This document shows, piece by piece, positions 1 to 64,000 of a stretch of DNA of 64,000 nt. Under the pieces are notes generated by a model. The model saw nothing but the letters and a program-made list of their open reading frames with translations, did not search any database and was not told the origin of the DNA. Numbering within the stretch: the first letter of the stretch is position 1; the number at the start of each line of letters is the position of its first letter. Both the position numbers and the translations under genes were made by a program. The stretch covers positions 31,584,689 through 31,648,688 of the forward strand of contig NC_052511.1 of NCBI RefSeq assembly GCF_014356525.2, read 5' to 3'. The DNA is from Nilaparvata lugens. Lineage: Eukaryota; Arthropoda; Insecta; Hemiptera; Delphacidae.

Positions 1-3000
1 TGGGTTATATGGGCAACTTATGCCCAGACTAGCTGTTTTAAAGCAGGACTTAGCTCGAAGCTTGTTCTCAAAAATCATCAACCACTTTTTCGGCTTATAC
101 AAAACGATGCTTAATGCTAATAATTGAAAATTGTACTCCCCTATTAATGGTAGGAATTGTATTGATCTAATAAATACAAAACGTACACTCTATAACAAAT
201 TCAAACACTACTAGACTTTCTCGAGTCGATTTGAAATGAGGCACCGTTTCTAGAAACAATTAACTTCTGTTCCAAATATTAATCTATTCTCTCAAATGAC
301 TGACACAGAACAAAGCCACATGACGCCATTTACAGAGCATGCAGCAGTGACACTGATACGTAAAACGGTATCTTCAAGGTAACCAAAATTAATTGACTGT
401 GCAGTTAACGTTGAATCTGTCTCAACCAAGTTGACAAACCTCGTAAACTTGAAGTAATTGTCAACTGTAAATTCACATCAGTTATCTACTTGTTCAACCT
501 CTTTTACAACTAGAGAATGAAATGGGATAATAGGAAAAAGGAGAGGAAGAAGAAAGTAAGAAAACAAGAGACGAAGAATAAGAAGTGGAAGAATGTGGAG
601 AAAAATAGTAAGAAATAAAATGACACGAATATGTGTGGAATATGTTATACGTCACAGATCTCAAATAGCTGATAGGGAAACTGTGAGGCTCGTAAATTAA
701 CCCCACTCAAATTGAATGAAACCTTCAATGAGAGCCTACTACATGAGGCTTATTGCCTGTTTTAACGCTTAGGCAATCGAAGTCTGCTTGACCCACGCAT
801 ATGGGAAAGCGTAGGATTTTGAAAGCCATTGTCAGCTGCCTAGTACGCCGTAACAGAAACGTACATTGGACGTAACATGGATAGATCCATCGATCATGGA
901 TGTTGAAGCATGCACATGTAGGAGCGAAGTGACGAAGATAGAGGAGAGTTTCATAAATACTAGAAATGAGAACTAAATTGAAAAATGACTGTTTCAATGC
1001 TAGAACTTCTTACAATACAAATAAAGTACAGTACAACTGACATCTGAAGAAGTACATAAGGTGAACTTTGTTGCAGCAAACAGACTTATCTAATATTTTG
1101 TCTGATAAAGAAATAGAAACTTATGTTATCTGATAAACAGTATCAACAACTGATACTCGTGCATTTGAATTATATCAATAAGCAATACATTATCATCTTG
1201 CAATTATGAAGAGAATGATTATAACATCAATACATTGATTAATTATAATGTTATACTCTATCAAGATTTTTGATAAAATATTTAAAGACGTTACTTCATT
1301 ACCAATTCGAGCTTGCTGTACACCTCTATTAGTGTACAGTTTTGTTACGTTTGATGTACGACTACGTTACAGTCTTTAGCGTACACGTAAATGTCACTAT
1401 AGTGCCGATACAGGTTTTCAGGATTCGAGTAGAGTTAAAGCAATTATAACCTTAGTTTAGTAACCAGAGACGTAGGTCCAATGCGCAACGACAGTGAAGT
1501 TCAAATGTGATAGCATTTGCACGCAAGGTTTTCTGCAATGTAACGAACACTGTTTGGCAATAATAAACTTGTACCTTTGCGTCAATGGGAATTTCTATAG
1601 AGTTGAAGTACAAGTCCAGTCGAGTAACAGTGAGCAAAGAATATCGGTAGAAGTGAGGGGTGGCGAAAATTATACAATTAATTTAAGAGACTCACCTTCT
1701 GACTACAAAAGATCATCAACGAAGAATAAATGAGAAAATTGAAAATTTCAATTCCCCTATGTAGAGTCTCAATTTTCCAAAACTCTAGGTAACTTTTAAA
1801 AACCTCAAATTAGAATAAAAATGAAATATAATGCGCCTAACAGTTGAAAAATTGGTTAACAATAATTCTAAGGGGATGTTGATCAGACTCAACCTAACTA
1901 GGATAATCGTTATTTAGAAAGGGTAGATGAGAGGGAAAAGGAATGAGAAGAAAGATACAGTAAGAGATATCGCTAAGCACTGTACTGAGAGCAGGATTCT
2001 GTTTTCAAGTGGATCCACCATCCAATTCCAGACTACACTAACTTGGGTTTCAAGTGGTTTTGGTTTCCAGGCTATTGAAATTGCTATTGGTAACACCAGA
2101 ACTATAAATACAATCTGAGCCCCAATGTTTTCTGTTTCTTGTCAACGGACTTTATGATAAACACAAGTTTCCAGAACTCAACAAAGTACTGTGATTCTTT
2201 ATCTTTAATAGACTACAATCTATATCGTATCTTTATTATTTACGTTTAAACTCTAGTTCACTTCTTTATCTTAGCAATGAATCTGGAGAAATCTTATCTA
2301 TAAAATGTTTACAAACATGAGAAAAAATTAAAAGCGTTGAGTTGTTGCCTAGTTGGATAGGTAGGTTTATTTGAAAATTGTATTGTATTTAATTTTATAC
2401 TTTACCGGCAAGTAGGCTAGGCAATGCGCTTCAATCCAGGAATAATCAAAATTTGAAGCTGTTCGTAATATAGAAAATTTCATTTTCAAAGTAAGTTGAG
2501 CATTAAGCATTCTAAAACATTATTTTGAATCTACACGGCACGAAAAAATCATACAATTTTCGACTTTTGTAACAGAAATTGATCATATAAGAATGCAACA
2601 ATAGTTTCAAAAATAATTTTATCATTTAGGTGTTTTTCAATAGTACGGACACTTTATAAGAACATCCATCAATAGGACTATTGAGATCCAATTATTTTGA
2701 ACAAAAGCAGTAGATGTACAGAAACCTCAAGATGCCGACAATATAAACCGATAATAGTAAACTCGTGACACAATCAAACTATCAATCATCTTTAAAATAA
2801 AACTGTGAACAATAGTACTCTGATAAGTTGAACGTTCGGAAAAGCTGGTCGTATTGAAAATATAGATTTTATAAAGTCAATTTAAAAATAGTAAACGGAT
2901 AAATGCTTTCATTTTACTATTAGTGCTATGTGAATAAAAGAGAATAGTCTGGATGGGAGAAAACATAGAAAAATTGAATGGAAACGACTTGATATTGTCA

Positions 3001-6000
3001 AAACCATCAAGATCTCTAGAGATTGATAATGTTTTCATTCAATATACATTATATACCACAAAAAAGCATGAATAAAATTTGAAAAATACTGTAATGATAT
3101 ATTTCAACAGTATAGAGTGTGAAGAAGGAGTGAGTTGAAAATAAAAATTTGATGGGAATATTGGATTGATAGTATTGTTCTCTAGATCTTTTTACATATT
3201 TCACTCTGAAGTGAACTACAAAATAATAGGGATGCCATATCCCGTATAAAATCATTTTTGTAAAGGAAACAAATAATTACAAGTGAGAGCTAATATTTGT
3301 CATACCAAAGCTCTCATAATAACAATAATAATTCGAATTTTATAATTATTAATTATACAAATTATAATTTCCTACAAGCTGTATGTATGCTAAATACAAC
3401 TCATTTTATTCCTAAAATAATATGTTATTCATAGGAATGGAAATTGCTTGTTCAAAAGCTCGAAGGACACGTCAAACTTTCGATTTTACTCAGAAATGGA
3501 ATTGGTAACTAGCTAAGGAAACGGGAAAAGGAAAGGTTCAAAATACATGTGCTTACTGAATAATTCAAACCCTGTGAACAGCTAGACCTGGCAACACTCG
3601 AGCTGGGCAAAATCACGCAATGAAAGAGAAAGACATAGCAGGAAGGAGAGAAAGAGGGAGAAAGAGAGAGAGGGAGAGAGAATACAGTATATAATTTATT
3701 AACTTTCATAAAGAGCGTGAAGTACTAAACCAAAGCAATAGAGGACAAAGTAATCTGTCAAAATTTCAAGACAATATTAAAGGCAACGAGTATGCTTTTA
3801 ACAAGAAAGGCTGCGTTCATATTTTGGAAAATAACTCACTTTACAACAGGAACACTTTTCCTCGTGAAAAGCTTCATGGAAATTTCTTGCATAAGAAAAT
3901 GCAAGGAGGTGCTTTCATAAGATCGTTTGTGTTTTATACCTTTAAACAAGAAGTTTTCTTAGATAATGGAGGAATAAAGTAAAACATTTATTATTGAAAA
4001 TGGAATATTCAAGTGCCATCCGCACTTGTCAACCTAATTTTCATAATGGTACTGGACAAAATCTCTTTCAACAACAAGATTGTTTGATGAGATCCAAAGC
4101 TGGCAGAATGAGTCAGAAAATTACTTCGATAAATGAAAGTGAAGCCAACAAGGATAAAATGTCATCATACGAACCGCGATCTTGAACTTCAATTCTCTCT
4201 TTTCATTTTAAAAATAATTATTGATAATGGAAGTGGGACACTTAATTCATTGCGTGAAACACTCAAGTGATTGCATTTTCAAGTTCAAGCCGATTTGGAA
4301 AGAGTATGCATTTGAAAATTGCCTTACGATTATGAATGACCATAAACATAGTTATTTTTAAACAGTCAACATATAAACATTGTTCTATTTATAGTGAAAC
4401 TGATTGGGGAAAATCAAGTTTATATAGTCTAGTTTAAATAGAAAGTTATATCAAGTTTAAATAGAAAACCAAGTTTAAACAGTCAGCATATAGTTCATTA
4501 CATTATACGCTATTACATTACATTATTACATTCATACATTATACGCATTGTTTTATAGTGAATCTGATTGGGGAAAACCAAGTTTATAAAGTCTCATATT
4601 TTTATTTATTTTTATGTAACAAAACTGTATACAAAATATCAACCAATAACCTAATATCAACGCAAATTAATTATATATCAAAACCAGCCTACCACATTAT
4701 CAATAAGGAAAATATAACTGTCTATCAACTTGTTTCACAATCCACAATATTCTCAACAAATTTACAAGAGTTCAAATATATGACAGTCAGTAATTATATT
4801 GAAGATATTCACTAAAAAAATGAGTAATTCACCACCTATCCCGTTAGGAAAAATCAAGGGTGGAGATAACTTGAATTGAATTGGACCCTACTGTTATGGT
4901 AAATGACAACATAAAACAGTACCAATGTCATTAGCTCATCATCTGAAAAGCAACGTTGTCGACAGAACTGTTCAACACTATTCTACAGGTGCTATTGCCT
5001 CATCATTATTCCATTACAACGTGTAATCTCAGACAGGAAAAGGAAATCCAAAAGAAAAATAAAACTATTCTCAAACACTCATTGTTCTTCAACGGATCTA
5101 TTTCGTGGTCCAATGTTTGTTTGTTCAAATCTCCTCCGATTGTGTACAACTCATTTGTTTTGAATGAGAAAAATCGGTTGCAAAATACAGCATTGTTTTG
5201 AATGCCAAAAAATTAATTAATAGCAACGTTCTTCATGCAGAACAGAAAGGTGGCTATGAAAAGAGTATTGAGTTTATTTTGGCTGATGATGTAGATAAAA
5301 TACGTTGTACAAGACAATGATTTATTCACATTCATTCATTGACAAATTTGTTATTCATTTTTTTATCAAGACTATTGATCCAGTCATGAGCAGTGAGTAT
5401 AGCGAAAAAACTGCGTAGCTACTTGTATCAGTTGTCTCTGATATAACGTAACATTCTATACTCATTCTATACATTTTCTGGTGATGAGTACTGGATCTAA
5501 ATGCACCCGTTGTTCACAATTTATTCAAGTTGATAAAATTTTATTTCATAATTAGTTTTAATACATTTGAAACACGGTTATCAAAATTTTAGAAATAAAA
5601 ATTCTGAAAATGCAAAATAAATTTTTTAGTGGAAAACCAAGACATATAATCAAGATGCTAATGTAGCATCACAATTATTATTAGTCATGGATCATACTTT
5701 CATTGTGAAAATCCATGGCAGATATTTGTTGTTATACCGCTTAGTACAGAATAATTTGAAATAAAACCATAAAAAATGAGATGAAGGTTTAAAGGCATTC
5801 AGTTCCATGTTCGTTCTATAGTTTACACATTGAAAGCGCTGGGGGAATATACAGGGCTTCCCCTAACAAAAAAAAGACTCAGCTAAGATGGCTTTAGCTC
5901 CAACACATCTGTGGAGTAGAATGCTAGATCATAAAATGACAGGGGTTGCATCAAGTCAGAGGATGCACTTTTGAATAAAGAGAGACAGAAAGGAAATGGA

Positions 6001-8769
6001 AGACATGATGGGGATGGAATAATAGACGGCGACGAATAGTGGCTCAAACAGGAGGGTGATACTGCAGTTGCGCAAAGGGGATAAAATATGATCTACAAGA
6101 ATTAGAGTAATGTTTGACGATGTTTGCTGTTTGTCATTGTAATATGCACACTAATAAAACAATCTATTGAAAAACGAAAAATTACAATTACAATATTGTA
6201 ATTATTAGAATACACTTTGTCTTACAAATATAGTACATGTTTTTAAACAACGTTCAAGTCCCAGGCTCTAGTGCATCACAGTAAAATCAGTAGTATCAGA
6301 GGATAGTAATACTGTATTTTCATTTCCTTTGGTAGCACCTATTTACCAAAAATTTGAAACCTGAACTCAGCTAATGTGGAATAGTTTCAGATATGTTCCG
6401 TTTACACTTTACAATTTTACAACAAGCAAGCAACGATAGTGTAAAGCCTAGATTCCATGAGCTAGAAAAATAACTCCACGCCTAGGTGAAAACAGGAAAC
6501 TCCAAGTATTGTCTTATTGTTTTCCCACGTCTTAACCTGGATAATGTTTGCCTAGCTTGAAAACATTCCATTTTCTATTTCATACACAAACTATTTCTAT
6601 ACAGAGTAAGGTTAGGTCACGTCTTGTCCATGTAACCGAGACATGGAGAGATCACGCAAAGCGTGAAGGAGTTCTCCGATTTCTGTCAATCATTCTGAAA
6701 CTTCAATGATTTCTTTTCACAGAATATTGATAATTTTCCTTTATAAAGCCTCGTATTACGTTTTTTACTGTCAGCGGACACTACAATGGATTAAGAAATG
6801 TTATGAGTAATCATTGGGAAAGTGGAGAAAATTTGCTGAATTTTGTCAATGACAACAATGCTGATTGGGCTATGTAAAATCAAAAGGCTTCTGGGATAAT
6901 AAAATTGGGGAAATTATGGGATATAAAATTGGGTGAACAATCTTTTTTTCATTATTGAAAAAAATACGTACCTAAGCATTGGTTCACACGAGATTTCAAA
7001 AAGATGATTTACATTGAAATGGATTGAAGAAGTTTTTTATTCAATAAACTTGTCCAAATGGATGAGCCTGAACACAAAAAGAAAATTTATGAGCCTTGAG
7101 TTTGGAAAATTATAAAGTGAATAAAAATAAATTATCAATAATAATTCCTTGGAATACTGGCAAATACCTTGTAAAATTTAAAAGAATGAAATTATTCATC
7201 TACAAGAAAGAATGCAATTTATTCTAGAACTCTGAAAGTGAACAAAGCTCTAGAGGATTAACGATCTCTTCAATTTCTAATAATTTGAAAAATATGAATA
7301 TATTAGCCTGCTTTGGAAAATGATTGTTGTGTCACAAACAAACATGATATTTTGAATTCCAAGAAAACATTCTATATTTTCAAAGCTTCATTTGTATTAT
7401 TTGTTCACACTTGAAAAACAAGCATAAAATTCAAAACGAGTAGGCCTACATCACATCCTGAAATTCTCATGGACAAGCCGGGTCAAGAAAAATTGTGTAG
7501 TGGTGAATTTTTAAAGTTCCTATATTTTCAGCTTTCTAAACTCAAGGATACAATAGTGAAACCGAATAATAAATGAAAAATGGTATTTGAAATTGCCTAT
7601 TCTCATAAGGAAGTTGAATCTCTATTCAACTCCTCAACAAGGACAATTCCATGAACTCTACAAATGAAAAATCGCATTTCCAATCAACCTTCACTGAAAA
7701 TCTAACATACATTGCCTTGGAATTAGTGGATCTTTGATGATTCTGTAGAAAATGTTCGGGTACGGATGATGTTCGCGAAGTGAAAGGAAAAAACACATAC
7801 TAAATAACAGTGTCCTTGTGGTGCTGCTTGAATACTTGATGAGCACAACGACTACCGCACGAGATAGGAAGCAGCTACGAAAGGAAATGAGGAATTGAAC
7901 TGATTGTTTTCAATTGAATTATTCCTAACCAAAATTACAAATTACAAGGAAATAACAAAACTACTAACCACGACAAACGATTCGAATGAAGAGAAATCGT
8001 TTCTTTGGAGTACATAAACATAGTTCAAGATTGATTAAGTACTTTATACTCGATTCTGGAATTTTCTTATTTTGCTTAGATCCTCACCATTATTTTTAAA
8101 TATAAATTTATTAAATTTTGCAATAAGACAGACGTTAAAAAGACTCTGATAGGCCTGTCACTAAAGTTCTTCATTTTCACAGAGTTCACATTGAGAAGAT
8201 ATGTTTCTATAATATTTAATTTAATTCCAATAAATTCAAAATGTCTTTATTTTACGATGAAAGTGCACGATGCAACAACTCACGGGGATAAAGTGAAGTA
8301 GCTTATAATGGGAACAGATAGAAGTTGAAAATGTACGAAGGAACTTATTAACTTGATTTTGTAACCCTGGATAAGATAAGCCTGCCTATTTAAGAATAAA
8401 ATATACCTAGATTAGAATGAATATCAAATAAAAGACCAATCCAGCAGCCGAAATAGATGCATTCATGAATAATTCAAATTTATTGAAACAGACATATTTT
8501 CAAAGATAGCAATATGTTGGAATTCTATGAAGTTGGGTGTAATTTATCATTACCTAGAATATCTCTACATAACAATAAGATGAAACATGCTCCTCAACCA
8601 ACGCTGTTTATAAACGAGCCTGACATTCACATTAATGGCTTGAAAACTCGGTGGAAATCCAGAGAATGTGAACAGAACACAGCAGATACCGTACGGGAAC
8701 GCAATGAGAAAATTATGGAAACACTGAAATCTGGCAACTGTGATTCACTTGATAGTGTGATAGCGTGAT
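1..8769. other. No gene recognised
   Basis: AT-rich, intron- or intergenic-like DNA. Apart from the local duplication at 4379-4594 and a GA-rich run near 3655 I see no supported feature. Open frames here are short, AT-driven and without family resemblance. If the prominin-like gene continues leftward, this could be its first intron. Confidence 0.5.
4379..4594 (+). repeat. Local direct duplication
   Basis: ATAGTGAAACTGATTGGGGA AAATCAAGTTTATATAGTCT and ATAGTGAATCTGATTGGGGA AAACCAAGTTTATAAAGTCT, about 165 bp apart. CATTATACGC/ATTACATTAC words lie between them. Confidence 0.75.
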
Positions 8770-8875
8770 GGAATCTCTATAGATAAATTCACTTTGAAAT
8801 GGCAACATTCCTCGTGAATAACATCTATGTTTCTCATTCAAACAATGCTGACAGATGAAGGTGAATCTCACTTTG
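8770..8875 (+). mobile_element. Short MITE of the CTGTCAGCATT family, copy 4 (diverged)
   Basis: ATTCACTTTGAAATGGCAAC, ATTCCTCGTGAATAACATCT, CTCATTCAAACAATGCTGAC, AGATGAAGGTGAATCTCAC. The left half is the more decayed. Confidence 0.5.
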
Positions 8876-9198
8876 GCAATGGAGTGGAAATTACTGTTCT
8901 GCCGAAAATTACTGTAATAAGCGCAGATCACATCTCTGCAATGCCACAGTTCTCATAAAGTGACAATGGACTTGTAGAACCGATTCAAACAAAGACTCAC
9001 AATAAATTTGACAAACCCGGTTAACCTACTTTCCAAGCATTTCAACTCAAATGGAGCTTGCCACACATCAACATTTTACTGTTTCCACTATACATTATAT
9101 TATTATTTGATGTTATACTGAATTAGCTTATTCGAATGAGAAGTTCCAAGATTTACGTAACGTTTTCCATTTCTTACCATACAATGAACTAGCTATGA

Positions 9199-9285
9199 AG
9201 AGTCGCTTCAAAGTGTCAGCATTGGTTGATGGGTAGCATTAATGTTATTATAAAGAATGCTGTCAGCTTGAACTGAATCCCACAA
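9199..9285 (-). mobile_element. Short MITE of the CTGTCAGCATT family, copy 3 (diverged)
   Basis: On the minus strand it reads GATTCAGTTCAAGCTGACAG, CATTCTTTATAATAAC, AATGCTACCCATCAACCAAT and GCTGACAC, aligning throughout with copy 2. Confidence 0.55.
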
Positions 9286-10744
9286 TAAACAAGTTTATTC
9301 TGTAAACAGATTGAATGTTGATAATCCAATCTTCAATTCTTCCAAGTAGGCTCTTACAAGAAAAAGAGACTTGATAAGTGTTAATTGAATTCTCAACAAG
9401 GAAAAAAGCGGCACCAGAACATGATTCCAATCTACGGTGAGGTGCAAAGTCACAATTTCTGTTTAAAATAACAGCGCAAAGACGCAATAAATAATTTAAA
9501 AACTGAATCATTCTTATCACTTTACTATTTTTCAATCATTCGTTTAAAGACCAAACAAACAATATTGGTGTTTTGAATTCATCAACTCAATAACGTGTGA
9601 TAATAATGTAATAAAATAATTTATGACATCTTGTGTTAACATAAAAGTAAGTCATGTGATCTAAAATGTTGCAACAATAACTATTTGACCTATAAAATCC
9701 CTGAATTTTCACATAGAGCATAAATGGATCATAACAGGCTGGTTGATTGATGGTCCGAACCATTTCATACATAGAAGTAGAATTTACAGGTCAATTGAGA
9801 AACAAGGTGCAAATTACTGGCAAAACAAGAGTTAAGTTTCAGACGAAAATTACCAAAAGAGCAGAAAGTTGAATGCAATGTAAGAGTCGAATCATCAAAT
9901 TGCAAACAAACTAAATAATTGTCCTCAGTAAATATTAATCTAGACATTGTCATCATCTGAAACTATTGCCCATATTCATCCTTCTATTGTTTATTTAGCC
10001 TAATTCAATAATTACAATGACTCACTACCAATCGTGTAGCCTGATTATCAATATTATCGTTGTCATGTTAGGTTAGAATCACAGTCATGCACGCACATCA
10101 ATAGATTGAGAACACCAATTGATGGGGTGAATTCAACTGGAGATCAACAACCAGTTTGGAAAATTCTAGTGATTTACAGTATATCAGTTGCAAGTCAGCA
10201 TTTGCTTAGTTTGCTTTTCTGTTCCTACCTCTGCTTTTCTGATCCTCTGTCGCTATAGTAATGGATACTAAATCATTATCCTAATTCAAACAAATTTTTC
10301 TCTGTTTAGAGTGAATAGGCTACTATAGGATGACCATAAAACTAAAACTTTCTTATTCGCTACCTTTATTCAAGAGGGAAAGACTCTTTGAATTCAAAGA
10401 AAGTGGCAAGAGAAAAATAAAGACGATGAAAAATCTTTATAATGTCAAGGTGTTCTGAGAATGGTGGTGTGGAATTGGCAAAGTTGATTTGATTTATTAA
10501 CTATATGGTGTAGTTCCATAATATATCCAAGTTAAAAATAAAACTAACATTAGAACGTTCACTGTAACCAATATGACCATCATGATATAATCTACCAGAA
10601 TTATAGAATTCAGATTAGCATTCGAACCTAACAATGGAAAAATTCTATATTTATGTTCCTTTACATTTACACAAATCTTAGTAAAGGTTGATTTTCTTCG
10701 TTAAAAAAGTAACACTTTTAAAAAATCTTGAGAAATAGAGGCCG

Positions 10745-11061
10745 AACGACCGCGAATTTTCTCCACAGTCCCCCCTGCGGTCACTGTGGTTTCCAGTGGT
10801 CCATTGGCATTGGTAAAACCAAAATCTTGGCAGAAACATTATTTTGTACAGGCGACAGAGCATGACGCTACTCCGTTAGATTGGTCGCAGTTGGGCGTCA
10901 CGCTAAGCTGGTGTGAATTGTTCGATATTACTGTAATACGGTCACGGTATGATCTCGAAATGGATTGGGAGACCGTCAAGTGCTGTTCTGCTTTATCCAG
11001 GCAAGAGGCGACACTGTCGAGCAGTCAATCAAAATTCACCAAAGAGGAACGAGCAAAGTAA
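10745..11061 (+). other. GC-richer block with an open frame, unidentified
   Basis: Starts after CGAATTTTCTCCACAG, which resembles a splice acceptor, and stays open to TAA at 11059-11061 (SPPAVTVVSSGPLALVKPKS, ... KFTKEERAK). It is clearly richer in G+C than the flanks. The protein has no family I recognise and no upstream exon was found. It could be a terminal exon, a decayed element or a regulatory island. Confidence 0.3.
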
Positions 11062-12433
11062 TGAAAACTATCTAAATGAGTCTGCAGGTCACAACAGTAA
11101 TATTTATTTCTGAACTATTTATTACTATTTATATATCTAATATTTATAAACTTAGTTGTACACTGTGTGCTTTATAACTCATCAAGTGTAATTTTTTTAT
11201 GTAATGTATTCTTAAATGTTTCATTAACAATGTCTAATTGAAAGATACTGTAAATTGAATCATTGTAATCTGACAGAATTTTATTTTCAAGTTTGATGCT
11301 TCTCCATTCAGATTAGATTATCATTTCAAATCTGAATAATTCTTATCACTTTTCTATATAGCAAGATTTTCCTTTCGTTTGTTGGAGACCAAGCAAACAA
11401 TGTTGGTAAATTTATCCACTTAATAACATGCGTTAATAATGTAAGTTAATACAGTATAATAATTTATGCCATAATTATTAGTGGTCTCTAGTAAGCTACC
11501 TTTCTCGTTTTAGTTCTCTTTACTGATGATTCTCTACTTCAGATTGGATTATTACTCTCTTAGAACCAAAGTTATATCATTCACACTACTTTGAACATAC
11601 AATCCCAAATATTCAAAAATGATGCAACACATCATTTTAGAAGGAAATAAAGTTACTCATACCATTGTCACAACCACAAATGTCAAGTTGACAAAACAAC
11701 TTTTAGGCATATAATGTAAAAAATTGTTATTGCCTATTGCTATCAACTTCAGACAATCTTTTTGGGGTCATTTAATAATGCATGAATTTGAACCTTTCAA
11801 TACAATTTATGATAAATCCAGTTGAAAAGTAACTCGAATTAAAAAAATATAATAAATACCCACGCACAATTCTAGGGGTTGTTCAGGCATCATCATCATA
11901 GGGAGTCAAAAATCCTTATGAACTCTCAAGCAATACTAATCAACATAATCATTTTCTGCATTACTTACTTTTAGCAAACTTAAGTCGTTTATTATGATAA
12001 ATTTCAATTGCATAACTTCATTTTTACCAGAAAGTAGACTAATAAATGAATGACAGTAGGTTACTTTATTGCTTAGGTACCTTCTTTGTAAAATGTAAGT
12101 ACTTTAATAAAAACATGGTAATTAAACAGCTAATTATGAGTAATAGATGTGCTTCATGAATTTAAACCTCCCTTCTTAACAGAATAGGATACAGATACCG
12201 TACAATGCAGTAAGGACAGCCTATGCATTTGAAAAATGTTTAGACTACGCATCAAAACAAAGAAGGTTAAACCTATAAATTTCTATCAAAATTAAATCCT
12301 TGGATAATTAAATAGTAAACATTTTGAAAAACTCATTAAAAATTTTAAAGGTGAATAAAATGTAGGAAATAACTACTTCACAATGGAATGATCACTGCAG
12401 ACTACAGTACTTTCAACACAAGACAAAACTCAC

Positions 12434-12770
12434 CTTCAGGATAAGCTTGTCCCTTCAGTATCAGATTGATGAATTGGTGAGTCAAGAAATAAAGATGTCC
12501 CATTCCTCGGTGATGGAATTTTGTCGAACTTTTATAATTGTTTGAAACATTTGCAACACTGTATCGTATTTGTTCGAAAGGCATAACACTTTGTTGTGTA
12601 TTGGGCACATCCAATACTTTTCTGGTATCGACGATCCTCTGTTTTTGTCTGCCACACGATACATTGTCAACTAAATAAAACACTACAATCACGAAAAAAT
12701 ACTTGGTTAAATTGTTTGTAGAAATTTTAGTCCTTCCCGGTCTCAAAGAAGACATGTTGATATTATCCAT
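12434..12770 (-). CDS. First coding exon of a prominin-like gene (partial)
   Basis: ATG at 12770 opens MDNINMSSLRPG, then a hydrophobic segment (KYFFVIVVFYLV, about residues 23-34) followed by DNVSCGRQ, a signal peptide with plausible cleavage near Cys. The mature part ends HHRGMGHLYFLTHQFINLI and then KGQAYPEG, split before donor GTGAGT. The pattern 'G..G.LY.LTH.F+.L+....(F/Y)PE' matches the N-terminus of prominins, pentaspan membrane glycoproteins of microvilli and photoreceptors. The exon is 337 nt and ends in phase 1. A TTTATTTTAG just upstream (boundary 12787) could be the acceptor of a 5' non-coding exon. Later exons encoding the membrane segments should lie at lower coordinates or outside the window; none was recognised. 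The exon structure is seen in the sequence; the family call is by recall and is tentative. Confidence 0.55.
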
Positions 12771-12787
12771 ACATAAATAATTTGTCA

Positions 12788-12990
12788 CTAAAATAAAACC
12801 TACTGCACCAACAAAGACACTCTGCTACTCACTGCTCACTGCTCTTACTGCCAAATTCTCATCTTGTTTGCTGCTTTGCTCGTTTCGACTTTGTCTGCTG
12901 GAAGGAGAATAATAGTTCGCCAGCGCTCTTTGTGGCCGTTGTGAGAACTAAAGTCATTGATGTTATGTTTCCCGCTTCTTGTACGCTTTT
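12788..12990 (-). promoter_or_regulatory. Candidate promoter / 5' UTR of the prominin-like gene
   Basis: This CpG-containing, less AT-rich stretch lies directly upstream of the prominin-like exon (CTCGTTTCGACTTTG, GCCAGCGCTCTTTGTGGCC). It fits a 5' UTR or core promoter. No clear TATA box was seen. The assignment rests on position and base composition only. Confidence 0.25.
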
Positions 12991-13540
12991 TTGAATGACA
13001 GAAACATTTTGCTATTATAAATTATTATAGCCTAATATTATTTTTAAGTAAATAATTTCAATTGGGGATGGATGATGTTAAAAACAAAACAAGAAACATC
13101 ATACTAATTATTGAAAAAAGTAATACTTGGTAGAAAAAGAAAAAACATAAAATCAGCTACGATAATAATAATAACTAGAGACCCCCTGGGTTGAAGAGCT
13201 CACTCATGAACTGCTGAATTGATCTTTGAGATCCGCAACTTAGTCTTAGAATTATCAAAAAAGGGGTATTTTAAAGGGATTTTAAAAATTATGTCAACCT
13301 AACGCTTCTACCCTATACAACTTGGATCTTTTTCTAGTAATGATCCCCATATAACCCCCCCCCCACCACTGGATACGCCACTGCATGTGATACATGATTT
13401 CGATACAGAATTTCAAAGGAAAATAATTTTCCATTAATTATTAATGGCGAAGCCCGCACATGCATCGATACCGTATCTCAAACCGATTCAATGATCTCAA
13501 CATTTGAAGATACTAATAAATGAAATTAATGAGTATACAC

Positions 13541-14738
13541 TTAGTCCAGTCAAGGAGAGATTATAGAGGGAAAAGTTGAGAAGACAATTTTTAACCCCTC
13601 AGTTCTGTTTAGGGTAGTTAGGAGGTAAACATATCAAAAGTCCCCACCCCTACCCCCTGTGCTAATGGGGTGGGGGTGGTTTAAAGATACCATTGGTTTC
13701 TCGCATAAAACTAAAAAACTATGTATCCTAAGGACTTGACTGTCATATAACAAATTAAAGCTTACATAATTTCCCATAATATTCATTCCACATTTTTTTT
13801 ATAACTCCCCCAGTTTTCGAGATATCCGCTCTTGAAGGTGTGACATTTTTGGAAAAAACACGTTTGCCACCAATTTTTTTCTATTTCTGCTCTTATAACT
13901 TTTTAAAAATTGACGGAAAAAATCCATGCTGATTATGAGCTTTTAAGGCATTAAATTCTCTTCAATTTGATGTATAATTTCACGCTTTTACGAATTTCCC
14001 TACACCTTTTGTAGCATCTTTAGTGTTGAGTGTGAAATCTCAATTTTTGCAACAATAGACCAATTGACAAAGGAATTTGAAGGGAATCTTTTAAACAAAA
14101 ATTTTGACTTCGCAGCTTTGTTGAGACTAGTTAGGAGGAGAACATATCAAAAGTCCCTATTCCCAACTCATGTGCTAAGGGGATGAGGGTGGTTTAAAAG
14201 TTGCATTTTGCAGCGTTTTGCTTCCACGCTCATATCTAGAGAACAATGTGTTTAAACGACTGAAATAACTATTAAAAAATGAAGCTTGATAAATTCTCTA
14301 CACTTTTTGTTGAGTGGAACTTTGTAATATTCCCAACAGTTCCCGAGATATTCGCTCTTGAAGGTGTGTAATTGTTGAAATAACAGGTTTTTATCCAATG
14401 TTTTGCTCTTTCAGGGCTTATACCTCACTAACAATGCATCATAAAAACTGATGCTTATCGTAGGTTTGTCGAGCATTGAATTCTCTTTGAAATGATGTAT
14501 TATTTCACTATTCCAAGTTTTCCTCTCATTGTTATAATAGCAGCTTCAATGTAGGGGGTGAAATTTTCATTGCTGCCTTTAAACAACCCCCACCCCCTTA
14601 GCACAGGGGGTAGGGGTAGGGACTTTTGATATGTTTACCTCCTAACTACCCTAAACAGAACTGCTGGTTCAAAAATTGTCTTCCCATTTTTTCCCCCTAT
14701 ACCCTTTTTTGAGCATTCATTCAGTATGAGTGAACTAA
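13541..14738. mobile_element. Foldback/MITE-like element with TTAGTCCAGTCA end and internal direct repeat
   Basis: The left end TTAGTCCAGTCAAGGAGAGA begins an arm running through GTTAGGAGGTAAACATATCA and AAAAGTCCCCACCCCTACCC to about 13685. Its inverted copy is at about 14580-14720, ending in a decayed TGAACTAA. A direct repeat of about 500 bp lies inside: GTTAGGAGG..AACATATCAA and CCGAGATATTCGCTCTTGAA recur. There is no open frame of note. Confidence 0.7.
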
Positions 14739-14947
14739 TAGTAGCTTCTAACATAGAGAAACAATAGAATATTACGTTATTGTTCTCTATTCTTCTACTC
14801 ACATTTAAACACTGAAAAAAATTGTCATAGCAACTGCTATCACAAGTAGTATTAATTACGTGTACGGTATGTTACAGACAGGCTGATTGTGGTCAAGATG
14901 CCAAGGTGACAAGTAGACGGGTGGACACCCAGTCGTGTACCCAAAAA

Positions 14948-15768
14948 TCTGGTGTGGCGCACTCACACAACTTTCCTTGTCGTTATGAAAATTATCACCT
15001 GACGCTAGTGTTCCCGCGCATAAAAGTCTACTATTCAAAGATCCAAGACAGCTGGTGACAAAACACTAACACTGGAGACACACGAAGTCTGCTATTTCTT
15101 CATAGTGAATGATTCAATAGAATCAACAGTTGCCAACAGTTTGCAATTGAAATAATGACATTTTCTCGAGTTTCGAGCTTATTTTCAATTTTTAGTGAAA
15201 ACGTTACTGAACATTAATTGTAGAGATTTTCATGCTTAATCTTTTCCACCCAGAATTTTTTGTTTAAATTGTATCTGAAGCCTGATACTTGAGAATCTAA
15301 CATCAAACTTTGCATAGATGGGGCGGAGCTCCTGGAATTTTTACGGATATGAGACTTGTGGTAGTTGATAGAGCTTATCAATGACTATTTTAGGTATAAA
15401 TTTGATCAAAATCGTTGGAGCCATTTTTGAGAAAATCGCGAAAAACCCTGTTTTTGACAACATTTTCGCCATTTTAGCCGCCATCTTTAATTGAATTTGA
15501 TCGAAATTGTTCGTGTCGGATCCTTATAGGGGAAGGACCTTGAGTTCCAAATTTCAAGTCATTCTGTTAATTATTTATTGGAAGATGAGATATCGTGTAC
15601 ACAGACGCACATACACTCATATACACACACACATACAGACCAATACTCAAAAACCACTTTTTTGGACTCAGGGGACCTAGAAACATATAGAAATTTATAA
15701 ATTGTGGTACCTTAATTTTTTTCGGAAAGCAATACTTTCCTTATCTATGGTAATAGGGCAAGGAATGT
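14948..15768 (+). mobile_element. GT-microsatellite element, copy A
   Basis: Starts TCTGGTGTGGCGCACTCACA and ends GGGCAAGGAATGT, flanked on both sides by AAAAA. The interior has GAGAAAATCGCGAAAAACCC, an ACACAC-rich stretch near 15600-15640 and a terminal hairpin ACTTTCCTT...AAGGAA.GT. It shares the full length with copies B and D and both ends with copy C. There is no coding capacity, so it is a non-autonomous element of unresolved class. Confidence 0.75.
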
Positions 15769-16267
15769 AAAAATAGTAGCTTATGCGCCAAGTAGGCCTA
15801 TGACTTATATTGGCCTACTTTTTGTGAAGTATTTTTCTTCCCCCTTGTTAATGATATTCCCTTGATGGACAGAAAGAACATGAAATCAGTTGGATGCTTT
15901 CAGGCGTTTATCTAAAATAAACTATCAAGAATCATATCAAATAGGTGTAAAAATTTCAACTTGATCCTCTTGAAAAGAAAAATAAAATGAAGGTCTCCAC
16001 ATTCATCATTATTTTCTATGAGACAGCTGAAGTAAATGTTAAAAGATATTAGTAAAATAAACTCATATTTATGCAATTATTGGCAGAAATAGATAGAGAT
16101 TGAACGATTTTTGAAGTTATTGGAGTGGAAATTACTAGGAAGTATAAATTGATTTATATATAAATCTATGAATATAATCTAGGTATAACATTTTATCTTT
16201 GTCCAACTTAGGAAACGTAACATCGAAATTAATTTATTGCGTTTGCTTCAGCATGCTACCTATTTTT

Positions 16268-16398
16268 ACTTTCCTTGCGCTATTACCATAGGTAAGGAAA
16301 GTATTGCTTTCCGAAAAAAATTAAGGTACCCAAATTTCCAAATTTCTATACGTTTCAAGGTCCCCAGAGTCCAAAAAAGTGGTTTTTGGGTATTGGTC

Positions 16399-16450
<52 letters not shown>

Positions 16451-17095
16451 AGTGTATGTGCGTCTGTGTACACGATATCTCATCTCCCAATTAACAGAAT
16501 GACTTGAAATTTGGAACTTAAGGTCCTTACACTATGAGGATCCGACACGAACATTTTCGATCAAATGCAATTCAAGATGGCGGCTAAAATGTTGTCAAAA
16601 ACAGGGTTTTTCGCGATTTTCTCGAAAACGGATCCAACGATTTTGATCAAATTCATACCTAGAAAAGTCATTGATAAGCTCTATCAACTGCCACAAGTCT
16701 CATATCTGTAAAAATTTCAGGAGCACTGCACCATCTATGCAAAGTTTGGTTTTAGATTCCCAATTATCAGGCTTCAGATACAATTTAAACAAAAAAATTC
16801 GAGTGGAAAAGATTGAGCATAAAAATCTCTGCAATTAATATTCAGTAACATTTTCACCTAAAATTGAAAATAAGCTAGAAGTTCAAGAAAATAGGATTAG
16901 TCAATTGCAAACTGTTGATTCTATTAACTCATTCACTATGAAGAGATAGCAGATCTCGTGTATATCCAGCGTTATTGTCCTGTCACCAGCTGGCTCAGAT
17001 CTTAGAAAAGTAGACTTGAGATGCGCGGGAACATTAGCGTCAGTTGATAAATTTTCATAACGGCAAGGTAAGTTGTGTGAGTGCACCACAACAGA
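16268..17095 (-). mobile_element. GT-microsatellite element, copy B (inverted relative to A)
   Basis: The reverse complement of copies A and D along about 830 bp, including the (GT)n run at about 16400-16447, the TCATCTCCCAATTAACAGAA segment and the TGTGAGTGCACCACAACAGA end. It is flanked by runs of five or six T. With copy A it forms an inverted pair separated by about 500 bp. Confidence 0.75.
16400..16447 (+). repeat. (TG)n microsatellite
   Basis: About 24 TG units inside element copy B; the matching (CA)n in copy D is at 52697-52729. Other simple runs: GA-rich 3655-3681, (GAT)n 35984-36003, poly-A 44447-44460. Confidence 0.95.
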
Positions 17096-20000
17096 TTTTT
17101 TCCTACGTGATAGCATTCTTCACGTTCGGTATTTTTTCTGGCTGAAGGACCATTTCCCACAATTCAGTAATGTTCATGTCTCAATGGCTTCCCTGTCTAC
17201 AGTCTGAGATCTTACGTTTAATTACCTACCTTGCTTGGGATTTTTTGACTTCTACTTCCGTTTTATCTCTTCTATAAGTACAGTTATATACTATTCTCTC
17301 TTATATTAATTCTTATTAAAGAATTTAAATAATTAATAAGAGATTCTTCCCACATAAAAATGTGGAATGCCAATAAGATAATTTATGAAATTTATTGAAA
17401 TGCTTCTCAGTCAGTTGTTCAAGTTTTCTTCCTGGGAGGGAAGATACCAAATCCTCGGTCGCTCATCAATAGAGCATAATGTTTGCTATGTTGCATTGAG
17501 AAGAATTGAAAGATACCTGTAATTTATATTTGACATGTGGTTTCAATTTGTAGACAACCTCATAAATTGAAACCCATACTGCATGAAATCCTATGGTTAT
17601 ATCTGATCACAGAACAAGAACAGTATTTGATCCTAAAAATTCCTTACAGTAATTGGCAGTTCACCTCTTAGGAAATATTGTGACACTTACTCCGCAGAAT
17701 TTAGAAAATGAATTAATAAATAATAGTGATCTTCTAACACATGAAAACATTCGAATTAACACCCAATCAACCGTGAACTGTGTATGGGTATAGAGAGCCT
17801 TCTTTTACAGTGCCAACTTCAAGGTCACAACTAGAAGTATAATATCTCAGCTTCTAGATTTCACGAGTAACTTTAGTTATTCATCATCCTTCCAACATAG
17901 ATGTTGAGTTTACACCATACGCAGCAAGATACATAGATTTAACATAATGGAAAAGGGTTGAAGTACAATAGGTGATGACCATAGAAACACACATTGAAAA
18001 ATAATTTTATTTTTATAATGTGAATCAAACAAATTTGAACAGAGATTGGAATCTGGAAGAAGGAATACAATGATTGAACATTTTACTTTACTTTGAAGAT
18101 GCATTATAATAAATAAATGAACACTTTGGAATGTAGTAATAATTATGCCTGCATCTAGAACAACTATGGGTACCGTAACTGGTTCTAACATTGTCCAGCA
18201 GTGTGTTATTGTGTTCAAGTCACTATAGATATTTCTACGGATAAGTTATACTTTGTAACAGAAAAGCCGGAAAGTTCCAACGATTAATTAGGTACTATAA
18301 AAATTTTGCGTGAAAATAAGCTTTCTTTCTAAACTGATGCCAACTCTCTCTAAGCTTAAGAAGGAAGCTACTCTATCCATAGCGTTTCACTCAAAACGAG
18401 TAGCTTCGAATTTATTAATAATATTTGGGCTCGAAAAAATCATACTTAGTCTTTACATTATTTTATCAACTCCTTGAACTTTGATAATACAGTTTACAAT
18501 CAGCGTTAACATTATAATTCTGCTTTGAAAAATAGGTACACTCTCAATAAACACAAGCAAGAATTCATGAGCCCAATCATCAGACTAATCCTTATAAACT
18601 AGAAAATGTGTGAATAAGCTCAATTTTGAAGGTGGAACTGAAAGAATTGAATCAATTTTAAGAAGAGAGGAATACTCAAAATAATGAGAAATTACAATAT
18701 TGACAGATGAATTTGAAAATTATTTGAACTAGAAATATAATTTAATAGTTTTTCTCAAACAAGTACCTTATTTATTTAAATATTAGAAGCAATATTGAAT
18801 GATAAATTTGAATAACTTGGAAAAAATGCATGTCTCAAAGAGAATATTTATAAAGAACGGCAATAAAATATTATCAACATGACATAATAAAATAAGACTT
18901 TTGCTCCATAACAAAGACACACCTCCGAAGTTGACGAGAGCGCAATTTTTCTTAAAAAAATGAATAAATGAGCACCAATCGTGATACAGATGAATATTTT
19001 AATTGTAATGAAGAGCGAAATCTGAATCAATTTTCAATAATACCGTGTAGAAATAGCTTATTGACGTTCTTTTTAATGTTCAAGACCGGATTTAATTCGA
19101 AAAATTCTCTTCAAATTTATCAATCATTTTCACATTCTATAAAAAATTTCGGCTAAATGATATTTGGTAAATAAGTAATTCAAATTTGAATCTATCAGAA
19201 AAATATTGGATCGAAAACAACGATAATCTGATAATTATTTTCAGAAGTTTGCATATCAAAACTTTTAAAATGTATGCTATATATCTACAACAATTCGAAC
19301 ATCAAAAGAGTTACTCTGATCAATATTTTATAGCAATTAACAGCCTGACTCAACGAAATGCTTTGCACGATAATAATTCCCAATCATTCAATTATTTTGC
19401 AATTGATTGATATCAATGCATTGATTATAGTCTTCTTATTACGATTGCAGCCTAACATATTTTTATGCTATCTAGTTAAAATTTACCTCATTGTTTGCTA
19501 TGAGAACGGATAGTCAAGTAACATACTAATCAATACATTATACCTAGTTAAATTATCATTTAAGAGATACATACATGTTTTGGTTTTTATTTATTACAAA
19601 GCGCAATACCTCACACATAATATATTTTTCACGCATTTGTAATTATAATTTCATAGAAATAAACGGAATGCTCAAGTGTCAGTGAAAGATTAACATCTAA
19701 GAATCAAGAAAAGTATTTTCGAATTACCAGTTTCCTTGGAGGGAATCTCAAGGAATTGACTCGATTGATAAATTTCAACTAATAAAATTGACTGATTTTT
19801 ATCAATTACTAAAAACATGATAGTTTCAAAGCATAGAAACATTATTCTGTGATTCAAACAGCTTCTCATTCAGCGATAAACACATTCATACTATAGATTC
19901 ATGCATACCTCCAAACATAATCATATCAACAACATACAAAACGCAAAGCCTCGAAATATGTTACAGCTTGAAACAAATACTTCTACTTCTAAATTGAGAA

Positions 20001-22029
20001 CAAAGATAATTTATTTTATACTTTATAATAAATAAAAAACCTTACTTTAGTTAATTTTGTCATGGACATACAAATAATTCACGAATTTTATTTATAAAAA
20101 GAGACAACACTAGCGATATACACTCATTCAGATCATTCATAGCATAGTTGACGATAATTTATTACCTATCTAAAATTTATATCATCATTTGTACAACTAT
20201 CAACATATATAAATGGTATTGAGGATGTGTAGAAAGGCATCGTCTAAATTATTTATAGATATTTTGTTCATGGAGTTATAGGTTACACACACTCTTTGCA
20301 CATTAAAAAAATATAATTCGGTAGGCGTCAAACTTCAATGTCGATATTTCTCAATCAAATTGACACCAATCAGCAAAATTGCGTAATCTAATTGAGTTCA
20401 AAAAGACATGAAAATATAATCAACGTTGAGGGATCCTACACAATAACAATTTTATGGAATAGTGAAGCATTAGATTGTGGTCAACGTATAGAGATCATAC
20501 TATTCTAATATTAAAGCTGCCAGAGAATTAATTCGTTTCAACTCTAATCCAAGCATATATGCTTAGGTTAATGTGAAAATTAACGAAAAAGAATTTCTTA
20601 ATGTAGAAGATATAAAAAGTAAACAGCCTTGCATTGGTGTGACAGGAAGCAGTGGAAATGAAAAAAGCAGATTGCTACGTTTGATAAAAATAATAGAAAA
20701 GTCTTGTATAAGGCAGTATTCTCTAAAGAGTAGTATGCATGAATTACAAGCTCCTCCAGGAAGGAATAGACCCAGAAAAGTCTCTATATAATTTATTGAA
20801 GTGAATCAAACTTTGATTTAGCAGCAATCAAATGTCGGTGGAATGCTATAATTCTATGATAAACTTCAGACTACTACTTCAAGGGTGGAAAATGCTTCAT
20901 CATATTGAATCTAAGGCGAACTGTGGACAGAAATAAAAATTTTCTTCAACTTCCAGGAAATAAAAATGAATACGATATGGTTCAACTATTTTTTGCGTAT
21001 GAAGTAGGATTGATTGGAAATGGGTGTTTTGTATGTAGAAAACATCAATAGAATAAGTGGTTAGGGTGACGCTTAACGATAATCTACTGCATATAGAAGA
21101 ATATGACAAGAATCACATGAGAGAACTGAAGTTTGGAGAATATTATGCGTTTTTAATCATTATGAACTTGGATGAGCCAATTTGGAAATTTAATATATAA
21201 ATTCAATGAGTTTTAAGAATCCATTCGATACAAAATTCTCAAATAGTCAATGGTCCATTAGATCTTTTGATTTATTTGTGAATCCAAATTCATGATGTAT
21301 GCTTTTTAAGATACAATCAATATTAATTCTCAAACCTTGATGCTTTGCATCTTAGAATAATAATTAGTTTTCAAAAATTTTGAAAACTAATTATTATTCT
21401 TCTTCTTTTATGGATTACTTTACTCAGTAACTACTCATCATACTATAACATAACTAAATTGTTATCATTTTTCGTCTAAAATAATTTCTCTCATTCAGAT
21501 ATACAGTTACTCTCTTCAACAGTTATAATACAGATGGAGTCAATGGTATTAGGCTGTAAAATTAGAATATATTCAAGCTTTCAAACAACTCTTGATATTA
21601 CACCAACAACAATAAGTCATTTATATTTTTACTTCTTACATCTATCAGGATATGAAAACTAGCAAAACAATTCTCGGCATTGACACTTCGACAATGATAC
21701 AAGCCATCATATGCATTCTAATAATGGACCTTTCAGCTTAATTTAATACATATTCCAATACATTATGTACACATAGTGATGTTAAATCCTCTAAAACTTG
21801 ACAAATCATACTATTCCGATAACATTTTACACCACATATTTTCATTATTACATAATGATACAGATGTACTTCAAGATAATTAAAATCGATGAAACGAGCC
21901 TCACTTTGCATTCTAACTTGCTGTTAGCTATAACATGCATACCATAATATTCTCTTTTTCAAATTGGAAACACTCATTATTGATTGGATCTTCACAAACA
22001 ATGCTTATTTACATCAACACTCAGCTAAT
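17096..22029. other. No gene recognised
   Basis: AT-rich intergenic-like DNA between the inverted element pair and the 3' end of Fas1. It holds the 47-bp palindrome at 21354-21400 and nothing else I can support. Confidence 0.5.
21354..21400. repeat. Perfect 47-bp palindrome
   Basis: Arms of 23 bp (AGAATAATAATTAGTTTTCA AAA and complement) are separated by one base. It is in the region 3' of Fas1 and no gene overlaps it. Confidence 0.9.
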
Positions 22030-22518
22030 TTTATTAGGACTAAAGGTTGGAGGTGACAAAAATTTACTTCAGAATGAGCTTGATGGTAAAAGCTGATTTC
22101 GATTTTCAACCCAATGAAAGTTATCAAGCAATTATCATTTTATGTATTTTTGTGGCAGTCATGAAACATGTATTATTACTTTTACAGTAAGAAATGTAGC
22201 TACTGGAACTTTTTCATCCCGCACCTGATTTCAAGAAGAGTAACAAACGAAACGAAACGTAAACGACATCCTCTCATCTTTCAAATCAATTCGACCAAAT
22301 AGCGGACTGCATTACGGTGGGTGGTATCAACCTTTCAACTGCTGCCGCAACAACTCTGGGTTAGTTAATCCTGCCAAGCGCAGGGCTTTTCATCGTCTAA
22401 TCGCAATACCCATGCTCGAGTCAAAATTATGTGAGCTCATCAACCAGTGAAAAAATGAACTGGATAAAAATAAGTGTAAAGTCATGTCAATTTCATCCCA
22501 AACTCAATTCCAGACACA

Positions 22519-22560
22519 ATAACGCAGTTGGATAATGCGTTATCAACTTTCGAATCCCAC
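22519..22560 (+). repeat. Possible tRNA-derived (SINE head) remnant
   Basis: TAACGCAGTTGGATAATGCG resembles a tRNA A-box region and TTTCGAATCCCAC a B box, with an A-run following. The distance is shorter than in a real tRNA and the arms do not fold fully. It is a relic at best. Confidence 0.25.
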
Positions 22561-22576
22561 AAAAAAACTAAATTGA

Positions 22577-22761
22577 GGTTCGTATTTCATTAGGACACTA
22601 GTGTCCGTTCAATTAGTTTTCATTGCGCTTATTACACTGGGGAAACCAGACAAGACACCAGAAATTTAGGTTTGTATTACTTTGGGACACCAGTGTTTGA
22701 GCGGAATTTAGTTCTTATTGGGCTCATTACACTAGGGAAAACAGTCGAGGCACCAAATTTT
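22577..22761 (+). repeat. Tandem duplication, about 92-bp unit
   Basis: AGGTTCGTATTTCATTAGGA...GACACCAGAAATTT is followed by AGGTTTGTATTACTTTGGGA...GGCACCAAATTTT. GGACACCAGTGT-like words recur, and a partial third unit follows to about 22835. Confidence 0.75.
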
Positions 22762-22849
22762 GGTGTCCCACTCGGTAAACCAGCCTGGATACCGCTGGAA
22801 CAACACTGGTGTCCCACTGGTCTCCCCGCCTGATTTTTTGCACCCACAT

Positions 22850-23011
22850 GATGTAATACGATCCTAAACTTACTGCATGGAAATCACATCAATTCTCATC
22901 AATGTCAACTCTACAAGATGTAATTACATCATTCACAAATGATGTAATACAATCTTTAACTTACTGAATGAAAAGTCAAATTATGTCTAATCAATCTCAA
23001 CTCTACGAAAT
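22850..23011 (+). repeat. Tandem duplication, about 90-bp unit
   Basis: GATGTAATACGATCCTAAAC TTACTGCATGGAAA and, 90 bp later, GATGTAATACAATCTTTAAC TTACTGAATGAAAA. Both end with TCAACTCTAC(A/G)A(A/G)ATG. It lies just past the Fas1 stop. Confidence 0.75.
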
Positions 23012-23074
23012 GAACATTTTAGACGGTTGTTGGTAGTTGCTTGATAACTCGGTGGATTTGGTTTGGCGAGTGAC

Positions 23075-23274
23075 TTAGAGCAGCCAGCGGGCAGTAAGGA
23101 TGCTGAGCGCGAGCGTGATGAGCGTGGGGAGGCCAAGCGTGGCGGAGGCCCCGGTCACCACGATGTCGCTCTCACGCACCAGCACCTGATCGATGACGTG
23201 GATGACGCCGTTGGTACACTCCACGTCCGGCCGGAACACGTGAACCCACTCGTTGTTCCACTCTATGTAGTAGC
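23075..23274 (-). CDS. Fas1: Fas1 last coding exon: end of domain 4, GPI tail, stop
   Basis: The split Ser codon is followed by YYIEWNNEWVHVFRPDVECT and the H2 box GVIHVIDQVLV. Then comes a small-residue stretch TGASAT (a possible omega site region) and a hydrophobic tail LGLPTLITLALSILTARWLL before TAA. That architecture is a GPI-attachment signal, as known for insect Fas1. The acceptor TTGTTGAAG|GC lacks a polypyrimidine tract, so its use should be checked. It follows the 5.6-kb last intron. Confidence 0.93.
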
Positions 23275-26200
23275 CTTCAACAAACATCATCAACATCACA
23301 TTATTTATTCAATTTTGTACAATTACACTTGAAGGAAGTCTACCGCACTCTATGTAGCACGGTAGCCTAAAACACCATCCACATCACATTATTCCACCAT
23401 TTTTCAATTTATTGGTTTCTTTGGTACTTTTATTCTATTTACATGAACCTTCAACATTTTCAAATACCTATTCCTGGACCAAAATTTCAATGGCGAAGCA
23501 GTGATGAGTGATTTCATAACCTAATATTAGACATAAAATTTACTTTTTATCAAAATTTTGGAGAGGAATGGTACAGGCTCAGCCTAGTTTTTCCCTCCAT
23601 GGCCATGATTATATATTTTTTTCAATAAATGAACAGATAAAATGACTCGATTTTGTACAATCACACTTCAAGGAAAACGCAACATCTGCTACTTCTTAGA
23701 TTAATCAATGTACTTATTATTATTTTTTTTTTAATTCCATACATTGAATCACAATTACAGTAGCGGAATTAAAAAACTATAATAAATAATTTAGGATACA
23801 AACATTTTAAATTAAGATTCTCTACGAAATGCAAAATATATTGCTTTGGGGTTTAAAAAATCATTAAAGCTACAGTAGTTAAAAAGTTCCTAACTTATTG
23901 AATAAAATATTATTTACAAGTAGGCCTAGCATGGATTACGTCTATGAGATATACATGAAACTGTCAGCATTATTATTACCGTTTTATTCATAAGGAATGC
24001 TGACAGTTTCAAGTGAGTCTCGCTGTATCATTACCGGCAATTGAATAAAGACTACCTAATTTATAAACAAATTGAGACTTGGAACATTTAAACATTTTCC
24101 CATCCAACCAAACACTGAAAGTTTCAAGAGAATACACTATAGCAGTCTATTCTTGAGAATTGAACTTGATAATCTAGATTTCCAAGTGATTAAAACAAGT
24201 TGAGACTTGGACAAAATATCCGTGTTTCCAAATTCTTGCGAAATGTTTATCTTTTCAATTCAAGTCCATATATGATTGAATATACTCAAATTTACTACTC
24301 TGCTTCTACTGTGTTGTCAATATGAATATATCCAGTGATATGGGCTTGCATGAAATTTCGAACAATTTGGCAACCGGATATTTTGGTCATGTCGCAACTT
24401 GTTTTAATCACTTGGAAACTAGATTATCAAGTTCAATTCTCAAAAATAGACTGCTATAGTGTGATGCACTTCAAACTTTGAGTGTTTGGTTGAATGGAAA
24501 AATATTGAATGTTACAGTCGCGTCACTAATGAGTCAGTAGCTGTTCGAAATTTTATACAATTGATCTGAACGCATTTACTCGCAGTAATCATGGAGCATT
24601 GGACTTGTGTGGAAAGTATAATAGCTGTGACTGAATTTTCTAAAAGGCAATATATAACTGCCACACAGAGGATATTTTATTTATTTATACATTGATACAA
24701 TATCATTCTCAACTATGAATGATTGGGAAAGGAACAACAGGCTTAAAGCCCAAAACTGTTCCTTTCCCAAATTTGGATAGAAATTGAACGTATGACCGCC
24801 ATGTACGTATCCCTGAGATGTTATTTTAAAGGCAAGGTGCACCATACATTTCCTGCAACAAGCCATGAACTGAGGGAATACATAAAATTACTGCCATTCT
24901 CCAAGATTTGCAACACTGTCATTCCAGAGTTTTCATAACAGACTGATCACACATTTCCGATGTCATCTCAAAATGTAAAGAACAACGTTCGAAAAAAATG
25001 ATTGTAGAATTGTAGGGACATGAATGGCATGCTAAATACATTCCATTACATTAATAATTCACCATTTTTATGATTTTATTCGTAGAATAAGATTATTTCA
25101 AAATTTTCCTTTTCGCTGCGCCAACCTATACTTATACTAGATGATATTGGGGAATTAAACTAAGTGGCGGAGGGGTGTACCAGAAGGAGTAGTTATAAAA
25201 TATCTATAATAATTGTGTTATAAATGGGAAGGTAATTTGAAAAATGTTTGATATTAACGTCAATTAGATTCTCAGTCCTAGAATTAGACCTATTAGATTC
25301 TCAGTCCTAGAATTAGTCCTATTAGATTCTCAACTCTAGATTCAGTCCTCCAATAAACATATCATAAGTTAAAATGTTACAGATATATCCCTCAAGAAAA
25401 TATGTCTGCAGCTTAGTTTCTCATGCAATGAATCACCTGTGATTTGGTTTGATTTATCACCTTGGAGGAAAATACTAGAGCTAATCAACATTTTTCAATC
25501 AAGATATATCATCCAAACCTACCATTCATTTATTCGAATTTGATTGCTAATTTTAAAATAAGTTTATAATTATATGTACTGTTGTCGTATACTCTACCGA
25601 TACTTTGAGTAAGTAACTAAGAAAGGATACATTTATTTACTTTTATAAGCAGAAGCTGACAATTCAAATTTATACTTGTTAGTTGTTAGGCTTTACAAAT
25701 AGAAAAAGACAGTTTAAAGATTAAGTTCAAACTAGCTCGAAAAATCTAGCTACTAACTACTCAAACGTTTGACATTGACAATCAAAACACTACTATAGCG
25801 ATGATCAGAATGAAATCACGGTAAACGGAACATAATTTGAATGATATTGAAGCAATTCCACTGGAATATTTACTAACTTTGAGAACATTTCTAAACTTAA
25901 AATATTGAAGTCGTACAAATACTTTTTGAAATTATTTTCAACTTCTAAGTCCCATTATTACATCGAATAAGTAATTTCTACACGAAATTTAAATACCTTT
26001 AATCATTGTTTTTGATTGGTGAATCATAACTGGAACAATGTGGATCATTTTTGACAAGACTAGCAATCTCCACATTGTTATTAGAACTAGGCTATATATA
26101 TATATTAATGGCAACACAGTCTTTCAAAGAAAAGTAATGTGTATGAATAGAAAATCCTGAATAGAAAAATTGTAGTCTTAAATCATAATGATTCTTTCCA

Positions 26201-29200
26201 AAATAACAAAAATCATTTTTCTTAAATGAGGATTGAACAATACGGAAAGGACTTTAATATGAAACATGTTATAGATTTCAGTAGCCTATCAATGAGGTCA
26301 ACAACTAAAAAATAATGAATTAGTTAAATTTCGATTCACAATTACTAGATGCAAAATATTATTGAAATAATTAAGAATAATATATTTTTGAAATGATGCA
26401 TATCAATGCATCTGAATTGTGCCTCGTTATTGTGTATGGAACTTATGCTAAAATCGGCTCGGTTAGATAATGCAAAAAGTCATCATTCTCAAAATATGCT
26501 ATCATTTTTGAAAAATCATCATCGACATCGTGTCATTGCTTCCAAAAATACAGTGATGTTATGGTTATAGCAGCATGAACAACAATACAATAAGCAACTC
26601 ATATCACATTTGAAACGTGTGAGAAAAGGATGAGAGTGACATAATCAATTTTCAATGCAATATGCAATACTTTCAAAAAGAGCAAACTGTGAAGTTGGAA
26701 ACTGATGAAGAACATTAAAAACTCAAAGAAAACTTTTACAGAATAATATGGATGGAATATGTGGAATGAAGTATGGATAATGAATAAATTTATATTTAAG
26801 GTTTTTTCTGTTTTTTTAACGGTTGGTGTCATACTCCATTTGATGAGGAAATTCAATTTAAGGCATTTAATAAGCCTTCAACTGGTTATAAAAATTCAAT
26901 TTGACATCAATTTTTTAAACCTCACAATAATAATTACTATATTTTTGTACTACTGCATACTGTATTCATATTTTTTGTAACGCTGTTACTAATTATTATA
27001 ATTGTTTAATGTTTTAAAAAGTAAAATGAAAAAAATATATATTGAAATCAAATTGAGCAATGAAATTCAAATGAATAGAAAAATCACGGTCATATTTATT
27101 GAAGATGCTCCAGAATTCTTAGTCAAGCTCGCTTTGATTTCCTTGCAACCAATGATGGGAACTAATCGTTACAATTTTAGTACGGTAGCTGGTTGCTAGA
27201 CAATCATTGCAAGCTTGGCAGAAAACGATTTCAAGAAGCATCTTTAAATACGATCCTTAGTTTAACAGTTTAACAGTAAACTCTGGTGAGGTTATTAAAT
27301 TTTGACATTCTATAGATGAAAACGGTTTTATTTCAATTATTATATTATTTCATGTTTGCCAAACTGCAAGAGAATTATCACATTACAAACATTCTTCCTG
27401 ATGCAACATGTACGGTATTCACTAAGCTTGTTAAATCATTCTCATCCTCAAGAACACGTGTGAAAGATGTATTATTATTAGTGTGAACAAAAACTGAACA
27501 GCTTCAGTGATTTGGGTGGAACTACCAATGTTAACACAACAAAAGAAAAACAGTGAGTGATCCAAGATCACGTTTCAGTTCATTCTTGATTACAAACAGA
27601 CTCACCAGTGTGAACGGAATGATTCTCATTTTCAGCAACGTCTGCTCGTAAAAAATACAAACAATAATGTCACGCCAATAGAAAAAATAGAAAAACTTCT
27701 AACTGGTGACCAATATCAACATTTAAGTAATTACTACTTAGTGACTGATATAGGCTAATTTGGTATTTGAAAAACGGGAGTTGTTTTCTCAAATTCTCCA
27801 ATACAAGCTCATTAATAGAAAATAGATTTTTAAAAATGGGTGATCTTGAAAAAGCCAGCCTGCTTTCAAAATTCAAGCGCAAAAATGTTAATTACTTATG
27901 CTGGCAGCAGCTTACATTACGCCTGAATCTGTGGCACCGAAAATTAGCTCGTTTCAAATGTATTTACTCAATGAATATAAGCTTGTTTAATGCCTAGTAA
28001 ATGACCTAGCCTACTGTATAACAAAAAATTACCAACAATTGTAATACATCTAGAAATATATTATAGAGTTTTATATTGAGAGTTAGATTGAATTTTCTCT
28101 GCCAATTTTAGAATATTTCATCTATCTTGTGAATTCCAGTAATGACTGGTATCCTGATGAAACTCTTACTCTATCCCTCACACAAACATAAAAAATTCAG
28201 ATCTGCATACGGTAGGTGTCTAATAATTTACATAGTTCAATTAAAACACAATCAAACTTATTATTAGTAAGAAATAGTTCTCATTTTATAACTTTGAAAT
28301 AATAACATTGGAGAGAAAATCTTCAACATTAAAATTAATACAGAATGACAAAGCTATAGTATGATGTTGAAAGTTTAATTTTTTTGGAATAACTACATCA
28401 GAAATATAAGTTTTGTTTCAATTACAACAGAAAGATTAATTTTTAGTTCAAGTACAAAGTGAATGATTTATTTAGTAGAATATATCACTATAAGGAGTGA
28501 AGAATAAATAAAATAAAATAAGTTTTGTTTCATTAACAATAGACCTCAACGTTAAATTGATTGTTTCTCTGATAAATTTATAATTTCAAAACTATTTCCG
28601 GGATTTCTAATGATGTGCTGCAAAAATCGTAACTGATCGAAAAGCAATATTGGTGCCACATCAAAACCTCTTTAAGTGAGCACAATTATTATTATCAAAG
28701 AAAGCCTACTATATAAACGTGAACAAAAAATATATGATTTAGGAGTTTCGTATGTTGGTACAATAACATTACAAAACATGATTCAAGTAAATAAAAGTGA
28801 AAAATGTAAAAAACTGGGAAATTGGAGAGATATCAAGATGAACATTGAGTTGAGTTGAGTATAAACATGCGAAATAGTTGAGAATGAACTTACTGTTGTC
28901 GTTTTCCTTGACGCGGAGCTTAAGCACATCTCTGACGGTCGGCAGTGTTATGGTTTCATTGCTCATGCGTTTCAGTTCAGCCATGGTGTAGGACACATCT
29001 GCCACCACAAGATGTCTTTCCAGGATTTGCTTCACCTTTTCATAGAAATACGAATATAAAAATGACGATAATTTTGAGGAATGGAGAGAGTAACTGAGAA
29101 TATAATAGTTGTAAGAGATAGCGCCGTATAGGTGTGACATTTGATCAATCAAGAAAATTCAAACAAAATTCAAATCTGTCTTAGGCCAACCAGTACTTAT

Positions 29201-32200
29201 GAAAATTGAGTCACTATCTGTCTGGAACAAGTAATCTATAATAACCTGTCAACTTGAAACACTGACTGAAAATAGTGTAGGCCTACAGTTATTCAATACA
29301 TTTATGTCCTCTAAACAATAAGTTTGATACGAAGTTTCAATAGGTTCAAAACTAGTTCAAAACTAGTTGATAATTAAGTGATTAACTGAATTACTGGTAT
29401 AATTAAGTGAATTAGTGGTAACTAAGTGATTGAACAAAAACAGAATAGTTGGTAAGTAAAGCGGTGAGTGTATTTTGATAAATTCAATAAATTTACTTGA
29501 ATCTATTAAATTAAGCTTAATATCTATAGTTGGATTTAAAATGAATTCTATGTTTATGAATACATAGACTGAATTTATTATATATTACTTGATGGCTAGT
29601 GATCAATAATAAGTAGGCCTATTAAATTGAGCTTAATAAATATCTATATCTTTGGATTTTATATGGATCCTATGTATATAAATTAATAAACTGAATTCAT
29701 ATACAACTTGATAGCTAGTGATCAACATACATGGTAGCCAAATTCCTTCATGAAGATTTTCTTGTGGGCAGACGGATAGCGAGTTTCCAATCGGCTCCAG
29801 GCATAATCACGTGGCACAAAGTAGGTGAACCTTCGCCTCATGTCATCCAACTGGTAGTTGAAATTCTCCTGAATTCCCAAATGGTTGGTTTTACTGCAAA
29901 ATTAAAAACGGAATTGGAAAATTGGATTTGATTTAACACTTGATACTATATTATCAAGACTATAAGTAAGACTAATAAATAATAGTTTCCGCTATAAATG
30001 TTGATTCCTGAAGACAATATCCTTCAGGTGATCATTATTCGAGCCTTAGCATCACAGGAAGCGTATACGAAGCTTTTGTATATCAAAGCAGTTAATATTG
30101 AAATAGGATTGAAACTGATATTACATTATTACAAAGCTTTTCAATTGGAATTGTAGCAATTTATTATGAAATTATTATATTCATGTCAATATTGTCATTG
30201 AGCGTGTGATGTAGGCTTAAACCTACATCACAATATTTCAAGTAGCAATAATTATTAACGAAATCTGTATTATTGGAGTAAATACAAATAGGTTGTTGCA
30301 TTTTAAATACAACAACGAGAAAATATGTCACATACCAAGATCACATCAGTGATCTTGGAGACCATGGAATGTCAGTGGAAACTGGTATTTTCTCCATAAT
30401 AAAGGACGGCAGGATGCATTTAAACGCATATATGATCTTGGAAACTAAGCCCACCTTGTGTACAACATTCCTGAGCTGAGAGCCCAATCATGTAGGAGGC
30501 ACTCCGCAATGTAGTGGGGAGCATTCTTTGCTCCTCGGCAAAGCCACTCTCAACACTGTATGAATAACAATTACCTATTGTTCCCCAAGAGTGAGAATAG
30601 AATTCTCATTAAGAGAATCATACATCATAGTCCAGTCAAATGATAGTTTTTTAGGAAACAGCCCCGAAAGAATTTTTCTGGACAGTTCGATATGTATTTT
30701 GGGGCGCTGAATTCGAATCTGAAATTTGCTGACTCGCCAGAGGGCGGCTTCACCCCCAAAACCAGTCTACTCATGGTATACAGATCTACAGATGGTAAAC
30801 CAATCTACTCTGAAGTACAGATGACTTGCATCCTCCCACTTAGGTGAATCACCATGGAGAAGAGGAGAAGAGGTGTCTCTCCACCCTATGAAAGTGTGCA
30901 CAAGGCTTTCGGGAGCTCTCCACAAGTGACCCTACCTACCCACTCCTGAAACTCAACAACTTGATAACTGGTCTGGTAAATTATGATTGCCAAATCTCAA
31001 CATGCGATTGTTAGAATTCTCCACATCTGAAGACTATATTTCTGTTTCCAAGAGTTTAATGGTTTTTTCTAAAAAGAAAATTCAATTACAAGCATTTTGC
31101 TTAATGAGTCTGCCATTGAATGTTCGAATTATATTCTTAAGTGACTTACAGAATACTCGTACTTTTTCTCATAATACTTTTACACTTTCATAATACATTA
31201 TTTAGTCCAGTCAAGGAGGGTTATAGAGGGAAAGTTTGCGCCTTTGAGCCCCCTTAGCTTAGTGGGTAGGGGTGGAGACTTTTAATGTTTGCCTCCTTAC
31301 TACCCTTAACAGAACAGCGGGGTCAATAATTGTCTTCTAAACTTTCCCCTCTATACGCTTTTTTGAGAATTCATTGCTTGGACTAGTTACTTTTTACATA
31401 GGTAATGATTTTGAAAATTTTCTGAAAATACTTTTTACTTTCAAAGTTCTCTTTGCTACTCGATATGTATAGCGTTCAAAGGAGTCTAGTCTGATGAAAA
31501 TGTATTTCAATTAAACAAGAATACAGGAATTAGGAGTGCCTCAGAACTGCGAGTTCCAATTTGTCTAGTGTAGGCTATGGTCAATTTAGGTTATGTTCAA
31601 TTGGGTTAGACAAAAGAAAAGGTTGGGGAGGGTAGGTTTTGGCTTTTGAATGGCAATATGTAAATATTATTTGAAATGTGTTGATAATTTTAATAAAATA
31701 AACACAAATAACAAGAAGTTGAAATACTCGCACATTTGAGATATCGTACTTACGAATGAGACACCCCAGGAATGCAATTGTTACAACGGTACTCACTTGA
31801 TCATGGGATCAGTAGCCAACTTGCGTCCGACGGTGGTGAAGGGAACTCCCAGAACGCGGTCAATGATGTGCACAATGCCGTTGATTGCTGCGATGTCCGG
31901 TTGGATGACAGTGGCGTTCACTCCCCCTCCCTCAACGGTCAGCGTCTTGTTGGCTCCCGTCTGCAGCACGTTGAAGTAGAGACTGCGTCGCGGCGCCGAC
32001 GTCGCAATCTGAAACAGCTGACCGTAAACGAAAAAACAAAGCCGGGCCGGGAGAGAGAGAGGAGGGACCGAAACCAAACAAAAGAGTGAACAACAAAAAA
32101 GTGCATTAGATATCTCGACACTGCAGCCGACGATACAATACACTCACATCAAATACATAACTACATTATTCATATAATTAAATACATGATTTGAGATTTT

Positions 32201-35200
32201 TTTCATGATTCACAGTAATACTTGAGGAGAAATGAATGCAGGTCTTTATGTAATTGAAGTACTGTACTCATCAAGTTTCCTTAAATTTCAAAAAAAGGCT
32301 TTTCAAAGGGATTGAAACTTGTTTTTGTTTTTTTTTTCAATTTAATCGGCATTTTTTTACTATAGATATTCATAAAATCCAAGGTTTATAGGGACAGATT
32401 GGGAATTGCCCATATTTTGTCATATCAACTTCTTGGATAAGATTGACTTAAATCGGGGCACGAGTCATAAATTTATTTGGTTGGTATATTTCATAGATTC
32501 TCAATTATCAATGACACTAGGAGCTTTATTCTGTGGCATTTGGCATTACTACGCGACATGACTAGTCACAGAAGTGATGTTGTCTACAAAAACGACAAAG
32601 TTGGTCTAAGTGTAACTTTATTTACCTTGGATGAAATGGCCCTGAACTTTGTGGAGCAAACAATAACCAAAGAGTACATTATTTCAATGCTAGTAGCAAA
32701 TAGAATAAATTTACTGTTACTTTTTGAAAAAAAAATACTTACTGTCTCAATTTTGAGTTCAATGAGAATCAATTAACCTCTTACTTCATGTAAAAAAGTT
32801 TTCATTTCCAATACTTACTCCATGATTTCTCTCTTATTTCACTGTTTATGTAGTTTATAGTTTAGAGGAGTGAAAAATTTATCTATTTTGGAAATTTTTA
32901 TTCATTAAAATTTGGAGGAGACAGTTTAGGACTATTCCTATTGTTCTTTCCCGATCATATTGTATATTATGATTTCTGACTCTGTTAATAAATATCATCA
33001 GCAACGAGACACCCTCTTTTGCTAAAACATATTTCAATATTATAATAAATTGAATCTGAAACTAACCAGACATAGATCTCATTCATACAAAAGTAGTATG
33101 GTCAGAGAAAATTTTAGTAAATAATGAACCATGAGTAGGTACTGAGTGAGTACTTATTCTAACTTACAGATTTGACTTCCAGTCAGATAGACTACAGAGG
33201 TTATTCTTTGAGAGATAGCAAACTTCAGTTTCAATTGAAAATCGTAATTTAATCCATTATAGATTAATTAGACATTAAATGAAAAAAATGAACAACATAG
33301 ACTTTACAAACCTGATTCTGATTGTTGGTAATAATTTTGTCGAGCGTGAGTTTCTGTTCGACGAGATGCATGTTGAGGATTTCCTGGATCTTGGAGCGGT
33401 CGCGCAGTAGGTTGTTGAGGTTGGAGTCTTCCCAGGCGGCATTGGATGGAGCGAACAGAGTGAGCTCTCTGAGGCGGGTGATGCGATCCATGAAGTCACC
33501 GCCCGTGTCTCTGATCGTCTCGTAGAACTTGTACAGAGGTCCATCCTCACGATCCTGCAAAACAAATTCACATTTTATAATACTGTCCATCGATTATTGA
33601 CTGAATCACTTGATAAAAACCATACTAGGTCCCGATTTCTAAGAAACGTATTAAATCTAATGTAACATTAAACCTATAGATATCATATACATTTAATGGT
33701 ACATTAGATTTTAGAAGTATCCCAAAATCGTGCCTAGATGTGTATCAGAAAGAGTGCAATGTAACCCTCAGGTGTACAAGACATATCAAAGAGATTCGAC
33801 ACATATCACAGATCTAATCATTGAACACTAGATCTGAAATATTATATTAGAAGTATTGCAATGTAATTCTTTAGGAGTACAGTACCAGTTGGAAATATTC
33901 AACATATTATCAGAAAAGTTGTCATTCAACATTATACTTTCTTGAATAATTAATTTATTTATTGGAAAGAGCAAATAATACAAATAGTCGGAAAAGGAAA
34001 AAACAGGCTATTGCCCAAAACTTCTTCTATTTCCTAATTTTGTCTAAAATCGTCCAAATATTATGTAGGTTATGTCCATTTCAATTCCTACATCAAATCA
34101 TCAATTTGTTAATTGATGAAATTGAGCGATATCCAATGCCTTGAGTGATTCTACACATCAAAGATTCTCTCACTGACTCAGAATATTATTTTGAGTGATA
34201 GAAGGAAATTAGAATCATGTTATTGTTATCAAAACAATATTTATATTCCAAGCAATATTTTGGAATTTATTTCAATTTATCATTGAAATCGATTTAACAC
34301 ATCAAAATTTTGAAAAACTTTAGATAAATAATTGATGCAAAAGACTCTAAAGAATTGAAGCGCATGCGTTTAGTCACTATTGAGCAATCCTTCATTAGAA
34401 AGCCAGTCAAGTTATGTTTGTGGACGACTTGAAAAACAAAGAGAGCCTTTAGGTTATTGAACATGTGCATCAGTAGTTATAATTACTTGTTTAATAGCTG
34501 GAATGGAAAATCAAAAGTGGATTATCACTGTAATAATAATCATATACATAACATTCAACATGACAAATTCTAACATCATAGGTACGGTATTGAAACAATT
34601 ATTGTTATAAAAACATTTTATGTACCTATAGAATGGTTATATTTGATATGCATAAATGCAACATGCGGTCATAATCTTTCAAATACGTTGACACACTTGA
34701 AGATAAAATTATATTTTCAGAATGATCGCACATGTATCTTTTCGAAATAATGAACAGATATTAAAATCATTCAATATCGTAGAGTAGTAGTAAACTCGTC
34801 CAGCTTTCATTTAAGCGTTTTCAGCAGAGCTTTTTATGTTGTGCCTCATTACAAAAATAATAGTTTCTGGTTCTTATATACTGTAGATGTCATCAGCTTG
34901 ATCAAGACGTACGAGAAAGCCAAATCTAGACCATTTGAATTTGCTTGATAAAAAATTTACAGGACTGGAATTGTGCTATCGACTTCAAGATCTTGGTAAG
35001 TATAACAGAGTTATTATCATTCCAATTGGTGAGCACTGTCGGAGAATTCAAGGTAGTTACAATAACTATTTCTAGCATCATTTAGGAAAATATTACAAAC
35101 TTGGACATCATCAGTCTATTGGACCTCTAATATCCTACGATTGCGGATTGAATGCAACAGGCTTTCAGTATGGATTGGATATTTCAATAATAATGAATTC

Positions 35201-38200
35201 TACTTCATGTAACAACTCTCCCTACAAAGCTTATCATATTCTCATGTCGTGATTGGTGCGGCATCATACGATATACAAACCTCAAATAATCCTACAAAAA
35301 CATTTGGTAAACCCAGTTCAGGGAACGGAAATTTTCGAAGAAATTGGAGTTCACTTATTGCATATTAGTTTGCTAGCTATTGAATTGAAGTATGCTCGAA
35401 ATTTCGTAAGACGAATTTGATGAAGTTCATTAATTCAAGGCGAGAAATCAATCCTAATAAACTCAATACAGTAAGTCAATCCTAGAATCAGTTCAAGTTT
35501 CACAATAAAATGATTTAATAATTGGAGTTTGCTGAAATGCGAATAAATGTTATTCACTGCATCCTGAACATTTTAGGAACGTAGACAAATAGACACAACT
35601 TTTTTATCAACATGAACACCAGTAACGATATAACATAGTTATAGTAACGATATAACGACTGATAGTTTGTCTTCATGAAAAACTCACTACATATTTTGTG
35701 TTGATTCTATGTTTCTATTCACACAGTGCATTAGAAGACATTGAAAAGTTTAGACATTTTTAATAAGCTTGGAAATAATTCCAAAAATATGGTTGAGAGA
35801 ATGACAAAATGAGTCCTAAAAATTGCCATCTATTTTCAAAAAATACGATGTATGTCACGTACATTCTAGATTTTGAGTTTTGTTAGAAATAAATACCATA
35901 GATTGCTTCTAGAGGAAAAAACTAGTTCTGAGCACCGATATTAGAATTTTTAATAGAAAAAGCAGTTGAAGGAAAAAATGGTAATGATGATGATGATGAT
36001 GATTAGGGATGATGATAACAAAACATTGATTTTTTAACCTAAAAAACACAAGGTACAGATTTTCACTGTGTTGATTTTGGTCCAATGCAACCCATTTTTT
36101 GTGTATAAGGAATAAGTTTCGGAGATATTCTCATGCAAAAACTAAATTTCTGTACCTACTGTGCTGTTAGTAGATTATCTACTCTGTGTCGTTGTGTTAC
36201 AAGTTCTTGCTAGTGACATTGAAAGATGATGGCATTACAGGTATATTAATGATGGCATTATAATATTGAAAGATGATATCAGGTTGATCAGGTTGTAAAA
36301 TAATGGAATATGCATTAAAGGTTGTAGTTCGAATACCTAGTCTAGCTGTTCACAAAGAAAATTTGATAACAATATATTTATTTTGATTTTTTCAAAATTT
36401 ATTTCCGTTTACAAGCAGATTAGAATAAAATTCATTCTGACTTGGTTAAATTTTTATGAATAATAAAAATGATCATAATTATTGATATTCATAATATTCA
36501 GAATAAACTTGATGCAAAGTTTGAAATACTCCAAGTGAAAATAAACAACTGAGTTTGAGATACTCCAAATGAAAATAAACAACTAACTTTAAATGAGTGA
36601 GCTTTCAAGAATTGATTCTATCATCTGCTTGAATCGTTCTCGATTTCAGTTTCTTACAGTAGTTCCATGGTTTTCTATTATGTTTATTCTCCTTATTATT
36701 TAATTGATTCGTTAATACGTTCAATTTATTTTAACACGTTTTTCAATACAATGAACCTGTTTATGGATCTTATTTCAAAGATATGATAATAGCCAACTTG
36801 AGATAACTAGCAACTTATTATCATTTATTAATTGTTCATTTTCATTTTTCAAGTCCAATTTCAAGTTCAAGTCAGAAATTTACCGGCTATTGTTTTCAAC
36901 TTTCTAATTTTGGAATTGAGATAAAATTTATCATGAATAAAATCGATTAGGTAATTCACTTTTTATCCCTAGTTCAACATTTTTTTAGACATTATTATTC
37001 CATATTCAACGGTATATTGAGATAATTATGATTAAGCAATAATATGCTCATGGATTTATTTATACTTAACTGCATTTCGTCTACTCGATTATAATTTTAT
37101 GGCAAATAATTTGAATTTGAATTTTCAGTAATGTTCATCAAATAAAGCAAATGGAAAACTCGGTAGATTGGAGTAGAACAAAATAGAATCGAAGCCAATT
37201 CTCTATTTCAATGTTTTTTCTGGAATTCAAATTTCTGAGCTTTAGAGTTATCATTATAATACTGAGTATTTTTACTTTTGTGTATAAGTGCATTTATGAT
37301 TCCTTGCATCGTGAGAGATTTTTCATGTAATTTAGAAGCGTGTTGCGTGAATTCGAATCGAAAGCATTCTACACTAGTTGCGAGTCCAAAAGTACACATC
37401 AAGCTGCAACAAAACCAAACTATATTGAAATATATCAGAACATCTAAACGAAACTTGAAAGGTGTGCAAGCAAAGTAGTGTAGAAAGAAATACTTACAAA
37501 ACCCTGGTCAGCCCATGCAGAGCGTAAAGCAATAAGAGGAAAACACCGAAAAACATAAACACAAACATTTAGATCATCAATAAAATAAAGAACACACACG
37601 CATTCACACACTGCTGATAGATAATATATTCAATGCTGAAGTCACACATATATTTATTTATTCAAATTTATTATTATTCATTCTACTAATCTAATTTTTC
37701 ACATCACCAATATTTCATCATTGACAGAATAGTTTGGATATTAGTTGCTGTTGGGAATTCGAAACATAAATTCGAATATAAATTGAAAAAATCAATGACA
37801 GGAAAAATACATTAAGGCATATGAGACGAATAATAAAATAATAAAATTTACGAATGGAAACTATTGAATTAGATAGCTCCAAGCTCTGGATATGAATGTT
37901 ATAAAGGAGCTCCATAAAATTTATATGAACAAAAGATAGAAGATTGATAATCAAGAACTCTATTTTTGTCATAAGTATTTAAAAAAATTTCAAGGCATTG
38001 TAAATACAGAGTGAAAATTTGATCAGCATAATATAAATAATATAAATTGATAAATAAGATAAATTGCCCTAGGCTACAATATTCGCAACATCATGAGGCC
38101 AACCATAACAATATAAAAACAAGCAAAAAAGGTTGAATTTTTCTCTAAATTGACTTGGAATGATTGTTTCACAAATTTATTTAACTAGCTGATCAACTTC

Positions 38201-41200
38201 AGTGACCTATGATTGATATAAAATCAACGATAATTCATTGCAAAGCAATTCATATAGTGAAAGTTATACCTTCAACAGTAGATAATATTAATATTATATT
38301 ATTAATAGTACTAACAGGAATCAGTGGGAATATTCTAAAATTTTTATGAAAATGTTCTTCAAACTGAGATTAAAAGTTTGATATTCTAAAAAATGTGTGA
38401 CTTCAACATACAATAAAGTTTTGAAACAATGATGATCTATCGTGGGTAATAAATCACAGTTACTTATAGAAAAGTAGTTGTGGAGAACAGAATCTATTCT
38501 CCACACAAGAAAGATAAATAATTTTACGTATCTGTGGAAAGCAAAAGTGAAATAACGCTAAAGCTGATAGGTGAAACTGTATTCAATATCATTGCTTTAT
38601 ACTCGACAAAATTTACTTTTAATACATATTGCTTGAGCTGTCAGGTTGAATTATTTACTTGAGCGAATCAATAGAATGAGACTCAATGATTCAATAGAAA
38701 CAATGACTGAGAATGAACATTAGCTGGTACATTAATTACGTCTCAACAATGAAAGAATGATCAAAACTAAATATATTGACGATTTGTAAATACTGATAAC
38801 TTCATCAATTATACTGTACTGCAATTAAAATATTGTACGTACCAATACCAAATTACAAAGATAATACTTCAAATTTTTGATACCGTAACTGTAGAATTTA
38901 CACTTTTTACATGAAATGCAAAATACTACTAAAATAACAATGACGTTGGTAATGTGATTTTTGCAAAAAATGAAGAGATTCTCACTAAGAACTCCAATGG
39001 ACATTGAAATGGAAAGTTTATACAGGAGCATATCAAAATTCAAAAAGTGAAAAATCAAAAACATTGCATTGCAAAATTGTGAAGATTGAAAAATGAGAAA
39101 AATCAGAGCATGACAACAACATGCAAGAGGGAGAGAAAAAGAAAGAAAGATAGAGAGAGGTATGACAAAGATTCTAGAATGCATGTGAATGACCTGACAG
39201 AAGTTACGTTGTCAAATTAAATTTATTTTATTCTATAAAACGTACGATGCAATCAACACTAATAATGAATTATTAAGAAAATGGGAGAGTTGAGCCCACA
39301 TTGATTTCTACCGTAGGGCTACACAACTATAACTCCATATTGAAACTTCAAGTAATCAAGGTATTGATTCATATTCATAGATTAACTTTTCAAATCTGTA
39401 TAGGCCTACGTTATTTATACTGAAGACTTGGATTGACTAATAAATTTACATCAAGCTGTATGGCTATCTGTAGTTGTTGAGCCCCTTACTTCAATTTTAT
39501 GTGTCGTGTAGGTAGAAGCAAGCTAAGTTCATCCTACATTCTCGCAATACTATTAGAGCCGAGATATGATTAATCCTTTGAACAGAAGCTGAGAATAAAA
39601 ATAAAGTACGACATTAAACTGATATTTTGAATGAGGCTTGAGTATAATATTATTACTACAGTAGGCCTGTACCGTATATATGTTTTGGAGGAAAGTTTCA
39701 AACTACTTTTAAATTGAAAGTTAGAGGTTTTCCTGAACTGCTTATGAATGATAAAAAATCTCACTTACTGTTTAGGGATTACTTAATAGAATATATAAAG
39801 CATGGGCGTAGAACCTCCCCAATATTTTATGGTATATGCTATGTCCCCCAGAAAAATTTATTGAAGATTCAAATTATGGCTGGTAATCAAAACAAACCAT
39901 ACGGTACTATTAATGCTGTTTTTTGTAAATAATTTTTATTTAGTAAAACTTAAAACTATTAACTCAGAATTTTATTTATTAACTCATTAATTTACCTCTG
40001 CCGAATAAGAGGATTTAAAATCGTTTTGAAGTAAAATATGCCATTTTAATAAGATATTTTCAATGTCAAATAGCAATCTACGCCAATGATATAAAGGCTA
40101 TTAAAAATTAAATAATTGATAATATCAATTGCATTATTATTGAAATAGGCCCTATACTATTCATTCAATTCTCATAGAATACTTGAAGATGTTTTCCAAA
40201 TTAAAATCCAGAATTCGACTCATCTTGGTCGAATAAAATAAACGAATAACTGAGAATTATAGATCTTAATGTATCATAAGACTTATATTATTTCTTATTT
40301 ATATTGGGTTCCTATAAGGGAATGATTTGACGAAACTCAATTTGATTTACAAAAACGATCATGCACTTGTTTATTCATGCTATCTATTCATTAATGGTCA
40401 TCAACTCTTTAAAAATATCAATTTTCCAGGAGTAAGAATGATATTATAGTTTAATACATATTCTAATATTTAGCTTACTTACTTTCAACATAGATTTTCA
40501 ATCTTGGATATGGAGTAAGACTATCTAACAACTTTTTCTGAACCATTCAAGAATCAACATAATTATTTATTACATATAGTCATCAAACTAGTATTGGATT
40601 GAATTTACAAAAATCATTTCAACAACGAGATACAGGCAAATCCAATTTTGAATACTGAGCAACAACTTAAACTATAAAAAAATGTTCTAGAATCAATTAT
40701 AAATGACGATGAGTTCAGAAGAATGTATGAAATATGCTAACCGGAACCTCATTTAATATGAATAATAGTAAGTATAAAACTTTCACGTTTTAGTATATTT
40801 TTTATCGAAAACAGTAACTCTACTACATTCTGATAATGGGGGATTGATTAAAAATCAAAGGTTTGATGAGGGATGTAAGAAATATTAACAAATGTTTTCA
40901 ATAGGCTGCTATATCGTCACAAGTTGCCAGATAGTATATCTTATACTATAGCAATGATACAATACTCAACTTGAAAAACCACAATTTACGGTTGAGACAC
41001 TGTAATTGCCATGAAGTGTATCAAAGTCTCATAGAGCAGCCAACCATTGATTGTGATGAGAAACACTATTCCAATGAGAGGTGAAAGAGTACAATTCAAT
41101 TTATATTTCAGAAAGCAATAGCCAAACCAAAACTTTACGCTTAAAAACGCTTATGAATGAATATTTCAAGTTTCTTAGTAAGATTCGCGTTTTAAGTCAG

Positions 41201-44200
41201 TAACTGACTGACATTGATTTGCGATTCTTTTCTGTCATTAGACAAAGCAGATAGCTTATCCTTTTCTACCTCCGCACCGTTGCCAAATCGTTTGTAATCT
41301 TGAATGTCAATTACGAAAATGTATCACCAACATAAACATAATTATAAACATCACGAAAATACATATTTTCTCGGTTATTATATTTTTTGTGATAATATTA
41401 TAATTGATTACTAACAAGAATCAAGAATTAATAATCAATTAGATATGCAAAGATGACTTGAATCGCAGCTGTCTAAAATAGGAGGCAATGGAGAAAGAAA
41501 ATTGGCAACCATGGCGTCCTATCATTTACACTTGATAGTGTGAACCTCAGTTCAGAGGAATTGTTTTTTTGTTTTTTTTTTTAAATTGCAAATATCTAGA
41601 AGTAAAAATCGAATACCGTACTATGGAGATAAGAAAAGGGGATTTTTCCGGGGGATTTTCTTCTTACTACTCTGATTGAAAATTCAAAATGATGTTAGCA
41701 TTATTGTTATTATTATTGAAAAATATTTTTTGTCTTAATAACTAAGTAGCCGGAGATCAATTCTGATCTCAAGACTAAAATAGTTGCAATTCAAAGCAGA
41801 AACTCATTCACTCTTCTCCAGATCAGAGGCTTAGAAACTTACGTACAATATTAGTTGTACCAAGAACTGCTGCTTTCTGCATAATTCTCATATGCCAGTT
41901 CTCCAACTGCAGTTGTTCCATTGCTTGTCTCCATTCTTTTGTGACCAGTCTATTGGCAGACACTACAATAGGGATTATCACCACCTTCCTTAATTTATAC
42001 ATATCTTTCAGTTCAACTGACAGGGGCTGGTATTTTCTTTTCTTTTCGGCAATGGTTAATAATAATAATAATATTAATGGTAATAATAATAATAATAATA
42101 ATTATTATTATTATTATTATTAAAGTTGGAACATGAAATACAACTTCTCATTTCTAACCTTGGAATTATCAGACTGAAATTTCTAATTTCAATACACTTA
42201 GTTTAATTTATGGAAAATAAATTTGAAACTATCAATCGTGATAGCTTGATTTTAAATAGGATAAAATTAAAAGGCTGAATTAAGAAGCTTTGTTATCCGA
42301 ATTTCTACTGTACTATATTATTCCTACTTCAAGACGAAAAATTATTATTGACTCCAATCAGCTACCAATGGAAACTACTCTAGTAGAGCACTAAGATTGT
42401 TTTAAAATTCAAAGCAAATAAAACATGCATATTTTAGAACAAAATGTTTAGTGATGCATTAATTATTATTATTATTCGAATAATACTTTCAAAAATTTTA
42501 ATCGCGATTTGAAACAAATACTGATATGCTCTACAAGAGAAAAAGCACAACTTTAATTAGTTCAGTTAGAATGGTTTATCATAGCCTATTTTATGAAACT
42601 GGTTAAAAATTGAAATGGAGGATTAAAGAGTTCTATATTAATTATAGTACCTATTTGATTTTTCAAAGTTGCAAACAAATTCAGCTTAATATGAGAGTAT
42701 ATTACCAGCATAATACGAGGATAATTAGGCTACGTTCGCCTAATATTTTCGTTTCTATGTAAATTGCATATTGCACAACTATTTTTTATAGTATACATTA
42801 AAATAGGAAGGACGCATTTAATTTCCTGAAAATTAAGAAGATGGCAGTTGATCTCTAGCTTATTACATTTGTCAAGTTGCATTCATTGTTGAATGTAATA
42901 CGGAGATAATTTATATGATTAAATTAAACTTCTTCACTATGAAGCCATGAATCTTATGACCTAGATACGAAATCTTTTCCTACTTGAACTCCCATTAACT
43001 GGAACAAAAACACTATCTTCACCCTCACGAAAATGACAAATTTCAAGACGATGTTTTAATCAATTCAGTTGAATGGTGTAAACACCCTCTAAATTTTTCG
43101 CTGTCCAAATATTGATGGGTTACATTGAATTTCAAGCCAGAAGTTTGAGTTGACACATTTTGAAGTAGTCCTAGCAAGAAGACTGTGTTTAACTACCAAG
43201 ATATATCGAAAGCTGTTCTATTAACGACACACTCATAGTTACAAGCAAATCCATGACACTATTCAATACAGCCTGCGGCAATACAATAATAGCAGAAAGT
43301 TTAACTTTTTAGCACAGATTTAAGCTGAAAAACAGATCAATTTGAAGAGAATCGATGGATAATTTATACCAATTATTGATTTTTATATATTCAACTCACC
43401 TTGAAAGACTGAAATCCATCCAGCACCACGAACGAAGCAAGAACAGACAAAAACACATTTCGATTTTAACAATTTGTGACAAACTAATCAACTAGATGAA
43501 GCGAGTGAGTTAAAAATTAGAATAAAATATCAAGCAGTAGAACTATATAGGAACAGGAATTAGCAATAGTGGACTAAATTATGAATTTCAAATGTATTGA
43601 GAAAAAATTATTGGTGCTTAAACAAATAAAATCAATATTGTAATTATTAATTAATTATTGCAATCATTGTGATTGTCTCTGTTTTATTGTGATTTATTGC
43701 CAGTGACATCAAACGATTCACAACCAAAGCTTTGTGAATTATTGCTAGAATATTGTGTGAATTATGTAAATATCAAAAGATATATTCAAATGTGAGTGCA
43801 AAATAAGACTAAACTACACAACAGTAGTGAAAAAAAGTAATAGATTCAATGGATTAACCATCTACTTAACCACATATAATGGGCTATTAATTACCAAAAA
43901 AATGTATTCAATTTCAATTAGTTATAAAGTAAAGTTATTCAATTAAAATTCATTTTTCCTTTCATCAAAAGACACATAATTTCTAAGAAAGCGTTCTTGA
44001 ATTCTTCTTCCATTGAATATTTGAAAACATAGAATGTAAAAAACGACTAAATATAGAGTTCCAATAATAATATGGTTAATAAAGATGTTTTATATTCATA
44101 AAGTCATCTACACCAGTAGGGTAGCTGATTTCAATGAGTTTTGGCAAATGCTTGAAAAGCATTATATCAGTACCAAAACATGCACTGACCACATTCCACT

Positions 44201-47200
44201 GAATATATTTATTGTTAGGAGCAAAATCAGAGCCTTTAGCAAATTCAATGTTATTTGGAGCTTAAACTTCACGCTTATGGATTGCATAAATTTCCTAGAG
44301 CATCTATAATATAATATGCTAAGAATTGGTTTGTTGGGTCATGCAGTCATGATGCAGTCATCATAATCTAATTTCAAAACAAATTTTGAGTTTGAAATAA
44401 ATTGATTCAAGTAAAAATAAATCAATAAAAGAGTTTAAAAGAACAATAAAAAAAAAAAAACACGAAAAAGCTCATCTAGTTTTAACAGTTGTCATTAAAT
44501 TGGTCAATAAAAAAACTTTGAACTGTTGAACAGTTCCTGGTTATTTCAAATAATAAATATTTGAGTCAATTCTAAGTCTTTACTCTTTATATAGCTTTTC
44601 AGTTTATCTTTTGATAGTTTGACACCTTGTGAGACCGGAATTGTGAAGAACTCCCCGTGTTATCGGATGGGCACGTTAAACTGTCGGTCCCGGCTGAAGT
44701 ATGACAGTCGTAAGGCCCATTGACGGCTTAAATTATATATTCAGGCGGTGGGACCTTCCCGCAAGGGACTCCCCACCAACAAAAGCCATACGAATTTACT
44801 TTTACTCTTTATATACATAAATGATTTGAATATCCATCACAAATAACCTTCACTACTACAAAAAACATTATCAGATAATCATTTTATTCCTAGAAAGGTT
44901 TGAAAAATGCTTTGAGAACTATTTGCGTTTGCAAGAATGAGATTCATTCTTATTAAGACTTGGTAAAATGAAGTGTTTTATGATCTAATTAGCACAACAA
45001 ATAATCACGTTTTAATCGGTTAAACATATTTTTTGTTTAATAAAAGACTGACTTTCTAACCTATGTCAATGAGCCTACAAATGAAATTGTGAATGAAAAT
45101 AAGAAAGTTGTGAGAATGAAGTGATGAACACAACGGTTCAGCAATTTGACTATTGGGTGACTATGTTGCGGAAGAGGTGATTCGCTATTTACAGATAGAG
45201 AGAGGATAGGGTCATACCTCGAGGAACTGAGTGACAGTGGTGTCGACGACCATGAGAGGCCGATGAATCAGGTGGACGACTCCATTCTTCACTGGAATGT
45301 TGCCTTTCACAATCTCCGCCAACACAACGCCCGTCGAGTGAGTTTGGTCCCCGATTATTGTATGACTCTTAATGTAGGCTGTCAAAAGTAAATCATAGTA
45401 AGTTACATTTCATTCTCATAAATTTTCATGTAATTGTATAAGTCAAAAGGGAAAACACATAAAAAGAAAAAACTTCACAAAATATTTTAAATTTCAAGTA
45501 GGAAATATAGACTAATTGAATCTGAATGAGACATAGGCCTACCCATCACTCAATACTTAGTAGGGGTATTGAACTGAATTACAATTTTGATTAAGTATTA
45601 TTTCAATCCTCCAGAATTTATAGATATACAGTTCGCTATACACCAAGATCGTGTTGACCAAAATACTGTGAAACATTTTCAACATGAATTTTGAAAAATA
45701 ATGGTCGATAAGTACATGTATAAAATCTATGATTGAAAATAATGAATTCAATCTTCCAAACATTGTCAAAAACGATACGACTGTAAAAAAAATTGATTTT
45801 GAGTTTTATTTGACTGTAGAACTGTAGTAGGACATTCGATCCATTGACACAAAAATTTTCAATTCTATTAGAGCAATCAATTACAATTATTACTGTAGAA
45901 TATTTATCTATAATTATTGGAAATAGGTGAAAGTAATCAAAGCTGTAAAAATGTCAAGCAAGGAGTGTTGTTTCCTGAATGAAATGATCAATTATTACTA
46001 ATTGGATTAATGAATGAGTAATCAATTGCTTAGTTGTATTTCAACAAATATTTACGATTAAAGGGGAAATCATTATCAATCAGTATCAGTTATCAAATCA
46101 CATATACAGTATGTAAGTATCAAAGACATGATGATGTTTAAAAAATATTGACCTGTAACAAAAAATGTAGAAGCTATTGCATTATCAGGCTCCCACTCAC
46201 GAGAGGAGCAAAATTATCCCCATAGATCACCGTACCACCAGTAATTTTCTATTGTAGGCTTCTAAATTTTTATAAAGCAAGTTTCAGGCCAAGATAAAGT
46301 TTTAGGAAGGCCCTGAAAGAGATGGGTACCGGAACGGTTGATTTGATTAATCTTATCCCTAAGAAGAAGATCATGATGATAATGATTATTGAAAAAATCA
46401 ATCAAACTAATAACAAACGGTACAGAGAAAACTGTCAATATATTCAAAAATGAAAAAAACTGCATTGTTTAATAAGAAGATACGATGTCTTAGAGAGGAA
46501 ATGATGAAAATTACTTTTCTTGGCTCCCTTGTTGTCAGTTTCGGTGCTGAATGAGATGGTGACTTTGAGCATGTCGGTGAAGGCCATTGTCTCGTACTCC
46601 TTGTTGGATGGCGTCGGTTTGGTGAACAGCACTTTGCCCGGAATGATGTGGCCGTCGATCACCTTCGCGTCGATCTTCTCTGGTCGCGGAGGAGGCTGCA
46701 AACAATACCATTTTCAATACAAACAATATCGACAATTTTTAATATTGTCGATAGTTGACAAGTTGACAAGTACGTAACTGCTCGACTGCTGATAGTATTT
46801 CGACATTTTGCAAACTTTATTCTCCTAGGAACTAGGAAGTACTTGAGCTTTCATACTTGTGAAAACAATAATTTATTACTACTCTGTTCTGTATTAATTT
46901 GTACCTACATTGCATTTCGGCTATTTGTTTTGGAATGTTATGTCTAATAATATTTATATACATTTATAACATCAAAAACATAACAATATTGGAAAGAAAA
47001 ACAGGCGTTAGAACAAAATTTATTCTCTTTCTGAATTGAGTTCATCAGCCTTGTAAAAACATAAAATTCTTGAAGTGGTGAATTCAGTCAATTCGATCCA
47101 AAGTAGGGTTGTGTTCATCACTTCAAAAATTTTAGCTTTTTACAAGACTGATATAAATTTCATAGTTATAAATTTGAATTACAAAAGTTAACTTACAAAC

Positions 47201-50200
47201 ATTGTCAACTTTAAAACAATAATTTGAATAAGAAATAATATACGCACATACGAATCTTCAATTAAATCGAAACCAACTGAAAATAAAAATGGAACTGATA
47301 TACAGTATAAGGCTGGAACCAACTTGACTCTAGTAGAATTGTGTCATTTAACTGAAAACAGAAACATTCAACTTGAAGAAGATAAACGTTTGAAAATAAA
47401 ATTGTATAAAGGTTTAAAAAACGTGTTACAGTAAATTAGAATGAGAATTAAGAAAAAATAGTCTAAATTTACATTAATGATAGAATGACACTCTATAGGT
47501 ATTTTCATATAATTATTATAATATCTCTTATAAATATTCTCCTATTTAACGTATAATCAATTTTTTTTATTTTCTTTGTTGTATACAAGTTTTGCAACAG
47601 AAAAATATGTTTAAATAATATTTTGGTCAGTTTAAGTGAAGTAAATGGAGTTCTTCAAGATTAAATGATTTGTAGTTACCTGGAATCCTTCATCTACTGG
47701 GATGAAAAAAGTGTATCGGCCTTCAGCTCTAAAAAGGTCACTCTTTCCAGTTACCTGCACTCTTTGCCTGAACGACCTGGTAACATAGAAAACATGGCAT
47801 AAATAATTGAATTAACATTTGAAATTTTATGAATGTTGGATTCAGGTATTAATCTCATCATTTCACTGTGAAGATAAGTAAATTTCCCCAAAATATTGTC
47901 TACTGTTTTTGAAATGTTGAAAGTTAAAATAAAAATAGAAAGAAAAATAAAAATTTCATACCCTTTTTGAATTATTTAATCACAACATGTTTCGGACATT
48001 GATGCCATTTTCAAGTGATATGAAGTAAATATTATATGTGAAGTAAGTGAATATTATATGATTTACTTCATATCACTTGAAAATGGCATCAATGTCCGAA
48101 ACATGTTGTGATTAAATAATTCAAAAATCTGGTGTGGTACACTCACACAACTTTCCTTGCTCATATTCGAAACTACGATCAGACTTTTGTATATGTGTAT
48201 ATATTGTTTTCAGAGTACTTTTTCCTTTGTGTAAATTGTGAAATTCAATGATTTTTTTAGTCGTCATTTTTTTAAAGTCGTCAAAACAGCTGTTCTACAG
48301 ATGAAATATCTCGACTATGTGTTCTTTTTATGAACTGCTCTACCTACCTACCTCATGCACGAGAAGGAGGTTACAAAGTCCATTTCTCAAGGATGGGGTG
48401 GACCCCCCATTAGTTTCCCAGAAAGGAGACTCATGCCAGTTAATAGAGCTGATAAATAACTATACAGAGTATGAATTTGAAAAAAATCGGTCAAGTTATT
48501 TTGAAAAAATCGTGAAAAACATGGTTTTTTAGTAATTATCCGCCATTTTTCTCAAGAATATTACGGAGCTCCTGCAATTTTCCAAGGAAAAAACTCATGT
48601 CATTTGATAGGACTTATGAATAGCTACCCATGGCTTGAATTTGAAGAAAATCGTTAGAGCCGTTTTCGAGAAAACCGTGAAAAACCTGGTTTTTGGTCAT
48701 TATCCGCCATTTTTCTCAAGAATATTACGGAGCTCATGGAATTTTCCCAGAAATGAGACTCATGCCAGTTGATAGTGCTTATGAATTTAAAAATCCATGG
48801 TATGAATTTGAAGTAAATCGTTAGAGCAGTTTTCGAGAAAACGGTGAAAAACATGGATTTTTAGTCATTATCCGCCATTTTTCTCAAGAATATTACGGAG
48901 CTCCTGAAATTTTCCCAGAAATTAAACTTATGCCAGTTGATAGGGCTTAAAAATAGCTATCCATGGTATAAATTTGAAGAAAATCGTTGGAGCCGTTTTC
49001 GAGAAAACCGTGAAAAACATGGTTTTTTAGTCATTTTCCGCCATTTTTCTCAAGAATATTACGGAGCTCCTGAAATTTTCCCAGAAATGAGACTTATGCT
49101 AGTTGATAGGGCTTATAAACAGCTATCCATGATATAAATTTGAAGAAAATCGTTAGAGCCATTTTCGAGAAAAACGTGAAAAACATGGTTTTTTAGTAAT
49201 TATCCGCCATCTTGAATTGAATTTTATTGAATTTCTTATTGTCGGGTCCTCATGGTATAGGGACCTTAAGTTTGAAATTTCAAGTCGATCGGTTAATTAG
49301 GAATGGAGTTATCGTGTTCACAGACATACACACACACACATACACACACACACAGACCAATACCCAAAAATCATGTTTTTGGACTCAGGGGACCTTGAAA
49401 CGTATAGAAAACTTGAAATTGGGGTACCTTAATTTTTTTTGGAAAGCAATACTTTCCTTACCTATGGTAGTAGGGCAAGGAAAGTAAAAAGGGTACTGAG
49501 ATTTTTATTTTTCTTTCTATTTCTATAAAAAGTAACCCTATACAGAGAAGAGATAAAGTAGAAATAACTTTTTTTGTGAGAATGATTGAAATGTTACAAA
49601 ACGAAGGAAATTGTGATAAAGAATTACATATGTTAGATATGTTTCTGAATTTTTAATAATTATGAATTGATGGTGAATCAACTAGATTTCTATACCTAGA
49701 CAAGCAGCTGGAACAAAGAAGGATCAACTGACACATCACATATTTTACAAAATATTTGCGAAGAGAAATATTTACCTCACTCTGTGCTTATCAAGATTCA
49801 GATTCTCAGATCTGTTCAAGAACTGGAATGCATCAGGATTATTGACGTCAAGATCCTGGGAAATGGACCACACTGGCTCAAGAACATCGTCAACTATATG
49901 AAGAACCTGAAAAATATCAAGAAAGAAAGAAAATTAAAGATTTTTCAAATCCAGCTCTGAACTTTATGATTGGTAATTTATTTGTAAATTTTGATGATCA
50001 AGATGATAAAATAAACCAATCTATTAATTTTATTTACTATTAAAACCTCATTCTAACAGAGGCCCGATTTATGATAGAAAGCTTATTTACACATTATTCT
50101 ACCTGAACGTCAATGATGAGGAGAAAATGAGGATTTAACAAGATAACATAATACGGAACGTTGACATTTCCTACTTAGATAGATTCATGTGAAACTCAAG

Positions 50201-51881
50201 TTTCAGTGATTATGGTCTAATTAACGTCTGATAATATGATACTGACAATGATGCTATTGAACCATGTTTTGTATGGATGAAACTACCTAAGTAACAAATG
50301 GCATCATATTGTGTTATTATTAAATATTATGACAATTCTACAACATCTATAGAATTGTAGAGTGTAGAATCTCTAAATGTGTAGAGTTAATTGAAATAAT
50401 TCAATGTTTTTCTCATTATAAATGCATGTTTTTCCAGAATTATTTTATGAAATATCCGATGAAATTTTGTGATTGCAATTCTGGGATGATTATATTGGGC
50501 CTACCTGTTTCTTATTGATATTGGTATTCTGGTAGTTGGATCGGTGGGTGACAATTTTTGCGTTGTTGACGTAGATCTCCTCGCGGTTGTTGTCACGTGT
50601 CCGCGTGATCCACAGCGGTGGATTGCCCTCGAGTTCGGAAGACACCGATGTACCCAGAACGTTCAGGTTCTGCGCCGAGTTGGCTGGAAAATTAAAAATA
50701 ATTCAATTATTGTCAAACTTTAATTAATTTATTAGCTACTCTAGTTATAGAATCATCATACCCAGCAGATAAGTTCACTTGCAAAAACATCAACATTGCT
50801 GGGAAAATAAATATGGAAATATAGATGAATCACAAATTTTCCTTGTTGTAAAACGAAAGCCATCTTAAAGTACCATCTGAGAAAAACAAGTAACAGATAG
50901 GCCTAGCCTACTGCACTGATTTCTATATTCTGAAACTGAATCTTGGATAAATATTTTCTAAAACTCTGAAACTTCTAAGAATTATTTAAAATTATTCAAT
51001 GTGTCGAGAATCGAGAGATGTATTATATTATAAAATGCGTCATTATTGTTATGAATATAATGAATGATAAGATTTGATTAGAGATAATTAATTTATTATA
51101 GACTTCAATTAATAGCACTTCCTCGATTCAAGGCTTCCTCGATTCAAGGCTTCCAGAATAAATTATTCAAAATAAAACAATTATAATAAGATGTAGTTCT
51201 TAGAGACGAATATTATTGCCGAATAATATTAATAAATTCCATTGTTGCATCCGAGACTGAAATGTAAGTGCTGTCCCCTCTGACAAGAAGTATTATAATT
51301 TCCAAGTTAACTGCAGTTCATGAAATGTGTACATGTAAATCACACAAGAATCAAGAAGATTCAAAATTCTTATGAATTTCTACATTTTCCAGGTCGTGAA
51401 TTACTAAGATTACCTTTTCTACTTGATCGTCCTGATTTGGGAATATTTCAATTTCAAACAATGATATAAACAATAATCATCAGTTAATGCGAAAAAGGTA
51501 AAAAGGTTTTTCATTGTACTCACATTTTTTCCAACATGGATTTATAAGACTTTTCAATGATCACTTCATGAGAAAAATTCATTTCGTAGCTTCAATAATC
51601 TGTTTAATTTACATAATTTTGTTTCAAAGTAAATATTTGAATTATCTTACGTTTTGGTTGAGAGATGTGGAATACAACTGCAATTGAATTAGTTTTATAG
51701 CTTTGATTATTTGATTGATTAAGTTGATAGTGGTTGACTTACTCATGTGATAGAGCACCAGATCTCGGTGTTGGGCACCGGTGTACTTTTGGAAGGCCGA
51801 GTTCTGCGGTGCAAACACTGTACAACTCCTCAGCTGCAGCGTTGAATTCGCCACCAAGTTGTTCTCCAGCAACGAATAGAA
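23075..51881 (-). CDS. Fas1: Fasciclin 1 gene, 5'-incomplete, 13 exons assembled (span)
   Basis: Fas1 encodes a homophilic cell-adhesion glycoprotein of axon fascicles, held on the outer membrane leaflet by a GPI anchor. Thirteen minus-strand exons join without a stop into 620 residues plus TAA. Insect Fas1 proteins are about 650-660 residues, so roughly 35 N-terminal residues (signal peptide and mature start) are missing. Four FAS1 domains are visible at about residues 1-118, 140-291, 297-445 and 455-592. Each has an H1 box (for example CTVFAPQNSAF, YTFFIPVDEGF, LTLFAPSNAAW, FTYFVPRDYAW) and an H2 box (VLHIVDDVLEP, GVVHLIHRPL, GIVHIIDRVL, GVIHVIDQVL). Intron phases in order are 1,0,2,0,1,0,0,0,0,2,0,1. 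Introns range from 598 bp to 5.9 kb. N-glycosylation sequons occur at NST, NKT, NAT and NET. Exon boundaries were read from the sequence; the family assignment comes from recalled insect Fas1 sequences. Confidence 0.95.
23945..24028 (-). mobile_element. Short MITE of the CTGTCAGCATT family, copy 1
   Basis: AAACTGTCAGCAT and ATGCTGACAGTTTCA form an inverted repeat around TTATTCATAAGG. It aligns with copies at 53985-54080, 9199-9285 and 8770-8875. Confidence 0.65.
24085..24511. mobile_element. Foldback/MITE with about 138-bp arms
   Basis: The left arm 24085-24222 pairs with the right arm 24375-24511. Examples are ATCCAACCAAACACTGAAAG against CTTTGAGTGTTTGGTTGAAT and CCAAGTGATTAAAACAAGTT against AACTTGTTTTAATCACTTGG. 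The loop is about 150 bp. It is located in the last Fas1 intron. Confidence 0.75.
24666..24780 (+). repeat. Dispersed repeat with AGGCTTAAAGCCC hairpin, copy 1
   Basis: TTGGGAAAGGAACAACAGGC TTAAAGCCC AAAACTGTTCCTTTCCCAAA folds back on itself. Similar sequence occurs at 33946-34050 and 57596-57705, each preceded by a TTTATTTATT or CATTCATTCATT run. This is a small dispersed family. Confidence 0.55.
25263..25350 (+). repeat. Tandem repeat, about 30-bp unit, 3 copies
   Basis: Units of TTAGATTCTCAGTCCTAGAA TTAGTCCTA, with the third unit diverged (TCAACTCTAGATTCAGTCCT). Located in the last Fas1 intron. Confidence 0.85.
28894..29035 (-). CDS. Fas1: Fas1 exon: middle of FAS1 domain 4
   Basis: Reads VKQILERHLVVADVSYTMAE and then ITLPTVRDVLKLRVKENDN, aligning with the SILERHL...YTM...LPTFRDSLSIRV segment of fly Fas1. 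The donor is A|GTAAGT (phase 1). The acceptor TTTCTATGAAAAG|GTG has purines at -7 to -2 and is weak, so the exact 5' edge is set mainly by homology. Confidence 0.9.
29505..29728 (+). repeat. Tandem duplication of about 110 bp abutting a Fas1 donor site
   Basis: ATTAAATTAAGCTTAATATC...GATGGCTAGTGATCAATAA and ATTAAATTGAGCTTAATAAA...GATAGCTAGTGATCAACAT. The second copy ends at the donor GTATGT of the exon at 29731-29893. Confidence 0.75.
29731..29893 (-). CDS. Fas1: Fas1 exon: start of FAS1 domain 4
   Basis: Acceptor AATTTTGCAG, donor CAT|GTATGT, phase 0. The split codon gives Asn, followed by KTNHLGIQENFNYQLDDM, then the H1 box FTYFVPRDYAWSRLE and YPSAHKKIFMKEFGYH. The intron sequence just after the donor is the end of a tandem duplication (29505-29728). 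Confidence 0.94.
30205..30232. repeat. Short hairpin, 11-bp arms
   Basis: TGTGATGTAGG-CTTAAA-CCTACATCACA. A second hairpin, CCAAGATCAC-ATCA-GTGATCTTGG, is at 30335-30358. Both are in the same Fas1 intron. Confidence 0.8.
30400..30960. other. GC-richer block inside a Fas1 intron, probable repeat relics
   Basis: Base composition is distinctly higher in G+C than the surrounding intron (GAGGCACTCCGCAATGTAGT, TCTCTCCACCCTATGAAAGT). No frame, splice signals or recognised family was seen. Decayed transposon sequence is the likeliest explanation. Confidence 0.35.
30631..30770 (+). repeat. Possible solo end of a TAGTCCAGTCA-type element
   Basis: TAGTCCAGTCAAATGATAG is followed by a GC-rich stretch (TATTTTGGGGCGCTGAATTC, CGCCAGAGGGCGGCTTCACC). 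No inverted partner was found nearby. This could be a truncated relative or chance similarity at 11 bp. Confidence 0.35.
31202..31388. mobile_element. Short MITE with TTAGTCCAGTCA end
   Basis: Left TTAGTCCAGTCAAGGAGGGT, right ...CATTGCTTGGACTA. Subterminal inverted repeats are TATAGAGGGAAAGTTT and AAACTTTCCCCTCTATA. The interior (GTGGGTAGGGGTGGAGACTT) matches the 13541-14738 element, so this is a deleted relative. It sits in the Fas1 intron between exons at 31797 and 29893. Confidence 0.7.
31797..32008 (-). CDS. Fas1: Fas1 exon: FAS1 domain 3, second half
   Basis: Acceptor GCTGTTTCAG, donor AA|GTGAGT, phase 2. It reads IATSAPRRSLYFNVLQTG, then TLTVEGGGVNATVI and the H2 box GIVHIIDRVLGVPFTTV, ending DPMIK/N. 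It carries the NKT and NAT sequons. Upstream on the minus strand is an AG-poor pyrimidine-rich stretch followed by a purine-rich GAGAGAGAGA run. Confidence 0.94.
33312..33554 (-). CDS. Fas1: Fas1 exon: FAS1 domain 3, first half
   Basis: Acceptor TTTTGCAG, 81 codons, phase 0 at both ends. It reads DREDGPLYKFYETIRDTGG, the H1 box LTLFAPSNAAWED, LRDRSKIQEILNMHLVEQ and ends NNQNQ. The donor is CAG|GTTTGT, a non-optimal site (+3 T, +4 T). Reading through would add VCKVYVVHF and leave the family alignment, so the splice is preferred. Confidence 0.93.
33946..34050 (+). repeat. Dispersed hairpin repeat, copy 2
   Basis: GGAAAAGGAAAAAACAGGCT ATTGCCCAAAACTTCTTC TATTTCCTAATTTTG aligns with copy 1, with a weaker hairpin. 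It lies in the Fas1 intron upstream of exon 33554. Confidence 0.45.
34051..37497. other. Fas1 intron sequence, nothing recognised
   Basis: Intron between the 6-nt micro-exon candidate and the domain 3 exon. It shows AT-rich DNA, a (GAT)n run at 35984 and a 34-bp tandem duplication. No further micro-exon was identified by eye, though one could be missed. Confidence 0.5.
36519..36587 (+). repeat. Tandem duplication, about 34 bp
   Basis: TTTGAAATACTCCAAGTGAA AATAAACAACTGAG and TTTGAGATACTCCAAATGAA AATAAACAACTAAC are adjacent, inside a Fas1 intron. Confidence 0.85.
37498..37503 (-). CDS. Fas1: Fas1 candidate 6-nt micro-exon (Gly-Phe)
   Basis: GGTTTT lies between ...GGGCTGACCAG and a perfect GTAAGT donor, with pyrimidine-rich sequence farther upstream (TCCTCTTATTGCTTT). 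It would add Gly-Phe in phase 0 after SFK. It falls in the expected interval between the domain 2 and domain 3 exons. A 6-nt match is weak on its own. The support is the strong donor, the phase and my recollection that Fas1 of other insects has 9- and 6-nt optional micro-exons here. Confidence 0.55.
41823..42050 (-). pseudogene. LINE-type reverse transcriptase protein, C-terminal relic
   Basis: The minus strand reads EKKRKYQPLSVELKDMYKLR, then VVIIPIVVSANRLVTKEW, WHMRIMQKAAVLGTTNIVRK and FLSL before TGA. This matches the C-terminal tail common to many non-LTR retrotransposon polyproteins (K-YQ-L-EI---W---V-V-PIVI-A-G--PK...MQKA+ILGT--IVRKFL). About 75 residues are open. Upstream, the frame runs into an (AAT)n microsatellite and no RT catalytic motif is present, so this is a 5'-truncated copy. 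It lies in the intron between the two Fas1 micro-exons. Confidence 0.65.
42058..42120. repeat. (AAT)n / (ATT)n microsatellite, self-complementary
   Basis: AATAATAATAATATTAATGG, then (TAA)n turning into (TTA)n; the two halves can pair. It adjoins the LINE relic. Confidence 0.9.
43400..43408 (-). CDS. Fas1: Fas1 candidate 9-nt micro-exon (Ser-Phe-Lys)
   Basis: TCTTTCAAG sits between a good acceptor (GGATTTCAG) and a consensus donor (GTGAGT). It encodes SFK in phase 0 on both sides, between the ...TQFLE exon and the DREDGP... exon. The joined TQFLE-SFK-DREDGP matches the recalled fly arrangement QFLQ-SFK-ENAENG, so homology as well as splice signals supports it. Micro-exons in Fas1 have been described in fly and grasshopper, as I recall. 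The exon is too short for ordinary gene finders. Confidence 0.8.
44625..44790 (+). mobile_element. Non-LTR retrotransposon or SINE 3'-end relic
   Basis: A GC-rich block in AT-rich intron DNA. It contains GGGCACGTTAAACTGTCGGT followed by CCCGGCTG, and later GGTGGGACCTTCCCGCAAGG and AAAAGCCATACGAA. Sequences of the type 'GGGCACGTTAA-C-GTCGGTCCCGGCTG ... AAAAGCCA-ACGAA' are familiar to me as 3' tails of arthropod non-LTR elements. No open frame is present. It lies in the Fas1 intron between exons at 45218 and 43408. Confidence 0.5.
45218..45378 (-). CDS. Fas1: Fas1 exon: end of FAS1 domain 2
   Basis: Acceptor TTTGACAG, donor GAG|GTATGA, phase 0. It reads (T)YIKSHTIIGDQ through GVVLAEIVKGNIPV and the H2 box GVVHLIHRPLMVV, ending TVTQFLE. 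In recalled fly Fas1 the matching segment runs on as QSFKE, which points to the 9-nt micro-exon downstream as the next coding unit. Confidence 0.93.
46515..46695 (-). CDS. Fas1: Fas1 exon: FAS1 domain 2 core
   Basis: Acceptor GTTTGCAG, donor AAAA|GTAATT, phase 1 at the 3' end. The translation contains KVIDGHIIPGKVLFT, matching the 'VIDGHVIP' stretch of insect Fas1 domain 2, then FTDMLKVTISF. It is GC-rich compared with the introns. Confidence 0.93.
47680..47776 (-). CDS. Fas1: Fas1 exon: FAS1 domain 2 H1 region
   Basis: A short 97-nt exon. Acceptor GTTACCAG, donor CAG|GTAACT, phase 0 at the 3' end. With the 2-nt carry-over it reads RSFRQRVQVTGKSDLF and then the domain 2 H1 box YTFFIPVDEGFQ. 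It lies just downstream of a nested transposon insertion in the preceding intron (47933-49523). Confidence 0.92.
48128..49485 (+). mobile_element. GT-microsatellite element, copy C, internally expanded and inserted in a foldback
   Basis: Has the same ends as copies A, B and D: left TCTGGTGTGGTACACTCACA, right GGGCAAGGAAAGT. The left subterminal region differs, and the interior holds about 4.4 tandem units of about 165 bp (48490-49210). It sits inside the right arm of a palindromic element and is bordered by AAAAA on both sides, a likely 5-bp target duplication. It lies in a Fas1 intron. Confidence 0.78.
48490..49210 (+). repeat. Tandem array, about 165-bp unit, 4-5 copies
   Basis: Repeats of GAGAAAACCGTGAAAAACAT, TCCGCCATTTTTCTCAAGAA, TATTACGGAGCTCCTG and GCCAGTTGATAGGGCTTA recur. 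The marker CTCAAGAATATTACGG occurs at 48551, 48715, 48883 and 49049, giving spacings of 164-168 bp. The array lies inside element copy C; copies A, B and D carry only one such unit. Confidence 0.85.
49776..49906 (-). CDS. Fas1: Fas1 exon: end of domain 1, linker to domain 2
   Basis: Acceptor ATTTTTCAG, donor GTGAG|GTAAAT, ending in phase 2. It opens with the H2 box VLHIVDDVLEPVW, which closes domain 1, then DAFQFLNRSENLDKHRVR, the start of domain 2. Alignment with recalled insect Fas1 is continuous on both sides. Confidence 0.93.
50505..50683 (-). CDS. Fas1: Fas1 exon: middle of FAS1 domain 1
   Basis: Acceptor TTTTCCAG, donor CAG|GTAGGC. It starts with 2 nt completing a Thr codon from the previous exon, then reads NSAQNLNVLGTSVSSELEG and continues to ...NINKKQ in phase 0. 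It includes the EIYVNNAKIV strand typical of FAS1 domains before the H2 box. GC content is far above that of the flanking introns, as in the other exons of this gene. Confidence 0.93.
51743..51881 (-). CDS. Fas1: Fas1 exon: start of FAS1 domain 1
   Basis: Begins after acceptor ...CTGTTTCAG with FYSLLENN and ends CAC ATG A before donor GTAAGT, in phase 1. It carries the domain 1 H1 box CTVFAPQNSAF (residues 20-30 of the assembled protein), the NST sequon and the YHM of the FAS1 'YH' motif. An open frame continues upstream of the acceptor, but the family alignment starts at Phe, so the splice at 51881 is preferred. The preceding signal-peptide exon was not found. Confidence 0.93.
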
Positions 51882-52034
51882 CTGAAACAGATAAGAAATA
51901 TATTTAATAAAATAAATACATTGAGAGTTTATAACTGAATAATGAAAAAAATAAGAGGTATAAACACTTGTTCAAAACTGACTGTTCACCCGATTTGAAA
52001 ACTTGTTAAGTTCATTTCAACTTAAGTTAAAAAA

Positions 52035-52690
52035 CTGGTGTGGCGCACTCACACAACTTTCCTAGCCGTTATGAAAATTGATCACCTGACGCTAGTGTTC
52101 CCGCGCATCTCAAGTCTACTATTCAAAGATTTAAGCCAGCTGATGACAGGGCAATAACGCTGGAGACACACGAAGTCTTCTATCTCTTCATAGTGAATGA
52201 TTTAATAGAGTCAACAGTTGCCAACAGTTTGCATTATTGAATAAACACATTTTCTCGAACTTCGAGCTTATTTTCAATTTTAGGTGGAAATGTCACTGAA
52301 CATTAATTGTAGATATTTTCATGCTCAATCTTTTCCACTAGAAATTTTTTGTTTAAATTGTATCTGAAGCCTGATAATTGGGAATCCAAAATCACACTTT
52401 GCATTGATGGGGCGGAGCTCCTGAAATTTCTACAGATATGGGACTTGTGGCAGTTTATAGAGCTTATCAATGACTATTTTGGTTATAAATTTGATCAAAA
52501 TCGTTGGAGCCGTTTTCGAGAAAATCGCGAAAAACCCTGTTTTTGACAACATTTTCGCCATTTTAGCCGCCATCTTGAATTGGATTTGTTCGAAATTGTT
52601 CGTGTCGGATCCTTATAGGGGAAGTTCCAAATATCAAGTCATTCCGTCAATTGGGAGATGAGATATCGTGTACACAGACGCACATACACT

Positions 52691-52732
<42 letters not shown>

Positions 52733-52862
52733 GACCAATACCCAAGAACCACTTTTTTGGACTCAGGGGACCTTGAAACGTATAGAAATTTAGAAATTGG
52801 GGTACCTTAATTTTTTTCGGAAAGCAATACTTACCTATGGTAGGTAATAGGGCAAGAAAAGT
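52035..52862 (+). mobile_element. GT-microsatellite element, copy D
   Basis: A full-length relative of copies A and B. It starts CTGGTGTGGCGCACTCACAC, carries a (CA)n run at about 52697-52729, and ends GGGCAAGAAAAGT after the hairpin near 52835. It lies just upstream of Fas1 exon A. Confidence 0.75.
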
Positions 52863-53984
52863 AATAAAATGTACTTTCAAATGTTACTATCAAATTCTAA
52901 AATCATAAGAAATGTAAATAGTATCGCTAAACATAACGCGTAAAACAGGAAGTTGAACTTTTTGCAGAGTATGATACTTATATTTGCAAGATGTGATGTA
53001 GTAGGTATCATATGTATGGTAACATCATCTTATCAATTTTTCATCCATGTCCTCAAGTTTTCATCTATCATCTACCATGTATCATCTATGTATGGTAGCA
53101 TCATCTCATTAATCAATTAGCATTTGAACAAATGCAACTTTTAATTTATTTCCATTTGTAGTCATTAATTTTTCATTAATTTTTTCATGTTTTCATTGTG
53201 TAAGAGGTGATATTCAATTTCTATACAACGCTCGAGTTATGCTATCGTAATTTGTTTTATGTGGAAACTGGACACTGAACATCTCTAAAACTAAAAGCTA
53301 ATGGAGCTGCCTAACTTTGCAGGAAAGTAATAAACACTAATTTTGAGCGAGACCAAAAATTGATAGGATATAAAATCACATTAAAAGATGGGAAAGAGAA
53401 GGTTCAGGAAACTTGAGAGGTGAAAAATCTTGAGAAATCAATACCAATCAATCAATTCATTTATTCCAAAAACAAACATAATACAAAATAACAAAGAAAT
53501 ATATAAAAATTAGAAATAAAATTGTAGTTATAAAAGTGCAATATTGAAGTATACTATAAAGAGAAACTTCTCAACACTCTTAAACACAAGAGACATAATT
53601 ATTCTCTCAATCTCAAATCAAATACTGGATGTTTCACGTTGGAGACTCTATCTCTAATTAGCTCGGCAGGCTTCAGGATGATTTTAAAAACATTCTCAGA
53701 GAAAATAATGATGAAAATAAAAAAGGGAGCATCTGAATTCCTCTCTCTCATCAAGATGAGTGATTGCCATTTCAACGCAGTATTTCGTGCCAGCTCCTTC
53801 AATTTTTATTAAAAAAAGGCGATAACTAAGGAATTTTCTACATTGAAAAGGTTTTTCCAAGAGATTTTCCGATTCAGGAAAAAGGCAAGCTACCAAGAAT
53901 CGTAAGATGGTCGCTATTCTTAGGTGATGGTTGAGTAGCAAGAGGTATATTCGCACACAATGCGTCGGCAAAGTCCATCTACCT

Positions 53985-54080
53985 GAAGTGAGATTCACTA
54001 ATAACTGTCAGCATGCCTTATGAATAAAACCAATGCTTCCCATTCAACAAATGCTGACAGTCGAAGCTCAATCTCTCTAT
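53985..54080 (+). mobile_element. Short MITE of the CTGTCAGCATT family, copy 2
   Basis: GTGAGATTCACTAATAACTG then TCAGCATGCCTTATGAATAA, AATGCTTCCCATTCAACAAA and TGCTGACAGTCGAAGCTCAA. The outer GAGATT.. and ..AATCTC complete the inverted ends. Confidence 0.65.
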
Positions 54081-55140
54081 CCTTGAACGCCTTTTCCAAT
54101 CTCGTCCCACCATTATTCACGGAAATCTCTCCCCCCCTCCCACCAACCATCACCCGCCGAAAAAGTACAATCTTTTCCTAAAACGTGACACCGTAATCTA
54201 TCTAGGAGAGCCAGGGCTCGATTGAATTTGAAGAGCGCTACAAGTACCTACTATTGACTGTCACTGCATGTTGTATAGTGGAAGATATTTCTCAGTAACA
54301 TTTTCGACAAAATTTGACATCATTGAGAATACACACACAGAATCAGAAAGCTGAAATTGGATGCATACAGCTCAACTGGATTTTATTCATCTTGAATCCA
54401 AAGTATCCACAGTCATGAATGCTTCTCATATTCATTCATTCATAGATTTAGACTGCAGTTCATTAAAAAGTTCGGGGTAGGACCAACAGGCACAGCCAAA
54501 ATATTGATTCATATACTATTCCAAAACGTAGTTTATATTTCACACCAATAACAAAAAAATTTCCAACCTCTATAAACAATTTCCCAATATTGATTTTCGT
54601 ACTTCAAAACATATTCTGCAGAAACACGATGACATTTTTCCAACATTAGGGGATAACAAAGTACTCTTTAAAATATCCCTGGGGTATTCTATGTGTATTC
54701 CCAATAGGAGAATGTGTGAATACAGAAAAACATAGTTCTCATACATTTTTAATGAATCTTCTAAAAATTACCCTGAGGGTTTGTGTGAGTTAAAATGTTT
54801 CAATAATGTATGTCAATATGTGCGCGTCACCGTTTCTTCTTCAACTCGTTCATAAGTTCAAACCTTATAGAAGCCAGTGAAGTTTGCAAATTGGCTAAAG
54901 TTCAAAATAAGAAGGTAAATTTCATTTACAAACCCATTCAAATCAAATTAGTAATCCATGAAAGGGTGAGAGATATCAACCATAAAGAAGAGACTTTAAA
55001 CATAAATACAGAAGTAAGGAAAACAGCAAGCGAAGACTGGAACAATTTTAAAAGTACACAGTCGACTTCAAATGAATGAGAAGAAGCAAGTAGTGCATTC
55101 AACAGAAAACTGAAAACGTTCAATTCTAGTTAATTCCTAA

Positions 55141-55738
55141 GTAAAGGTGCCTAAAGCGAGTTAATTGAGATTTACTGTCAGCTACAGCTCTTGCGTGATG
55201 AGGATGAAAAAAGGAAAGAGAACGTTTGAGAAGAGGGAGAGATAAGGAATTTTGCTAACGAAGAAGAGAGATAGAATGAAAGAGAATATGAGAGATGAAA
55301 AAGAGTGAAAGTGTGAGAACAGGAGAGGATATGATAAAGGTGTTCAGCAAGGATGAAGAGAGATGAAGAGAATATGTGTGATGAAGCAGTAAAAGAGTGT
55401 GAGGAGAGGATGTGATAAAGATGTTCAACGCAGGAGAGAGATGAAATGAAAGAAAATATTAGAGATGAAGAAGAGTAGAGTGAGGAGAGCTGATATGATA
55501 AAGATGCTCACCAACGCAGAAGAGGTATAATAATATCTTCAACAACGCAAAGGTAGATAAGATGTAGGAGAATTGGAGTGATGGGCAATCAACCGGAAAA
55601 ATGAGTTAACTAAGAGGAAAAGGTCAGTTTCGAGCTCATGTTGAGATTCCTCCAGTGTGAAGCTGACTCAAAAGCTTCAAATCACAAGGAAAATCCTGTT
55701 TTCCAAACAATTTTCAGTGTAATCGATTATTGATTCTC
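55141..55738 (+). repeat. Duplicated purine-rich block, copy 1
   Basis: Runs from AAGGTGCCTAAAGCGAGTTA to GTAATCGATTATTGATTCTC. The centre is a degenerate tandem of GAGAGATGAA...GATAAAGATGTTCA motifs, purine-rich on this strand. It is nearly identical to 58933-59659 apart from small indels and one missing stretch of about 140 bp. The ends are non-repetitive. Confidence 0.85.
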
Positions 55739-55927
55739 AAGCTGCGTTTACACCAAAGTTATTAACGAGATGTTAATAACTCAATCTTTATAGATTCTAT
55801 AAGATTGAACATAACTTATCATACACATGATGGACATATGTGTTTGCCAAGTTCCGTTAAATCTAATAGAATCTATAAAGATTAAGTTATTAACATTTTG
55901 TTAATAACTTTGGTGTAAACGCAGCTT
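55739..55927. mobile_element. MITE, 189 bp, AAGCTGCGTTTACACC termini
   Basis: The terminal inverted repeats are about 80 bp: AAGCTGCGTTTACACCAAAG at the left and CTTTGGTGTAAACGCAGCTT at the right, followed inward by TTATTAAC and TATAGATTCTAT matches. The loop is short (about 30 bp). Its left edge coincides with the end of the duplicated block at 55141-55738. Confidence 0.8.
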
Positions 55928-56129
55928 TATCAACTGATTTCTGTAACTTATATCTACGCGAATAGATACTTTTCATCTGGCTGAGTTTGATTGATTGTCT
56001 TGGGGTGGTACTTGAATGAAAGTGGAATGGGAGATATATTTGTTGAATTTGAAATATTTGGAGAGAATACTGTTGGAAATCTATTGAGGGGAGATCAGTA
56101 TAATTAAGGCGTGAGAGCAAGCAATCAAT

Positions 56130-57595
56130 TCAATGAAACAACTACAAGGACTCATGAACGGTTCAAATATTAGAGATTGTCAAAGTATATTTGAAAGAAG
56201 TCAGGAGCTATTTGTGGAGTTTTTTTAGGATAACAATGTAAAATCAATGACCACTTGAAATTTATGACTGATTATTGTAACATAGTTTAAATGATCTTAA
56301 ATTGTATTCATGCTCATAAGGAAGGACTCTGGTTTTGCACATAGAAACTGTACGAGAAAAGATCCCATACTTTTTTCATTCAATCACACAAACTATGTTA
56401 TGAAGTCTGTGTTATATCTAGAAAATATAAAAAAAATACCCATAGAAGTAGAAAATAATTTCCAATAAGGAAACATTAACTCTATACAGTCAATTCCTTG
56501 ACTCTCTGTCAAATGAAACCTTGAAAATTTAATAAATGTGACAACCGATCATGCTTTGGAGCAAACCCTCATTCGATCATCCAAAACTGAGTGATTGGAA
56601 TAGCTAGTTCTTCAAAGGCTTTCATAAAATGGCTGCTACTATATAAATAAATCTTCCATCAAAGATATTCTGTTCAAGTATGTTGACATCATTATGGAGA
56701 TTGTGAAGAAAGTCATCGAATGAAGTAAAACAAGAATAATGAGAGATGATAATGATTTCCAGAAGCATAACCTTCTCAAGAGAACATTACATTTTTCTTC
56801 AAGACTCTGATGGACGACAGAATCTGCATAATGTTATCAATGGTCTGGAAGCAAGTGAAGAAGTGTGTGATTCTCTTTTGAACGTATAGAAAGAAATAGT
56901 TATTCGGTCTCCAACGATTGTTATCTGAACATAGTTGTGGCAAATTGTAAAAGTGTATTCTCACCAATAAAAAGAAACAGAGTTCTTTCATTCTCCACGA
57001 TGCAATCAAACAAAAATCCTAGTCTTAGTTAATTCTAGAACAAGAAGAACATTCTATTCTCTGTATTTTTACTAGCTACCTGCTTAAAGGTAATTCAGCA
57101 TTGAAGTTTTAGTGCAGCATGCATTTCTACAATAACCGCAATCCCTGTCAACATCTGATGGATATTTGAAAAAAAAACTCTTAATCTCACTTGGACCATG
57201 AAATTGTAAGTGGAACTAGTTGTGGATTTGACTAAATCCCTAAATATCGTTGACAAATTCGCATAATGATGACATGGCTCTCCTGAATTCAACTCCTACT
57301 TCACTTTTCAAAACTTCAATACGCTGCAAGATTATGGAAACTTTGTGATGAGAAGAGTTATGAAAATTCTCAATAAAGATGGAGTGATACAGGTGGTCAT
57401 AGCTTTTCATGTCTATGGTCTAAAATCAAACAAAGGTAGTGAACATATTAGAAGCAGCAGAGTAAAAGAATCACTCCAATAATATGCTCTCCAAACCATC
57501 GAGACTTGATTTCTAAATCTGTGGCAGAGATTTATTAATGTGACATGCAAGAATCTATGAAGGAATAATCCATACGTTAGCTACGTGCAGGAATA
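56130..57595. other. No gene recognised upstream of Fas1 exon A
   Basis: AT-rich DNA, likely first intron or 5' flank of Fas1. I looked on the minus strand for a signal peptide followed by a phase-0 donor (the missing first exon) and did not find a convincing one. Confidence 0.4.
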
Positions 57596-57705
57596 CATAC
57601 ATTCATTCATTTGTGGATAAAATTACAAATCATATAAATATGTTTGGGAAAGAATAACGGGCATGGCCCAAAACTATTCGAATCCCAAATTTTGATACTG
57701 AATAA
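57596..57705 (+). repeat. Dispersed hairpin repeat, copy 3
   Basis: TTTGGGAAAGAATAACGGGC ATGGCCCAAAACTATTCGAA TCCCAAATTTTG aligns with copy 1. Confidence 0.5.
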
Positions 57706-58329
57706 CTTGTTACCATTTCAAAACAGTCTGAACGGGAATACCATAATGGATGAATCAATCAAAAGTTAGTGAAATATCATTATAATAATACTGTTAGAAA
57801 TAATATGAATGAATATTTAAATTTTCATTTAATTTTGATTTGACACATATCTATTATTATATTGGATATAATTTCTCAAAAGTTCACGACAAACTGAAGA
57901 TTCACGAAAGATTAACATTTTCATACTTAACATAATCATTATGATAATGAATGAATGATGAATTCCATTTCCACCATGAAGAACTAAGAAATTCCACAAA
58001 TGTTTCTTGGAAATTAACTGACCACTATATCAAGTAAGCGTGGCCAGTGTGCAATTAATAATATAAGTTAGCCTGCAGCGCATCACAATGAATTAACTCG
58101 ATATAAAAACAATAGAACATAAAAACATATAAATATTATCATTATTCTATCCTAATATATTTATTGAAACCCAAGTTTCGTATATTTCAAACAGTCATTT
58201 CTTAGTTTCCTTGCAGAATGAGATGAAGTTTGAAATTTTGACCATAATTAGTATATTATGATGAGAATTATCAATTATTGAGACTTGAGAGTTGAAAAAT
58301 CGTGTTCAGCGACCGAAAATACATAAGAT

Positions 58330-58930
58330 AGCGTTCCTGAAATACATAGTTTGCATGCATAGACTAGTAGGAGCGATGCGATAGACAGGCCATTACGCGC
58401 ATTAATCATGGGGGAGGACCGCGCCGCAGCGTAACAGTGCTACTTATCCCCCTCCCACTGCCGCATCTATGATCGAAACCCCCAAACTATATATATCATT
58501 GGATTCAGAAAGAAACGGCCTACAACGTTTATTGAGAGCTTTTTCCTCTAAGTCGGCTAATGACTTGAATATTCGAGAAATAACAAAAAAATCCATAATA
58601 AAAAAATACATTTTTCGAGATATTTTATTTTTTACGGAAAAACTATGCAGTTTATCGCAAAAATGTAGAGGACCACATTGAAAGCCAGTTATGTGTACAT
58701 AATATTGAGAAAAAATTGCAAGCTGTACTATTAATAGTAACTGCAGGACAGGCGATTTTATAAGCGCGCGTTTTTTACAACTTACCCCCCTCCCCCCCCA
58801 AGCTGTCGACCACCCTGGGACGTGACGACATCGAGTTTCATATACACTAAAGACCCCCTAACAATAATCCGAAGTCAAATTCTCTGCCTCTCTCATGTAT
58901 GCTCAATGTAAGCCAGCGCCTGGACTATAA
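58330..58930. other. Block with CpG-rich edges, possible decayed DNA transposon
   Basis: Two CpG/C-rich stretches (58375-58470 with GGGGGAGGACCGCGCCGCAG; 58770-58850 with ACCCCCCTCCCCCCCCAAGC and GACGTGACGACATCG) flank an AT-rich centre. A 70-codon frame (58469-58681, +) fills the centre but matches nothing I know. Composition and layout suggest transposon ends. No inverted repeat was proven. Confidence 0.3.
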
Positions 58931-58932
58931 GT

Positions 58933-59659
58933 GAAGGTGCCTAAAGCGAGTTAATTGAGATTTACTGTCAGCTACAGCTCTTGCGTGATGAGGATGAAAA
59001 AAGGAAAGAGAACGTTTGAGAAGAGGGAGAGATAAGGAATTTTGCTAACGAAGAAGAGAGATAGAATGAAAGAGAATATGAGAGATGAAAAAGAGTGAAA
59101 GTGTGAGAACAGGAGAGGATATGATAAAGGTGTTCAGCAAGGATGAAGAGAGATGAAGAGAATATGTGTGATGAAGCAGTAAAAGAGTGTGAGGAGAGGA
59201 TGTGATAAAGATGTTCACCAACGCAGGAGAGAGATGAAATGAAAGAAAATATTAGAGATGAAGAAGAGTAGAGTGAGGAGAGCTGATATGATAAAGATGC
59301 TGACCAATGCAGAAGAGGTATAAATATCTTCACCAACGAAAAGGTAGATAAGATGTGGGAGAATTGGAGTGATGGGGAAGTTAAAGCGTGTGGGGAGAGA
59401 TTTAATAAGAATGCTCATTAACGAAAAAGAGAATATGTGAGATGGAGAAGTAGAAGGTGAAAGAGAATCAAGGAGCGTGGGTGCTCAGTAAGCAGGGGTT
59501 GGGAGCAATCAACCGGAAAAATGAGTTAACTAAGAGGAAAAGGTCAGTTTCGAGCTCATGTTGAGTTCCTCCAGTGTGAAGCTGACTCAAAAGCTTCAAA
59601 TCACAAGGAAAATCCTGTTTTCCAAACAATTTTCAGTGTAATCGATTATTGATTCTCAT
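58933..59659 (+). repeat. Duplicated purine-rich block, copy 2
   Basis: Direct-orientation partner of 55141-55738, about 3.8 kb away. It carries extra sequence at about 59375-59510 (AAGTTAAAGCGTGTGGGGAG and following) absent from copy 1. Long open frames on the minus strand here are low-complexity Ser/Phe/Leu artefacts of the purine-rich tract. Confidence 0.85.
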
Positions 59660-60889
59660 TAGCGTTCGTTATGCAGTGAGTTAAATACTGTCGATTTTCA
59701 ACTAGGTATGCAATTCTAAGTTCATTGATTCCATCGTTTCATATTTTCTTCATCATTACACATTCCAGACTACTGAGCTTTAATTCCTTTGGATGGTTCA
59801 GCCAGAATGGGCGAATCAGATCAATCAATTCATTATGGAAAATTGCACATTAAATGCCATTCACATTCAGAATAATAACAATAACATTTAACACCTTAAT
59901 AAAATAAAAATTTGGAAGATGGAGTGCAAAGGAAGATTTAGAGAGTATGAGATGAGAGGTTAGAGGATGTTGGAGGAAGTAGCAGAGAAAAAAATGGAGA
60001 AAGCTGAAAGTGGAAGAGACAGATTGAGAGGGTAGAATGATTGAGTGGAAGATAGAAAGATTTCTATTAACAATGTTTACAAGGTTATGCCTTTGAGAAT
60101 CACGTTATTATTGACATCAACGTTAAAAACTATACAAAGAATTCAGTTGGAACCTTATTGTTGCAATCCCCTACTCACAAGCATAATAAATTGAATATCC
60201 ATCCAACTGTTAAAATCTAGTACAGCAATAATTCACGTAAAATAAGAGACCTTCATCAGCTTCATCAGTTGGAGAGAAAATAAAAATTTATGATCGAAGA
60301 GCATTACAGAAAACGACACTCGAGCAAAAATAAACTTTTCCCTCTCACATTCATCACATTTGGAAAATTGAGGGCCTTCTGAATCATTAGATAACGATAC
60401 AAAGAAACGCTAGAATTGTTGGAACCTTATTAATGAAGTGATGTAACATAAAATAAATTGCAACAAAAATTTATAGGAAATTTTGTATCCCATTAATTCA
60501 TTAACTACAGGTTGTGCCTGTTGATCCTCCCCAAATTATTTTACATAACAATTTTGTATCATTGGATCAATAAAATAATAATAATAGCTACAAAGGAAAT
60601 AGAAAATTATGTTGTTCAGTGAAAGCTGATGGAAGTATACAAGAATTTTGTCGGGACTCTCAATATTATGGAGTTATATCATCTACTGCACACGAGCTTC
60701 AAGTTGTATTTGATTGTTACAATATACTGCACTTGAAATCCGCATGAAATTAAGGGCCTCCAAATGTAGAAGCAACAAAGGAAATCAAAACTTTAACAAA
60801 AATAAGAATAAGTACATAAGCAGCAAGCATACGATGAAGCGAATCAGTGGAGTTGGCAGTTTGGAAATTCTCGTCTCTCCCCACCTGAG

Positions 60890-61300
60890 CGAAGTGAGCG
60901 ATAAGCATAGCTGAGCTGGCAAGTCTCCTATAATCAAAGCCAGGGGGCACATTAGGCAACGCCTCGGAATAGGGGAGAGACCCCTGTGGTGAGGGCAAGG
61001 GGCGGATGTGAGTTCGGTTTCGCTTCCTCAGAAAGGAGATGGAATACGCCGCCTCAGATCGCCTCCATACCTCAGCTAACGAGAAATTCGCCTCAGCAAC
61101 GAAATTCGCCCTGCAGCTGGCGCCAAATTCAAAAATTCATGTCGTTGTTCAGTCGGTAGCGTATCACGGCATGCATGCATTGTTTGTTCAGGCAAAGACA
61201 TTCTTCTATTATCATCATCTTGAAGCGAATGTGGAGCGGAGGTACGCGCTTGGCTGGCTTCATACTTCAGTGCAATATTATGGGTATTGAGTTGAGTATT
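60890..61300 (+). other. GC-richer block, unidentified
   Basis: CpG-rich segment (AGGGCAAGGGGCGGATGTGA, TACGCCGCCTCAGATCGCCT, GAAATTCGCCCTGCAGCTGG) with an 83-codon open frame at 61039-61290. The frame's product is not recognised and it lacks obvious splice context. It could be a transposon relic, an exon of another gene or a regulatory element. It directly precedes the large foldback. Confidence 0.3.
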
Positions 61301-61483
61301 ACACAGAGAGCTCTAGGGTATGCATTGTGCAAAGTTTTGTTCGATTAATCTGCGTGTTTTAACGTCAAAGTAAGGCACAACTACAACCTTAGAGCAACTT
61401 AAGCTCTACAAGCACAAATACAGCATAAGCTCGAGATAAAATAGTGAACTGTTTGACTAAATCAATAAACTGAATAAGCATAT

Positions 61484-63065
61484 TTAGTCCAGTCACTATA
61501 TACATTAGTGCATGCAATTTATATTGTAGTTCTGATTTTTTAATAATTATATTATTTGGATACATAAGAGAAGTCCAGAACCAATTTCTTCATGCAAAAT
61601 TTCCTTGTGCTAGATACAAGTTGGCCCAAAAACCTCGTATTTTCGGCTCATTTTCCAGTTTTCAGCTATTTCTGCCAAATATTGTAATCGGCAGAAAAAT
61701 TTGCTCTTGCCTTTTTCTTAGATTATAAAATTCTGAATAAAATGAGATCATTCGGAACTCTCTATCTTCAATGAGTACTGAGTTATGATTTTTCAAAAAT
61801 GAGTGAAATTTGAAGGAAAATCAATTTTGATGAATTTTAGTTTTTGATCAACAATATCTTCCGATTGTTAACATTTAGATGTATAATTCAGAATCCCTCT
61901 GGGCTTATTTTTGTGCTCTACAATCTGAGATCAGGTAGAGCGCTTCATCTCATATAGATTCCCAGGTACACCTGACAACAATGCTCCTTGTATTGTGAAA
62001 AACACCTAATTTTCAGCTTCAACCATCATCACCAACTACATAGTCTTCACATTGATATTTCTCACAACGACATGAGTTCATGAGATTATGTTCTATGAGA
62101 ATCACCCGTTGCATGCACTTCATTTCAGTATTTCCTAGTGGAGAGGCGCGCTTAAGGACACCTCAAGGATCAAAATTTCAAACAGTTATAATGGCCATTT
62201 TTTGTGTATTGGAATATGGGCTTAAGTACATTCAAGAATAAATTTTTCATTTTTCGTCCGAATTTGACTTATGATGCATGATTTTGGACCGCCTTGACGA
62301 GCCGAGAAGAACGAAGTATAGTGAAATCTGAGCATTGTGTCAGAAGTTATAACTGTTTGAAATTTTGATCCTTGAGGTGTCCTTAAGCGAGCCTCTCCAC
62401 TAGGAAATACTGAAATGAAGTGCATCTAACGAGGGATTCTCATAGAACATAATCTTAATCTTATGAACTTATGTCATTGTGCGAAATATCAATGTGAAGA
62501 CTATGTAGTTGGTGATGATGGTTGAAGCTGAAAATTAGGTGTTTTTCACAATACAAGGAGCATTGTTGTCAGGTGTACCTGGGAATCTATATGAGATAAA
62601 GCGCTCTACCTGATCTCAGATTGTAGAGCACAAAAATAAGCCCAGAGGGATTCTGAATTATACATCTAAATGTTAACAATCGGAAGATATTGTTGATAAA
62701 AAACTAAAATTCATCAAAATTGATTTTTCCTTCAAATTTCACTCATTTTTGAAAAATCATAACTCAGTACTCATTGAAGATAGAGAGTTCCGAGATCTCA
62801 TTTTATTCAGAATTTTATAATCTAAGAAAAAGGCAAGAGCAAATTTTTCTGCCGATTACAATATTTGGCAGAAATAGCTGAAAACTGGAAAATGAGCCGA
62901 AAATACGAGGTTTTTGGGCCACCTTGTATCTAGCACAAGGAAATTTTGCATGAAGAAATTGGTTCTGGACTTCTCTTATATACTCAAATAACATATTTAA
63001 AAATCAGAACTACAATATAAATTGCAAGCACACCCCCTTTTTTATGTCTATATTGACTGGACTAA
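61484..63065. mobile_element. Large near-palindromic foldback element, arms about 710 bp
   Basis: The arms 61484-62192 and 62347-63065 are reverse complements at high identity (for example CAGAACCAATTTCTTCATGC opposite GCATGAAGAAATTGGTTCTG). The loop is about 154 bp. The ends are TTAGTCCAGTCA and TGACTGGACTAA, the same terminal word as in the elements at 13541 and 31202. No coding capacity was seen. Confidence 0.8.
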
Positions 63066-64000
63066 TTACACCGGAAATCATAGCATATTGGATAGATATC
63101 CTATCGATCTGTTGTGATGTGAACCTCTGAATAATAAATGTGATGATATCAATCTACACACAATCAATAGAATGAAATAAAACTTAGAAATTAACCTTTT
63201 AAAATGTTTTATTGGATTACCACAACATGTTTCGACTATTTATAGCCATTTTCAAAAGGATATTTTGATAATTTTTATTCAATTTTATCAATAATTTTAG
63301 TAGCCCTACCTACAAGGAAAAGTGCATACACACAATCAATTTCCAAACACATTATTTTATATTCAAAGACACTGACTATCCATTAGAGAAGTTGAAAGTA
63401 GCTAAGTTAAAATAAAAGAGAACAAATTATATTGTAGAACGAAATTAAAGTTTTAGTGTTCTCAGAAATAGCAATTTCAATATAGAAGCGGTAAACTCAG
63501 ATCGGAATTGCAATTTAGCTCGCTTACAGTGGAACAAAGTTACCTCTATGATTTCATAAAACATACCTCTCCATCTTCAAGACACTTACTGCTGCAAATC
63601 TCAACAGCGAACGCGAAAAATAAAATACCAAAAATATTTTCCCTCATAACTATCTCATTTTCTCATTTCATACAGAGTAGACGACAACAAATTAAGTTCC
63701 TCATGGGGAATGCGTTCATTCATTTTAAAATAGTCCAGGGAAGAAAGAATGAATGGGCAGAGAGAGGAAGTGAGTGAGAAAGAACTCCCATAGTTCTAAA
63801 GGTGGCTGTGAGGACAAAGATTGCAGTAATAAGCCGCAGCAGATGATAAGACTCATTCTTTTTAATATTGCTTCTGAGAAATGGAAACGGGTAGCAAAGG
63901 ATTTTACTTCCATTTTTCTTTCTTCGTCTCCTTCATTCTCTCTCCTTCTCCATCAAATCATTCAGGATCCATTTCTCGTCGACAAGAGCTGCTTTTCTAC

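Follow-up and report, generated by a model that had tools for sequence, protein, structure and literature searches.

Two in-frame micro-exons at the hinge between FAS1 domains 2 and 3 in the fasciclin-1 gene of the brown planthopper Nilaparvata lugens

Fasciclin-1 (Fas1) is an adhesion protein of nerve cells. In the brown planthopper, Nilaparvata lugens, its gene contains two short sequences, of 9 and 6 nt, between the exons for FAS1 domains 2 and 3, and both are confirmed as real Fas1 micro-exons. We consider it very probable that they are genuine N. lugens counterparts at the site of the fly fasciclin I micro-exons, where they most likely behave as cassette exons. The arrangement has been known since 1992 in the fly, and the N. 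lugens exons are already publicly annotated. Our analysis confirms this type of micro-exon pair in a crop-pest planthopper, adds a comparison in which the first slot is mostly SFK and the second differs between orders, and describes a motif layout shared by the two acceptors, which makes neural control by Srrm234 or ELAV directly testable. The gene lies on the minus strand of the window, by which we mean the whole 64-kb stretch of DNA that was analysed, and its relevant features are listed here.

23075..51881, minus strand: Fas1 coding exons in the window, 14 exons including both micro-exons, corresponding to isoform X3 residues 42-673.
45218..45378, minus strand: upstream exon, end of FAS1 domain 2 (...TVTQFLE), which ends CTCGAG/gtatga at 45218.
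43411..43483, minus strand: AG-free zone of 73 nt before micro-exon 1, with UGC at -31 and -17.
43400..43408, minus strand: micro-exon 1, 9 nt, TCTTTCAAG, encoding SFK; phase 0-0, AG acceptor, GTGAGT donor, unique in the window, present in isoform X3.
37506..37610, minus strand: AG-free zone of 105 nt before micro-exon 2, with UGC at -28 and -16.
37498..37503, minus strand: micro-exon 2, 6 nt, GGTTTT, encoding GF; phase 0-0, AG acceptor, GTAAGT donor, unique in the window, present in isoform X3.
33312..33554, minus strand: downstream exon, start of FAS1 domain 3 (DREDGPLYKFYE...), which begins gcag/GATCGT at 33554 (DREDGP).

Splicing of the 14 exons in the window, with both micro-exons included, yields 632 residues that are identical to residues 42-673 of the NCBI model fasciclin-1 isoform X3 of N. 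lugens (P0001), with no difference within those residues, which indicates that the window holds N. lugens Fas1 and that the public model already has SFK and GF. The hinge of this isoform reads QFLE-SFK-GF-DRED. Isoform X3 was also the best protein match when the exons that could be recognised were roughly joined and translated; this translation matched insect fasciclin-1 proteins and contained the Pfam Fasciclin family (PF02469); its first 41 residues gave no convincing match within the 64-kb window (best E 0.49). On the minus strand, micro-exon 1 stands in the context ...GGATTTCAG/TCTTTCAAG/GTGAGTTG (43408-43400) and micro-exon 2 in the context ...GCTGACCAG/GGTTTT/GTAAGTAT (37503-37498), and a first-pass annotation of this DNA had given the bases and coordinates of both exactly, base for base. 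All junctions that flank the micro-exons are in phase 0 and both lengths are divisible by three, which, together with the identity to isoform X3, bears out the claim of that annotation that two in-frame Fas1 micro-exons lie between FAS1 domains 2 and 3. Its expectation that automatic annotation would almost surely miss both was mistaken, because the NCBI model contains them; even at 6 and 9 nt, these exons had not escaped public annotation. The introns around the micro-exons measure 1,809, 5,896 and 3,943 nt, or 11,663 nt in total with both exons.

A micro-exon of Drosophila fasciclin I was reported in 1992 (McAllister, Rehm, Goodman, Zinn, J Neurosci 12:895, as cited in excerpts of PMC8042270 and PMC7392893). 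The excerpt of PMC8042270 states, citing that work, that the 9-nt fly exon alters binding specificity, and the excerpt of PMC7392893 describes 'two 9 bp exons' in fly Fas1. The second insertion of Drosophila is FLN (SFKFLND vs SFKD), which fits the latter description (PMC7392893), whereas the second exon of N. lugens is 6 nt and encodes GF. The N. lugens exons belong to the same gene as the fly micro-exons, which are alternatively spliced in the fly, and the two species have SFK at the same hinge. The first N. lugens exon thus encodes SFK, as in the fly type, and the second encodes GF in place of FLN, a difference that we do not treat as defining since the second exon differs between orders. 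The study of McAllister and colleagues reportedly also covers grasshopper, and the protein of the grasshopper Schistocerca piceifrons (P0027) carries SFKGF, identical to N. lugens. Among the titles returned for Nilaparvata lugens and fasciclin, none concerned Fas1 splicing. The main text of PMC8797185 does not contain 'Fas1' and uses 'fasciclin' a single time, for Fas2; neither 'Fas1' nor 'fasciclin' is present in PMC8055025; the retrieved passages of PMC11911433 are about Fas2, the matches in the retrieved parts of PMC10332324 fall in its references only, and the retrieved passages of PMC6032426 hold nothing on Fas1 micro-exons.

The acceptors of the two micro-exons share a layout in which a long AG-free zone contains paired UGC. 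None of the 11 constitutive Fas1 acceptors has two UGC in -50..-6, and in two of them the AG-free zone reaches 75 and 80 nt. With cut-offs that were set after the layout of the two acceptors had been seen (an AG-free zone of at least 50 and at least two UGC in -50..-6), the layout recurred at only 4 of the 1,333 AGs elsewhere in Fas1. A weak 3' splice site is a further trait of Srrm234/eMIC neural microexons; by a simple count, the 20 nt before the AG hold 10 and 11 pyrimidines at the micro-exons and 10 to 17 at the constitutive acceptors. According to excerpts of PMC8797185, the eMIC code of the fly comprises an AG-free zone, UGC, weak 5' splice sites, CUAAY branch points and short flanking introns. 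The N. lugens exons have the long AG-free zone and the UGC motifs in common with the Srrm234/eMIC neural microexons of Drosophila described there, and they differ from them in three respects: their donors are strong, since GTGAGT and GTAAGT are the full consensus; their flanking introns, at 1,809, 5,896 and 3,943 nt, are long; and no CUAAY branch point occurs within either AG-free zone. The shared layout is therefore a partial match to the neural code of the fly, and as an observation it is new but modest.

Neural control of the micro-exons in planthoppers is plausible, in which case the long AG-free acceptors with paired UGC would be read by neural splicing factors (Srrm234/eMIC, ELAV). We also considered alternative exons whose regulation lies outside the nervous system or shows no preference for any tissue, which is possible though on the unlikely side. 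Several eMIC features are absent, as that reading would have it, and U-rich, ELAV-like runs showed no clear excess near the micro-exons when TTTTT density was taken over 300 nt on either side (13.3 and 10.0 per kb upstream and 3.3 and 0 downstream, compared with 8.1 in the gene body). However, the combination of paired UGC and long AG-free zones at both acceptors argues against it, as does an excerpt of PMC9631114 that places Fasciclin 1 among the Drosophila genes with coding exons in the signatures that depend on ELAV when neurons begin to differentiate, with the exon itself unnamed.

To compare the hinge across insects, we took the best 120 matches from each of three protein searches (of 1,252, 1,137 and 263 matches), which gave 258 distinct proteins, and parsed their hinges by script. 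Among the 258 listed, 116 have no insertion, 36 have SFK, 27 SFKGI, 16 GI, 4 SFKGF and 1 GF, and 4 were unparsed, and these counts are not natural frequencies because two of the searches, the first and the third, are biased towards hinges that resemble SFKGF. The SFKGF form belongs to Nilaparvata, Homalodisca, Clastoptera and Schistocerca, and GF alone to the cat flea; the remaining forms in the list include long insertions in mosquitoes. Drosophila contributes seven proteins without insertion, two with SFK and two with SFKFLN, and by our reading the extra residue in its no-insertion forms is part of the fly's own next exon. Among the matches listed, SFK occupies slot 1 in bees, in flies and in the mayfly Cloeon (P0037), Lepidoptera have variants such as AMK or ARK, either alone or followed by GI, and Aedes has SFR; the presence of SFK in both Cloeon and flies suggests that this slot probably predates the separation of the mayfly and fly lineages. 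Slot 2 varies in length and sequence among the same matches: some hemipterans, a grasshopper and a flea have GF there, Hymenoptera and Lepidoptera have GI, and Drosophila has FLN. The PDB sequence 1o70, which is named FASCICLIN I and which we take to be the Drosophila protein, reads FLQ-SFK-E at the aligned hinge site, and together with the Drosophila isoforms that have SFK it agrees with the alignment to fly Fas1 proposed in the first-pass annotation. That annotation had also foreseen four proteins from free inclusion or skipping, and forms with no insertion, SFK, the second exon alone and both are all present among the 258 proteins, several of them within single species. Its view that the pair is conserved and ancient holds for the SFK slot and its age, and was too generous for the second exon, which is less conserved than implied (GF, GI, FLN).

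Within species, and among the matches listed, the isoforms of Apis mellifera are X1 with SFKGI, X2 with SFK and X3 with GI; Vespa crabro has SFK, GI and SFKGI; Hyposmocoma kahamanoa has AMKGI, AMK, GI, SRKR and no insertion; and a bee, ants and wasps show mixed hinge states within their isoform sets, with the caveat that RefSeq isoform sets are computer models. Every listed row of Microplitis mediator (3 rows) and Megachile rotundata (3 rows) is without insertions. For N. lugens, the matches listed include only isoform X3, which has both exons in, and the form of Laodelphax striatellus (P0002), 95% identical in the alignment with the N. lugens protein, is without either exon and comes from a 4.2-Mb scaffold, which suggests that it is probably a gene prediction. 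Both observations are compatible with one or both exons being constitutive in planthoppers, with the skip forms of relatives produced by annotation tools that miss micro-exons, but this reading is improbable in view of the mixed isoform sets of the bee, ants and wasps and of the forms carried on transcript-sized contigs of other insects. Among the 62 of the 258 listed proteins whose longest contig is below 6.5 kb, which we took to represent assembled spliced transcripts, 38 have no insertion, 14 have SFK alone, 5 SFKGI, 1 GI and 3 other insertions, and 1 was unparsed. We thus favour the reading that both exons are alternative in N. lugens as well. More tentatively, and with somewhat less than an even chance in our estimation, the insect Fas1 hinge may be an ancient two-slot switch, in which slot 1 (mostly SFK) has been kept from mayflies to flies, slot 2 is free in sequence and length, and a single neural acceptor code (a long AG-free zone with paired UGC near -30 and -16) acts across kilobase introns to allow combinatorial tuning of the linker in neurons.

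We next consider the protein. Two proteins were modelled with AlphaFold, each with a 64-row alignment: the N. lugens form, which has both peptides, and the Laodelphax form, which lacks them. The models predict that both peptides sit in the linker that joins FAS1 domain 2 to domain 3. With the peptides, the modelled linker spans 12 residues (338-349) between helices 332-337 and 350-359; without them it spans 7 residues (338-344) between helices 332-337 and 345-354. The helix at 332-337 is the end of domain 2, the helix that starts at 350 or 345, respectively, is the first of domain 3, and the structural elements around the hinge are the same in both models. Mean pLDDT for the block 341-350 is 64 with the peptides and 85 without, which is not a strict like-for-like comparison because the block reaches into the beginning of the helix in the shorter protein. 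On these models, inclusion likely makes the connection between the two halves of the Fas1 molecule longer and looser. Inclusion or skipping would add 0, 2 (GF), 3 (SFK) or 5 (SFKGF) residues to this linker and would leave the frame and the FAS1 domains unchanged, so that the choice of micro-exons could tune the length of the linker and the surface between the halves of the molecule, and a change in linker length may in turn alter adhesion.

The possibility of fortuitous matches was assessed by pattern counts and by a chance test in which the 11,663-nt intron was simulated 2,000 times with a first-order Markov model. Codons for SFK between AG and GT have a single match on both strands of the 64-kb window, at micro-exon 1, and codons for GF likewise match once, at micro-exon 2. 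In the Markov copies, the fraction with at least one AG/SFK/GT match was 0.006, and 0 with a GTRAG donor; for AG/GF/GT the fractions were 0.0485 and 0.001. Short exons are easily matched, as another AG-N6-GTRAG in the intron (38991, TTCTTA, FL) and the occurrence of AG/GF/GT alone in 4.85% of Markov copies illustrate, but we reject the reading of both sequences as chance splice-consensus matches in a long intron, whose probability is negligible given that codons for SFK and GF stand between splice signals in order, in phase and once each in 64 kb, that the Markov test rarely reproduced them, and that the public isoform X3 carries both and is identical to the spliced window.

Filters applied to the same intron returned three candidates for a third micro-exon, FL (38991-38986), KHRINTKYV (35714-35688) and S (34176-34174), and inspection of the list of 258 proteins found none with FL, KHRINTKYV or S alone at the hinge. 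The first of these, an AG-N6-GTGAG at 38986-38991 on the minus strand (TTCTTA), lies between the two micro-exons, has a 180-nt AG-free zone and resembles the start of Drosophila FLN. Only one other AG, at 42390, combines two UGC in -40..-8 with an AG-free zone of 70 nt; no GTRAG occurs in the next 70 nt, and it was rejected.

Three further observations concern other parts of the window. A 36-nt Fas1 exon at 27606-27641 (minus strand, phase 1-1), present in isoform X3 as ...NVAENENHSVHTG... and absent from the Laodelphax form, falls in a part of FAS1 domain 4 that is modelled with low confidence, and Hymenoptera, a grasshopper and other hemipterans have insertions of comparable length at the same site (119 of the 258 listed proteins were unparsed there). 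At 32009-32017 (minus strand), a possible tandem acceptor has its two sites 9 nt apart, CAG/CTGTTTCAG/ATTGCG; isoform X3 of N. lugens is spliced at the inner site, the Laodelphax form carries LFQ, which would fit use of the outer acceptor, and LFQ, IFQ or IYQ appears near this position in a cricket, a cockroach, Diptera and Lepidoptera (159 of 258 unparsed there). Upstream of the first Fas1 exon found, 55138-55530 and 58928-59323 are near-identical direct repeats 3.8 kb apart, with 290 nt at 100% and 105 nt at 98% identity.
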